Shown piece after piece: positions 1-41,534 of a DNA stretch of 41,534 nt. A program made the position numbers and the translations under genes. The notes beneath the pieces are model-generated. The model ran no database searches. It saw only the letters and a list, made by a program, of their open reading frames with translations, and had not been told where the DNA came from. Numbering within the stretch: position 1 is the stretch's first letter; every line of letters starts with the position of its first letter. Origin of the DNA: Lachnospiraceae bacterium (lineage in GTDB: Bacteria; Bacillota; Clostridia; Lachnospirales; Lachnospiraceae); NCBI GenBank assembly GCA_017479285.1, contig JAFVCL010000043.1, forward strand, positions 1-41,534, written 5' to 3'.

Positions 1-666
1 CTCGTCTCTGGGATAGCCGGTAACTATACGGTCAACCAGCGTTGATGTAAAGATACAGGCCTCGTCCAGCCACTTTACAAAGCCTTCCTCGAGCTTCCAG
101 TTCTCAGCCTGCTTTAACACGCACTCGCGAAGGTGGAGTCCGTTGTCATCTATAAGTTCAACGGGCAGCATGATAAGTCCCTTGTCGGCAGCACCGTTAA
201 AGTGCTTATATCTCTCATATAAAAATTTTGCAAGTTTTCCTGGATAACTCTTGGGGGGATTCATCTCGAGGCGGTCAGATTCATCGTAAACGATTCCTGC
301 CTCGGTTGTATTGGAAACAATAAAACGAAGACTGTCAAGCTTCGCATAATCAGCGTATTTCTCATATTCACCGTAAGCGTCCACGGCATCCGCAACGCTG
401 GTAACTATACGGTTGATCTTCTTGGGCTCTCCGTCAACGCGGCCACGGAGCTGAACTGTATACTGGCATTCCTGGTTGTGAAACCTGTCAAGATTTCCGA
501 ACTCAATAGGCTTTACAAGAACAACATCGCCGTCAAACTTCCCCTGTTCATTGGCAATGTCGATCATATAGTCAACAAAAGCACGAAGGAAATTACCTTC
601 ACCAAACTGAAGAACCTTAATCGGTCTCTCTTTCTTTCCGGTCATTTTTCTTGAGATTGTTTCCAT
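1..666 (-). CDS. uxaB: Tagaturonate reductase (altronate oxidoreductase), 3' part cut off by window edge
   Basis: Reduces D-tagaturonate to D-altronate with NADH in the cytoplasmic galacturonate pathway (family knowledge). I translated the minus strand from an ATG at 664-666: the protein begins METISRKMTGKKERPIKVLQ and runs into FGEGNFLRAFVDYMID, the N-terminal nucleotide-binding signature of the long-chain mannitol dehydrogenase family. Further on, IVSNTTEAGI and MLPVELIDDNG are typical of UxaB rather than of fructuronate reductase. About 222 codons are present, roughly the N-terminal half; the frame is open to base 1. A GGAAGGGG ribosome site lies 8 nt upstream of the start. It is divergent from a LacI-family gene with which it shares a 446-nt intergenic region, and its promoter has an operator over the start site. 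UxaB versus UxuB rests on these motifs only. Confidence 0.88.
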   Translation of the reverse strand, partial: METISRKMTGKKERPIKVLQFGEGNFLRAFVDYMIDIANEQGKFDGDVVLVKPIEFGNLDRFHNQECQYTVQLRGRVDGEPKKINRIVTSVADAVDAYGEYEKYADYAKLDSLRFIVSNTTEAGIVYDESDRLEMNPPKSYPGKLAKFLYERYKHFNGAADKGLIMLPVELIDDNGLHLRECVLKQAENWKLEEGFVKWLDEACIFTSTLVDRIVTGYPRDE

Positions 667-805
667 TTTGATACCCCTTCCGAAATGTGATTTCTATAGT
701 TTTACAGTATTACAACATCCGCTTCATACCCTTTGCGGGATCCGTACCCGGAAACAGGGCTTTGTCAATTTTTTAACATTAATAAAAAAATAAAAAGCGG
801 ATTTG

Positions 806-821
806 ATGTAAGCGTTTACAT
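806..821. promoter_or_regulatory. LacI-family/CcpA-like operator at uxaB
   Basis: ATGTAAGCGTTTACAT is a near-perfect palindrome with arms TGTAA/TTACA. It also fits the cre consensus WTGNNARCGNWWWCAW at every fixed position, so CcpA is an alternative ligand. It lies 5 nt downstream of the uxaB -10 box, a position for repression. Three sites elsewhere in the window share the same arms but lack the central CG, which favours the local LacI regulator as the common ligand. Confidence 0.7.
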
Positions 822-826
822 TATTA

Positions 827-854
827 ATTTTACACCATTTTGAAATTTAGTCAA
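827..854 (-). promoter_or_regulatory. Predicted uxaB promoter
   Basis: On the minus strand TTGACT (849-854) is followed after 16 nt by TAAAAT (827-832), 5/6 matches to each sigma-A box. The start site would fall near 820, inside the palindromic operator at 806-821. The remainder of the 667-1112 gap holds AT-rich leader sequence and the lacI promoter; I see no further gene in it. Confidence 0.6.
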
Positions 855-964
855 TCAAAGAATTAAAAGTAAATTCCGAATTGTCAGTTTCATCTAAATT
901 AGTATGTTCTTTTTGTGGATTATTAACAATGATATTCATTATGAAAAAAAAGATACTATTTGAT

Positions 965-1014
965 TTGAAAAACAAAATAAATAATTGTATAATTGGAAAA
1001 TGTAAGTATTTACA
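965..1014 (+). promoter_or_regulatory. lacI promoter with overlapping operator
   Basis: TTGAAA (965-970) and TATAAT (988-993) are separated by exactly 17 nt, followed 7 nt later by the palindrome TGTAAGTATTTACA (1001-1014). The operator covers the predicted start site, so negative autoregulation by the LacI protein encoded just downstream is the simplest reading. Its centre (GTAT) lacks the CG that CcpA prefers. Confidence 0.75.
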
Positions 1015-1112
1015 TTGTCCATTTTCAGACAATTTAGAGAAAACAGTTTTGGCTTACGGTTTTCTGAAGTAATACCCTCTCAATAAAAAAACAAACCAAT
1101 CCGGAGGCAGAT

Positions 1113-2129
1113 ATGTCACTTACAATCTATGACATTTCCGAGAAAGCGGGTGTTTCCATCGCCACCGTCTCCCGTGTGTTAAACGGAAGCACCAAGGTAA
1201 AGGAATCCACAAGAAAAAAAATAATGGACATAATCGATGAATACGGTTACACTCCCAATTCATCAGCCCGCGCGATGGGTCTTAAATCCATGCAGACAAT
1301 AGGCATTCTTTGCGCGGATTCTTCCGATATTTTCCTCGCAAAGGCGGTATACTTCCTCGAGCAGAATCTCCAGGCGGCAGGGTATGAATCTCTTCTTTGC
1401 TGTACAGGTTATAATCTTGACGCGAGAAAAAATTATGTAAACCTTATTCTGTCCAAAAAGGTTGACGGACTTATCCTCGTAGGTTCCAATTTCATCGGTG
1501 AGGTGGAACAGGAAAACCAGTATATCATCGACTCTTCCGCCAAAGTTCCCGTTATGGTACTAAACGCCTCCTACCACCACGATAATGTCTACAGCATACT
1601 CTGCGACGATATGAATTCGATGTACAGAGCCGCCACGGAAATGTACGAATCCGGCATACATGATATCCTTTATCTGTATAATTCCCTCTCCTACAGCGGA
1701 AGGAAAAAGCTTGACGGCTTCAGGATGGCGATGCAAAGCCAGCACAAGAAGGATTACGAGGAGTTTATATGTCATGTACCCGATAATATAACCGCAATGG
1801 GGGATGTGGCGGAATTTATCTCGGACTATGCCTCAAAGGGGCATCACTTCAACGGTGTAATAACCGCCGATGACCAGCTTGGTATCGCTGCCGTTAAATA
1901 CGCGCAAAATAATAACCTACGGATCCCGGAGGACCTTTCGGTTATCGGCTACAACAATTCCATCCTTACAGACTGCTGTACCCCCGAGCTGACATCCATC
2001 GATAATCAGCTCGAGACACAGAGCAGGTGTCTTGTAAAGACCCTTATCGGAGTCCTCTCCGGCCAGGACATGCCCCACAAGACCGTATTTTCAGGAACTC
2101 TGGTTAAAAGAAAGACTACAGCCTTTTAG
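1113..2129 (+). CDS. LacI-family transcriptional regulator, probable uronate/pectin regulator
   Basis: A 338-residue repressor of normal LacI/GalR length. The N-terminal helix-turn-helix is clear (YDISEKAGVSIATVSRVLNG, residues 6-25) followed by the hinge-region motif TPNSSARAM. The rest is a periplasmic-binding-protein-like effector domain ending in IPEDLSVIGYNN and TSIDNQ, both family hallmarks. GGAGG stands 7 nt before the ATG. It is divergent from uxaB, and its own promoter carries a TGTAA-N4-TTACA palindrome; the same palindrome occurs at uxaB, at the GGDEF gene near 25733 and at kduI near 30615. The effector is unknown; a uronate or ketodeoxyuronate is my inference from the targets. The gene ends inside an intrinsic terminator. 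Confidence 0.9.
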   Translation: MSLTIYDISEKAGVSIATVSRVLNGSTKVKESTRKKIMDIIDEYGYTPNSSARAMGLKSMQTIGILCADSSDIFLAKAVYFLEQNLQAAGYESLLCCTGYNLDARKNYVNLILSKKVDGLILVGSNFIGEVEQENQYIIDSSAKVPVMVLNASYHHDNVYSILCDDMNSMYRAATEMYESGIHDILYLYNSLSYSGRKKLDGFRMAMQSQHKKDYEEFICHVPDNITAMGDVAEFISDYASKGHHFNGVITADDQLGIAAVKYAQNNNLRIPEDLSVIGYNNSILTDCCTPELTSIDNQLETQSRCLVKTLIGVLSGQDMPHKTVFSGTLVKRKTTAF

Positions 2130-2148
2130 GCTGTAGCCTTTTTGTTTT
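2116..2148. terminator. Intrinsic terminator after lacI, probably bidirectional
   Basis: Stem CTACAGCC (2116-2123) / GGCTGTAG (2129-2136), loop TTTTA, then CCTTTTTGTTTT on the plus strand. The lacI stop codon (2127-2129) lies in the loop. On the minus strand the stem is followed by TCTTTCTTTT, so it can also end the convergent hsp20 transcript. Confidence 0.85.
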
Positions 2149-2605
2149 ATCCCTCGATCATAATGCATTTCTTCTCGGGGATCGCTTTCGCGTCCTTCTT
2201 GGGAACATTTAACCTGAGCACACCGTTCTCGAACTTCGCCCTGATATCTTCTTCGGTAATCTGCTCGCCGACATAGAAGCTTCTCTGCATTGAACCGGCA
2301 TAACGCTCCTTGCGGATTACTCTGCCCTTATTGTCCTTTTCGTCTTTATCGAGACCCTTTGCTGCCGAAACGGTAAGATATCCGTTTTCAAGCGACAGAT
2401 TTATCTCGTCCTTCGTAAAGCCCGGCAGATCGATATCCACATCATAGGAGTTGTCCTGCTCACGGACATCGGTCTTCATAACATGAGCGGCGTGTTTTCC
2501 GTAAAGCTTCTTGTCAACATCCTCCAACTCTCTTCCGAAATCCGGGAAACCAAATCCCATAAAATCATCAAACAAACTATCATTAAATAAACTTGGATAC
2601 AACAT
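2147..2605 (-). CDS. Small heat-shock protein, Hsp20/alpha-crystallin family
   Basis: A 152-residue ATP-independent chaperone that holds unfolding cytosolic proteins. The alpha-crystallin domain spans about residues 42-150, with VDIDLPGFTKDEI, the beta-strand segment NGYLTVSA and the conserved A-x-x-x-NGVL signature near the C-terminus (AKFENGVLRLNVP), followed by a basic IPEKK tail containing the I-x-I-type oligomerisation segment (IMI). AGGAGG lies 8 nt before the ATG. It is a single gene between terminators. Upstream sits a textbook promoter overlapped by a CIRCE element, so control by the HrcA repressor (with GroEL) is expected. It has no link to pectin use. Confidence 0.95.
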   Translation of the reverse strand: MLYPSLFNDSLFDDFMGFGFPDFGRELEDVDKKLYGKHAAHVMKTDVREQDNSYDVDIDLPGFTKDEINLSLENGYLTVSAAKGLDKDEKDNKGRVIRKERYAGSMQRSFYVGEQITEEDIRAKFENGVLRLNVPKKDAKAIPEKKCIMIEG

Positions 2606-2652
2606 AGGTCATTCCTCCTTTCGGGAACTATCTGTTCCCTTGTTCTATATGT

Positions 2653-2695
2653 GTTATAACACACATTATTAGCACTGTCAACAAGTGAGTGCTAA
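2653..2695 (-). promoter_or_regulatory. hsp20 promoter overlapped by a CIRCE element (HrcA site)
   Basis: On the minus strand, TTGACA (2676-2681) and TATAAC (2653-2658) are spaced by 17 nt. CIRCE is at 2669-2695: TTAGCACTG-N9-GAGTGCTAA on the plus strand, one mismatch from the TTAGCACTC-N9-GAGTGCTAA consensus. The -35 box lies inside the CIRCE spacer, so bound HrcA would block RNA polymerase directly. Confidence 0.92.
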
Positions 2696-2725
2696 TTCTT
2701 TTCTAAAGAATTTATAAACAAATTC

Positions 2726-4900
2726 TCAATATTTTGAAAGGAGTCCCTCTACTTCATTTATTACAGCATCATAGTCATTCCTGCCCTGCTCTTCGCACCA
2801 CCTTTTTAAGAGTTTCAGTTTGCTTTTCGCGTTGTTGATATACGGATTGTCCAAAGAGGGGTTTTCCGGTATGAGCTCCACCGCTTCCCTCGTTATGCTT
2901 GCGCAGAGGGATGTAAGCTGGTCTTTTATATCCTCATCACAGTCCATTCCCACCGACAGGATCTGGGGAACAAAACCCAGTGTCGCGGAAGTGTATGCCC
3001 CTCCGCGGAACCGTCCGGTGCTGTTGTACTTGTTTATCAACCCCGAGCCGATCTTGTTTGTAAGATAAACTATGACAAGCTCCCTTTCCGGGTCCACAAT
3101 GACAATGCATCCGGTCCAGCCCTGGTGCCCGTACGCCCCGGTGCCGGACTGGGTACCGAAAAAGTTTACCCTTTCAAGGTCGCCTGCCCGAAACCAGCCC
3201 AGTCCCCAGCTGCCTGTATCCTCATCCTTCGGCGCGGTAAACATCTCCGTTACCGTAGGCGAGAAAAACCTTTTACCGCCGTAACCGCCGGTAAGAGTCA
3301 ATGACAAAAGCCTTGCAAGATCTCCCGCGTTTGAGAACAGTCCGGCGTGACCCGAAACTCCGCCCATACTGTAAAACGCCTTTTCATCGTGAACCTCCCC
3401 CCGGAGCGCATAGCTCCTTATGCCCTCAAAGCTTATAAGCCCCTCACGGGTATTTCCGCTTAGCTCGGTGGTTGCGCAGTCATCCTTCGTAAATCCGTTC
3501 TCCAGCGGGTTATAGGTAATTCTTTCAAGCCCCAGAGGATTCCAGAAATTCTCCTTCATATACGCGTTAAGATCCATCCCGGTTATTTTTTCTATAACAA
3601 AACCGAGAAGCATATAATCGACATCCGAGTAGATGGTCTGTGTCCCGGGCTCATACATAAGCGGAGTCTTGCATATAGCGGTAAGCGTGGCTGCCTTTGT
3701 CTCCTCATCCGCCCCGTTTCCGGAAAACAAAACATTCGTATTCCCTGCCCCGTATACCTGGGACGGGGCATCGACATTCGGATTATAATACCTCGGATCC
3801 GGGGGAAAACCTGCCTCATGGCAAAGGATATCCTTTATTGTAAGTCCGGATTTCCATTTTTTTTGCTGCTCAGGGCTTACATACTCACGCCCGTTATATC
3901 CGAAATCAAGTACGAGCTCGTGAAATTCCGGACCGATAATATCCGATACCTTATCTTCCGCAGAAAGATAACCATCGGTTATCAGTTTTTCTATGGCGAG
4001 ATTTACCACCGCCATTTTCGTTATGGAAGCCACATCATAAAGCGTATCCTTTGTCGCGAGATGGGGCTCCGGGTTTAACTGTCCCGGCGCGGTGTAGGAA
4101 TCTGTATATCCCCAGGCGTTTTCGTATACAAGCCTTCCGTATCTTATTACCGCAAGCTGGGAGCTTGTAAAGCCCTCCTCAACATCACTTTCAATGATCT
4201 CCGAGATAAGCTTTAAAGCATCGGGATTTATACCCGCATCCTCCGGAGCCGCCTCAATTACCACCGGATAAGGCACGCAGAGCCGTACATTAATATCCTC
4301 GCTAAAGGGTGTTACATTGGATATCTGGACTGTATTTTTACCGTTTACCGAAATACCGGATATATCGATCTCGTAACACCTGCCGCCGATAAGCCCGGAG
4401 GTATCTGTTTTTTTATTATTGATATACATATCAAAACCGGTTACTTCGCTGTCTGGAGCTATATATATCTTTCCCTGTCCGCTGTAATAGTCAAAGCTCA
4501 TCATGTCATTCAAAGCAAGGGTATCGTCGATATAACCTCTCCATGCGGGGAAGCTCACATCCCTTAACCATTCGGCCTCCGGTAAGGTTGTCTCCACCGG
4601 AACCGGCACAGCTGTGCCTTTATCTTCAATGACAGGGTCGTTGCTTTCAAGTTCCGCATACTCTACAGCATTATCCGGACCGTCAGTCCCGGAATTATCG
4701 GCCTCCGGATCCGCAGCCCCTAAATTATCAGTTCCCGGATTCGCAGCTTCCTGCTCCATAGGCTCAGCTATTTGGGATGAAAGATTTTCCTCCCCGGAAA
4801 GCCCGTTTTCCACAGGCTGCTTTATAAGCCCGCAGCCGCCAAACAGGACGGAAGCTGTTAAAGATATGCACAGTATTATTCCGACAGCTTTTTTATTCAT
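2726..4900 (-). CDS. Lipoprotein serine hydrolase, beta-lactamase/class C fold (YbbE-like), with N-terminal extension
   Basis: A 724-residue exported lipoprotein. Residues 1-22 are a signal peptide ending in a lipobox (LFGGC, Cys23); residues 24-108 are a low-complexity Glu/Asp/Pro/Asn linker; residues 110-215 form a beta-rich extension of unknown role. The serine hydrolase domain (MEROPS S12/Pfam Beta-lactamase) follows: SITK at 292-295 provides the nucleophile and lysine, YSD at 424-426 replaces the usual YxN, and HQGWTG at 592-597 replaces the KTG box, as in esterase and peptidase members. The ATG overlaps the stop of the NamZ gene by 4 nt (4897-4900), so the two are translationally coupled. 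In Bacillus the same pair (YbbC/NamZ and YbbE) sits in a muropeptide-recycling operon. The exact substrate, a peptide, ester or lactam on wall fragments, is not deducible. Confidence 0.85.
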   Translation of the reverse strand: MNKKAVGIILCISLTASVLFGGCGLIKQPVENGLSGEENLSSQIAEPMEQEAANPGTDNLGAADPEADNSGTDGPDNAVEYAELESNDPVIEDKGTAVPVPVETTLPEAEWLRDVSFPAWRGYIDDTLALNDMMSFDYYSGQGKIYIAPDSEVTGFDMYINNKKTDTSGLIGGRCYEIDISGISVNGKNTVQISNVTPFSEDINVRLCVPYPVVIEAAPEDAGINPDALKLISEIIESDVEEGFTSSQLAVIRYGRLVYENAWGYTDSYTAPGQLNPEPHLATKDTLYDVASITKMAVVNLAIEKLITDGYLSAEDKVSDIIGPEFHELVLDFGYNGREYVSPEQQKKWKSGLTIKDILCHEAGFPPDPRYYNPNVDAPSQVYGAGNTNVLFSGNGADEETKAATLTAICKTPLMYEPGTQTIYSDVDYMLLGFVIEKITGMDLNAYMKENFWNPLGLERITYNPLENGFTKDDCATTELSGNTREGLISFEGIRSYALRGEVHDEKAFYSMGGVSGHAGLFSNAGDLARLLSLTLTGGYGGKRFFSPTVTEMFTAPKDEDTGSWGLGWFRAGDLERVNFFGTQSGTGAYGHQGWTGCIVIVDPERELVIVYLTNKIGSGLINKYNSTGRFRGGAYTSATLGFVPQILSVGMDCDEDIKDQLTSLCASITREAVELIPENPSLDNPYINNAKSKLKLLKRWCEEQGRNDYDAVINEVEGLLSKY

Positions 4901-6354
4901 TGATAAATATCCTCATACAATAAATACGGTTTTCTCTGCTCGATAAAAAATTCAATATCCTTCTGCCACGAAGCCTTAATCTCTTCGGAGGACTTCCCAT
5001 CTTCGATCATAAGCCTTACCTCATCCGTACCGCAAAGAAGGTCAATCCAGAAATGTCCGTCGCTGTTAGGCTTTCCGAAAAAAGATTTATCCGGAGCTGC
5101 GGCTTTTATGGAGTTATAGGCATCTATCACATAGTCAAGATCAATTCCGTTTTCAAAAATATCCTCGTCAGGAATATCTCTTAAATCCTTTCCGTAGCAG
5201 GTCTGACCTTCAAACTGCGGACCGGGCGCTCCCTCCATGCTTACCGGGACAAACTCAAAATCATACCCGGAGACTCCTTCAAGATAGGGACTTCCGAAGC
5301 TTTCAAAGGGATGCTCCGTTCCTCTTGCAACAGATACAAGAGTATTTTCAAAAAGGCAAGTCGAGGGATATAAATAAACAGCCCTCATACTTTTAAGATT
5401 TGGCGAGGGATTTACCGCAAGCCCGGTAAGATCGCTGTGTTTATAATTCTCACAGGGAATGACCGTCAAAATACAGCTGTCCTTTCCGGACTCAAGCCAT
5501 CCCTCACCGTTTATCATAAGCGCCATTTCCCCAAGAGTAAGCCCGTGTACAACAGGTATGGGAAGCGCACCTACTCCCGATCTGAATTCATCCTTAAGTA
5601 TCGGTCCGTCCACATAGAATCCGTTTGGATTCGGTCTGTCGAAAATGACGACCTCCTTACCGTATTCCGCGCAGTAATCCATAAGATTATACATCGTTAT
5701 GTAATATGTATAAAATCTAAGTCCCACATCCTGTATATCCACAACCAGCGTATCAAAGCGTTCTGCATTTTCGTCCGAGAAGGCATCCCCGGAGCCTCCG
5801 TACAGGGAAACTATCTCTACACCGGTAGCTTCATCGGTTTCGTCATTTACCAGCTCTCCCGCTCCTGCATTACCCCGGAAGCCATGCTCGGGGCTGAATA
5901 TCAGGCTGACCGTCACCTCTTTTTCAATAAGAGCATCTACTACATGCTTCTCTTTGTTTCCCACAAGCCCGCTCTGGTTTGAAAATACGGCAACCCTCTT
6001 GTCCTTTAACAGCGGCAGGTATGCATCAAAGCGCTCATCTCCGAGGACAAGGGGAGCCGCCTCTTTGTTCTCCCCGTTCTTCGGCTCATCATTTACAACT
6101 TCATCTACCGCTTCTTCGCTTTCGGTGATCTCTCCATTGCCATCTTCGCTTTTACTGTCATATTCGTCTTCATTTTCTCTTTTGTTTTCACTCTTATTTC
6201 CGTCTTCATTTTTGTTATCGCTTTTATTCTCGCTTCCGTCCTCCGGGCTTACGCTTTCTTCATAACCGGGTTTTGCCTGCCCGCTTACACCGTTTTCCTC
6301 CGCGGAACCCGGATTCTGATCCCCACACCCTGTAAAGGTTAAGACCACGCCCAC
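4897..6354 (-). CDS. namZ: NamZ-like exo-beta-N-acetylmuramidase (DUF1343), lipoprotein, probable 5' frameshift
   Basis: Matches the DUF1343/GH171 family, which releases terminal MurNAc from wall fragments (family knowledge). Signatures include VFSNQSGL, the SPEHGFRG motif (154-161 from the GTG at 6354), VVDIQDVGLRFYTYI-type sequence and FDRPNPN. Residues 12-100 are an acidic Asn/Lys/Glu-rich linker. The only in-frame start codons are GTGs with no ribosome site, yet the frame stays open upstream and reads KKKYSFVFPFPGFIASLLAV before GVVLTFTGC, an ideal lipoprotein signal. An ATG at 6431 with AAAGGA upstream and a promoter at 6468-6476 reads MTERIFKRKSIRLF in another frame and would join this signal if one base were added in between. 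The intact gene is therefore probably 4897-6431, and a sequencing error or real frameshift is likely. Confidence 0.85.
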   Translation of the reverse strand: MGVVLTFTGCGDQNPGSAEENGVSGQAKPGYEESVSPEDGSENKSDNKNEDGNKSENKRENEDEYDSKSEDGNGEITESEEAVDEVVNDEPKNGENKEAAPLVLGDERFDAYLPLLKDKRVAVFSNQSGLVGNKEKHVVDALIEKEVTVSLIFSPEHGFRGNAGAGELVNDETDEATGVEIVSLYGGSGDAFSDENAERFDTLVVDIQDVGLRFYTYYITMYNLMDYCAEYGKEVVIFDRPNPNGFYVDGPILKDEFRSGVGALPIPVVHGLTLGEMALMINGEGWLESGKDSCILTVIPCENYKHSDLTGLAVNPSPNLKSMRAVYLYPSTCLFENTLVSVARGTEHPFESFGSPYLEGVSGYDFEFVPVSMEGAPGPQFEGQTCYGKDLRDIPDEDIFENGIDLDYVIDAYNSIKAAAPDKSFFGKPNSDGHFWIDLLCGTDEVRLMIEDGKSSEEIKASWQKDIEFFIEQRKPYLLYEDIYQ

Positions 6355-6467
6355 CGCTAAAAGGCTTGCAATAAAACCGGGGAAAGGGAAAACAAACGAA
6401 TACTTTTTCTTTTAAATATTCTTTCCGTCATTCTTTTAATAATCCTTTATTTTCATAAATCTTTATC

Positions 6468-6476
6468 ATTATAACA
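6468..6476 (-). promoter_or_regulatory. Extended -10 promoter for the NamZ/serine hydrolase pair
   Basis: The minus strand reads TGTTATAAT, an extended -10 element (TATAAT at 6468-6473 in plus coordinates). There is no good -35 box at 17 nt. The start site would be near 6461, about 30 nt before the ATG at 6431, which supports 6431 as the original start of namZ. Confidence 0.55.
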
Positions 6477-6516
6477 TTAATTCGGTAAAACACATCACAA
6501 TTTACTTTGCAAATTA

Positions 6517-6525
6517 TGATATAAT
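6517..6525 (+). promoter_or_regulatory. Extended -10 promoter for the pectinesterase gene
   Basis: TGATATAAT (TATAAT at 6520-6525) is a consensus extended -10 element about 53 nt before the ATG at 6578. The -35 region is poor. I see no TGTAA-N4-TTACA operator here, unlike at uxaB and kduI. Confidence 0.55.
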
Positions 6526-6577
6526 ATTCGCGGAGCGCTTTTTACTAAAATATATATGATAACAGGAAGATGAAAAC

Positions 6578-7630
6578 ATGAAAGAATTCATAATAGACAA
6601 AAACACTGCCGTATCCGAAAGCTGCTTTAACTCCGTAAGCGAGGCTCTGTCCGCCCTTCCGGAAAACGAGGAGGAGCAGTACATACTTAAAATCGCTCCC
6701 GGAAAATACTATGAAAAGCTTGAGATAAGACGGGGAAACCTTATTATCGAGGGCTGCGGCGCCTCCCCCGAGGATACGGAGCTTACCTTTGATGACTGCG
6801 CGAGAAAGGATCATCCCGACGGAAACAAATACGGAACCTTCAGATCATACTCTGTTTTTATAGATGCCGGAAATATTACAGTAAGAAATCTTACAATATC
6901 AAACACCTCCGGACCGGAAGACGAGGCATGGCAGGCAATTGCCCTCTATGCGGAGGGAAACGAACTCCGCTTTGAAAATGTCCGTCTCTGCGGACATCAG
7001 GACACGCTGTTTACCGGGCCTCTCCCGCCCAAAGAAATACAGCCCGGAGGCTTTATCGGACCGAAGCAGTTTGCCCCGAGGATCAACGGATTTCAGTATT
7101 ATAAAAACTGTTATATCTGCGGAAATGTGGATTTTATTTTTGGAAGCGCAACCGCATTTTTTGACGACTGCACCATAGAATCAATCCCGAGAAGCATACT
7201 CTTACGGAGCAAAGCCAAAGCGGAGGCTTCACGGTATAACGAAAATAAAGCGGAAACCGAAGCAGAAAACAAAGTAGAAAACAAATCGGATAATAAAACT
7301 GAAACTAAAACAAACCCGGAGGAGATACACGGCTATGTTACGGCAGGCTCCACACCCGAGGGACAGGAGTACGGCTATACCTTCAGAAACTGCCGTTTTA
7401 TTTCAAAGGAATGCCCGGCAGATTCCGTATATCTCGGCCGTCCCTGGCGAGACTTCGCAAAAGCCGTTTTTACGGACTGCGAGATAGGCCGGCATATAAG
7501 AGCCGAGGGCTTCCACGACTGGAATAAACCTCACGCAAGAGAGGTCTCTTACTATGCTGTCAAAAACTGCCACCGTCCGGATGGAACCCCCTATATCCCC
7601 ACGGCTGATTTTTGCCGTCCTCTGCCTTAG
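6578..7630 (+). CDS. Pectin methylesterase (CE8), cytoplasmic, with a charged low-complexity insert
   Basis: Hydrolyses methyl esters of polygalacturonate. The beta-helix family motifs are all present: WQAIAL (Q119), GHQDTLF (Q141, D142 as general acid), GNVDFIFG (D185 as nucleophile) and LGRPWR (R288, W290). There is no signal peptide, so it should act on imported methylated oligogalacturonides in the cytoplasm, consistent with the cytoplasmic GH28 and GH105 nearby. Residues 211-249 are an insert rich in Lys, Glu and Asn (including ENKSDNK) between the D185 strand and the HGYVTAGST strand, absent from typical members. The insert resembles the linker of the neighbouring NamZ protein. AGGAAG precedes the ATG by about 10 nt. 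It is transcribed alone, divergent from namZ and convergent with the 16-kb operon. The 7631-7695 gap shows no convincing terminator. Confidence 0.93.
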   Translation: MKEFIIDKNTAVSESCFNSVSEALSALPENEEEQYILKIAPGKYYEKLEIRRGNLIIEGCGASPEDTELTFDDCARKDHPDGNKYGTFRSYSVFIDAGNITVRNLTISNTSGPEDEAWQAIALYAEGNELRFENVRLCGHQDTLFTGPLPPKEIQPGGFIGPKQFAPRINGFQYYKNCYICGNVDFIFGSATAFFDDCTIESIPRSILLRSKAKAEASRYNENKAETEAENKVENKSDNKTETKTNPEEIHGYVTAGSTPEGQEYGYTFRNCRFISKECPADSVYLGRPWRDFAKAVFTDCEIGRHIRAEGFHDWNKPHAREVSYYAVKNCHRPDGTPYIPTADFCRPLP

Positions 7631-7695
7631 CGCCTATTAATACGCCATGCTTATGCTGAAAAAAGCAAATTTCACATTTATAACTGTGTATCGAT

Positions 7696-8532
7696 TTAAA
7701 TTCTGTCGTATATGCCCTGAATAAATTCCCTTGCCTTAACGGCGTTCTCCGGAACAGTGTTTTCAAGGGTTGCATGCATAAAAGGCTTCTTAAGCTTCAC
7801 AAAACGGAGGATGTTTTCGTACTGCATTTCGCCGGTGCCGCAGGCAACGGATTTAAGGGCTCCATCCTCCACAACAAAGTCCTTCAGATGGAGCATGGCT
7901 ATATCATCTCCCAAAAGCTCAACGGCCTCTGCAAATATCTCTTCCCGCCTCTCGTAATTACTTATATCGAGAAGGTTTACAGGGTCAAAGATTATCTGCA
8001 GATTGGGAGATGCGATCTCATCAAGTACCCTCCTTGCCCTCTTAGGGTCACATACGATATGCTTGAAGACGGGCTCGATCGCAAATATCACGCCGAAATC
8101 CTCCGCACATTTAACAACCGGTTTTACTCTTTCGATAAATACCTTCAGAGCCTCCTCCGAATGGTTTCGCTCCTCGAAACTGTACTCCTCATTTACCGCA
8201 CCGGTCTCCGTTCCCACAACTCCCGCTCCGAGAAGCGAAGCGAACCTTATGTTTGCGAAATATCTGGCATAGGTTTTCTTCATTGTCTCCTCATTGGGAT
8301 TCGTAAGATTAAGATAGCATCCGAGTACCGCTATGTCCTGGTCATATTTTGAAAACAGCTTTTTTAAATACATGGCAAGTCCCGGAGTAAGTGCGCCGTT
8401 ATCCGTCGGAAACTCGCTTATGACCTTTGCGAGCGCAAGATGCCCGCACTTAAAGCCCTGCTCCTTAGCGATGCAGAGCCGCTCCTCAAGGGGTGCCTTT
8501 TTTATATCATGTAATCTTATTCCAAGCTGCAT
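7696..8532 (-). CDS. Sugar phosphate isomerase/epimerase-type TIM-barrel protein
   Basis: A 278-residue xylose-isomerase-like TIM barrel (AP-endonuclease-2 superfamily). Probable metal ligands are visible in the expected order: E in FAIEPV (about residue 152), D in IIFDPVNLLD, H in MLHLKDF and E in HATLENT near the C-terminus. Members interconvert keto- and aldo-sugars or epimerise sugar acids; the substrate cannot be read from the sequence. It is the last gene of the long minus-strand operon that starts near 24024, so a pectin-derived sugar such as rhamnose, arabinose or a uronate product is plausible. GGGAG stands 9 nt before the ATG. A second member of the superfamily, not closely similar, is at 31805-32629. 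Confidence 0.8.
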   Translation of the reverse strand: MQLGIRLHDIKKAPLEERLCIAKEQGFKCGHLALAKVISEFPTDNGALTPGLAMYLKKLFSKYDQDIAVLGCYLNLTNPNEETMKKTYARYFANIRFASLLGAGVVGTETGAVNEEYSFEERNHSEEALKVFIERVKPVVKCAEDFGVIFAIEPVFKHIVCDPKRARRVLDEIASPNLQIIFDPVNLLDISNYERREEIFAEAVELLGDDIAMLHLKDFVVEDGALKSVACGTGEMQYENILRFVKLKKPFMHATLENTVPENAVKAREFIQGIYDRI

Positions 8533-8589
8533 ACTTACATTCTCCCATTTCCGTCACATTTTTCCGTAATCTGTTCCGGTAAAAATATT

Positions 8590-8672
8590 TTTCATTCCCA
8601 GGTCTCAATATTTCAGCCCTCGGCCTTGATTTTTCACTCCCTGCCTTATTCTTTCAGTCCCCGGCCTTAAGG
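8590..8672. repeat. Four degenerate 20-21-nt tandem repeats over the 3' end of the EamA gene
   Basis: Units begin with TTTCA at 8590, 8611, 8632 and 8652, giving periods of 21, 21 and 20 nt. Units 2 and 4 share TTTCAG, then CCC/TCGGCCTT. Unit 4 contains the last codons and stop (TGA at 8654-8656) of the EamA transporter gene; the other units look like decayed copies, each preserving a TGA on the minus strand. The rest of the 8533-8653 gap holds only the ribosome site of the next gene. Confidence 0.75.
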
Positions 8673-9538
8673 TTTATCCTCCACCTTACAAAAGCCACAC
8701 CTATGATCAAAACATATCCTATAATGCTAAGAACCACGGGCAGCTCGTCAAAGAAAAGCATTCCCCAGATGGCCGCAAAAATAACCTGCGTATAGTCAAA
8801 TACGGATATCTCCTTTGCGGGAGCAAATTTATAGGCACTGGTAATGCCGAACTGTCCGAGGGAGGCAAACACCCCCGCAAGAATAAGGCACCCTATCTGC
8901 CAAAGCTCCATGGGATGAAAATCAAAGATCATAAAGGGCGCGGTGACAATACAGGAAAACATCGAAAAGCAAAAGACTATCACAGGTGTCCGCTCTCCCT
9001 TTCTGCCGAGCCTTCTTACAAAGACATAGGCGGTTCCCGCCCCGAATCCTCCGTATAATCCGATAAGTGCCGGTATCGCGGCAAAGCCCGCAGTCGGTCT
9101 TATAATGAACAAGGCACCGATAAAAGCTATCACGGTTGCTATAACATCAACCTTTTTCGGCACTTCCTTTAAGATGGGGATTGAGAGCAGTATCGCAAAA
9201 AACGGAGATAATTTATTGAGCATATTTGCGTCCGCGATAGACAATCTGTCTATCGCATAGAAATTCGCGATAAGTCCGCTTGTCCCGAAAAGACACCTAA
9301 AGAAAATATCTCCGAAGCTGCTTTTTTTTATATGAAACTTTTCCCTGGAGGTAAGAAGCATAAAAAAGGAAATCACCGCGGCAACGGCATTTCTGAAGAA
9401 TGCCTTCTGCATAGTAGGCACATTCCCCGACAGCCTTACAAAAAAGGTCATCAGGGAAAAACCGAAGGCTGCCGCGAGGATACACAGCATACCCTTTATA
9501 TGATCATTCTTTTTCCAGTTTTTTATCTGAGTGTCCAT
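8654..9538 (-). CDS. EamA/DMT-superfamily transporter
   Basis: A 294-residue inner-membrane protein with ten predicted helices and two EamA repeats, the usual length for drug/metabolite transporters. The first repeat opens with GMLCILAAAFGFSLMTFFVR and the second begins near IPALIGLYGGFGAGTAYVFV. Helices are separated by short basic cytoplasmic loops such as RRLGRKGERTP. Members export or import small metabolites; none can be named here. Lying inside the pectin operon, it might carry a monosaccharide or overflow product, which is inference. The ribosome site before the ATG is weak. Its 3' end is tandemly repeated downstream. Confidence 0.87.
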   Translation of the reverse strand: MDTQIKNWKKNDHIKGMLCILAAAFGFSLMTFFVRLSGNVPTMQKAFFRNAVAAVISFFMLLTSREKFHIKKSSFGDIFFRCLFGTSGLIANFYAIDRLSIADANMLNKLSPFFAILLSIPILKEVPKKVDVIATVIAFIGALFIIRPTAGFAAIPALIGLYGGFGAGTAYVFVRRLGRKGERTPVIVFCFSMFSCIVTAPFMIFDFHPMELWQIGCLILAGVFASLGQFGITSAYKFAPAKEISVFDYTQVIFAAIWGMLFFDELPVVLSIIGYVLIIGVAFVRWRINLKAGD

Positions 9539-9571
9539 TTAAAACGCCATAAATCTCATAAAAGACCGGTT

Positions 9572-11143
9572 CTACCCGATAAAATCCGCATCAAGCGAAG
9601 CCTTTTCAACATTCTCAAGAACAGGCTCACTCTCCGCGCTTCCCTCTATCTTAACATTCTCCGCCACAGCTTCCCTTACATTCTTAAGGAAAATGCCGGC
9701 TCCGGACATCTTCGGAAATCCGTCCATCATAATAGGACACTGGGGAGTTCTCTTCTCCTTTGGAAGATAAGAAACTCTTACATCCTTAAGCTCTATCTTT
9801 TCTATAGGTGACTCCGGCAGACCGTTGGCGCAGACAAACGAGGCATCCACCCCTGAGCAGTCCACATTTTCCGCCGTTATGGTTCCAATCCTGGGAGTTC
9901 TATAATCGACAGGAAAAGCGTTCTGGTTCTGCACATAATCCGTATGTCCGTCAGGGTCGCAGAAATAAAACATATTGACGGTTATCGGCATATGCACCCT
10001 GTCCATGGTAAGATCTTCAAATCTAAGATCTGTTATAAGGGATCTTTCTCCCCGTCCTCTCCTTGTCTTAATGCGGAGTCCTCTGTCTGTTTCGGAAAAT
10101 ACACATTTTGAAACGCGGACACCCTTTACTCCGCCTGCCACCTCGGAACCAACGGTTACCGAACCGTGTCCTCTCTCAAGACGGCAGTTTCTTATCTCGA
10201 TCCTTTCGGTCTCCTTGTAATGGTAATTAGCCATATAAAGCTTTCCGCTCTTTATCGCTATGCAGTCATCACCAACGGATATCTTTGTACCGATAAGAAG
10301 GATGTCTGTGCAGCTCTCCGGGTCAAAACCATCCGTATTGGGGGAATTTGAAGGATTCCAGATCTCAAGGTTCATAAACTTAAGATCGTCACTGTAGTAA
10401 GGATGTACTGCCCATGCGGGAGAATTTTTTACGGTAATTCCGCTGACTCTAATATTTTTGCTGCCGGATATAAAAACAAGCTTCGGTCGCCACGCGATCC
10501 TCTTTGTCCTTACATCAACCCACCAGTCTCCCTTATCGGCATTTCCGTTTATACATCCCCTGCCGAATATTTCAACATTTTCGGTGTCTATGGCTGTAAT
10601 GAGCGACGCAAAGCAGTCAAGGGGATTCCCCTCCCAGGAGGCGAGGCTGATCTCCCTGTCGTTGTCATATTCGTTTCTTATGACCCCCGGGAGCACGGGA
10701 TAATGATGTCTGTCGGGATCTCCGTAAACAGTGGCTCCCTCATCTATCCATAGACTCATATCACTCTTTAAAAATATGGGAGTGCAGAAATAATCTCCCT
10801 TAGGAATATAGACAGTGCCATCCTTCGGACAGCTCATTATCGCCGCCTGTATCGCGGGAGTGTCCGGGTGCGTACCGTCTCCGAAAGCTCCGAAATCCTT
10901 TACATTAAGTAAAAAGCTCTCGTGCTTTGTCTTAAAGCGCTCCTTCTGGGAACAGCCCTCTATGGATATCTCATATTCGGTATCCGGTATCAGTCCGTAT
11001 ACGGTTATTACATTCAGATTTGAAACGCAGGCCTCCTTACCGTCGATAAGCACCCTGCAGTCGCTTTCCGTGGCATATCTTGCTCCGGTATTTCTCTCTA
11101 TGCAGATTCCCCTCTTAAATATCTCTATGATCTTAAAATCCAT
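9572..11143 (-). CDS. Polygalacturonase, glycoside hydrolase family 28, cytoplasmic
   Basis: Hydrolyses alpha-1,4-galacturonosyl bonds. Residues 1-75 form a short fibronectin-III-like domain (LNVITVYGLIPDTEYEISI); the right-handed beta-helix starts at LLNVKDFGAFGDG. The four GH28 signatures are intact: NTDGFD (269-274, catalytic D271), GDDCIAIKSG (291-300, D292/D293), GHGSVTVGSE (325-334, H326) and RIKT (357-360). With no signal peptide it would act on imported oligogalacturonides; the N-terminal domain is typical of exo-acting members. It follows GH105 and CE12 in the same operon. AAAGGAG lies 6 nt before the ATG. Rhamnogalacturonan hydrolase activity is an alternative within GH28. Confidence 0.92.
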   Translation of the reverse strand: MDFKIIEIFKRGICIERNTGARYATESDCRVLIDGKEACVSNLNVITVYGLIPDTEYEISIEGCSQKERFKTKHESFLLNVKDFGAFGDGTHPDTPAIQAAIMSCPKDGTVYIPKGDYFCTPIFLKSDMSLWIDEGATVYGDPDRHHYPVLPGVIRNEYDNDREISLASWEGNPLDCFASLITAIDTENVEIFGRGCINGNADKGDWWVDVRTKRIAWRPKLVFISGSKNIRVSGITVKNSPAWAVHPYYSDDLKFMNLEIWNPSNSPNTDGFDPESCTDILLIGTKISVGDDCIAIKSGKLYMANYHYKETERIEIRNCRLERGHGSVTVGSEVAGGVKGVRVSKCVFSETDRGLRIKTRRGRGERSLITDLRFEDLTMDRVHMPITVNMFYFCDPDGHTDYVQNQNAFPVDYRTPRIGTITAENVDCSGVDASFVCANGLPESPIEKIELKDVRVSYLPKEKRTPQCPIMMDGFPKMSGAGIFLKNVREAVAENVKIEGSAESEPVLENVEKASLDADFIG

Positions 11144-11186
11144 GTCGGTCTCCTTTCGGAACTGTATTTATGCCCCCGGTTTTATC

Positions 11187-12326
11187 CTATCTTCTTCTCA
11201 GTATCTCTGTATACGCAAGGAGGAAGGGTGCCACTCCCTTCGCCTCGTTTTCCACAACAGGCTCGCTGAAATAATACTCAAGCGACCCGTCACGACGGTT
11301 TTTCCCTCCGAGTCCCGCAACAAGGCAGATTCCCTTAAGTCCGAGGGTTCCGTCCTCCTGCTCATACAGGTACTTGTCTATTATACCGTCAAAAGCCTTC
11401 TCTCCCACTTTAGCATATTTCGGTGAAATATAGCGGAGTCTTACGGCTTTTAATATCGCGTAAGAAAGAAGCGCGGTTCCCGATGTCTCGAGGTAATTGC
11501 CCTCCGCATCCGCTCTGTCCACAACCTGATAAAACATTCCGCTCTCATCCTGAAAAGGAATAAGGGCATCAATAAGGTTTTCAAGGAGCTTTCCGAAGTA
11601 CCTTTTTTCGTAATAAAGTGTCTCGTCTGTGGCGCTTTCGGTCTCAACAAGAGCAAGCGCAAACCACCCTATCGAACGGAGCCAGAAGTTAGCGCTGCAG
11701 CCGGTCTCCTTATCCGCCCAGTACATCTGCCTGCTTTCGTCATACCCGTGAAAATAAAGCCCCGTAACGGGATCCTTCATATTCTTCTCAACATTCTTAA
11801 ACTGCAAAAGCACATCCCCACATTTTTCCATCTTGCGGAACTTTGTCTCATAGCGCATATAAAAGGGCTCCGCCATATAGAGACCGTCCAGCCATACCTG
11901 GTTCGGATAGATGTTTTTATGCCAAAAGCTTCCCTCTTTTGTCCTCGGCATACTGTCGAGCTGGGATCTTACAAGATCGAGAGCCTTCTTGTATTTTTCG
12001 TCCCCGGTAAGCTCATAAAGATAAAAAAGATTGCTTGCGGTATTTATATTGTCGAGATTATACTCATCCACGGAATAGGTGCTGATGGTGCCGTCCTCCC
12101 GAACAAAGTAATCGATAAATGCCTTTGCAAAATTATAATATCTGTCCTCTCCGGTGTACTCATACAGCGATAAAAGCGCCGTTATCATGCACCCGTCGAT
12201 ATAATTCCACTTATTCGGTCTGTCCGAGCTGACAAGTTCCTTATTCCACATGGGTCTCTCGGCACTGGAATTATCGAGAAGATATTCAATATAATTCTGG
12301 ATCCTTTTTTCTGTTTCTTTAGTCAT
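11187..12326 (-). CDS. GH105 unsaturated rhamnogalacturonyl/galacturonyl hydrolase (YteR/YesR-like)
   Basis: Removes the 4,5-unsaturated uronic acid from the non-reducing end of pectin lyase products, releasing the ketodeoxyuronate that feeds KduI. The protein is 379 residues from the ATG at 12324-12326, the normal family length. I chose this start because GGAG lies 6 nt upstream; the frame stays open for 50 more codons, but that part overlaps the CE12 gene and resembles no GH105 sequence. The (alpha/alpha)6-barrel motifs are present: WNYIDGCM, LDNINTASNL (D92) and YPNQVWLDGLYMAEPF (D147, the expected catalytic acid), plus NFWLRSIGWFALALVE. There is no signal peptide. It lies between CE12 and GH28 in the operon. 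Confidence 0.92.
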   Translation of the reverse strand: MTKETEKRIQNYIEYLLDNSSAERPMWNKELVSSDRPNKWNYIDGCMITALLSLYEYTGEDRYYNFAKAFIDYFVREDGTISTYSVDEYNLDNINTASNLFYLYELTGDEKYKKALDLVRSQLDSMPRTKEGSFWHKNIYPNQVWLDGLYMAEPFYMRYETKFRKMEKCGDVLLQFKNVEKNMKDPVTGLYFHGYDESRQMYWADKETGCSANFWLRSIGWFALALVETESATDETLYYEKRYFGKLLENLIDALIPFQDESGMFYQVVDRADAEGNYLETSGTALLSYAILKAVRLRYISPKYAKVGEKAFDGIIDKYLYEQEDGTLGLKGICLVAGLGGKNRRDGSLEYYFSEPVVENEAKGVAPFLLAYTEILRRR

Positions 12327-12351
12327 CTTTAGCTCCGATCTTAATATAATA

Positions 12352-13113
12352 TCAGTCCGCGGTTTCATCCTTAAAGGAATCGCTTCCGTCTCTTTCCTCA
12401 CCCTTTTTAAGAACGATATAGGGCTTGTCCGCCTTGTTACTGTTGGTATCGAAATTCGCCGAATCCCTCGGCACAAAAAGGCTGCTGTAAGGTTCTCCGA
12501 GCTTTATGAGTTCATCCGCGATAAAGCCCGCAAAAACAACGGCCCCGTGAACGGAAAGATGCGAATTGTCCTTCGGGTACATATACATGGGTCTTGAGGC
12601 AAAATCTCCGATGGCGGCAAGATATGACTCGCTGAGCAAATTAAGATCCGCCACGGGAACATCCAACTGCCCCGCAATATCCTTCGCCGCCCCGGGATAT
12701 TTTCCATGACTGCCCGGAATAAAGGCTCCGGTTTTTTCATCGAATTTTCTTCTTGCGAGAGGCGTTATTATAACGGGCATTGCTCCGTGCTTTCTTGCCA
12801 TATTTACGAACCTTGCGAGATTATCCTTAAAGTCCGTGTCCGCCGCTGCGTATCTTGCGGGATCCGACTCCTTTTCGTCATTGTGTCCGAACTGGATAAA
12901 CAGAAAATCACCATCGGTTATCTCATTTTCTATCAGTTCAAATCTACCCTCATCTATAAAGGATTTCGTGCTTCTCCCGTTTACCGCAAAGGACTTAAGA
13001 AAAACATCATCCTTAAGATACCATGTAAGCCCCTGGGATAGTCCTGTCTGTGGATAAGTCGCTATTTTGTTGAATGTGACCGTACTGTCTCCGGCGTACA
13101 ATATTCTTTTCAT
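12352..13113 (-). CDS. SGNH-hydrolase, rhamnogalacturonan acetylesterase type (CE12)
   Basis: Removes acetyl groups from galacturonate residues of rhamnogalacturonan. A 253-residue protein with the four SGNH blocks: GDST (Ser10 nucleophile), NGRSTKSF (oxyanion glycine and Asn), QFGHND (76-79) and KDNSHLSVHG (Asp182 and His185). These match YesT/RhgT of Bacillus. There is no signal peptide, so it is probably cytoplasmic. Residues 215-253 are a hydrophilic tail (NSNKADKPYIVLKKGEER) outside the usual fold. GGAGG lies 5 nt before the ATG, and the start overlaps the stop of the MATE gene by 4 nt, indicating coupling. Confidence 0.9.
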   Translation of the reverse strand: MKRILYAGDSTVTFNKIATYPQTGLSQGLTWYLKDDVFLKSFAVNGRSTKSFIDEGRFELIENEITDGDFLFIQFGHNDEKESDPARYAAADTDFKDNLARFVNMARKHGAMPVIITPLARRKFDEKTGAFIPGSHGKYPGAAKDIAGQLDVPVADLNLLSESYLAAIGDFASRPMYMYPKDNSHLSVHGAVVFAGFIADELIKLGEPYSSLFVPRDSANFDTNSNKADKPYIVLKKGEERDGSDSFKDETAD

Positions 13114-14495
13114 TTTTCCCTCCTGTATGTCTTTATGATCGTTGGCAATACAGTTATAAGAGATATGATTCCCGCGGATACATTGCTTACCATCATGGTA
13201 ACTCCCACAGCCTCCGATCCCATGGATGTGAACCTTTGTAATACAAACAGAACAGGGACACGGAAGATGAATACTCTCGCAATGTTAAGAAACATTACCG
13301 TCTTTGCCTTGCCCATCCCGATAAGGAAAGCGTTGCAGGCGGAGGCCGCTCCGAGGGTCATATAGCCTATCATCTCGTATCTGTGGATACCCACTATCAT
13401 ATCGCAGAAAGCTGGGTCGAAATTATCCTTCGAGCTCGCAAATACCTTCGCAAGAAACGGCAGGGTAAATGAGACTATGGTAAAGCCGATGGCGCCTATT
13501 ATAACATCAACGATCAGCAATCTTACAAAGACACCTACCGTCCTCTTATACCTTCCCGCGCCCCGGTTCTGGCTTACAAGGGCAGAGGCACCGTCATGCA
13601 TTCCCGAGTGCCAGTTTGTCGTCAGTCCACCGATATTGTTGGATATACCAAGAGCCCCGACAGTCAGCGCGCCGTACATACCTGACATGGAATTTACGAC
13701 CACTTTTCCTGCCGCAAAAAGCATCTTTTCCGCGGCTACCGGGTATGATAGCTTGAATATCGGCAAAAGCGTATCCCTGTGAAAATCCGCGTATTTTATA
13801 TCAAATTTAAAGCAGCCCTCATCCCTTATCATCGATACTACGGCGACAATAAACAAAACCAGCTGTGAAAGCATCGTCGCTACCGCTATCATAATAACTC
13901 CGCTCTGGAGAACATATATAAACAACGCGGAGAAGGAAAGCTTGATCGCTATAACGAGAATATTGAGTATCATCAGCTTCTTGCTGTGTCCGCGGCTTCT
14001 CTCTATAGCTATATATACCGTATTAAAAAAGCTCAGCGTAAGGATAAGGATCTCAACCCTGAAGTATCCCACGCCCTCGTCTATAAGCTCTGCCGGGGTA
14101 GCCAGCAGTTTTAAAAAGGGTCTTGCAAACGGTATAAGAGCAACCGCGATAAATACACCAACCGCTATGGCACTCACATATAATGTGGAGCAGCGCTTTC
14201 TTACCGTTTCAAAGTCGCCCTGACCGTAGCTTTCCGATACACGAATAGAACCGCCCACGGCAAGTCCGGAGCCGACGGCGGTTACCATTAAGGTTATCTG
14301 TGACAAGCTTGAAATAGCTGAAACCGCCTGTGAACCGATATGGGCGGCCATTAGAGCATCAATAGTTTTGAATATCGCCTGCATTGCCTGATAGAGGGCA
14401 AGGGGCATACAAACAGAGAAAAGCACCCTCAGCAGTGGCGCGTTAAGTGCATATTCTCTGAACTTTTCATCCTTTTTGGAAACAAATCCTGCCAT
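13110..14495 (-). CDS. MATE-family (MOP superfamily) efflux transporter
   Basis: A 461-residue membrane protein with twelve predicted helices in two MatE repeats (about residues 15-210 and 240-440), the standard MATE length. Recognisable family segments include SVCMPLALYQAMQAIFKTID in helix 1, LMAAHIGSQAVSA and GLAVGGSIRVSESYGQGD. It exchanges cations for organic substrates; no substrate can be assigned. It lies between the transporter block and the carbohydrate esterase in the operon and overlaps CE12 by 4 nt. The ribosome site upstream of its ATG is poor (17-nt gap after the ATPase gene), so it may depend on coupling. Confidence 0.88.
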   Translation of the reverse strand: MAGFVSKKDEKFREYALNAPLLRVLFSVCMPLALYQAMQAIFKTIDALMAAHIGSQAVSAISSLSQITLMVTAVGSGLAVGGSIRVSESYGQGDFETVRKRCSTLYVSAIAVGVFIAVALIPFARPFLKLLATPAELIDEGVGYFRVEILILTLSFFNTVYIAIERSRGHSKKLMILNILVIAIKLSFSALFIYVLQSGVIMIAVATMLSQLVLFIVAVVSMIRDEGCFKFDIKYADFHRDTLLPIFKLSYPVAAEKMLFAAGKVVVNSMSGMYGALTVGALGISNNIGGLTTNWHSGMHDGASALVSQNRGAGRYKRTVGVFVRLLIVDVIIGAIGFTIVSFTLPFLAKVFASSKDNFDPAFCDMIVGIHRYEMIGYMTLGAASACNAFLIGMGKAKTVMFLNIARVFIFRVPVLFVLQRFTSMGSEAVGVTMMVSNVSAGIISLITVLPTIIKTYRREK

Positions 14496-14512
14496 GATCT
14501 AAAAAAGTTAAT

Positions 14513-15589
14513 CTACAAAACATTTTCTGTTTCCCCATCAAAGAGATAAACGCTTTCATACGGGATAGAGAATGTTATATTGCTGTCAGTATCGGGTGTA
14601 TCATGGGGATCAACCTTAAGGATAGCCTGCCGGTCTCCCACCGTAATATACACATTTGTATTATCTCCCAGCATCTCAGTAAGCTCTACATTACAACCGA
14701 TCTGGTAAGAATCATCCTGTTTGCCGAGAACGATTGCCTCCGGTCTGAACCCGAATACGATCTCCCTGCCTTCATAACCCGCGATCTTATCGGCAAACTT
14801 TTTGCCAAGATCGATCTGCTGGTCTCCGAACGCGATGCAGCCGTCTTTAAGGACTCCCTTTACAAAGTTCATGGGAGGCTCGCCGATAAATCCGGCAACG
14901 AACACATTCGCAGGGCTGAAGTAGAGCTCATGGGGAGTACCTACCTGCTGGATATAGCCGTCCTTCATAACCACTATCCTGTCAGCCATTGTCATAGCCT
15001 CTGTCTGGTCGTGGGTAACATAGATGGTAGTAGCCCCGATTTCTTTATGAATCTGCGTTATCTCCGAACGCATAGTAACACGCTGCTTGGCATCAAGGTT
15101 TGAAAGAGGCTCGTCCATAAGGAAGATACCAACCTTACGGATTATGGCTCGTCCTACAGCGACACGCTGTCTCTGACCGCCGGAAAGAGCTCTCGGAAGT
15201 CTGTCGAGATAATCGGTAAGTCCGAGGATCTTTGCGGTCTTATAAACACGCTCCTCTATGACATCCTCATCCACGCCCTCAAGGGTAAGTGAGAAGGCAA
15301 GGTTATCATAAACCGTCATCTGGGGATAAAGAGCGTAGCTCTGGAAAACCATGGCCACCTCTCTCTGACGGGGACCCAATTCGTTTGCTCTCTTACCGTT
15401 TATAAGGAAATCTCCGCTTGATATCTCTTCAAGTCCCGCTATCATACGAAGTGTTGTGGACTTTCCGCATCCCGAAGATCCAACGAAAACGATAAATTCA
15501 CCCTGCTCTATATCAAGATTAAAATTATGTACGGCATGAAATCCATTGGGATAAATCTTGTTAAGATTCCTGAGTTCAAGATAAGCCAT
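14513..15589 (-). CDS. ABC transporter ATPase, UgpC/MsmK/MalK type (second of two)
   Basis: The energising subunit of a carbohydrate uptake ABC system, 358 residues, the usual length for the type with a C-terminal OB-like regulatory domain. Visible motifs are Walker A GSSGCGKST (about 37-45), Q-loop FQSYALYPQM, signature LSGGQRQR, Walker B IFLMDEPLSNLDAK and switch YVTHDQTEAM. The C-terminal domain starts around GEPPMNFV. AAAGGAG lies 7 nt upstream, and the ATG immediately follows the stop of the 213-residue membrane protein. It is clearly paralogous to the ATPase at 16789-17874 but divergent (GSSGCGKST versus GPSGCGKST; REVAMVFQSYALYPQ versus RDMAMVFQNYALYGH). Having two different ATPases for one permease pair is unusual. 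Confidence 0.95.
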   Translation of the reverse strand: MAYLELRNLNKIYPNGFHAVHNFNLDIEQGEFIVFVGSSGCGKSTTLRMIAGLEEISSGDFLINGKRANELGPRQREVAMVFQSYALYPQMTVYDNLAFSLTLEGVDEDVIEERVYKTAKILGLTDYLDRLPRALSGGQRQRVAVGRAIIRKVGIFLMDEPLSNLDAKQRVTMRSEITQIHKEIGATTIYVTHDQTEAMTMADRIVVMKDGYIQQVGTPHELYFSPANVFVAGFIGEPPMNFVKGVLKDGCIAFGDQQIDLGKKFADKIAGYEGREIVFGFRPEAIVLGKQDDSYQIGCNVELTEMLGDNTNVYITVGDRQAILKVDPHDTPDTDSNITFSIPYESVYLFDGETENVL

Positions 15590-16231
15590 TTAAACACTCC
15601 TTTTAGCGTCACTAACTATTTTTTTGAAAAGGTTCTTCATCCCCACAAAGCCCATGTCTATTCCCATGCAGAACACTCCGAAAAGTATGGGCTCGACTCC
15701 GAGGAATATTTTTTCAGTGTTACCGGTGATTCTCATGAAGACAAGATTCACACCGTTATATATCATATAAACAACAAATATAACCACAAAAGCATACAGT
15801 ATATTCAGTATAAACGAGATATACTTCTTCTTGGGAAACATCATCCACTTGTCAAGTGCGCCCTCTGTCTCCGCAAAATACCTTATCAGGTTATTCTCAA
15901 GCAGGTCCGTAACTATACCGTATCCGATACCGACGACAATGACCGTATCTATCATTGTCCCCAGATACCCTCCCAGTCCCCACACGAAGAAAAAACAGAT
16001 CATTGCGGCGAACCAGAACTTTATAAGTATTACCTTTACGATATCCGGCAGTTTGAATTTACCCTGCCTGCTCTTGTATTTATTGAGCTCTTCCTTTGAA
16101 TACTCGGGTGCTTCCCCCTTGTTTGCGTTTACAAGATCCTCTACAGCCTCGGTCTTAAGCTTATAATATCCGGCTGCGGTTTTCTTCTCGTCTTCGGAAG
16201 GCCCAGCATTCTTTTTCTTACCAAATGCCAC
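15590..16231 (-). CDS. Unrecognised membrane protein, four predicted helices (213 aa)
   Basis: I do not recognise this family. It starts at a GTG (16229-16231) with GAGGAG 9 nt upstream. The first 60 residues are soluble and highly charged (KKKNAGPSEDEKKTAAGYYK; YSKEELNKYKSRQGK). Four hydrophobic segments follow, near 66-85, 88-106, 130-155 and 168-188, ending in a basic tail (KKIVSDAKRSV). It is sandwiched between another small membrane protein (6-nt gap) and an ABC ATPase with which it abuts, so it is co-translated with transporter subunits. It shows no EAA loop, so it is not a normal importer permease. A role as accessory subunit of the sugar transporter is inference from position only. 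Confidence 0.75.
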   Translation of the reverse strand: MAFGKKKNAGPSEDEKKTAAGYYKLKTEAVEDLVNANKGEAPEYSKEELNKYKSRQGKFKLPDIVKVILIKFWFAAMICFFFVWGLGGYLGTMIDTVIVVGIGYGIVTDLLENNLIRYFAETEGALDKWMMFPKKKYISFILNILYAFVVIFVVYMIYNGVNLVFMRITGNTEKIFLGVEPILFGVFCMGIDMGFVGMKNLFKKIVSDAKRSV

Positions 16232-16237
16232 GAAGCG

Positions 16238-16789
16238 TTACTCCTCGCTGGAAATCTCAATCTCGCCCATGGATTCGTTGCCCGCAACATCGATGGAAGT
16301 CTTGATCTTGCGAAGAAGCTTTGAGTAAAGGGGAAGCAAAGCTACAAGCGCAACGGTTATTATCAAAAAGATAAAATGAACACCAAGCATCTTGTATGCC
16401 TTTGCGATAAAGAGATTCTTCTTAAGCATATCTGCCGCCTTTGCACCCTCATTTACGATTGCGAGAGTTATCTTGGACAGATAATATCTGTTACATACTC
16501 CGATGATGATCTGCATTATAAAAAACAATACAAGCATCGGTACATTTACCGGCTTTCTGTGTGGAAATGCGTTCAGAAAACACACAAATGACAATATGGA
16601 CAGAAGCATTGTCACAAATCCTGCGAGCCCCATACCGGTCATATTGATTCTGGCTGTAGTATCGGAAATGATACGCAGATTCAGGGAATATATAAGGAAG
16701 GTGACAATAAGCACTATCATCGGTATTGTCTGGGGCTTACGCTTAAGCGCAACCATCCTTTTACGGAAAAACTCCTTGACCTTCTTCAT
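16238..16789 (-). CDS. Unrecognised membrane protein, four predicted helices (183 aa)
   Basis: No family recognised. The first 20 residues are strongly basic (MKKVKEFFRKRMVALKRKPQ). Hydrophobic segments lie near 21-40, 52-72, 83-99 and 132-155, followed by a basic stretch (YSKLLRKIKTS) and an acidic C-terminus (GEIEISSEE). The long loop 100-131 (CNRYYLSKITLAIVNEG) may be extracytoplasmic. The start codon overlaps the stop of the upstream ATPase gene by one base (TAATG), showing tight coupling to the transporter ATPase. Topology broadly parallels the 194-residue protein at 18412-18996, and the two may be distant relatives, but identity is too low to assert by eye. Confidence 0.75.
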   Translation of the reverse strand: MKKVKEFFRKRMVALKRKPQTIPMIVLIVTFLIYSLNLRIISDTTARINMTGMGLAGFVTMLLSILSFVCFLNAFPHRKPVNVPMLVLFFIMQIIIGVCNRYYLSKITLAIVNEGAKAADMLKKNLFIAKAYKMLGVHFIFLIITVALVALLPLYSKLLRKIKTSIDVAGNESMGEIEISSEE

Positions 16790-17874
16790 TAGTTACCCGC
16801 CTTTCTGACAATCGCGTTTGTGGTCTCCTTGTCGAAGAAATGCATCCTGTTGAAGGATACCATAACAATATCTCCGTCCTTATGTTCACACCATCCGCGG
16901 AACTTACATACTATTCTTCCTTCGGTTGCGGTTCCATCGATATGTCCGTGAACAAGAGTGTTCATACCGAGATTTTCGTTCTTTGAAACCTTTACCGGAA
17001 CGCTTCCGCCCGGAACCACATTCTCCGGACGAACACCGAGGGTTATATGCTTACCCTGGTAGGAAGCAAGAAGATCCTTCTGCTCAGGTGTCATCTGCAC
17101 TTCAAAATGAGGACCCACAAGGTTATCTCCGCTTACAAGCACCTCAAAGAAATTCATGGGAGGAAGTCCGATAAAACTTGCAACGAAAAGATTTGCGGGA
17201 GTATCGTAAAGCTCCAGGGGAGTACCGATCTGCTGTACATGGCCCATGGACATACATACGATCCTGTCCGCAAGCGTAAGCGCCTCGGTCTGGTCATGTG
17301 TAACATAGAGCATCGTAGCTCCGAGTCTCTTGTGGAGAAGCATGATCTCGCGTCTTGTGGAACCTCTCAGCTTGGCGTCAAGGTTTGAGAGAGGCTCGTC
17401 AAAGAGGAAAAGCTTGGGGTTGCGGACTATCGCACGACCCATGGCAACACGCTGACGCTGTCCTCCGGAGAGCTGTGAGGGCTTCTTGTTTAGCTGGCTT
17501 GTAAGATCGAGTATCTCGGCAGCCGCAAGAACCTTCTTATGGATGACATTGGGATTCTCCTTGCGGAGTGTAAGTGAGAAAGCCATGTTCTCATAAATAG
17601 TCATATGACCATAGAGAGCATAGTTCTGGAAAACCATCGCCATATCCCTGTCCTTGGGAGGAAGCGTGGTAATGTCCTTTCCGTCAAGGATAAGATGTCC
17701 CTTTGATATATCCTCAAGTCCCGCGATCATACGAAGCGTCGTTGACTTTCCGCAACCGGAGGGTCCTACAAGGACAATAAACTCACCCTGTTCAATGTCG
17801 ATATTGAAGTCATAGACTGCCTGCACCTTATTGTCGTATATTTTGTCCAGATGCTGCAGGGATAACTGCGCCAT
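16789..17874 (-). CDS. ABC transporter ATPase, UgpC/MsmK/MalK type (first of two)
   Basis: A 361-residue nucleotide-binding subunit of a CUT1-type sugar importer. Motifs: Walker A GPSGCGKST (about 37-45), Q-loop FQNYALYGHM, signature LSGGQRQRVAMG, Walker B LFLFDEPLSNLDAKL, switch YVTHDQTEAL, then a C-terminal regulatory domain with LGVRPENV. AGGAG lies 7 nt before the ATG. It is flanked on both sides by small membrane protein pairs. In many Firmicutes a single MsmK energises several importers; here two divergent copies are encoded in one operon with one LplB/LplC permease pair, which leaves open a heterodimer or a second membrane complex. Confidence 0.95.
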   Translation of the reverse strand: MAQLSLQHLDKIYDNKVQAVYDFNIDIEQGEFIVLVGPSGCGKSTTLRMIAGLEDISKGHLILDGKDITTLPPKDRDMAMVFQNYALYGHMTIYENMAFSLTLRKENPNVIHKKVLAAAEILDLTSQLNKKPSQLSGGQRQRVAMGRAIVRNPKLFLFDEPLSNLDAKLRGSTRREIMLLHKRLGATMLYVTHDQTEALTLADRIVCMSMGHVQQIGTPLELYDTPANLFVASFIGLPPMNFFEVLVSGDNLVGPHFEVQMTPEQKDLLASYQGKHITLGVRPENVVPGGSVPVKVSKNENLGMNTLVHGHIDGTATEGRIVCKFRGWCEHKDGDIVMVSFNRMHFFDKETTNAIVRKAGN

Positions 17875-17902
17875 AATGAATCTCCTAATCTAAAAACAAT
17901 AA

Positions 17903-18412
17903 TTAACCTTCTACTTCAGCAATATGCTTCTTTAAGGTATTGCATCTTACAATACCGACAAAAGAAGAAATCAGAAGACATACACCTGAGCCAATAAGAT
18001 AGATGACAAGTCTTGTAAACTGTGCATCCCTCATAACCTGCTCTTCTATACCGGTAGTAAGAGTTGTGGCGTTATGTGCAGTCACCGGATAGATGAAAAT
18101 CCTTACAAACTGCATTACAGCCACCGGTATGGCAATGTATGAATAGTTGATCTGATAATTCTTGCTTCCCTCGGAAACAAGGAAAACGATCATCATAAAC
18201 AAAAGATTGTAGACAATCGATAAGCCGATAAGAGGTTTGTAATAATACTGACCTACATTGGACTTATAAATGCTGATAAAGAAAAGACCGTTTAAAATTA
18301 TCGAAAGGATCGCAAGGTTCGCGGACATCTTGTTTTTTACATACCGCATCCTGTCCTTTTTGATATAGGCTTCCGTCATCTGTTCGGGTTTAACTTTAAT
18401 ACTCTCAGCCAT
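17903..18412 (-). CDS. Unrecognised membrane protein, four predicted helices (169 aa)
   Basis: No family recognised. A charged soluble N-terminus of about 30 residues (VKPEQMTEAYIKKDRMRYVK) precedes hydrophobic segments near 32-50, 60-79, 88-108 and 132-155; the C-terminus is a short KKHIAEVEG. The arrangement of a charged N-tail plus four helices is similar to the 213-residue protein at 15590-16231, which occupies the same relative place in the second ATPase module. The start overlaps the stop of the preceding membrane protein (TGATG), and the ABC ATPase follows after 28 nt. Confidence 0.75.
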   Translation of the reverse strand: MAESIKVKPEQMTEAYIKKDRMRYVKNKMSANLAILSIILNGLFFISIYKSNVGQYYYKPLIGLSIVYNLLFMMIVFLVSEGSKNYQINYSYIAIPVAVMQFVRIFIYPVTAHNATTLTTGIEEQVMRDAQFTRLVIYLIGSGVCLLISSFVGIVRCNTLKKHIAEVEG

Positions 18413-18996
18413 CAGGCGATCTCCTTTCCGGCTCCGATAAGCCCCTTCTCTTCTTTCATAAGATTGATCTTCCAGATAAGGTTAAAGATGTTGAGCCCCA
18501 CAACGATCAAAACGAGGCCAAACACTGCGTAATGTATATCAAACCAGAAGGTGGACTCCGAATACTTCGTGTTCCACATCTCCGAGTATGCTTTCAATGC
18601 TTCAAAATCTATCTGCTTGAACTGAGCCTTGAAGGCTTCAAGCTTTATATGCGCCCAGCATGTAAAAACAAGACCATAGGCAACATTTAAAAAGATTGCA
18701 ATATAGTTACTTACATAGTAACGCCTGCGGGTATTTGTACTTGTGATAAACAGAACCGCAGCCACAAGTATCATTCCGATGGATACCTTGACAAGCATGC
18801 TGTTAAAGCCCTGCATATCATAATATATTATTGAACCGGCCACATCGCTCTTCGTATGGTCAGCGTATGGCATGGTCGTAAAGAGGGTGTCATAAAGATC
18901 AGTCATGAGACCCAGGGAATACAGGAAGGTCACCGCACCTGTGATAACAGTGACAAAACATATAATTTTCTGCAAAAGCATCTGCTTTTTGTACAT
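18412..18996 (-). CDS. Unrecognised membrane protein, four predicted helices (194 aa)
   Basis: No family recognised. Hydrophobic segments are near 10-30, 70-88, 95-115 and 152-175. Between the first two is a roughly 40-residue polar loop (TTMPYADHTKSDVAG), and between the third and fourth a loop with alternating aromatic and charged residues (FKAQFKQIDFEALKAYSEMW). GAGG lies 8 nt before the ATG. It is the first gene after the solute-binding protein, separated by a strong GC-rich hairpin that may lower expression of everything downstream. It begins the membrane-membrane-ATPase module that is repeated once. Confidence 0.75.
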   Translation of the reverse strand: MYKKQMLLQKIICFVTVITGAVTFLYSLGLMTDLYDTLFTTMPYADHTKSDVAGSIIYYDMQGFNSMLVKVSIGMILVAAVLFITSTNTRRRYYVSNYIAIFLNVAYGLVFTCWAHIKLEAFKAQFKQIDFEALKAYSEMWNTKYSESTFWFDIHYAVFGLVLIVVGLNIFNLIWKINLMKEEKGLIGAGKEIA

Positions 18997-19056
18997 AGGA
19001 TTTTCCTCTTTAAAGAAAAATTGAAAAATAGAAATCGTCCTATATCTCTATTTCTG

Positions 19057-19086
19057 AAAAGGCGCCGGGCCGTCTGACCCGGCGCC
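19057..19086 (-). terminator. Strong hairpin after the solute-binding protein gene (partial terminator or mRNA-stabilising stem)
   Basis: Perfect 9-bp GC stem GGCGCCGGG (19061-19069) / CCCGGCGCC (19078-19086) with an 8-nt loop. On the minus strand it is followed only by TTTTC, a short U-run, so read-through into the downstream membrane protein and ATPase genes is expected. Such stems commonly raise the level of the binding-protein message relative to the rest of a transporter operon. Confidence 0.75.
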
Positions 19087-19119
19087 GATAGTACTGATTT
19101 AAAAATATTTAGCTAAACT

Positions 19120-21348
19120 TTAGAAGTTAGCGTTTGCGTACTCCTGAAGCATTGTCCATGCCTGGTTCTTAACCTGAAGATAGGTTGCTCCGTTCCAGTC
19201 ATTTGCGATCATGCTTGCAGCATCTGCGCCTGCAACTCCGGCATCAGCGTCGGTAGCTGCGGTGGTTCCGCGGATGATAACATTGAGGAATACATTGTTC
19301 TCAAGCTTGCTGGTTGAGAAGCTTCCGTTAAGGTCTGCGTTCTGCTTGAGAAGGTCGTTCTGTGCGTCTGTGGTAGGAAGAACGGTAGGAACGATGGTGT
19401 AGAACATGTTGTCCTCTACTGCAAGTGCAGGATGCTTGATAACACCAAGGTTGATAGCGTTGGTGATATTGGCAGGACCTTCCTTACCTACAGCAGTTGT
19501 ACACTCGTTCTCGAATGCCTGAGTCTTGTTGAAGGAAAGGGTCGATCCAAGGTACTGACGTGCGAAGTTGGTGTAGTTACCGCCTGCAAGGCTCCAAAGA
19601 TCAGCATAGTTCTGCTCGGAGATACGAGGCATCTGAGTTCCATAGAAATCAAAGGTGTTGCTGTCATCACGGAATGCTGCGGGGCCGTATGAAAGAAGAA
19701 CCTGTCCTTCATAGGTGTAAGCATAGTCGATGAGCTTTAAGCAAGCGTGAAGCTTGTTTACATCATCAGCAACATGTGCAGCGATAGCCCAACCACCGGT
19801 CTTAGCGGATCTCCAGGACTCGGTAAATCTCATGTAGGTCTCTCCGGTTCCATCATCCCACTTAGCTACAGGGATCATAACTGCCATGTACTTCTCGTCA
19901 GCATCAAGCTTTCCATCCTCATTAAAGATGGTCTGAGTCTGGTTGTAGTCATAGCTCATGAATCCGGTATCGTTCTTTACATAGTCGCTTGACTTGGTAG
20001 CGTTGTCATCTGAAGAAGCAACGAAGTCTGCAGCGATAAGACCCTCCTTAACCATATCGTTAAGGCGAAGAAGTGCGGTGTAAGTAGCATCTTCCTGTCT
20101 TGCGTCGTGAAGAGTGCCATCCTTGTCGAAGAAGAGGTAGTCCTGACGGGACTCAAGTCCTCTTACACCGTAAAGGATACCTGCAAGACGATAAAGGTCA
20201 GCACGACGGGAGTTGTTGTTCTCCTCACGGGAGAAGAGACCCTGTACCTTGTTTCCGTCAGCGTTAAGAGTTGCAGAGTTAGCAACTACACAACGAAGAA
20301 GTGCAACCATCTCGTCTGCATCCCATGCAGCGCTCTGTCCGATGAAGAGATTTGAACGCTCGGTTCCGTAGAATCCGGCATAGCACTCATCGATGTAGGT
20401 ACGAAGCATGTTTACAGCTTCAACGCCGCTAATGGAGCCTGCCTCGTTCATCTTTGCAACGATGTTTCCTGAGGTATCATAGTCCTTGGTAAGCTGGGTT
20501 ACTCCGCTTCCGTCGGGCTTAACGATATCAACGGTAACCTTTCCGCTGGTAGGCATGTAAGGCTGATAAACAGGTGCTGCGGTGTTGTCTGAAGAATCTG
20601 CGGTAAACTCTCCTTCTCCGTCAAGAAGCTTAACTACCCAGTCAGTTCTCATAAGAGGCATCTTCTCGATATCGTCAAGTCCGTCGAAGTAAGGTGATCC
20701 GTAGATAGCACCTGCATCGTCACCATCGATGGATCCGGTAAGTGACATGCGGACAACGGGATTTGCATCAAGGAATGCCTTGAAGTTGGGCATTACATCG
20801 AGATACTGTGCAATGTTAAGGACATTTCCTGCTGCTCCGCCTTCCTGAAGCTGTGCAGCTGAACCGGAGAACATATCGATGGAAGCAAGAGTTCCCTCGT
20901 CAGCGGTCCACTTTGTGTAGTTGTCGGTGTCCTTATCGCCTGCGTACTGGTCATCGATCTCGAAACCGAGAAGGTTCTGGATCTCAACCCAGGTAGGCTT
21001 GAAGTCGCCTGTGTGATAGGTTACGCCATCAGCAAGTGTTACACCCTCTCCGGCAACCTCTGCGTCGAAGCGCATTCCGGTTTTTGCGTTGTTATATCCG
21101 CAGGACATAACAAGAACGGTTCCCTCTTCGAAAGCAAGAGGATCAGCCGCGGGCTCCTCAACAACCTCAGTCTCGGTAGTTGGAGTCTCGGTAGATTGAG
21201 TCTCGGGCTCGTTGGTGGTGGTCTGCTCGGGTGTGGTGGTTGCATCGTTTACAAGATTGGAAACATCACTTCCGCCTGAACAGCCCGTGAGCATCATTGC
21301 AGCAGCGAATACTGCAGCTGCAGTTTTCATCAGAGCTTTTCTTTTCAT
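19120..21348 (-). CDS. Extracellular solute-binding lipoprotein of the pectic-oligomer ABC importer (742 aa)
   Basis: Captures oligosaccharide outside the cell for the LplB/LplC permeases encoded just upstream. The signal peptide ends in the lipobox LTGC (Cys about 23), then a Thr/Glu/Pro-rich linker runs to about residue 68. The mature part is far longer than the 450-550 residues usual for these proteins, suggesting a large ligand or extra domain. The C-terminal region (GGWAIAAHVADDVNKLHACL, LIDYAYTYEGQVLLSYG) is typical of type 1 solute-binding proteins of LplA type. AGGAGG is 5 nt before the ATG. Codon choice is much more uniform than in neighbouring genes, as expected for a highly expressed gene, and the hairpin at 19061 fits that. 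Confidence 0.9.
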   Translation of the reverse strand: MKRKALMKTAAAVFAAAMMLTGCSGGSDVSNLVNDATTTPEQTTTNEPETQSTETPTTETEVVEEPAADPLAFEEGTVLVMSCGYNNAKTGMRFDAEVAGEGVTLADGVTYHTGDFKPTWVEIQNLLGFEIDDQYAGDKDTDNYTKWTADEGTLASIDMFSGSAAQLQEGGAAGNVLNIAQYLDVMPNFKAFLDANPVVRMSLTGSIDGDDAGAIYGSPYFDGLDDIEKMPLMRTDWVVKLLDGEGEFTADSSDNTAAPVYQPYMPTSGKVTVDIVKPDGSGVTQLTKDYDTSGNIVAKMNEAGSISGVEAVNMLRTYIDECYAGFYGTERSNLFIGQSAAWDADEMVALLRCVVANSATLNADGNKVQGLFSREENNNSRRADLYRLAGILYGVRGLESRQDYLFFDKDGTLHDARQEDATYTALLRLNDMVKEGLIAADFVASSDDNATKSSDYVKNDTGFMSYDYNQTQTIFNEDGKLDADEKYMAVMIPVAKWDDGTGETYMRFTESWRSAKTGGWAIAAHVADDVNKLHACLKLIDYAYTYEGQVLLSYGPAAFRDDSNTFDFYGTQMPRISEQNYADLWSLAGGNYTNFARQYLGSTLSFNKTQAFENECTTAVGKEGPANITNAINLGVIKHPALAVEDNMFYTIVPTVLPTTDAQNDLLKQNADLNGSFSTSKLENNVFLNVIIRGTTAATDADAGVAGADAASMIANDWNGATYLQVKNQAWTMLQEYANANF

Positions 21349-21439
21349 AATTTCCTCCTATATGAAAAATTTTCTGTGCCTTGATTTATTGCAACCGCTC
21401 TCTGTTTTTATGCAGAGAACAGAAAACAATCTCTTTAAA

Positions 21440-22330
21440 TTATTCTTTTACGCCGCCGGCGTTGGTTCCCTTTGCGAAATACTTCTGGATAAAGGGATAT
21501 ATTATGAGGATGGGAATAACCGATACTACGATAAGCGAGTAGATTATCGAATCGGATGCGTAGGGCTGGTTCCATCCCGCCATTTCCTCGGGGTTGGTGA
21601 ACTCCTCGAGCTTAAGTCTAATGAATACCTGAAGAGGGTGCTCGTTGTTGTCCCTGATCATCATTCTCGCCCAGTAATAACCGTTCCATCTTGAGATTGC
21701 GAAGAAAAGGGCTACTGTTGCGATGGTGGATTTCGTCATCGGAACATAAACTCTTGTAAGCACCTGGAATTCGCTGGCTCCGTCCACGATCGCGGCCTCC
21801 TCTATCTCTGAAGGAACTCCCTCGAAGGCGTTACGAAGAAGGATTATGTTCATTGCGGCCATACCCATTGCGATAACGACAAGCCATTTATCATCCGTGA
21901 TACCAAACTTGCTGAACACACGCTGCGTAGCCAGATAGTTCAGATACTGGGGAACGATACCTGCCGAAAACCACATTGTGAACACAAGGAAGAAATTGAA
22001 AAACTTTCTGAAAAGCAATCTCTTCTTTGAGAGGGCGTATCCGCCGATTATTGCGATTCCCAGTGCCCAGATTGTACCGAAGAAGGTAAGGAACAGAGTA
22101 TTTGAATACGAGTTCCAGAACATATTGTCGTTAAACATTTTCTTGAATGCCATGAACTGTACATCCTTCGGGAACAGGACCACCTGTCCGTATGTCACGG
22201 CATCGTATCCGCTCATTGCGGAGGATATGGCGTATATGAAAGGATACAGACACGCCAGTGCGAATGCCGTAAGAAGTACATAGCTTATTATTTTGAAAAT
22301 GAGTTCCGATATCTCAAGTCTGCGCTTCAT
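21440..22330 (-). CDS. ABC sugar permease, LplC/YtcP type
   Basis: A 296-residue inner-membrane subunit with six predicted helices. The cytoplasmic EAA loop that contacts the ATPase is present (EEAAIVDGASEFQVLTRVYV, about residues 188-207). The N-terminus (LTAFALACLYPFIYAISSAM) and C-terminus (YPFIQKYFAKGTNAGGVKE) are diagnostic of the LplC/YtcP group of CUT1 importers, often used for complex oligosaccharides including rhamnogalacturonan fragments. AAGGAG precedes the ATG by 8 nt, and it follows LplB after 12 nt. The 91-nt gap to the binding-protein gene holds a small stem TCTCTG/CAGAGA but no clear promoter. Confidence 0.93.
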   Translation of the reverse strand: MKRRLEISELIFKIISYVLLTAFALACLYPFIYAISSAMSGYDAVTYGQVVLFPKDVQFMAFKKMFNDNMFWNSYSNTLFLTFFGTIWALGIAIIGGYALSKKRLLFRKFFNFFLVFTMWFSAGIVPQYLNYLATQRVFSKFGITDDKWLVVIAMGMAAMNIILLRNAFEGVPSEIEEAAIVDGASEFQVLTRVYVPMTKSTIATVALFFAISRWNGYYWARMMIRDNNEHPLQVFIRLKLEEFTNPEEMAGWNQPYASDSIIYSLIVVSVIPILIIYPFIQKYFAKGTNAGGVKE

Positions 22331-22342
22331 TCTTAAATCTCC

Positions 22343-23416
22343 TTAGTAAAGCGAGGTATTAGATGCTTTTCTTGCAATGGTGTTTGCTCCGATAACGAGG
22401 AGCATTCCGACGATATTGTTCATCATCTCTGCCGCCATGGCAAGTCCCGGATTACTGTTACCGACCTGCCCGACGCCGCCGACTCTCTGGGCGAAGGTTG
22501 AAACAACATCTGCGGTAACATAAGTGTTTGTATTGTAAAGAAGGAGAACCTTCTCATATCCCACCGAAAGGAGATGTCCGATACGGGTTATCAGCATGAT
22601 GACAACCGTTGAAAGTATGCTTGGAAGGACCACATATCTCATCTGCGCCATCTTGCCGGCACCGTCGATCTGCGCCGCCTCATAGCTCGTCGGAGATATG
22701 GCGATAATCGCGGCAAAGAATACGATACTGTCGTAACCGGCGCCCTCCCAGATACCCGTTATCTGGTAGATCGCCCTGAAAAGTCCTGGCTGGTTCAAAA
22801 GACCCGCGTTTGCGACATCGCTGCTTATCCAGCCGAGATTGTAAAGAAGCTGGGATATAACGCCCATTCCGTTAAAGGTCGATGAGCTTCTTACGAGCAT
22901 TATCGTAAGGGAGGTCATAACGACCGTTGACATGAACTTGGGCAGATAGGTCATAACCTGAAGAGCACTTCTTGCAACATTGGAACGGACCTCGTTGAAG
23001 AACAGTGCAAGGATTATAGGCATCGGGAAACCAAAGAGCAGTCCGTAGAAGGAAAGCAGGAAAGTGTTTCTCATGGCTCTCCAGAAATCAAGTGAAAGAC
23101 TTGCCGAAGGGCCGCTTGCCATAAAGAGTGTTTTGAATGAAGAAAATCCTATGAACAGCCTGTCCGCAACAGGTGTGGACTCCTTGTACAGCTTAAAGCA
23201 TCCCAGAAGCTCGTACATCGGGAAGTAGCGCCAGAAAAGGAAAACAAGGATCATAGGAACGAGCATCACATAAAGACGCCAGTCCTTAAGGATCGTTCTC
23301 CCAACATGGAGCCAGTAATGCTTTTCAACATCATCGCGGACCGCCTGCTCGGCATCCATCCTGTATGTTTTCTTCTCCTCGTCATAAATGAGGTAATCGG
23401 AAGCTTTAGCTTTCAT
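22343..23416 (-). CDS. ABC sugar permease, LplB/YteP type, with N-terminal extension
   Basis: A 357-residue partner permease. The EAA loop reads YEAAQIDGAGKMAQMRYVVL (about residues 239-258). The N-terminal 45 residues are soluble and charged (DEEKKTYRMDAEQAVRDDVE), an extension that the roughly 310-residue family members lack. Family segments include FWRYFPMYELLGCFK and the C-terminal GMLLVIGANTIARKASNTSLY. AAGGAG lies 5 nt before the ATG. With LplC and the large binding protein it forms a conventional import core; the ATPases come later in the operon. Confidence 0.93.
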   Translation of the reverse strand: MKAKASDYLIYDEEKKTYRMDAEQAVRDDVEKHYWLHVGRTILKDWRLYVMLVPMILVFLFWRYFPMYELLGCFKLYKESTPVADRLFIGFSSFKTLFMASGPSASLSLDFWRAMRNTFLLSFYGLLFGFPMPIILALFFNEVRSNVARSALQVMTYLPKFMSTVVMTSLTIMLVRSSSTFNGMGVISQLLYNLGWISSDVANAGLLNQPGLFRAIYQITGIWEGAGYDSIVFFAAIIAISPTSYEAAQIDGAGKMAQMRYVVLPSILSTVVIMLITRIGHLLSVGYEKVLLLYNTNTYVTADVVSTFAQRVGGVGQVGNSNPGLAMAAEMMNNIVGMLLVIGANTIARKASNTSLY

Positions 23417-23433
23417 AATTTCTCCTTCATTTC

Positions 23434-24024
23434 CTAATTGTCCGTACTGTTTCTATCTTCTGCTTCACTCTCCTGTATCCTGTGGATGTAGTGGACCTGG
23501 TTTTCAAGAAGTCCGTCCTGCTTTCCGGCCACAAGGAGAATGATCGCGGTAAATACTATCGAAAGTGAATCGGTGGCGTAAAAGGCCACGGCATTTTTAA
23601 ATCCATACCCGAGCATCAGAGCCATGCATCCGCGTCCCGTCTGCATCAGCAGAAGAACCGATACCCCGTAAACACACGCGAGGAATATGTTTTTCCTCAT
23701 CCTCTCCTCCTTTATCAGCTTCGCAATAAGGATTCCGAGGAGCCCCAGAAGATTCCCGACGCAGTAGATGATATACTGCTGCGGTGTGCTCTTAAAAACA
23801 ATACACAGAACCAGCCCGCCTATCACCGCGTGTATCGCTCCGAACCATTTCCACCTTATCATGACAATGGCGGTCACTCCTGCGGTCACGGACACGGTGT
23901 ACAGTTGATCGGGGAACCATCTGGACGAAGCGAAAGATATAAGTCCTTCGACCACTGCCAGGATCACGGCAAAGGATACCAGATCAAAGGCTCTGTATTG
24001 TGTAAGTGTAAAGTGCGGTTTCAT
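23434..24024 (-). CDS. Six-helix membrane protein, unknown; first gene of the transporter operon
   Basis: A 196-residue hydrophobic protein with about six predicted helices and a polar C-terminal tail (QESEAEDRNSTDN). Its overall look (TVSVTAGVTAIVMIRWKWFG, then AIHAVIGGLVLCIVF) reminds me of ECF-transporter S components, but I cannot confirm this. There is no ribosome site before the only usable ATG (24022-24024): an in-frame stop lies 2 codons upstream and no other start is near. A promoter-like TTGCAA-N17-TATGCT ends 7 nt before the ATG, so the message could be leaderless. It precedes lplB by 17 nt and so is co-transcribed with the importer. Confidence 0.72.
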   Translation of the reverse strand: MKPHFTLTQYRAFDLVSFAVILAVVEGLISFASSRWFPDQLYTVSVTAGVTAIVMIRWKWFGAIHAVIGGLVLCIVFKSTPQQYIIYCVGNLLGLLGILIAKLIKEERMRKNIFLACVYGVSVLLLMQTGRGCMALMLGYGFKNAVAFYATDSLSIVFTAIILLVAGKQDGLLENQVHYIHRIQESEAEDRNSTDN

Positions 24025-24031
24025 AGTTCAA

Positions 24032-24076
24032 AGCATACCATTATTATGTACATTTTGCAAGATGTAAGCGCTTTAA
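24032..24076 (-). promoter_or_regulatory. Predicted promoter of the 16-kb transporter/pectinase operon with a degenerate operator
   Basis: On the minus strand TTGCAA (24055-24060) and TATGCT (24032-24037) are 17 nt apart, with a TG extension (TGGTATGCT). The ATG starts 8 nt after the -10 box. Next to the -35 box, on the upstream side, plus-strand TGTAAGCGCTTTAA (24063-24076) resembles the TGTAA-N4-TTACA operator but has a poor second arm; it also partly fits a cre site. Confidence 0.45.
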
Positions 24077-24101
24077 TTTTTACATTTTTATCAATTATGA
24101 C

Positions 24102-24134
24102 AAAAAATCAGTGTATAATCTGTAAGATTACACA
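24102..24134 (-). terminator. Intrinsic terminator of the chemoreceptor gene
   Basis: In the minus-strand message TGTGTAATC pairs with GATTATACA (one mismatch) across a 5-nt loop and is followed by CTGATTTTTTG. AT-rich but well placed, 9 nt after the stop codon. It separates the chemoreceptor from the downstream transporter operon. Confidence 0.65.
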
Positions 24135-24142
24135 AAACCGCT

Positions 24143-25543
24143 TTATTTCTTTGTTACAGTGAATTCCGAGTAACCCGCGCTCCTTGCCGCGCCCTTTAAT
24201 TCCTCGAGGGATTTATGCAGGTTTTTGTATGTATTGTAAGCACTTTCAAAGTGTTCGAGGGCAAGCTCCCTTTTTTCCGAAGCTGCAGCGTTAAAACAGT
24301 TTACCGCGTGTCTGTGCAGTTCCTCGTGAAGACTGTAAGCCTTTTTGAACGCGGCGCTGCCGGTTATCTTCGGGTCGGTCTGGGCCGCAAACCATTTGCC
24401 AAGCTTGCATCCCTTGGGATTATTGACCTGCTCTATCTTAAGATGCTCAAATCCCACAAGGTTGTTGTACTGGCGCCATGTAAATATAAGGTGGTCCACC
24501 TCGAATACCGTTATCCAGTCGATCAGGGAAAGCTCCGAACGGCTTCTCGCCATATCCGAACGCACCGTGTCTACCCTTCTCGAGATCTTATATAAATGCT
24601 CTCCTGTCGTAAAGCATTCATCATTCAGTTCATTAAAACCGCCCGCAACGGTATTTCCCAGTGCGATGAATTCCTCGGTCAGGGCAGACTGTGTATTTAT
24701 CTCGTCAAAGATCGAGCTGATGCTTTTATTCATATCCTCAATAAGCCCCGCCATTTCATCAAGACCTTCGGCAGACTTATTAACTCCGTCCGTGCTCCTT
24801 CCCAGCCTCTCCGTGGTCTTGGAGATAAAAGCTGCAAGTTCGTCTATATTCTTAAGCAGTTCATCCACATAAGAGACAACCGAGTCCGCACATGAGGCGG
24901 TGTTCTTGGAAAGCTCGCCCACCTGTCCCGCAACGATGGCAAAGCCTTTGCCCGCCTCTCCCGCTCTCGCCGCCTCTATGGAGGCGTTAAGCGCAAGCAG
25001 GGAGGAGTTGTTTGAAAGTCCCTTTATCTGGTCAATTATCTTTGTGATATTCTCCGCATCCTCTTTAAACTTCGTGATCTGGTCGTTTATCCTGTTTACT
25101 TCAAGGGCGGATTTTTCAATCTGCGCCGTGCTCTCACGCATTTTTCCCGCGCATTCCCTGGCGGTATTAAGTACGCCCTCAGAGTTTGTCTGTATCTCCT
25201 GAACCGCGTACTGGACATTGGTAACAGATTTTTCCAGCTCGCTTCCGGATACATGTATCGTATCGACAACGCTTCTCTGGTTGTTGACCTGCTCCATCAT
25301 ATTCTTTACAACGGAGGAGTCCCCGATCTCCACCATTGCCTCATTCATTCTCATGACAAAGACATTATTGGACTTTTTTATCCCGACGATCATCTTTTTA
25401 AAGCTTTCCGCCAGCTCCGCATCATGAAAGCCCTCCGTGTCGATCTCGTCAAGCTTGCCGGATGCCACCTCATTCATGCAGGCTATTATCCTCTCCCGGT
25501 CCTCCTCATAAGTATTGACCCTTGCCTTACCCCATCTTCCCAT
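24143..25543 (-). CDS. Cytoplasmic methyl-accepting chemotaxis protein with C-terminal CZB zinc domain
   Basis: A 466-residue chemoreceptor lacking membrane helices, so it senses an internal signal. The long coiled-coil signalling domain holds the conserved tip [20 protein letters not shown] (181-200), which binds CheA/CheW. The C-terminal chemoreceptor zinc-binding domain spans about 340-445, with probable ligands His351 (EVDHLIFTW), Cys379 (GCKLGKWF) and His residues 406-412 (HEELHRH). CZB domains are known to sense zinc-thiolate chemistry, for example hypochlorous acid. In this locus it might couple redox or uptake state to swimming, which is inference. AGGAGG lies 6 nt before the ATG. It is divergent from a GGDEF gene. 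Confidence 0.93.
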
Positions 25544-25694
25544 TATTAACCTCCTATAGTCGAGTGCCTGTGGATTTTTTCGTCAGCACTGCCTCGCAAT
25601 TTAGTAATATTCTACAACATTTTATCTTTATTTGAAAGATTATTGGTCAATTTTCTTGTTCAAATGCCTTTGTACCAACTTAAAAACATTTATT

Positions 25695-25746
25695 TTGCTT
25701 TATAAAGCCATATATGGTATGATGTAATGGATTGTAAGTGTTTACA
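25695..25746 (+). promoter_or_regulatory. Promoter of the GGDEF gene with LacI-type operator at the start site
   Basis: TTGCTT (25695-25700) and TATGAT (25718-25723) are exactly 17 nt apart. The palindrome TGTAAGTGTTTACA (25733-25746) begins 9 nt after the -10 box and covers or abuts the start site. It differs from the lacI site at 1001 by one base in the central four. The arrangement places the true start codon of the gene at 25772, because the ATG at 25727 would lie at or before the transcription start. Confidence 0.7.
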
Positions 25747-25771
25747 TTTATATGTTTCAGGATTTTTTGAA

Positions 25772-27265
25772 ATGGCTATAGATCCTTCGCAAATACCCGC
25801 AGTTACATTTTTTGAACTGTTTGATGAACCGTTCTTCGCTTTCAGCAAAAAAGAACAGACCATCACTATTTACAACTCAAAACATACAAAGCTCGTAGAG
25901 GGAACCTTCTTTCTCCCCGATTTTATCATGCTTCTCCGCGATTCCCTTTCAGAGGACGATTTCCCGTCGCTGGATTCTTTTGAAAAACATTTGCAAAAGG
26001 AATCCGAGCATTTTTCGCTGACCTTTGCCAATAATTTCATAAACGATTCCTCCGATGTGGTCGGAGTAATGATCCGTGGCATGGTCGCCATAACCACCGG
26101 CGGCGAGAAGCTTGTCATAGGAAATATCCACCCGAGAGTTTCAAGACGCGTCGCATTAGGGGACGAGATTGCAAGAGACCCGCTTACAGGGCTGATTGAT
26201 AAAGTTGATATCGCAAAGCTTTCCATAAACGCGATAGACCGTGACCACACCGAGGGGATTTATATAGCCATTGTCGATATAGATTACTTTAAATATGTCA
26301 ACGATAATTACGGACACCAGTACGGGGACTATGTATTGTCCCAGGTTGCCGAGATAATCCGCTCCGAGGTGGGAAACGACGGTCTTTGCGGAAGGATCGG
26401 CGGTGACGAGTTCTTTATCCTCTTTACCAAAGCCCTGGATATGTCCGAGTTGCGGGATCACATGCAGAATATCCGCACCCTCGTAAACAAGACCTTCGAG
26501 AACAAGGGACCCCGGGAGGATACTCCCATATCCGTTTCTGCAGGTCTTGCCCGTTACCCTTCCGATGCGGAGAATTACAACGACCTCTTTGTAATAGCAG
26601 ATTACTGTCTCTATCTCGCAAAGGAAAAAGGCCGTAACAGATACATCATATATACCCCCGAAAAGCATCCCCCTCTTGAGGAGATGAAAAAGCGCCGGGA
26701 AAACGGATCCGGTATCATAAACGGACGCGATACCCTGCCCCTGGGCGATGTTCTTGTTCAGACACAGTATATGATCATGTACGAGAATAACATCGACCTG
26801 CTCCGTGTTACCTCTGACCTTGCAAACCGCTTCAAGTTTCCCTGTTTTTTGTTTGCGGACAACGACAGGGAAGAAGCCTTACAGATATGCGGAAAGCAGT
26901 CCGGTATCCTTAACTCCGTAAAAGAAAGGCTTATAAAAGCCCTTAAAAAATATAAAGATACAATCCCCGTTAACAACTATGGATTCTATGTCTGCAACAA
27001 CATAAATCATATAAAGGATCTGCAAAAGGAGCTGCTCGACGAATTCGAGGCGATGGAACTGATTTCCTTCGTATTTATTCCCTTTGAGGATCAGGCCGGA
27101 AAAATCTCTTCCTCTTCTTCGGCTCCTTCAAAACAAACCTTGTATGGAACGAACAGCAGTTTATGTATTACAGGCTTCTTGCCGATACGCTTTCAAAGAA
27201 GACTATTTAAAACAGACAGGACACTTACCAAAACGGCAAGTGTCCTGTATTTCTTTTCAATTTAA
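25772..27265 (+). CDS. GGDEF-domain diguanylate cyclase, C-terminus frameshifted
   Basis: Makes c-di-GMP from two GTP. The start at 25772 is chosen because an operator and the predicted transcription start lie between 25727 and 25746. Residues 1-125 form an unrecognised sensor region; the GGDEF domain begins at DPLTGLIDK (136-144) with DIDYFKYVND and an intact active site RIGGDEF (208-214). No RxxD inhibitory site precedes it. Residues 320-440 form a second, unrecognised domain. The read-out frame after GKI becomes SSSSSAPSKQTLYG and runs through a terminator to 27265. Reading +1 after the A-run at 27100-27104 gives LFLFFGSFKTNLVWNEQQF and a stop at 27208-27210, just before the terminator. 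One A is probably missing from the run. Confidence 0.88.
   Translation: MAIDPSQIPAVTFFELFDEPFFAFSKKEQTITIYNSKHTKLVEGTFFLPDFIMLLRDSLSEDDFPSLDSFEKHLQKESEHFSLTFANNFINDSSDVVGVMIRGMVAITTGGEKLVIGNIHPRVSRRVALGDEIARDPLTGLIDKVDIAKLSINAIDRDHTEGIYIAIVDIDYFKYVNDNYGHQYGDYVLSQVAEIIRSEVGNDGLCGRIGGDEFFILFTKALDMSELRDHMQNIRTLVNKTFENKGPREDTPISVSAGLARYPSDAENYNDLFVIADYCLYLAKEKGRNRYIIYTPEKHPPLEEMKKRRENGSGIINGRDTLPLGDVLVQTQYMIMYENNIDLLRVTSDLANRFKFPCFLFADNDREEALQICGKQSGILNSVKERLIKALKKYKDTIPVNNYGFYVCNNINHIKDLQKELLDEFEAMELISFVFIPFEDQAGKISSSSSAPSKQTLYGTNSSLCITGFLPIRFQRRLFKTDRTLTKTASVLYFFSI
27217..27258. terminator. Intrinsic terminator between the GGDEF gene and eda
   Basis: Stem CAGGACACTT (27217-27226) / AAGTGTCCTG (27238-27247) followed by TATTTCTTTT. 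It starts 6 nt after the stop codon of the corrected GGDEF frame (27210). On the minus strand the stem is followed by TCTGTTTTAA, so it may serve eda too. Confidence 0.85.
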
Positions 27266-27288
27266 AGTTTTGTTAAAATTCCTGTCAA

Positions 27289-27927
27289 TCAGCCGCGAAC
27301 CTCTTTAACGATATTTGCGGCCTCTCTCGTAAGCTCCTCGATCTTCGCAAAATCTCCGGCCTTGATAAGGTCTCCCTTAACCATCCAGCTTCCGCCGCAG
27401 CAAAGGATCCTGTCGTATGCGAGATAATCGCGTACATTGTTTGCGTTGATTCCGCCGGTAGGCATGAACTTAAGTCCCACATAGGGAGCGGCAACAGCCT
27501 TGATATATGAAAGGCCGCCGTTGTTCTCAGCGGGGAAGAACTTGACAACATCGAGTCCAAAGCTCATAGCCTGCTCCATCTCCGAAGGAGTAGCTGTTCC
27601 CGGTGCAACGGGATAGCCCTTGTTTATGCAATGCTCAACAACCTTGGGATTAAGTCCGGGGGAAACGATGAACTTTGCGCCTGCGGCAACCGCTCTGTCT
27701 GCCTGCTCGGGAGTAAGAACCGTTCCGGCGCCCACAAACATCTCGGGGAAATTCTCGCTGATGATCTTTATGGACTCTTCAGCGGCATCCGTTCTGAAGG
27801 TAACCTCGGCACAGGGAAGTCCTCCCTTTATAAGTGCCTCCGCAAGGGGCTTCGCGTCCTTTGCATCATTGATAACAACTACCGGTACGATACCGATCTT
27901 CTGTAACTGCTCTAAAACTGCGTTCAT
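27289..27927 (-). CDS. eda: 2-dehydro-3-deoxyphosphogluconate (KDPG) / 4-hydroxy-2-oxoglutarate aldolase
   Basis: Splits KDPG into pyruvate and glyceraldehyde 3-phosphate, the final step of hexuronate breakdown. A 212-residue class I aldolase of normal length. Family features include IGIVPVVVI at the start, CAEVTFRTDAAEESI (catalytic Glu), VGAGTVLTPEQADRA and DVVKFFPAEN, whose Lys forms the Schiff base; MPTGGINANN binds phosphate. AAAGGA lies 6 nt before the ATG. It is the last gene of the kduI-kduD-isomerase-eda operon. The kinase that makes KDPG (KdgK) is not in the window. Confidence 0.96.
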   Translation of the reverse strand: MNAVLEQLQKIGIVPVVVINDAKDAKPLAEALIKGGLPCAEVTFRTDAAEESIKIISENFPEMFVGAGTVLTPEQADRAVAAGAKFIVSPGLNPKVVEHCINKGYPVAPGTATPSEMEQAMSFGLDVVKFFPAENNGGLSYIKAVAAPYVGLKFMPTGGINANNVRDYLAYDRILCCGGSWMVKGDLIKAGDFAKIEELTREAANIVKEVRG

Positions 27928-27983
27928 TATGATTCCTTTCTGTATACCGGCATTCCTGCCGGAACTGCATCGTTTAATAATAT

Positions 27984-28622
27984 TTAAGCAAGGATTTCCT
28001 TAACCTTAGCGGCTATCTTCTCATCCTTACAGTTGTCAAAGAAATATTTTTTTACGCCCTCGCCGGAAAGAGCCCCCTTGACGAGTTCTCTGTCGAGCCT
28101 GTCAAGTATGGTAAGGATGTCCGTATGAGTGATTTCCTTAACACCATCAAGTATCTTCTTGTTTCTCTGCTCGGGAACAACTCTCTCCGGAGGATATCCT
28201 CCGCCGCCGGGAGCTGAGAAGAGCTTTTCAAAGATATATTCAAGCTTAAGCTCACCGCCCCAGCCGAAGTTCTCCGCAAAGGGTATCGCTACGCAGTTGC
28301 CGTCGTTTACCTGTGAGAAAAGGTATGCATCGAGGGGCGACTGGATATGTCCGCAGAGCACCTTGGGGAAGGAGTTGCAGGCAAGCATTGCGCCCTCTCC
28401 CGTTCCGCATCCGGTTACCACAAAATCCGCTGCGCCGGAATTAAGAAGTACAGCCGCAAGTATTCCGTTCTGGACATATGTAAGACTGTTGGGGTCTTCG
28501 GCGCCGTACATTCCGTAATTGAACACCTCATGTCCAAGAGGCTCTACCGCTTTCTTTAAAGCGGAACAGATAAGTTCATTTTTTGCAGCCTGACTGTTTT
28601 CATTTATAAGTGCGATCTTCAT
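27984..28622 (-). CDS. RpiB/LacAB-family isomerase, probable ketodeoxyuronate isomerase (DhuI-like)
   Basis: A 212-residue protein from the ATG at 28620-28622 (GAGG 7 nt upstream; a start 9 codons earlier has no ribosome site). The N-terminal part is RpiB-like: MKIALINENSQAAKN, then FVVTGCGTGEGAMLACNSFP with the conserved Cys/Gly-rich loop. It is longer than RpiB (about 150) because of a C-terminal helical extension. In streptococci an RpiB-family enzyme, DhuI, isomerises 4-deoxy-5-hexosulose uronate, next to the dehydrogenase DhuD and the aldolase. The same neighbours here suggest that role, although the cupin-type KduI is also present in this operon. Ribose- or galactose-6-phosphate isomerase activity is less likely. 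Confidence 0.82.
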   Translation of the reverse strand: MKIALINENSQAAKNELICSALKKAVEPLGHEVFNYGMYGAEDPNSLTYVQNGILAAVLLNSGAADFVVTGCGTGEGAMLACNSFPKVLCGHIQSPLDAYLFSQVNDGNCVAIPFAENFGWGGELKLEYIFEKLFSAPGGGGYPPERVVPEQRNKKILDGVKEITHTDILTILDRLDRELVKGALSGEGVKKYFFDNCKDEKIAAKVKEILA

Positions 28623-28673
28623 TTTATACCTCTGATTTTTCAAAAGCAATTAAGCATATTTCCAATGGTTAGA

Positions 28674-29540
28674 TCAGTCTTTAACCTTGATATCGCCCTC
28701 AACCTCAACTTCGTCCTTAAACTTGGACTCATCAAGATTTGAGGGATCCTGTCCGATGTATGCCGAGATACCGCCGTCAATGTAAACAACCTGTCCGTTG
28801 ATGAAATCGGAAGCGGGTGATGCAAGGAATACAGCAAGTCCCATAAGATCCTCGGTATGTCCCCAGCGCTGTGCGGGCGTCTTTGACCTTATGAAACGGT
28901 CGAAGGGATGCATCGAACCGTCCGGCTGCTTCTCGCGAAGAGGTGCAGTCTGGGGAGTGGCGATATATCCGGGTCCGATGGCGTTGCACTGTATACCGTA
29001 CTGACCGTACTCAGAGCAGATGTTTCTGGTAAGCATCTTAAGACCGCCCTTTGCCGCAGCGTATGCGGATACGGTCTCCCGCCCGAACTCGCTCATCATC
29101 GAACAAGCGTTGATTATCTTTCCGCTTCCCTGCTCCATCATATGGGGAAGAACTGCCTTTGAGCAGATGAAGGGTCCCGTAAGGTCGATATCGATAACAA
29201 GATTCCAGTCATTTAAGCTCATCTCATGCATGGGGATTCTCTTGATGATTCCCGCGTTGTTTACGAGAATATCGATAGGTCCCACATTCTTTTCCACTTC
29301 CTTAACAAAATTGGCAACCTGGTCTTCCTTGGTTACATCGCAGATCATACCGAAAGCATCGATTCCGGCCTTCTTGTACTCTTCCATTCCGCGTTTAAAA
29401 TTCTCTTCGTTGATATCGTTGAAAACGATCTTGGCTCCGGCCTCTGCATAAGCCTTTGCGTAAGCCATTCCAAGTCCGTAGGATGCACCTGTGATCCATG
29501 CAACCTTACCGTCAAGTCTGAATTTTTCCATTATTCCCAT
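28674..29540 (-). CDS. kduD: 2-dehydro-3-deoxy-D-gluconate 5-dehydrogenase, short-chain dehydrogenase
   Basis: Reduces 2,5-diketo-3-deoxygluconate (DKII) to KDG with NAD(P)H. The Rossmann motif is TGASYGLG (about 18-25), followed by NNAG and the catalytic Ser...Tyr-x-x-x-Lys in CSMMSEFGRETVSAYAAAKG. The C-terminal FINGQVVYIDGG is classical for the family. At 288 residues it is about 30 longer than standard KduD, because of an acidic tail (SKFKDEVEVEGDIKVKD) whose role is unknown. AGGAGG lies 8 nt upstream of the ATG. It is located between kduI and the RpiB-type isomerase gene. Confidence 0.93.
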   Translation of the reverse strand: MGIMEKFRLDGKVAWITGASYGLGMAYAKAYAEAGAKIVFNDINEENFKRGMEEYKKAGIDAFGMICDVTKEDQVANFVKEVEKNVGPIDILVNNAGIIKRIPMHEMSLNDWNLVIDIDLTGPFICSKAVLPHMMEQGSGKIINACSMMSEFGRETVSAYAAAKGGLKMLTRNICSEYGQYGIQCNAIGPGYIATPQTAPLREKQPDGSMHPFDRFIRSKTPAQRWGHTEDLMGLAVFLASPASDFINGQVVYIDGGISAYIGQDPSNLDESKFKDEVEVEGDIKVKD

Positions 29541-29609
29541 TTCTTTTTCCTCCTAAGATTGTTGGGTTAAAAACCTCTGGTTACGATTATCTGTTAAAGC
29601 TTCGGGCTG

Positions 29610-30473
29610 TTATCTGATATCCCTGTTATTTACATTGTCCATATCATCAAAATCCTGGTTCTCTCCCACCATACCCCAGATAAATGTATAGTTTGAAGAA
29701 CCGCATCCGCAGTGGATCGACCAGCTGGGGGATATGACCGCTTCCTCGTTGTGCATAACGATATGCCTTGTCTCCTGGGGCTCACCCATGTAATGCATGA
29801 CAAATCCGTCCTCGGGTACTTCAAAGTACATATATACCTCCATACGGCGGTCATGGGTGTGGCAGGGCATCGAATTCCAGACGCTTCCGGGCTCAAGATG
29901 TGTCATTCCCATCTCAAGCTGGCAGCTCTCGACCTGTCCGGGAAGAATGTATTTGCAGATAACTCTGTGGTTAGCCTCTTCCATGCTCCCCAGCTCTTTT
30001 TTGTTCTCGTCCTTTACTATAACGACACCGGGCTCCGGAGTACCGCTGGGCTTTATAAGCACCGTGGGGTAGGTGGCGTGGGCTGGTGCGCTGTTTAAAT
30101 AGAATTTTGCGGGATTGGAAGGATCGTCGCTTTCAAAAGAAATATCACGATTTCCCATTCCGATATACATACCCTCTCTGTGGGCCACCTTTGTAGTCTT
30201 TCCGTCGATGGTAATTTTGCCGTCTCCGCCGATATTTATTACCCCGAGCTCACGCCTCTGTAAAAAATACTCCGCTCTCAGCTCATCACCGGCGGTAAGA
30301 ACAAGCTTTTCATCGGTAGGAGTTGCAGAGCCTGCAATAATCCTGTCTATATGGCTGTATACAAGATATATCTCTCCGGGTCTGAAAACCTTCTGGATAA
30401 GAAATTCATCTCTTAATCTCTGGGTATCATAATACTTCACATCCTTTGGTGAAGCTGCGGTTCTAAGCTCCAT
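29610..30473 (-). CDS. kduI: 5-dehydro-4-deoxy-D-glucuronate isomerase
   Basis: Zinc-dependent cupin that converts the unsaturated-uronate product DKI into DKII. A 287-residue protein of normal length. The opening YYDTQRLRDEFLI and the metal-binding block WNSMPCHTHDRRMEVYMYF (two His and a Glu), with the fourth ligand in SWSIHCG, identify it. AGGAGG is 7 nt before the ATG. First gene of the lower-pathway operon. Its leader holds a palindromic operator and a terminator-like hairpin, so expression seems controlled at two levels. Confidence 0.96.
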   Translation of the reverse strand: MELRTAASPKDVKYYDTQRLRDEFLIQKVFRPGEIYLVYSHIDRIIAGSATPTDEKLVLTAGDELRAEYFLQRRELGVINIGGDGKITIDGKTTKVAHREGMYIGMGNRDISFESDDPSNPAKFYLNSAPAHATYPTVLIKPSGTPEPGVVIVKDENKKELGSMEEANHRVICKYILPGQVESCQLEMGMTHLEPGSVWNSMPCHTHDRRMEVYMYFEVPEDGFVMHYMGEPQETRHIVMHNEEAVISPSWSIHCGCGSSNYTFIWGMVGENQDFDDMDNVNNRDIR

Positions 30474-30546
30474 TTTTGATCCTCCTGCAACCTGATTTAA
30501 TACGCTGATTTAATTTTTAATATTTCAATGAACTTTCCTGTAAGAT

Positions 30547-30591
30547 AAAAAAAGCATACAAAAAGTCAAAATCTCTGACCTTCTGTATGCT
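30547..30591 (-). terminator. Terminator-like hairpin in the kduI leader
   Basis: In the minus-strand message AGCATACA (plus 30584-30591) pairs with TGTATGCT (plus 30553-30560), with an inner GTCA/TGAC pairing, then seven T residues (plus A-run 30547-30553). It lies 128 nt after the trpD stop but also downstream of the kduI operator, so it could end trpD transcripts or attenuate kduI. Confidence 0.65.
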
Positions 30592-30628
30592 ATCTTATCA
30601 AATGAGCAAAAAAATGTAAACCCTTACA
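30592..30628 (-). promoter_or_regulatory. Predicted kduI promoter with LacI-type operator on the -35 box
   Basis: Palindrome TGTAAACCCTTACA (30615-30628), same arms as the uxaB and lacI sites. On the minus strand TTTACA (30615-30620, within the operator) and TAAGAT (30592-30597) are 17 nt apart and could be the -35 and -10. The -10 box is weak (4/6), so the promoter call is tentative; the palindrome itself is clear. Confidence 0.55.
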
Positions 30629-30718
30629 TTCTTGAAAAATCAACAAATTTTATATTTTATTTTTGTTCATTAGAGCCAAGATTTTTATCCGGCTCCTTCT
30701 CCCGGACCGGTATACTTT

Positions 30719-31744
30719 TTATTCCGGTCTGTTGCTTACCTCCACGATTTTTTCAAGAGTCTCGGCGGCCTTTCCGGAATCGATGAGCTCGGCAGCAAGC
30801 TTTACTCCCTCTGCAAAACTTTCGGCCTTTCCGCCAATATACAGGGAAGCACCGGCGTTCATAAGGACAGCGTCCCTCTTGGGACCTCTCTCCTCCCCGC
30901 TAATGATTGCCCTTGTTATGGCAGCATTCTCCTCCGGTGTCCCGCCCCTTAACTCCTCCTTGGAGCAGCTCCTAAATCCGAAATCCTCGGGTCTTACAAC
31001 GGTTGTGCGGTACCATCCGTCCCGTATCTCGCAGACGGTTGTGGGGGAGCTCATAGATATCTCGTCCAGTTTATCCTGCCCGTAAACAACCATTCCGCGC
31101 TCCACTCCGAGGCTTACAAGCACTCTCGCAAGAGGCTCCACGAGATAATCGTCATACACTCCGAGAAGCTGGCGTTTGGGAGAACCCGGATTTGTGAGAG
31201 GGCCAAGAATATTGAAAACCGTTCTGAAGCCCAGCTCCTTTCTTATCGCTCCCACATATTTCATGGAGGTATGGTACTTTTGCGCAAAAAAGAAGCACAT
31301 ACCCGCCTCCTTTAAAAGCTCAATGCATCTTTCGGGGCTTTGCTGGATATTTACCCCGAGAGCCTCAAGACAGTCCGCGGTTCCGCACTTTGAGGATGCC
31401 GCTCTGTTTCCGTGCTTTGCCACCTTCATTCCCCCTGCAGCCGCAACGATTGCGGAAGTGGTGGAAATGTTAAAGCTGTGGGCATTGTCTCCGCCGGTTC
31501 CCACTATCTCGAAGATATCCATTCCGGTTTCAACCTTTGTCGCATGGTCTCTCATTGCGGCAGCGCAGCCTGCGATCTCGTCGGTGGTCTCTGCCCTTGC
31601 GGACTTTGTGGATAATGCGGCAAGGAACGCGGCATTCTGAGTGGGGGTGGTCTCACCGCTCATAATCTCGTTCATTACGGCATAAGCCTCGTCGTAGCTT
31701 AGATCCTCCTTGTTTACGATCTTTACAATAGCCTCTTTGATCAT
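30719..31744 (-). CDS. trpD: Anthranilate phosphoribosyltransferase
   Basis: Transfers phosphoribosyl from PRPP to anthranilate, the second step of tryptophan synthesis. A 341-residue protein of standard length. The glycosyltransferase-III features are clear: [18 protein letters not shown] (PRPP loop), [21 protein letters not shown], then [14 protein letters not shown] and the metal-binding DE in [14 protein letters not shown] is 9 nt before the ATG. No other trp genes are present in the window: it follows a TIM-barrel isomerase by 60 nt and is probably co-transcribed with it. An orphan TrpD-like enzyme with a different acceptor cannot be excluded. Confidence 0.93.
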
Positions 31745-31804
31745 TTAAGTAATCCTCCGTTTGAATTATTTAGGGTCTATTATTGTTTTCTGTTCTAAGG
31801 CATT

Positions 31805-32629
31805 TTATTCCAGATACTTTCTTACGTCTTCGATCTCCCGGTTCAGCATATCCACATCAACAAAACCTTCTTTGTTGAAAGCCGTGGATTCAAGCGTAAA
31901 AGTATCCTCATAGCCGGTCTTTTTTATAAAAGCAAAAAATCTTTCAAAATCAATATGACCGCTCCCGACCGGCAGGGTTCTTAAGTTTTCCCAGTCTTTG
32001 TATCCTCCGCCGTAATCGTTGATATGATAATGGCGGATATGCTTTTCTCTCCAGAGCGCGCTGTTTTTTTCCTCGTAAAGCAGGTTAAGCTGCCCATGAA
32101 ACTCGGCCATCTTTGTATCAAAAATAAATCCGATATCCGGATAATGCTCCAAAAGCTCCATCCAGTGGGTCATAGGGTCTTTTACATTGCAGACCACATT
32201 TTCTATTAGAAGGTCCACCCCGTAACCATCGGCTATTTCCTTAAGCTCCGGATATGCTTTGAGATTATTCTCAAAATGAGCATCGGAGGTAATTCCGTCC
32301 CAGAGATGCATAACCATCTTTTTTGCCCCCAGTTCGGAGGCCATTTTTACATTTATCCCGAATTTTTCGAAGGCATCCTTTGTCTCTTCCCTGTCCCCTT
32401 TGCTGATGCTTTCTCCGATACTCTTCTGGCAATGGAAGGTGGGCGTATAGATATCGTTTGATCTTAAAAGATCGATTATCCGGTCTTCCTCACCGTACCA
32501 TGTACTGTACATCATAAATTCAAAGCCGTCGCTCCCAATACGCGGAGTCAATTCCTTCAGCAATCTGTAATCTCTGCCGTTTGGACGCCCTATAAGGGCT
32601 CCGGTAGAGACAAGTATCTCATTTTTCAT
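31805..32629 (-). CDS. Sugar phosphate isomerase/epimerase-type TIM-barrel protein
   Basis: A 274-residue xylose-isomerase-like TIM barrel, starting at MKNEILVSTGALIGRPNG (ATG 32627-32629, GGGGA 7 nt upstream; the open frame upstream overlaps the end of the AlkD-like gene and looks non-coding). Candidate metal ligands: E in LLIENVV, D in FIFDTKMAEFHG, H in HYHINDYG and E in FTLESTAF near the C-terminus. The substrate is unknown. It lies between the AlkD-like gene (64-nt gap from its stop to this ATG) and trpD, in the same orientation. Confidence 0.8.
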   Translation of the reverse strand: MKNEILVSTGALIGRPNGRDYRLLKELTPRIGSDGFEFMMYSTWYGEEDRIIDLLRSNDIYTPTFHCQKSIGESISKGDREETKDAFEKFGINVKMASELGAKKMVMHLWDGITSDAHFENNLKAYPELKEIADGYGVDLLIENVVCNVKDPMTHWMELLEHYPDIGFIFDTKMAEFHGQLNLLYEEKNSALWREKHIRHYHINDYGGGYKDWENLRTLPVGSGHIDFERFFAFIKKTGYEDTFTLESTAFNKEGFVDVDMLNREIEDVRKYLE

Positions 32630-32692
32630 AAGCTGATCCCCAAAATGTTTCTTAAACGCTGCGGTAAAACAGTTTCCCGGTAATAAGCACAA

Positions 32693-33481
32693 TCACCTCA
32701 ATGATTTAAGGTACGCCTTATGCTCTTCGGACACGCGGAAGCTCTCCACAGCCTTTTGGATTGATTTACGCCTTGTCCATTCATCGAGGGGCGTTATTCC
32801 CCCTGTTTTTGTATCCTTCCCGTTTTTTCCTTCGGCATTTCCTGTCTCCATATATTTGACCGCCGCATCATATTTCTTCGCAAGCGCAGTGGCAAAATAC
32901 CAGGCGACCATCATCCTGTGATAATAATCATCTCCCGCTTCCTCCGGGACAGAGTACCCGTTTCTCGTCTTTCCCGAGGAATATTCCTTTACGCCCCGGG
33001 CACACCTTTTACTGATAAATTCCAGATACTCTTCCTTAAAATCCCCGCCGAGAAACTCGTTCATATACATCCTTATTCCGAAACGGGATGTGTAAACATG
33101 GGGTGAGGCGGTCCATTTTTCGATATAAGGAAGCAGTCTGTCATGATACTTTTTAAATACCTTGGGGCTGGACTGGTCGGAGACGGGCCAGCAATCAACA
33201 AATGGAAGAAAAGCTTCCACCCTCCTTACACATTCATCAAAATCCTTTATCAGTCCGATAATAAAAAAATGTACAAGATTCTCCTCGTACCACTTATGCG
33301 GAAGACTCTCGAGAAATTCCTCATAATCCCCGCTTTTAAAAAGAGAATCCGCGATCTTTCGCATATCCGGAGTGCGGACACCTATAACAGTATCCGGAGA
33401 AATATTCGGCACAAGCCCTGTCTGAAACTTTTTGTAATTTTCATCTGATAAAGCCTTCAGCTCGTCATAGATTGAAACCAT
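32693..33481 (-). CDS. DNA alkylation repair protein, AlkD-like HEAT-repeat family
   Basis: A 262-residue all-helical protein of the AlkC/AlkD superfamily (Pfam DNA_alkylation), which removes N3/N7-alkylated purines. Matching segments are IGVRTPDMRKIAD, WYEENLVHFFIIGLI, FLPFVDCWPVSDQSSPKVF (the Trp-Asp pair of the active-site cleft) and the final RRKSIQKAVES. The insert KYMETGNAEGKNGKDTKTGG near residue 205 is low-complexity. I prefer the ATG at 33481 (GGTGG 5 nt upstream) over a GTG three codons earlier that has no ribosome site. A good -10 box (TATAAT on the minus strand, 33542-33547) stands upstream with no clear -35. Confidence 0.82.
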   Translation of the reverse strand: MVSIYDELKALSDENYKKFQTGLVPNISPDTVIGVRTPDMRKIADSLFKSGDYEEFLESLPHKWYEENLVHFFIIGLIKDFDECVRRVEAFLPFVDCWPVSDQSSPKVFKKYHDRLLPYIEKWTASPHVYTSRFGIRMYMNEFLGGDFKEEYLEFISKRCARGVKEYSSGKTRNGYSVPEEAGDDYYHRMMVAWYFATALAKKYDAAVKYMETGNAEGKNGKDTKTGGITPLDEWTRRKSIQKAVESFRVSEEHKAYLKSLR

Positions 33482-33563
33482 AATCGCCACCGCCGATAAA
33501 AGACCGTTAAATAGTTTATCACATTAACTCTCTAAAGTAGTATTATACTTCACCGAATCCCTG

Positions 33564-33612
33564 TTGCATACAAAAAAATAATATATTAGAATAAAAATGT
33601 TTCATATAAACA
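33564..33612 (+). promoter_or_regulatory. Promoter of the first GH43-type gene with an operator-like palindrome
   Basis: TTGCAT (33564-33569) and TAGAAT (33587-33592) are exactly 17 nt apart. The inverted repeat TGTTTCATATAAACA (33598-33612) starts 6 nt downstream of the -10 box, the same placement as the TGTAA-N4-TTACA operators, but the sequence differs, so another regulator is likely. Confidence 0.6.
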
Positions 33613-33645
33613 CTCAAAAATCTTGAAAACGCAAAGGAAAAACTG

Positions 33646-35079
33646 ATGAAAGAATTTATCAAAGGCGCAAACCCTTATATGGCTCTATGGGAGCATGTTC
33701 CCGACGGAGAGCCCAGAGTTTTTGAACATAACGGTGAAAAAAGAGTCTATGTATACGGCTCCCACGACATTGAGAAGGATAAGTACTGCGGACGGAATTA
33801 TGTTGTCTGGTCCGCTCCCGCAGACGACCTTACAAACTGGAAATGCCACGGAGTGTCCTATGAGACCCACTATGATTCGATACTCTACGCCCCCGATGTT
33901 GTAAAAAAGGGTGATACCTATTATCTCTACGCCGCTGAAAGGTGCGGAAGCCTTATAGTTGTCGCCTCCTCAAAGACCCCCTGGGGTCCCTTTGAAAACC
34001 CGGTTGAGACAAAGCTTGGCTTCGACCCGGGCGTTCTTGTAGATGACGACGGAAAGGTTTATGCCTACTGGGGAGGCTGCGCGGCTCCCTGCTATATCGC
34101 AGAGCTGGAGGATGATATGGCAACCATCAAAGAGGAAACCCTGGTGTCGAATCCCATGGGACACGCCAACTGCCCCTGGGACCCGAAGGAGGACGGACAC
34201 ATCGACCTTATCGATGCCTTCTTTGAGGCCTCAAGCCCGAGAAAGGTCATGGGCAAATATGTATATATCTACTCCTCAAGATACGAAAGACCCATCCCGG
34301 AGCTTGGCGTATTTGAAGACTGCAACGGATTTCTTTCCTATAAATTCAGTGACACCCCCTTTGGTCCCTTCCGGGACGGCGGCGATATAAGCTTTAACGG
34401 CGGTGAGATCCTCCGGGACAGTGAGGGCGTCGGGACAATGACCTACCGCTGGGGCAACAACCACGGCTCTATCATCGAAGTGAACGGCAAGTGGTATGTT
34501 TTTTATCACAGACACTCCGGCACAACCGAGTACAGCCGCCAGGCCATGCTTGAGCCCATAGATGTTGCTCTCGGAAAGGACGGAAGACTCTTTATCGGAG
34601 ATATCAAGTTTCTCGCAGGAGAGCCCGTATCCTCCGGACCCGTTGAAATGACTTCACAGGGCGCACATATAAACGGTCTTGATGCTTATAAATGGATATC
34701 TGCCGGCTACGCCTGCCATATACACGGAAGCAGAAAGAATGCCCACATCCGTCCCGTGTATGATATGAGGGATGATGTTTCATCTCCCATCGATCTTATC
34801 ACTGACGGAACGACTGTCGGCTTCAGATATATCCAGTTTGGCAACAACACTCCCAAAACCGTTACCGTCGTACTTGACGGTGCAAAAAAACTCAAGATAA
34901 ACCTGCGAATAGGCTCCTACAGAGGTCGCGTCGTTTCCACTCTGTGCTTTGACGGTTCATCAAACGAATCCACAGCGCCTCTTAATACCGGAGTTATCGG
35001 AAAATGCGCCGTGTACTTCGAGTTTGTCTCGGACGATAAGGATGCGGATTTCTCATTTGACCGTTTTACCTTTGACTGA
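33646..35079 (+). CDS. Glycoside hydrolase family 43-type protein with C-terminal carbohydrate-binding-like domain
   Basis: A five-bladed beta-propeller (residues 1-320) of the alpha-L-arabinofuranosidase/beta-xylosidase type, plus a beta-sandwich (about 340-477) ending CAVYFEFVSDDKDADFSFD, which resembles CBM6-type modules. Candidate catalytic residues: Asp20 in WEHVPDGEPRVF (base), Asp in LYAPDVV (pKa modulator) and Glu in IDAFFEASS (acid). VLVDDDGKVYAYWGG and GNNHGSIIEVNGKWYVFYHR are typical propeller segments. There is no signal peptide, so it acts inside the cell, probably on arabinose- or xylose-bearing side chains. AAAGGA lies 7 nt before the ATG. Its 3' end overlaps the convergent EAL gene by 14 nt. 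Confidence 0.87.
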   Translation: MKEFIKGANPYMALWEHVPDGEPRVFEHNGEKRVYVYGSHDIEKDKYCGRNYVVWSAPADDLTNWKCHGVSYETHYDSILYAPDVVKKGDTYYLYAAERCGSLIVVASSKTPWGPFENPVETKLGFDPGVLVDDDGKVYAYWGGCAAPCYIAELEDDMATIKEETLVSNPMGHANCPWDPKEDGHIDLIDAFFEASSPRKVMGKYVYIYSSRYERPIPELGVFEDCNGFLSYKFSDTPFGPFRDGGDISFNGGEILRDSEGVGTMTYRWGNNHGSIIEVNGKWYVFYHRHSGTTEYSRQAMLEPIDVALGKDGRLFIGDIKFLAGEPVSSGPVEMTSQGAHINGLDAYKWISAGYACHIHGSRKNAHIRPVYDMRDDVSSPIDLITDGTTVGFRYIQFGNNTPKTVTVVLDGAKKLKINLRIGSYRGRVVSTLCFDGSSNESTAPLNTGVIGKCAVYFEFVSDDKDADFSFDRFTFD

Positions 35080-36955
35080 GCATTTCAAAAAAATCATTTT
35101 CGGGGATAGGCTCTGAATAATAATAGCCCTGCAGATAATCACAGCCTATCCCTATCATCTCGGAAGCCATTTTCCCGGTTTCGATCCCCTCGGCCGTAAT
35201 CCCGAACCCCATATATTTGAATGTACTTACCATATTCGGAAGTATCGCGTCAGGCTTTTTATCATAATTCCAGACAAGGCTTTTATCCAGCTTTATATTT
35301 ATAAAAGGAACCTTCTTCAGTCTCGAAAGATTTGAATAACCCGTACCATAGTCATCAAGCACAAACTTAAAGCCCTTATCCACAAGCGCATTTATCTGCC
35401 TTGTCATAAAAGAATCATCTATCACGGATCCCTCGGTTATCTCAAGATGGATCAATCCGGGGTCGACCTGATATTCTTTCACGATCTCAGCGCACTTATC
35501 GGCAAGATCCGTTCTTGTAAACTGAATGGGAGAAAGATTGACATTTATCCATTCAATGCTTAGTCCATTATCTTTTATCCGGCACATAAAGGCACAGGTC
35601 TTTTCAAATATCTGCTCTCCCATCTCGTTGATGCGTCCGCTGTTTTCCACAAGAGGGATAAACAATCCCGGAGATATAAGATTCCCTTCGGAATCCCTTA
35701 TACGGGACAGTGCTTCAGCGCCGACTATTTTTCCGTTTTTGTCGACAAGGGGCTGAAGAAACAGCTCAATACTGTTGTTGTCAATGGCATTTTCAACATA
35801 TCTCCGGATACGGATCTCATTTCTTGTCTTTTCTATATCATCGTCCGAAATATAAAATATCTCTCCGCTCTCACTGTTCCCTGCTTTATCAAGGGTTTTA
35901 GCCAATGTGGTAAGAAGCTCATCGTCACATTCCTGAAACCCTGAAAAATCCAGTGAAACAAAGCCTGCCGTCAGATAAAGCTCCACCTTATCAGATTTCC
36001 ATGGCTTTTCAAATCTTTTGAATATAATCTCACAGATTCCTTCAACATCCGTTTTGGGATCAGCAAGTATTACAAATCTGCCCTTTCGGCAGTAAAAAAC
36101 TTTACTTTCAAAAAAAAGACTCTCAAGATATTTTCCGATCATCACAAGTCCGGCATCGGTCTGATCCGCACCGTAAACCTCTCTTATAACTTGATACCTG
36201 TGGACAACCACTCCTATACATTTATAATTGATATTTCCGCTTTTTTCCCGGAGATACTCTCTCAGGGATCCTGAATTAAAAACGGAGCCTTTAAGATCGA
36301 GATAATACTCCGGATTCTCAAAGGCGAGATACACAATAAGTATTGCCATAAGGACAAAAGTATCCATCAAAAGAGTCTTTGGAAGGTAGGCCCTTACTAT
36401 AAGACCTGTAAAAATAACAAGGTTATAATAAAAGATGCCGAACAGCTCCCGCCTTTGGTTGTTCTTCCGACAGCAAAAAACATATATCAGCGCTATGAAT
36501 ATATAAAAAAATCCGATCCAGTAGACAAGGGAATAAAAAGGACCGGCGTGGTATCCCTGTTCATCAACATAGAATATAAACCCTGTAAAGGGAGAAATGA
36601 TCGAAAAGACAAGCCCAAGATAAAAGGGAGCGTAGATCAGTTGTCTGATAAAAGATTTGACCTTATAGGTTGTCTTTGTAACGGAAACAGTGAACCTGTA
36701 CATGGCAAAGGATCTTGTAAAAAAACCGATAAAATACAACATGTTGAGGGTATCAACAAGCCACTGCGGAACTAACATATAGTTATTGTCGGCGATGGAT
36801 GCCGCCGTATCAAAGACAATAACAAAGGTCTCCACCGCTATCATCTGTATGAAGAGAAGATTTCTTTTCAGCGAAAGCCTTCGTCTCGAAAAGTAGAAGG
36901 AAAGTATGATAAGCAGTACCAGCAGGGTCGGGATTTCAAAACTATAACTCCACAT
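35066..36955 (-). CDS. Membrane EAL-domain c-di-GMP phosphodiesterase with degenerate GGDEF domain
   Basis: Residues 1-215 contain about seven helices, a histidine-kinase-like 7TM sensor. Residues 225-375 look like a GGDEF domain whose active loop is CRKGRFVIL (289-297), so it cannot make c-di-GMP. The EAL domain follows with EALSR (414-418), NLSPIQF, EITEGS, DDYGTGYS (534-541), KLDKS, AEGIE (588-592) and QGYYYSEPI; all metal and catalytic residues I can check are present, so phosphodiesterase activity is expected. AGGAGG lies 7 nt before the ATG. It follows the GGDEF-PAS gene by 81 nt on the same strand, so the opposing enzymes may be co-expressed. Confidence 0.92.
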   Translation of the reverse strand: MWSYSFEIPTLLVLLIILSFYFSRRRLSLKRNLLFIQMIAVETFVIVFDTAASIADNNYMLVPQWLVDTLNMLYFIGFFTRSFAMYRFTVSVTKTTYKVKSFIRQLIYAPFYLGLVFSIISPFTGFIFYVDEQGYHAGPFYSLVYWIGFFYIFIALIYVFCCRKNNQRRELFGIFYYNLVIFTGLIVRAYLPKTLLMDTFVLMAILIVYLAFENPEYYLDLKGSVFNSGSLREYLREKSGNINYKCIGVVVHRYQVIREVYGADQTDAGLVMIGKYLESLFFESKVFYCRKGRFVILADPKTDVEGICEIIFKRFEKPWKSDKVELYLTAGFVSLDFSGFQECDDELLTTLAKTLDKAGNSESGEIFYISDDDIEKTRNEIRIRRYVENAIDNNSIELFLQPLVDKNGKIVGAEALSRIRDSEGNLISPGLFIPLVENSGRINEMGEQIFEKTCAFMCRIKDNGLSIEWINVNLSPIQFTRTDLADKCAEIVKEYQVDPGLIHLEITEGSVIDDSFMTRQINALVDKGFKFVLDDYGTGYSNLSRLKKVPFINIKLDKSLVWNYDKKPDAILPNMVSTFKYMGFGITAEGIETGKMASEMIGIGCDYLQGYYYSEPIPENDFFEMLSQR

Positions 36956-37036
36956 ATAGGTTCCTCCTGATTAAGTGGCCACTATCTTCGGACTTCATAT
37001 TACTTTTGAAGGAATAATTCAGGCTCAATACTGCGC

Positions 37037-38512
37037 TCAAACCATCTTCCTGTCATTTATATCTACAAACATTCCGACATAGGAAAGCGGCGTTCCATCT
37101 TCGCGGCGAAGCAGCCTTCCGATGGCGTGATACCATCTCCACTCTCCGCTTCTGGTTTTTAATCTGTATTCCACATCGTAGTTTTTCCTGCCGGTATAAT
37201 CGGCTATGGTATCATTGAACTCCTTTAAGACTCTCTCCTTGCAATCGGGGTGTAAAAGATCCGACCATGATTCCAGCCGGTTCGGGAAATCGTTCTCGTC
37301 GGTGTATCCTATCATCCGTCTGAATTCAGGGCTCCATTCAACGGAAACCATCTGACCCTTTTCATTAAATTCCATGCCCCACATTCCGGAGCCGAGAGCT
37401 TCGTGCATTACACGGATTGTTGCTTCCTTGTGTGCCGCGATCCTGCGCTCATCCGTATTTTTTATTCTTGCTTTGTTCTCATACATTTCACGGTCGGCTA
37501 CAAGCATGGCACTGTGAATATCCCTGTTTTCAACCATCTCATAACCAAAGGCGCAATTATACGGAGTTTTAGACAATTCCTCACGCATTACCTCGATATC
37601 GTTTTTAACATACTCTTCGGATTTTTTGAGGTAGAAAATAGCAAATTCATCTCCGCCGATCCTGTAGACATTTTTGTTTTTGAATTTTCCCTTTAACAAG
37701 CATCCGGCAATGGTTATAAGCGCCGTATCTCCTGCGGAATGTCCCTGGGTATCGTTGATCTTTTTAAGGTCATTCATATCTACTGAAACAACTGCCGATA
37801 TCTGGTCCTTTAACTTTTCTGAATCCGCATAGTAGCATTGTCTGTTGAGAAGATGCGTAAGCGTATCCTCCTTTGAAATAATCAGGGATAAAGAAAGGTA
37901 ATAGATAAGCAGCAGTGATGCAAACAAGGTACTGTAATCAGCATCGATTTCAAAGATAAGAAGCGCCAATACACCGATTGTTGAAGCAATGATACAGGAA
38001 AAAATACCCTTTCTCTCCGCTTTTCCAAAATGGGTATACCGGATCGTAAACATAACAAAGAACAAAACCACATACGGGAAGAACAGGAAATAAGGATAGT
38101 ATCGCATGATACTGTCCGCACCGATATAGAGATTATTATCATCAAACCAGTAAATAAGATGGGTCCACTGTGAGGTATATAACAAAGGCGCGCTGATAAT
38201 GACCGGTAAATAAAAAAGAATCTTGTTCTTTTTCATAAATTCCGCCATATCTATGATTCCGAGCATGATAAGAGGGTGGAGCAAATATATTGTCGGAGTA
38301 AGGATTATCCTTGTCCATGACAGATAGTCCAGTTCTCTCGTATAGCGCTCTACAGACCAGACGATCGCCTCCGCGAATATGAGCACAATAACAACCCGCG
38401 TAATCTTTATTGTACGCTTTTTAAGATGAACATTTGATTCGAGCAGAAACCATAATCCCAAAAGCTCGGCTATCAAAATATAATTACTTAATATCAATGT
38501 TACGATGCTCAT
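37037..38512 (-). CDS. Membrane diguanylate cyclase: 7TM sensor - GGDEF - PAS
   Basis: Residues 1-212 hold about seven helices with a long N-terminal region typical of 7TM histidine-kinase-like sensors. The GGDEF domain begins at KEDTLTHLLNRQ with SVDMNDLKKIND and an intact RIGGDEF (284-290). No RxxD inhibitory site is seen. A PAS_3/PAC domain occupies about 370-488 (VEWSPEFRRMIGY, then WRWYHAIGRLLRREDGTPLS). Having PAS after GGDEF is a less common order. GGAG lies 6 nt before the ATG. It lies upstream of the EAL gene and is surrounded by two GH43-type genes. Confidence 0.92.
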   Translation of the reverse strand: MSIVTLILSNYILIAELLGLWFLLESNVHLKKRTIKITRVVIVLIFAEAIVWSVERYTRELDYLSWTRIILTPTIYLLHPLIMLGIIDMAEFMKKNKILFYLPVIISAPLLYTSQWTHLIYWFDDNNLYIGADSIMRYYPYFLFFPYVVLFFVMFTIRYTHFGKAERKGIFSCIIASTIGVLALLIFEIDADYSTLFASLLLIYYLSLSLIISKEDTLTHLLNRQCYYADSEKLKDQISAVVSVDMNDLKKINDTQGHSAGDTALITIAGCLLKGKFKNKNVYRIGGDEFAIFYLKKSEEYVKNDIEVMREELSKTPYNCAFGYEMVENRDIHSAMLVADREMYENKARIKNTDERRIAAHKEATIRVMHEALGSGMWGMEFNEKGQMVSVEWSPEFRRMIGYTDENDFPNRLESWSDLLHPDCKERVLKEFNDTIADYTGRKNYDVEYRLKTRSGEWRWYHAIGRLLRREDGTPLSYVGMFVDINDRKMV

Positions 38513-38599
38513 GTGCGACTCCTTTAATACCTTGTTCCGTCGCCTTTGCAGTTTACCGCAAACGCTTTATTCCGCGCGCCATATAAAATCATCCCGGAA

Positions 38600-38631
38600 T
38601 CTCAATATTTATACTTGAGAATATTATATCA
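38600..38631 (-). promoter_or_regulatory. Extended -10 promoter of the GGDEF-PAS gene with downstream palindrome
   Basis: The minus strand reads TGATATAAT (TATAAT at plus 38623-38628). Directly downstream lies the inverted repeat TCTCAA-N9-TTGAGA (38600-38620), over the predicted start site and therefore a possible operator. The sequence differs from the pectin-type operators. The leader to the ATG at 38512 is about 100 nt. Confidence 0.5.
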
Positions 38632-38691
38632 AATTTCCGTCCTATAAGCCACTCTTTGGGAACTTTATATCTTGCCTCCGGGGTAAAATAT

Positions 38692-38728
38692 GACCCATAG
38701 GCTTTATACCTATGGGTCGTCGTTTTTT
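38692..38728. terminator. Intrinsic terminator after the second GH43-type gene
   Basis: Perfect stem GACCCATAGG (38692-38701) / CCTATGGGTC (38709-38718), loop CTTTATA. Plus-strand tail GTCGTTTTTTTA; minus-strand tail ATATTTTA. The gene that needs it is on the minus strand, where the U-run is weaker; it may work both ways. Confidence 0.78.
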
Positions 38729-39708
38729 TAGTTATGGTCATAAGGATAAATCGTGTCGATGGTTCCGTCCTCATGAATATTCAGCTTTGTGTATTTTACG
38801 CATCTTTTGTGGGAGATGCCGCCTGAAAATTCGCTGTCGTGGTAGAAAATATACCACTCTCCGTCTATCTCTACGATCGAATGATGGGTTGTCCACCCGA
38901 TAACCGGCTCCATGATCCTTCCCTTGTATGTAAAAGGTCCGGCAGGGTTGTCACCCTCGGCGTAGCAAAGGTAATGTGTTGTACCCGTTGAATAGGAAAG
39001 GTAATACTTTCCGTTAAACTTATGCATCCAGGGACCCTCAAAGTATCTCCTGTCCTCGTCTCCTGCTTTTATAACCTCACCGTTCTCATCAAGAATCTTA
39101 ATCATAACGGGCGCAGCCTTAAAGCCTGTCATATCCTCCTTAAACTCCGCAAAGATGGGGCCGAGGGATGGTTCATCCCCTTCCGGGCGGTGCTCATCGG
39201 GATTATAACTTCCCGACTGCCACATCTCAAGCTGACCACCCCAAAGTCCTCCGTTATAGCAGTATATCCTTCCATCATCGTCAAGAAGTACGGCGGGGTC
39301 GATGCTGTAGCTTCCCTCGATGAAATCATCCTGGGGCTTGAAAGGACCTACAGGCGACTCCGACTCGGCAACGCCGATACGGAAAATTCCCTCCTTATCC
39401 TTTGCGGGGAAAACAAGGTAGTACTTACCGTTTACCTTTACAGCGTCAGGAGCCCAAAGCTGTCTGCTGACCCATGGAACATCCTTTTCGTGAAGAGCAA
39501 TTCCGTTATCCACACACTCGCTGTCAAGAGAATCCATTGAGAGTATGTGGTAATCCTCCATTTTGTACTGCTCTCCGTCGTCATCCTCGGGACAATCCCA
39601 GTCGAAATCGTGGGAGGGATAAATATAGATCTTCCCGTCATATACATGAGCGGAGGGGTCCGCAGTATATATGTTTGTAACAAGTGGCTTTCTTTCGTTT
39701 TTTCTCAT
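38728..39708 (-). CDS. Glycoside hydrolase family 43-type arabinosidase/xylosidase-like protein
   Basis: A 326-residue single-domain five-bladed propeller. I start it at MRKNERKPLV (ATG 39706-39708) because GAGGA lies 9 nt upstream; the frame stays open for 33 further codons, but those lie over the presumed promoter. Catalytic candidates: Asp17 in TADPSAH (base), Asp in LWAPDAV and Glu in YFEGPWMHKF (acid). YSIDPAVLLDDDGRIYCYNGG and WTTHHSIVEIDGEWYIFYHD are family-typical. There is no signal peptide. Compared with the protein at 33646 it lacks the C-terminal beta-sandwich. Arabinan side chains of pectin are a likely substrate; GH43 members vary widely. Confidence 0.88.
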   Translation of the reverse strand: MRKNERKPLVTNIYTADPSAHVYDGKIYIYPSHDFDWDCPEDDDGEQYKMEDYHILSMDSLDSECVDNGIALHEKDVPWVSRQLWAPDAVKVNGKYYLVFPAKDKEGIFRIGVAESESPVGPFKPQDDFIEGSYSIDPAVLLDDDGRIYCYNGGLWGGQLEMWQSGSYNPDEHRPEGDEPSLGPIFAEFKEDMTGFKAAPVMIKILDENGEVIKAGDEDRRYFEGPWMHKFNGKYYLSYSTGTTHYLCYAEGDNPAGPFTYKGRIMEPVIGWTTHHSIVEIDGEWYIFYHDSEFSGGISHKRCVKYTKLNIHEDGTIDTIYPYDHN

Positions 39709-39757
39709 TTCCTTCATTCCTCGTAAATTGTTTAATAGTTTCACAAAAAACCTATGA

Positions 39758-39813
39758 TAGTATATTCTGCCATATATTTCCGGATAAAACTTATTAAATA
39801 CTGTCATATACTA
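39758..39813. promoter_or_regulatory. Inverted repeat upstream of the second GH43-type gene
   Basis: TAGTATAT (39758-39765) and ATATACTA (39806-39813) form an 8-bp inverted repeat 40 nt apart in the AT-rich 213-nt region between the two divergent genes. The spacing would suit a looping or dimeric activator. AT-richness makes chance plausible. Confidence 0.3.
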
Positions 39814-39873
39814 TTCTAATTTTGCTATTTTATGAAAAATAAACCAAAACCTTTTCGTCCTGTGGAGAAAAAA

Positions 39874-39882
39874 TGTTATAAT
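39874..39882 (+). promoter_or_regulatory. Extended -10 promoter of the AIM24-family gene
   Basis: TGTTATAAT (TATAAT at 39877-39882) is a consensus extended -10 element 40 nt before the ATG at 39922. The -35 region is weak. It lies inside an upstream open stretch of the same frame, which confirms the later start codon. Confidence 0.6.
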
Positions 39883-39921
39883 GTCCTTGGCCTAAAAAAA
39901 ATCCTAAAGGAGGTAGTTCTA

Positions 39922-40602
39922 ATGCAGTACGTAATTGAAGGTGAGCCGTTACCGGTTGTGATCTGCACTCTCGAAAGTGGCGAGACGATGATCACGGAAA
40001 GCGGCGCAATGAGCTGGATGTCTCCAAACATGAAAATGGAAACAACCTCAAACGGTGGCGTGGGAAAAATGTTTGGCCGCGCTTTTTCAGGTGAGAGTTT
40101 GTTCCAGAACCGCTACACAGCTGAAGGTGGACAGGGAACCATTGCATTTGCATCAAGCTTCCCCGGATCTATCAGAGCATTCGAGATTTCTCCCCAGAAC
40201 ACCATCGTAGCTCAAAAGAAAGCATTTCTCGCTTCAGAGTCAAGCGTAGAACTTTCAGTATTCTTCCAGAAAAAAGTAGCTTCAGGCTTCTTCGGCGGCG
40301 AAGGATTTATCATGCAGAAGCTCAGCGGAAACGGCACAGTATTCCTTGAGTTTGATGGATACATCAAGGAATATGAACTTCAGGCCGGAGAAAAAATGGT
40401 TCTTGACAACGGCTATCTTGCAGCTATGAGCGATACCTGCAGCATTGACATTCAGACCGTACCCGGAATCAAAAATATGCTCTTCGGTGGCGAGGGACTT
40501 TTCAACACCGTTATTACCGGTCCCGGACATATCTGGCTTCAGACTATGCCTGTATCCCAGATGGCAGGCACTCTGGCTCCTTATCTCCCCGGAAAGAATT
40601 AA
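39922..40602 (+). CDS. TIGR00266/AIM24-family protein
   Basis: A 226-residue protein from the ATG at 39922, with AGGAGG 8 nt upstream and an extended -10 promoter before it. The family fold is a beta-helix-like barrel of unknown function, widespread in bacteria and related to mitochondrial AIM24. Diagnostic features are the opening GEPLPVVICTLESGETMITE, SGAMSWMSPNMKMET, then FGGEGFIMQKLSGNGTVFLE and the Gly-rich GGEGLFNTVITGPGHIWLQTMP. Monocistronic, ending in a strong terminator. Codon use looks adapted for good expression. It shows no functional link to pectin genes. Confidence 0.93.
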   Translation: MQYVIEGEPLPVVICTLESGETMITESGAMSWMSPNMKMETTSNGGVGKMFGRAFSGESLFQNRYTAEGGQGTIAFASSFPGSIRAFEISPQNTIVAQKKAFLASESSVELSVFFQKKVASGFFGGEGFIMQKLSGNGTVFLEFDGYIKEYELQAGEKMVLDNGYLAAMSDTCSIDIQTVPGIKNMLFGGEGLFNTVITGPGHIWLQTMPVSQMAGTLAPYLPGKN

Positions 40603-40622
40603 TACAGGAATCAATATAATTC

Positions 40623-40660
40623 AAAAAGGCATGAATCCAAGGGGTTCATGCCTTTTTATT
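40623..40660. terminator. Bidirectional intrinsic terminator
   Basis: Stem AAAAAGGCATGAA (40623-40635) / TTCATGCCTTTTT (40645-40657) with T-runs in both directions. It serves the AIM24-family gene on the plus strand and the KilA-N gene on the minus strand. Confidence 0.9.
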
Positions 40661-40687
40661 AAATCAGGCCTTTTTGCATATAATGTC

Positions 40688-40912
40688 TTACCTTATTGTC
40701 ATCCGTAAAAATCTCGGCCTGCCCCAAAGACCTATAAAAGAAACTGTACTTCGGTTCCTCATCCAATTTTGTATAACATAACCCGGATATTCTCCTTCTC
40801 TCCTCTTTGCTATATCTGTTAGAGGAATATACTCATTTTCATAATCACTTGTATAAATACCAATGTCTATACCATCTGCATGTATAATCTCATTTTTAAA
40901 TGTTTTTGACAT
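40688..40912 (-). CDS. Truncated KilA-N domain protein
   Basis: A 74-residue remnant of a phage-type KilA-N DNA-binding protein. The N-terminal part is clearly family-like: KNEIIHADGIDIGIYTSDYE, EYIPLTDIAKRR, then VIQNWMRNRSTVSFIGLW. In full-length members this is followed by more of the domain and a roughly 150-residue C-terminal region; here GRPRFLRMTIR and a stop follow at once. I place the start at the ATG 40910-40912 (AAGGTGG 8 nt upstream). A second minus-strand frame stays open over the 3' half and reads YSFFYRSLGQAEIFTDDNK, but lacks a start. Probably inactive or a short DNA-binding peptide. Confidence 0.65.
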   Translation of the reverse strand: MSKTFKNEIIHADGIDIGIYTSDYENEYIPLTDIAKRREGEYPGYVIQNWMRNRSTVSFIGLWGRPRFLRMTIR

Positions 40913-40941
40913 ATTGCAGGCCACCTTCTTTCTTCCATATT

Positions 40942-41097
40942 TCAGTTTTTATCTATTACTTTGACCTTAATATGCGGTTCAGTTCCACCGTGGTATGGTT
41001 CGGAAGCTCTCACATCATAAAGACTCTTATCCATAACTTCCGTAGATAAAATCAAAAGATTAAGTTGTTCCTGTGTCATTTCTACTTCAAGTTTCAT
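40942..41097 (-). CDS. 51-residue protein of unknown function, transcribed divergently from an XRE repressor
   Basis: Translation from the ATG 41095-41097 gives MKLEVEMTQEQLNLLILSTE, then VMDKSLYDVRASEPYHGGTE and PHIKVKVIDKN. AAGGAAGG lies about 10 nt upstream. No family recognised; the acidic N-terminal helix and His/Gly-rich turn could suit a small antitoxin or anti-repressor, but this is only a guess. It is followed after 29 nt by the KilA-N remnant on the same strand. Its promoter lies within the operator region of the XRE gene, so the two divergent genes are probably controlled together. Confidence 0.6.
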   Translation of the reverse strand: MKLEVEMTQEQLNLLILSTEVMDKSLYDVRASEPYHGGTEPHIKVKVIDKN

Positions 41098-41112
41098 AAT
41101 CTAACACCTTCC

Positions 41113-41185
41113 TTGACATGAAAAGCATATAGCTATACAATGTTACCAATGGTAACATTGTATGATTACCGTTGGTAATTGTCAA
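41113..41185. promoter_or_regulatory. Head-on overlapping promoters around a 27-bp palindromic operator
   Basis: Plus promoter: TTGACA (41113-41118), 17 nt, TACAAT (41136-41141). Minus promoter: TTGACA (plus 41180-41185), 17 nt, TACAAT (plus 41157-41162). Both -10 boxes are the two ends of one perfect palindrome at 41136-41162 (13-bp arms starting TACAATGTTACC, single central A). A second palindrome, ATTACCGTTGGTAAT (41165-41179), fills the minus promoter spacer. Both palindromes share TTACC-N3-GGTAA, the likely binding site of the XRE protein. Confidence 0.85.
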
Positions 41186-41196
41186 GGAGGTTTGTT

Positions 41197-41534
41197 ATGC
41201 ATTCATCATCTAATACACTTGTTCCGGAACGCTTAAAATCCGCAAGAGAACGGCTTAATCTTTCTAAGGCGGAGGCAGCAAGAAAAATAGGCTTAACAGC
41301 AGCATCCTATGTTAGATATGAAGCAGGTGACCGCAGTCCTTCTCCACAGGTCATAATATCAATAGCTGAGAAATTAGAAACATCTGTTGCCTATTTATCA
41401 GGAGAAACAAATGATATTTCCCCTGATGTAGTAAGCATATATAAGAGTAACAATCCTCTCTTATTTGAACTGATAAAGAATAAAGAAAGTGCAGATGATG
41501 CAACTTTGCTGCGCTTGATTAGCTATTACTGCCA
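41197..41534 (+). CDS. XRE-family helix-turn-helix regulator, cut off by window edge
   Basis: Starts at the ATG 41197-41199 with AAGGAGG 6 nt upstream. The N-terminal Cro/CI-type HTH reads LVPERLKSARERLNLSKAEA, ARKIGLTAASYVRYEAGDRS, then SIAEKLETSVAYLSGETN, so the whole DNA-binding domain (residues 8-66) is visible. The remainder (SIYKSNNPLLFELIKNKESA) is helical, and the frame is open at 41534. The palindromes overlapping its own promoter indicate autoregulation and control of the divergent 51-residue gene. The context is phage- or toxin-antitoxin-like. Confidence 0.88.
   Translation, partial: MHSSSNTLVPERLKSARERLNLSKAEAARKIGLTAASYVRYEAGDRSPSPQVIISIAEKLETSVAYLSGETNDISPDVVSIYKSNNPLLFELIKNKESADDATLLRLISYYC

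Follow-up and report, generated by a model that had tools for sequence, protein, structure and literature searches.

The window analysed here is contig JAFVCL010000043.1 of a Lachnospiraceae bacterium (assembly GCA_017479285.1), a stretch of 41,534 nucleotides. Read from the sequence, an operon on its minus strand runs in the order M0-LplB-LplC-SBP-M1-M2-A1-M3-M4-A2 (Table 1). A first-pass annotation of this interval had listed all of these genes except M0, and the genes that it named, their sizes and their minus-strand order were confirmed, with the reported junctions of 1 to 28 nt holding from M1 to A2; M0, which lies inside the same interval, was missing from that list. The M1/M2 and A1/M3 junctions are 1-nt overlaps and the 28-nt gap between M2 and A1 is the widest of the M1-to-A2 stretch, while the junctions upstream of M1 measure, from M0 down, 17, 12, 91 and 123 nt. 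The last of these, between SBP and M1, harbors predicted stem-loops, and folding there is a recurrent feature, with z below -2 in 71 of 75 loci as compared to 11 of 68 for the LplC-SBP junction (mononucleotide shuffles, 15 each). A chemoreceptor-like gene is positioned just upstream of M0 in the window.

Table 1. Genes and RNA features of the operon and of the surrounding window, with the basis for each assignment.
Feature	Positions	Strand	Basis
M0: 196 aa, 6 TM, first operon gene, no known family	23434..24024	-	Family searches, hydropathy, neighbour counts
LplB: AlgM1-type permease, EAA loop	22343..23416	-	Match to AlgM1, motif count
LplC: AlgM2-type permease, EAA loop	21440..22330	-	Match to AlgM2, motif count
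SBP: lipoprotein-like solute-binding protein, 742 aa, enlarged AlgQ relative	19120..21348	-	AlgQ1 profile match
Strong intercistronic stem-loop, SBP/M1, 11 bp	19061..19086	-	z = -5.5
Two more predicted stems, SBP/M1 junction	19024-19055 and 19000-19021	-	Prediction
M1: 194 aa, 4 TM, two long conserved outside loops	18412..18996	-	Hydropathy, conservation
M2: 169 aa, 4 TM, charged N-tail	17903..18412	-	Hydropathy, conservation
A1: 361 aa, MalK/UgpC-type ATPase between M2 and M3	16789..17874	-	Family models, motifs, trees
M3: 183 aa, 4 TM	16238..16789	-	Hydropathy, conservation
M4: 213 aa, 4 TM, N-tail predicted cytosolic	15590..16231	-	Hydropathy
A2: 358 aa, second MalK/UgpC-type ATPase	14513..15589	-	Motifs, neighbour counts, tree
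GDSL esterase, possibly a pectin deacetylase	12352..13113	-	Family match
GH88/GH105-type unsaturated uronyl hydrolase without signal peptide, start codon uncertain	11187..12476	-	Pfam GH88; GH105 is our reading
GH28 pectin hydrolase without signal peptide	9572..11143	-	Family match, N-terminus scan
Pectinesterase without signal peptide	6578..7630	+	Family match, N-terminus scan
KduD-like dehydrogenase (28674-29540) and KduI/IolB family protein (29610-30473)	28674..30473	-	Family match, neighbour clusters

The permeases are clear relatives of the alginate importer subunits AlgM1 and AlgM2 (LplB against 4tqu_M, E = 1.4e-63; LplC against 4tqu_N, E = 2.6e-77), and an EAA..DGA loop is present in LplB of 70/70 and LplC of 75/75 type I relatives scoring above 400 bits. 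SBP has no Pfam family, and its profile, built from 21 of 25 listed relatives that represent every third of 75, matched AlgQ1 in two stretches (E 2.9e-11). An EAA permease pair, an AlgQ-like SBP and a MalK-type ATPase with intact motifs place the system among the AlgM1/AlgM2-type (CUT1, type I) importers. A CUT1 importer usually combines a permease pair and two ATPase subunits with an SBP; the system described here shares with that class the two EAA permeases, the MalK-type ATPase with its OB domain and the SBP, but differs in that nine or ten genes are inherited together. A plasmid search with SBP found nothing, and in a single case (genome G805, locus L224) an SBP relative has no transporter genes within 20 kb.

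The remaining membrane proteins are of a different character. Hydropathy averaged over alignments, from which near-identical sequences had been dropped, gave four hydrophobic segments each for M1 to M4 and six for M0 (the M0 alignment took 39 of 53 listed relatives and that of M2 left out locus L021). The earlier description of M1 to M4 as proteins of about four helices therefore stands, as does the charged N-terminal tail on the second protein of each presumed module (29 aa in M2, 71 aa in M4) and the lack of an EAA loop, which is absent from M0 to M4 and present in LplB and LplC. No Pfam or NCBIfam model, and no signalling domain among them, matched M0 to M4 above its cut-off; sub-cut-off matches, and those obtained with individual sequences from the M0 and M4 alignments, were scattered over unrelated families and were judged to be chance. 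Profiles of M1 to M4 retrieved nothing from the PDB at E 5 save weak matches of the M4 profile to two SinI chains, at E 1.1 and 2, the only hint of a SinI-like helical hook in the N-tail of M4; this tail is missing in L206, L225 and L226. A match of the M0 profile to a subunit of the ER membrane complex (E 0.018 over 56 residues) was likewise judged to be chance, and PHROGs held no match for M0 to M4. DUF624/YesL is a family of accessory proteins; in a listing that extends to E 10, none of M0 to M4 has a hit to the DUF624 Pfam family. We also rejected an ECF transporter (EcfT/S, EcfA), as M0 to M4 matched no model above cut-off and, of the NCBIfam models, UgpC scores best for both ATPases, with TIGR04520 among the 25 models listed for A2 only, at 158 bits against a cut-off of 315. 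For a small membrane protein of maltose-type operons (L185, L188), comparison revealed no kinship with M0 to M4. Within M1, conservation is higher in the outside loops (0.74) than in the TM segments (0.60), but a short inside loop at residues 86-98 (0.83) and the N-terminus (0.77) score higher still, so that conservation does not single out the outside of the protein.

The first-pass annotation had proposed conservation of gene order in relatives as its own test, and this was borne out. Across 84 loci from three phyla, picked for holding M1 or M3 (80 are the best 80 of 261 M1 relatives and three others came from the M3 search), the M0-to-M4 order is practically unbroken, with each gene pair adjacent in between 65/66 testable loci, the count for M0 and LplB, and 80/80; because the loci were selected by M1 or M3, these counts are conditional on the two genes. 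Bullifex porci (L020) is one of the carriers. The two exceptions in adjacency (L030, L069) are attributable to overlong frames, and some lengths and overlaps are artefacts of setting starts at the first ATG, GTG or TTG. In the reverse direction, a search of 397 genomes gave 11 with strong SBP hits, and 10 of these also carry M1. Wherever M genes occur in the 84 loci, LplB, LplC and SBP accompany them, save at contig or locus ends. Of the 12 clear M4 hits, neighbourhoods were covered for the window and eight others, the rest being G1272, G1183 and G1236. Given this near-constant adjacency, the operon is more than a chance arrangement: the M0 to M4 genes accompany the importer throughout the selected loci and are joined by two ATPases in the pectin branch. 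In its strict sense, an AlgM1M2SS system comprises two permeases and a homodimer of one ATPase, has no additional subunits and imports a macromolecule.

Seven sister loci, which we term type II, are organized differently. All seven read LplB-LplC-SBP-M1-M2-ATPase-(small M3-like gene)-M4, so that their one ATPase has M genes on both sides. Six of the loci harbor M0 (L245 does not). Their neighbours are heparinase- and oligoalginate-lyase-like enzymes. Profile-profile comparison recognized the type II counterparts of M0, M1, M2 and M4 at 97-99%, at a type I to type II identity of only about 19-28% for M1 and M4. The type II M3 was assigned by position and hydropathy, as the type I profile finds it in 0/7 loci and profile-profile comparison gives 4.9%; a profile that includes L225 and L226 detects four of the other five weakly, at 9.5-16.1 bits. 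Type II LplB and LplC retain an EAA-type loop, in LplB as the variant EA(L/I)..DGG.

These loci bear directly on the earlier proposal that the operon arose by tandem duplication of an M-M-ATPase cassette into two equivalent modules, for which the superficial symmetry of two four-TM proteins ahead of each ATPase and the 51-55% identity of A1 and A2 speak. However, profile-profile probabilities for the M1-M3 and M2-M4 pairs were 0.2% and 0.1% using only sequences over 85% of full length, and became 0.2% and 1.6% once the most divergent relatives were included, whereas the same method had found the type II counterparts without difficulty. M1 to M4 thus have no relation to one another that profile comparison detects, a result that leaves room for a shared fold without sequence signal. 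Moreover, in type II an M3-like gene and M4 follow the only ATPase, and no second one is present. The ATPase trees, samples of 106 and 57 sequences rooted by one distant sequence and with weakly supported deep branches, indicate that A1 and A2 are not sister genes: in the larger tree A1 pairs with another ATPase, from L130, at a support of 100, and of the 54 other MalK-type ATPases 51 branch between the A1 side and the A2 side, and the smaller tree places the lone type II ATPase with A1. We consider the duplication highly improbable, and the sequences appear better parsed as a single cassette, M1-M2-A1-M3-M4, plus a separately acquired A2.

A1 lies between M2 and M3 in 76/76 testable loci on each side, its five motifs are intact in 76/76, and it is probably the ancestral ATPase of the system. 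A2, with motifs intact in 61/61 except the signature (60/61), is found with pectin versions only and is separable from the operon. It gives the impression of having been added separately, as a dedicated ATPase, in the pectin branch. Orthologues of A2 with 76-80% identity occur in nine of 12 carrier genomes and partial matches of 86% in two more, the remaining full-length matches being at or below 55%; in G549 the operon is there and no A2 was found. In three Chloroflexota stretches A2 adjoins KduI, apart from M genes.

The enzymes at type I loci suggest what is transported. Common neighbours, clustered from non-overlapping frames of about 150 aa or more, are GH28, GH105, pectinesterase and KduI/KduD, with GH105-type enzymes near 47, GH28 near 43 and pectinesterase near 33 of the 84 loci. 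A hydrophobic N-terminal segment was seen in 0/47 GH105-type, 1/41 GH28 and 2/33 pectinesterase sequences as compared to 68/76 SBPs, in a scan of sequences of at least 90% of the cluster median length. Since these enzymes are without signal peptides, pectic oligosaccharides are probably imported and then cut inside. From this context we infer that pectin fragments are the type I substrate, as to both identity and size, and the earlier link between the accessory membrane proteins and a pectin-fragment importer gains support from the conserved order and the neighbouring enzymes.

Gene set and order, homology, predicted topology, co-inheritance and enzyme context, all taken from sequence, lead us to favor, at a probability of roughly 0.6, one oversized uronate-oligosaccharide ABC importer, with four or five accessory membrane subunits attached to an AlgM1M2-like core. 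The enlarged AlgQ-like SBP would deliver acidic oligosaccharides to LplB and LplC as the permease core, powered by A1 and, in the pectin branch, probably by an A1-A2 heterodimer. M1 to M4, with 16 TM helices, and M0, with six more in nearly all loci, would assemble around this core; M1, with its conserved outside loops, most likely receives the oversized SBP or guides the long charged chain, and M2 to M4 and M0 probably widen or stabilize the membrane part. The sugar would enter as an oligomer, be cleaved by GH28, GH105-type enzymes and esterases once in the cytosol, and pass to the Kdu pathway. The single complex, the heterodimer and the role of each M protein are what we infer from these data. 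Weighing against this reading are the weak identification of M3 in type II, the lack of M0 in L245, the conservation pattern of M1, the operon of G549 in which no A2 was found, the A2 genes apart from M genes in Chloroflexota, the lone SBP relative of L224 and the poor support of deep branches in the ATPase trees. More tentatively, and with rather less than even odds, M0 to M4 and the core may make up one assembly with about 34 helices in the membrane. This would be an ABC importer of a new architectural class, in which long charged polymers (pectin, alginate-like or heparin-like chains) are threaded through a single membrane, and in the pectin version the A1-A2 heterodimer would supply two power strokes of unequal strength.

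Two machines could instead be encoded, with LplB, LplC and SBP running on A2 or a shared MsmX and M1 to M4 forming a second ABC-like membrane complex on A1. The invariant position of A1 between M2 and M3, the separability of A2 from the M genes and the intactness of both ATPases would suit such a division, and LplB/LplC could be powered by a shared MsmX-type ATPase of the cell, in which case A1 would be left to serve the M proteins. Of 118 class genomes, 89 have MsmX/MalK-like ATPases at E 1e-90, which makes these common, and MsmX is reported to power pectin-oligosaccharide importers of B. subtilis (PMC5730181). However, M1 to M4 have neither an EAA coupling motif nor a permease family match above cut-off, and in the 84 loci the M genes do not part from LplB, LplC and SBP except at contig or locus ends. 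The single importer is favored because type II retains the EAA-type loop and has a single local ATPase, amid the M genes, for everything; we regard two machines as unlikely.

M0 to M4 might also be no permanent subunits but factors that serve the large SBP/permease complex in its assembly, targeting or quality control. They are small and conserved, match no enzyme family, and are parted from the SBP message by the stem-loop, which is compatible with a lower copy number. However, an importer with as many as four or five distinct helpers of its own would, in our judgement, be unusual, and the importers for alginate and, in Streptobacillus, for glycosaminoglycans are described as an SBP, two permeases and an ATPase homodimer (PMC5717064), making this quite unlikely. 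Less probable still is a membrane sensor or a chemotaxis or regulatory assembly that reads the binding protein, a role that the chemoreceptor-like gene upstream of M0 and the hybrid histidine kinase and receiver protein adjoining the SBP relative in L224 might suggest; M0 to M4 match no signalling domain above cut-off, their place in the transporter gene order is constant across three phyla and next to both kinds of uronate enzymes, and the regulators nearby look ordinary (LacI, IclR).

Compared with known systems, the favored importer most closely recalls AlgQ1/AlgQ2-AlgM1-AlgM2-AlgS of Sphingomonas sp. A1, to whose AlgM1, AlgM2 and AlgQ its LplB, LplC and SBP are homologous, and it resembles both that system and Smon0120-0123 of Streptobacillus in its uronic-acid substrates and cytosolic cutting, here as deduced from context. 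It differs from both by five extra membrane proteins, from AlgQ chains of 490-516 aa by an SBP of 742 aa, and, in the pectin branch, by two different ATPases where AlgS and Smon0120 are described as homodimers (PMC5717064). The MsmX-dependent systems of Bacillus subtilis, a Gram-positive as well, take up pectin oligosaccharides and likewise belong to the type I sugar importers, but rely on a single shared ATPase, and the abstract names no such extra membrane proteins (PMC5730181). The gene set was not found described among the titles and abstracts listed from open-licence PMC literature, a scope that makes for weak evidence of absence. Four or five integral membrane proteins that have no Pfam or NCBIfam entry thus almost never part from the importer in gene order; should they be subunits, type I importers would have a large and overlooked elaboration and such pumps may far exceed their textbook size, which would matter for understanding the uptake of pectin oligomers by gut and rumen bacteria and their cleavage within the cell. 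The same would apply to alginate oligomers in Firmicutes, which according to a 2021 review take them up by an ABC transporter, in a pathway that needs further genetic work (PMC8286568). The system also provides marker genes for this mode of pectin use.

The core of this system is an alginate-type importer that belongs with the AlgM1M2-type importers. The permeases LplB and LplC match AlgM1 (E 1.4e-63) and AlgM2 (E 2.6e-77) of the Sphingomonas alginate importer, respectively, and the profile of the 742-residue solute-binding protein (SBP) matches AlgQ1 and AlgQ2 in two stretches (AlgQ1, 2.9e-11), the middle segment between them being shorter in AlgQ. The two ATPases, A1 and A2, both belong to the UgpC/MalK type and carry an OB domain. 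All 76 A1 relatives and all 61 A2 relatives retain intact Walker A, Q-loop, Walker B and H-loop motifs, and the ATPase signature is intact in 76/76 and 60/61, respectively. PMC5717064 describes a homodimeric ATPase for the Sphingomonas and Streptobacillus importers. The gene set of the present system exceeds the strict AlgM1M2 definition, and its small membrane proteins, M0-M4, are undescribed. Most likely, the operon encodes a single oversized uronate-oligosaccharide importer, whose parts would assemble into one complex.

The window is one entire contig of a 2.67-Mb draft genome (102 contigs), and the genes run on the minus strand in the order M0, LplB, LplC, SBP, M1, M2, A1, M3, M4, A2. The first-pass annotation had correctly read the M1-to-A2 junctions, which range from overlaps of 1 nt to a gap of 28 nt; gaps upstream of M1 span 12 to 123 nt. 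Its description of M1-M4 as small membrane proteins of about four helices without an EAA loop also holds, as hydropathy averages give each four membrane segments and no EAA motif occurs in M0-M4, but its list was incomplete, lacking the six-segment M0. The N-termini are positively charged, and Pfam and NCBIfam models gave no match above cut-off for any of M0-M4. M0 is directly preceded, on its own strand, by a gene for a chemoreceptor-like protein (MCP signalling and CZB domains), which could perhaps link pectin uptake to taxis.

Coordinates of features in the window and at compared loci (L numbers)
Feature	Sequence	Coordinates	Strand	Length (aa)
Importer operon	window	14513-24024	minus	
M0	window	23434-24024	minus	
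M1	window	18412-18996	minus	
M2	window	17903-18412	minus	
M3	window	16238-16789	minus	
M4	window	15590-16231	minus	
Three consecutive predicted stem-loops, SBP-M1 gap	window	19000-19086		
MATE-family transporter	window	13110-14495		
Chemoreceptor-like protein	window	24143-25543	minus	
NamZ-type exo-N-acetylmuramidase and adjoining beta-lactamase-fold protein	window	2726-6354		
Small membrane protein, maltose-type operon	L185	14229-14663		144
Small membrane protein, maltose-type operon	L188	14354-14812		152
SBP relative, hybrid histidine kinase and receiver-domain protein	L224	11861-19154		

The gene order, which the earlier reading had proposed to survey, is shared by relatives. We compared 84 loci, comprising the best 80 of 261 relatives found by scanning genome contigs with an M1 alignment, the window, and three family-genome loci found through M3. 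Among loci with room to see both neighbours, order and strand are kept for M0-LplB in 65/66, LplB-LplC in 74/74, LplC-SBP in 76/76, SBP-M1 in 76/77, M1-M2 in 80/80, M2-A1 and A1-M3 in 76/76 each, and M3-M4 in 74/74, and the complete nine-gene set from M0 to M4 is present in 61 of the 84. The nearest database loci are from Lachnospiraceae MAGs (M1 81% and 80% identical), which makes a host from this family probable; by database record names, others come from Oscillospiraceae, Erysipelotrichaceae, Spirochaetales, Chloroflexi/Anaerolineaceae and further taxa. Eight joined proteins from 68 complete loci gave a midpoint-rooted tree, labelled by the same record names, in which the six Spirochaetota, five Chloroflexota and five Erysipelotrichaceae/Solobacterium loci each group as a single clade (support 1.0).

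The system is rare in the genome samples searched. Ten of 397 family genomes, the window's own being one of the ten, have strong M1 matches, and there are two further weak matches; M3 was found in 1 of 398 phylum genomes (the window's own) and, among 198 genomes of the Bullifex phylum, clearly in one (Bullifex itself), with two marginal matches more. The SBP profile gave 11 strong matches (>600 bits) in the 397 family genomes, and M1 is present in 10 of these 11 genomes. At the exception, L224, a close relative of the 700-residue binding protein adjoins a receiver-domain protein and a hybrid histidine kinase (about 1436 residues, HD and Hpt domains), and the 20 kb inspected hold no other gene of the importer set; this is possibly the importer's binding protein turned sensor.

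Seven sister loci (type II: L225, L226, L243-L247) were reached through two weaker SBP matches and then an M4 search of 201 order genomes (13 matches, one marginal). Their order is M0-LplB-LplC-SBP-M1-M2-ATPase-[small gene]-M4, the gene at the M3 place encoding three or four hydrophobic segments, and each stretch of about 20 kb holds one MalK-type ATPase (7/7). Profiles built from the pectin-branch (type I) loci without type II members detected M1, M2 and M4 in 7/7 and M0 in 6/7 (E up to 2.4e-4, nominal 100,000 sequences), M0 being absent from L245. The M3 profile matched 0/7 and, once enlarged with L225 and L226, gave weak matches in four of the other five. An EAA-type loop is kept in type II LplB and LplC, with the LplB form EA(L/I)..DGG in 7/7. 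Pfam and NCBIfam identified, within the L225 and L243 loci, a DUF4962 protein, a heparinase-II/III-like and oligoalginate-lyase-like protein and a short-chain dehydrogenase, and at L243 a cupin; the two lyase-like proteins and the dehydrogenase have relatives at 7/7 loci and the cupin at 6/7. These neighbours point to alginate-like or other uronate substrates. L206, L241 and L242 are diverged members of the pectin type; they have two ATPases, A2 comes first, ahead of M0, and GH28 or GH105-type relatives adjoin each locus. A MATE-family transporter adjoins the window's operon, and others, 23-26% identical to it, adjoin five of the seven type II loci (L243-L247).

The first-pass annotation had proposed a duplicated membrane-membrane-ATPase cassette, and profile comparison does not support this. 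M1 against M3 gave a probability of 0.2% and M2 against M4 0.1% (0.2% and 1.6% with the most divergent members added), whereas L225/L226 M0, M1, M2 and M4 found their type I counterparts at 99.0, 96.7, 97.3 and 98.7%, with every off-diagonal pair at or below 3.5%; L225/L226 M3 against type I M3 reached a non-significant 4.9%. The ATPase trees likewise count against duplication, as the type II ATPases and that of a maltose-type operon (L130) join A1 without A2. The A2 clade has support 100. In the tree whose A1 clade has support 96, the L130 ATPase is the partner of A1 (support 100), and of the 54 other ATPases 51 branch off between the A1 and A2 sides, with branch support of 38-87; in the other tree, where A1 support is just 66, a clade with support 100 unites A1 with L130 and the seven type II ATPases and leaves A2 outside. 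These positions suggest that A1 is the ancestral ATPase and that the pectin branch has gained A2 as an extra.

Although it looks like an addition, A2 is dedicated to this system. Of 76 M4-bearing loci, 16 have an adjacent A2, 48 have it 0.9-5 kb downstream and one has it upstream; it was not seen in the other 11, and six of these offer less than 6 kb of room. Whole-genome searches of 12 carriers recovered A2 at 76-80% identity in nine and partial 86% matches in two, with none in G549; other matches were at most 55% identical at full length and up to 66% when shorter. A2 adjoins KduI, apart from the M genes, in three Chloroflexota stretches (L123-L125).

Gene clusters neighbouring the 84 loci include GH105-type (47 loci), GH28 (43), pectinesterase (33), KduI (21), KduD (17), BD-FAE/alpha-beta hydrolase (15) and GH4 (11). 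By a crude signal-peptide test, a hydrophobic segment is present in 0/47 GH105-type, 1/41 GH28 and 2/33 pectinesterase proteins, in contrast to 68/76 SBPs; at type II loci it is absent from 13/13 lyase-like proteins checked and present in 7/7 SBPs. Thus, the sugar chain most likely enters as an oligomer and is cleaved inside the cell.

Conservation patterns suggest possible roles for the M proteins. The two outside loops of M1 are more conserved than its membrane segments (0.74 vs 0.60), with near-invariant motifs including MTDLYD and TFWFD, as would be expected of a docking or guiding surface; however, conservation extends to its short inside loop (0.83) and to its N-terminus (0.77). In M2 and M3, conservation peaks around the first outside loop and TM2. 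Nearly invariant charged residues in predicted membrane segments (M0 E26, M2 R104, M4 D192) would be compatible with subunit-subunit contacts. The 71-residue N-tail of M4 is missing in L206, L225 and L226, and M4 of the remaining type II and divergent loci is similarly short (156-177 residues), so the tail is not essential to the type. Where conserved, it bears a weak resemblance to the helical hook of SinI, with two SinI chains matching at E 1.1 and 2. Two maltose-type operons (L185, L188) also encode a small membrane protein, placed between the binding protein and a roughly 700-residue permease; it is unrelated to M0-M4 by profile but is a further example of a sugar importer operon with an additional small membrane protein.

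A strong stem-loop (z -5.5) lies between the messages for SBP and M1, and unusual structure occurs at this junction in 71/75 loci vs 11/68 for LplC-SBP, compatible with higher output of SBP than of the membrane parts. Elsewhere in the window, the NamZ-type enzyme and the adjoining beta-lactamase-fold protein are probably a peptidoglycan recycling pair.
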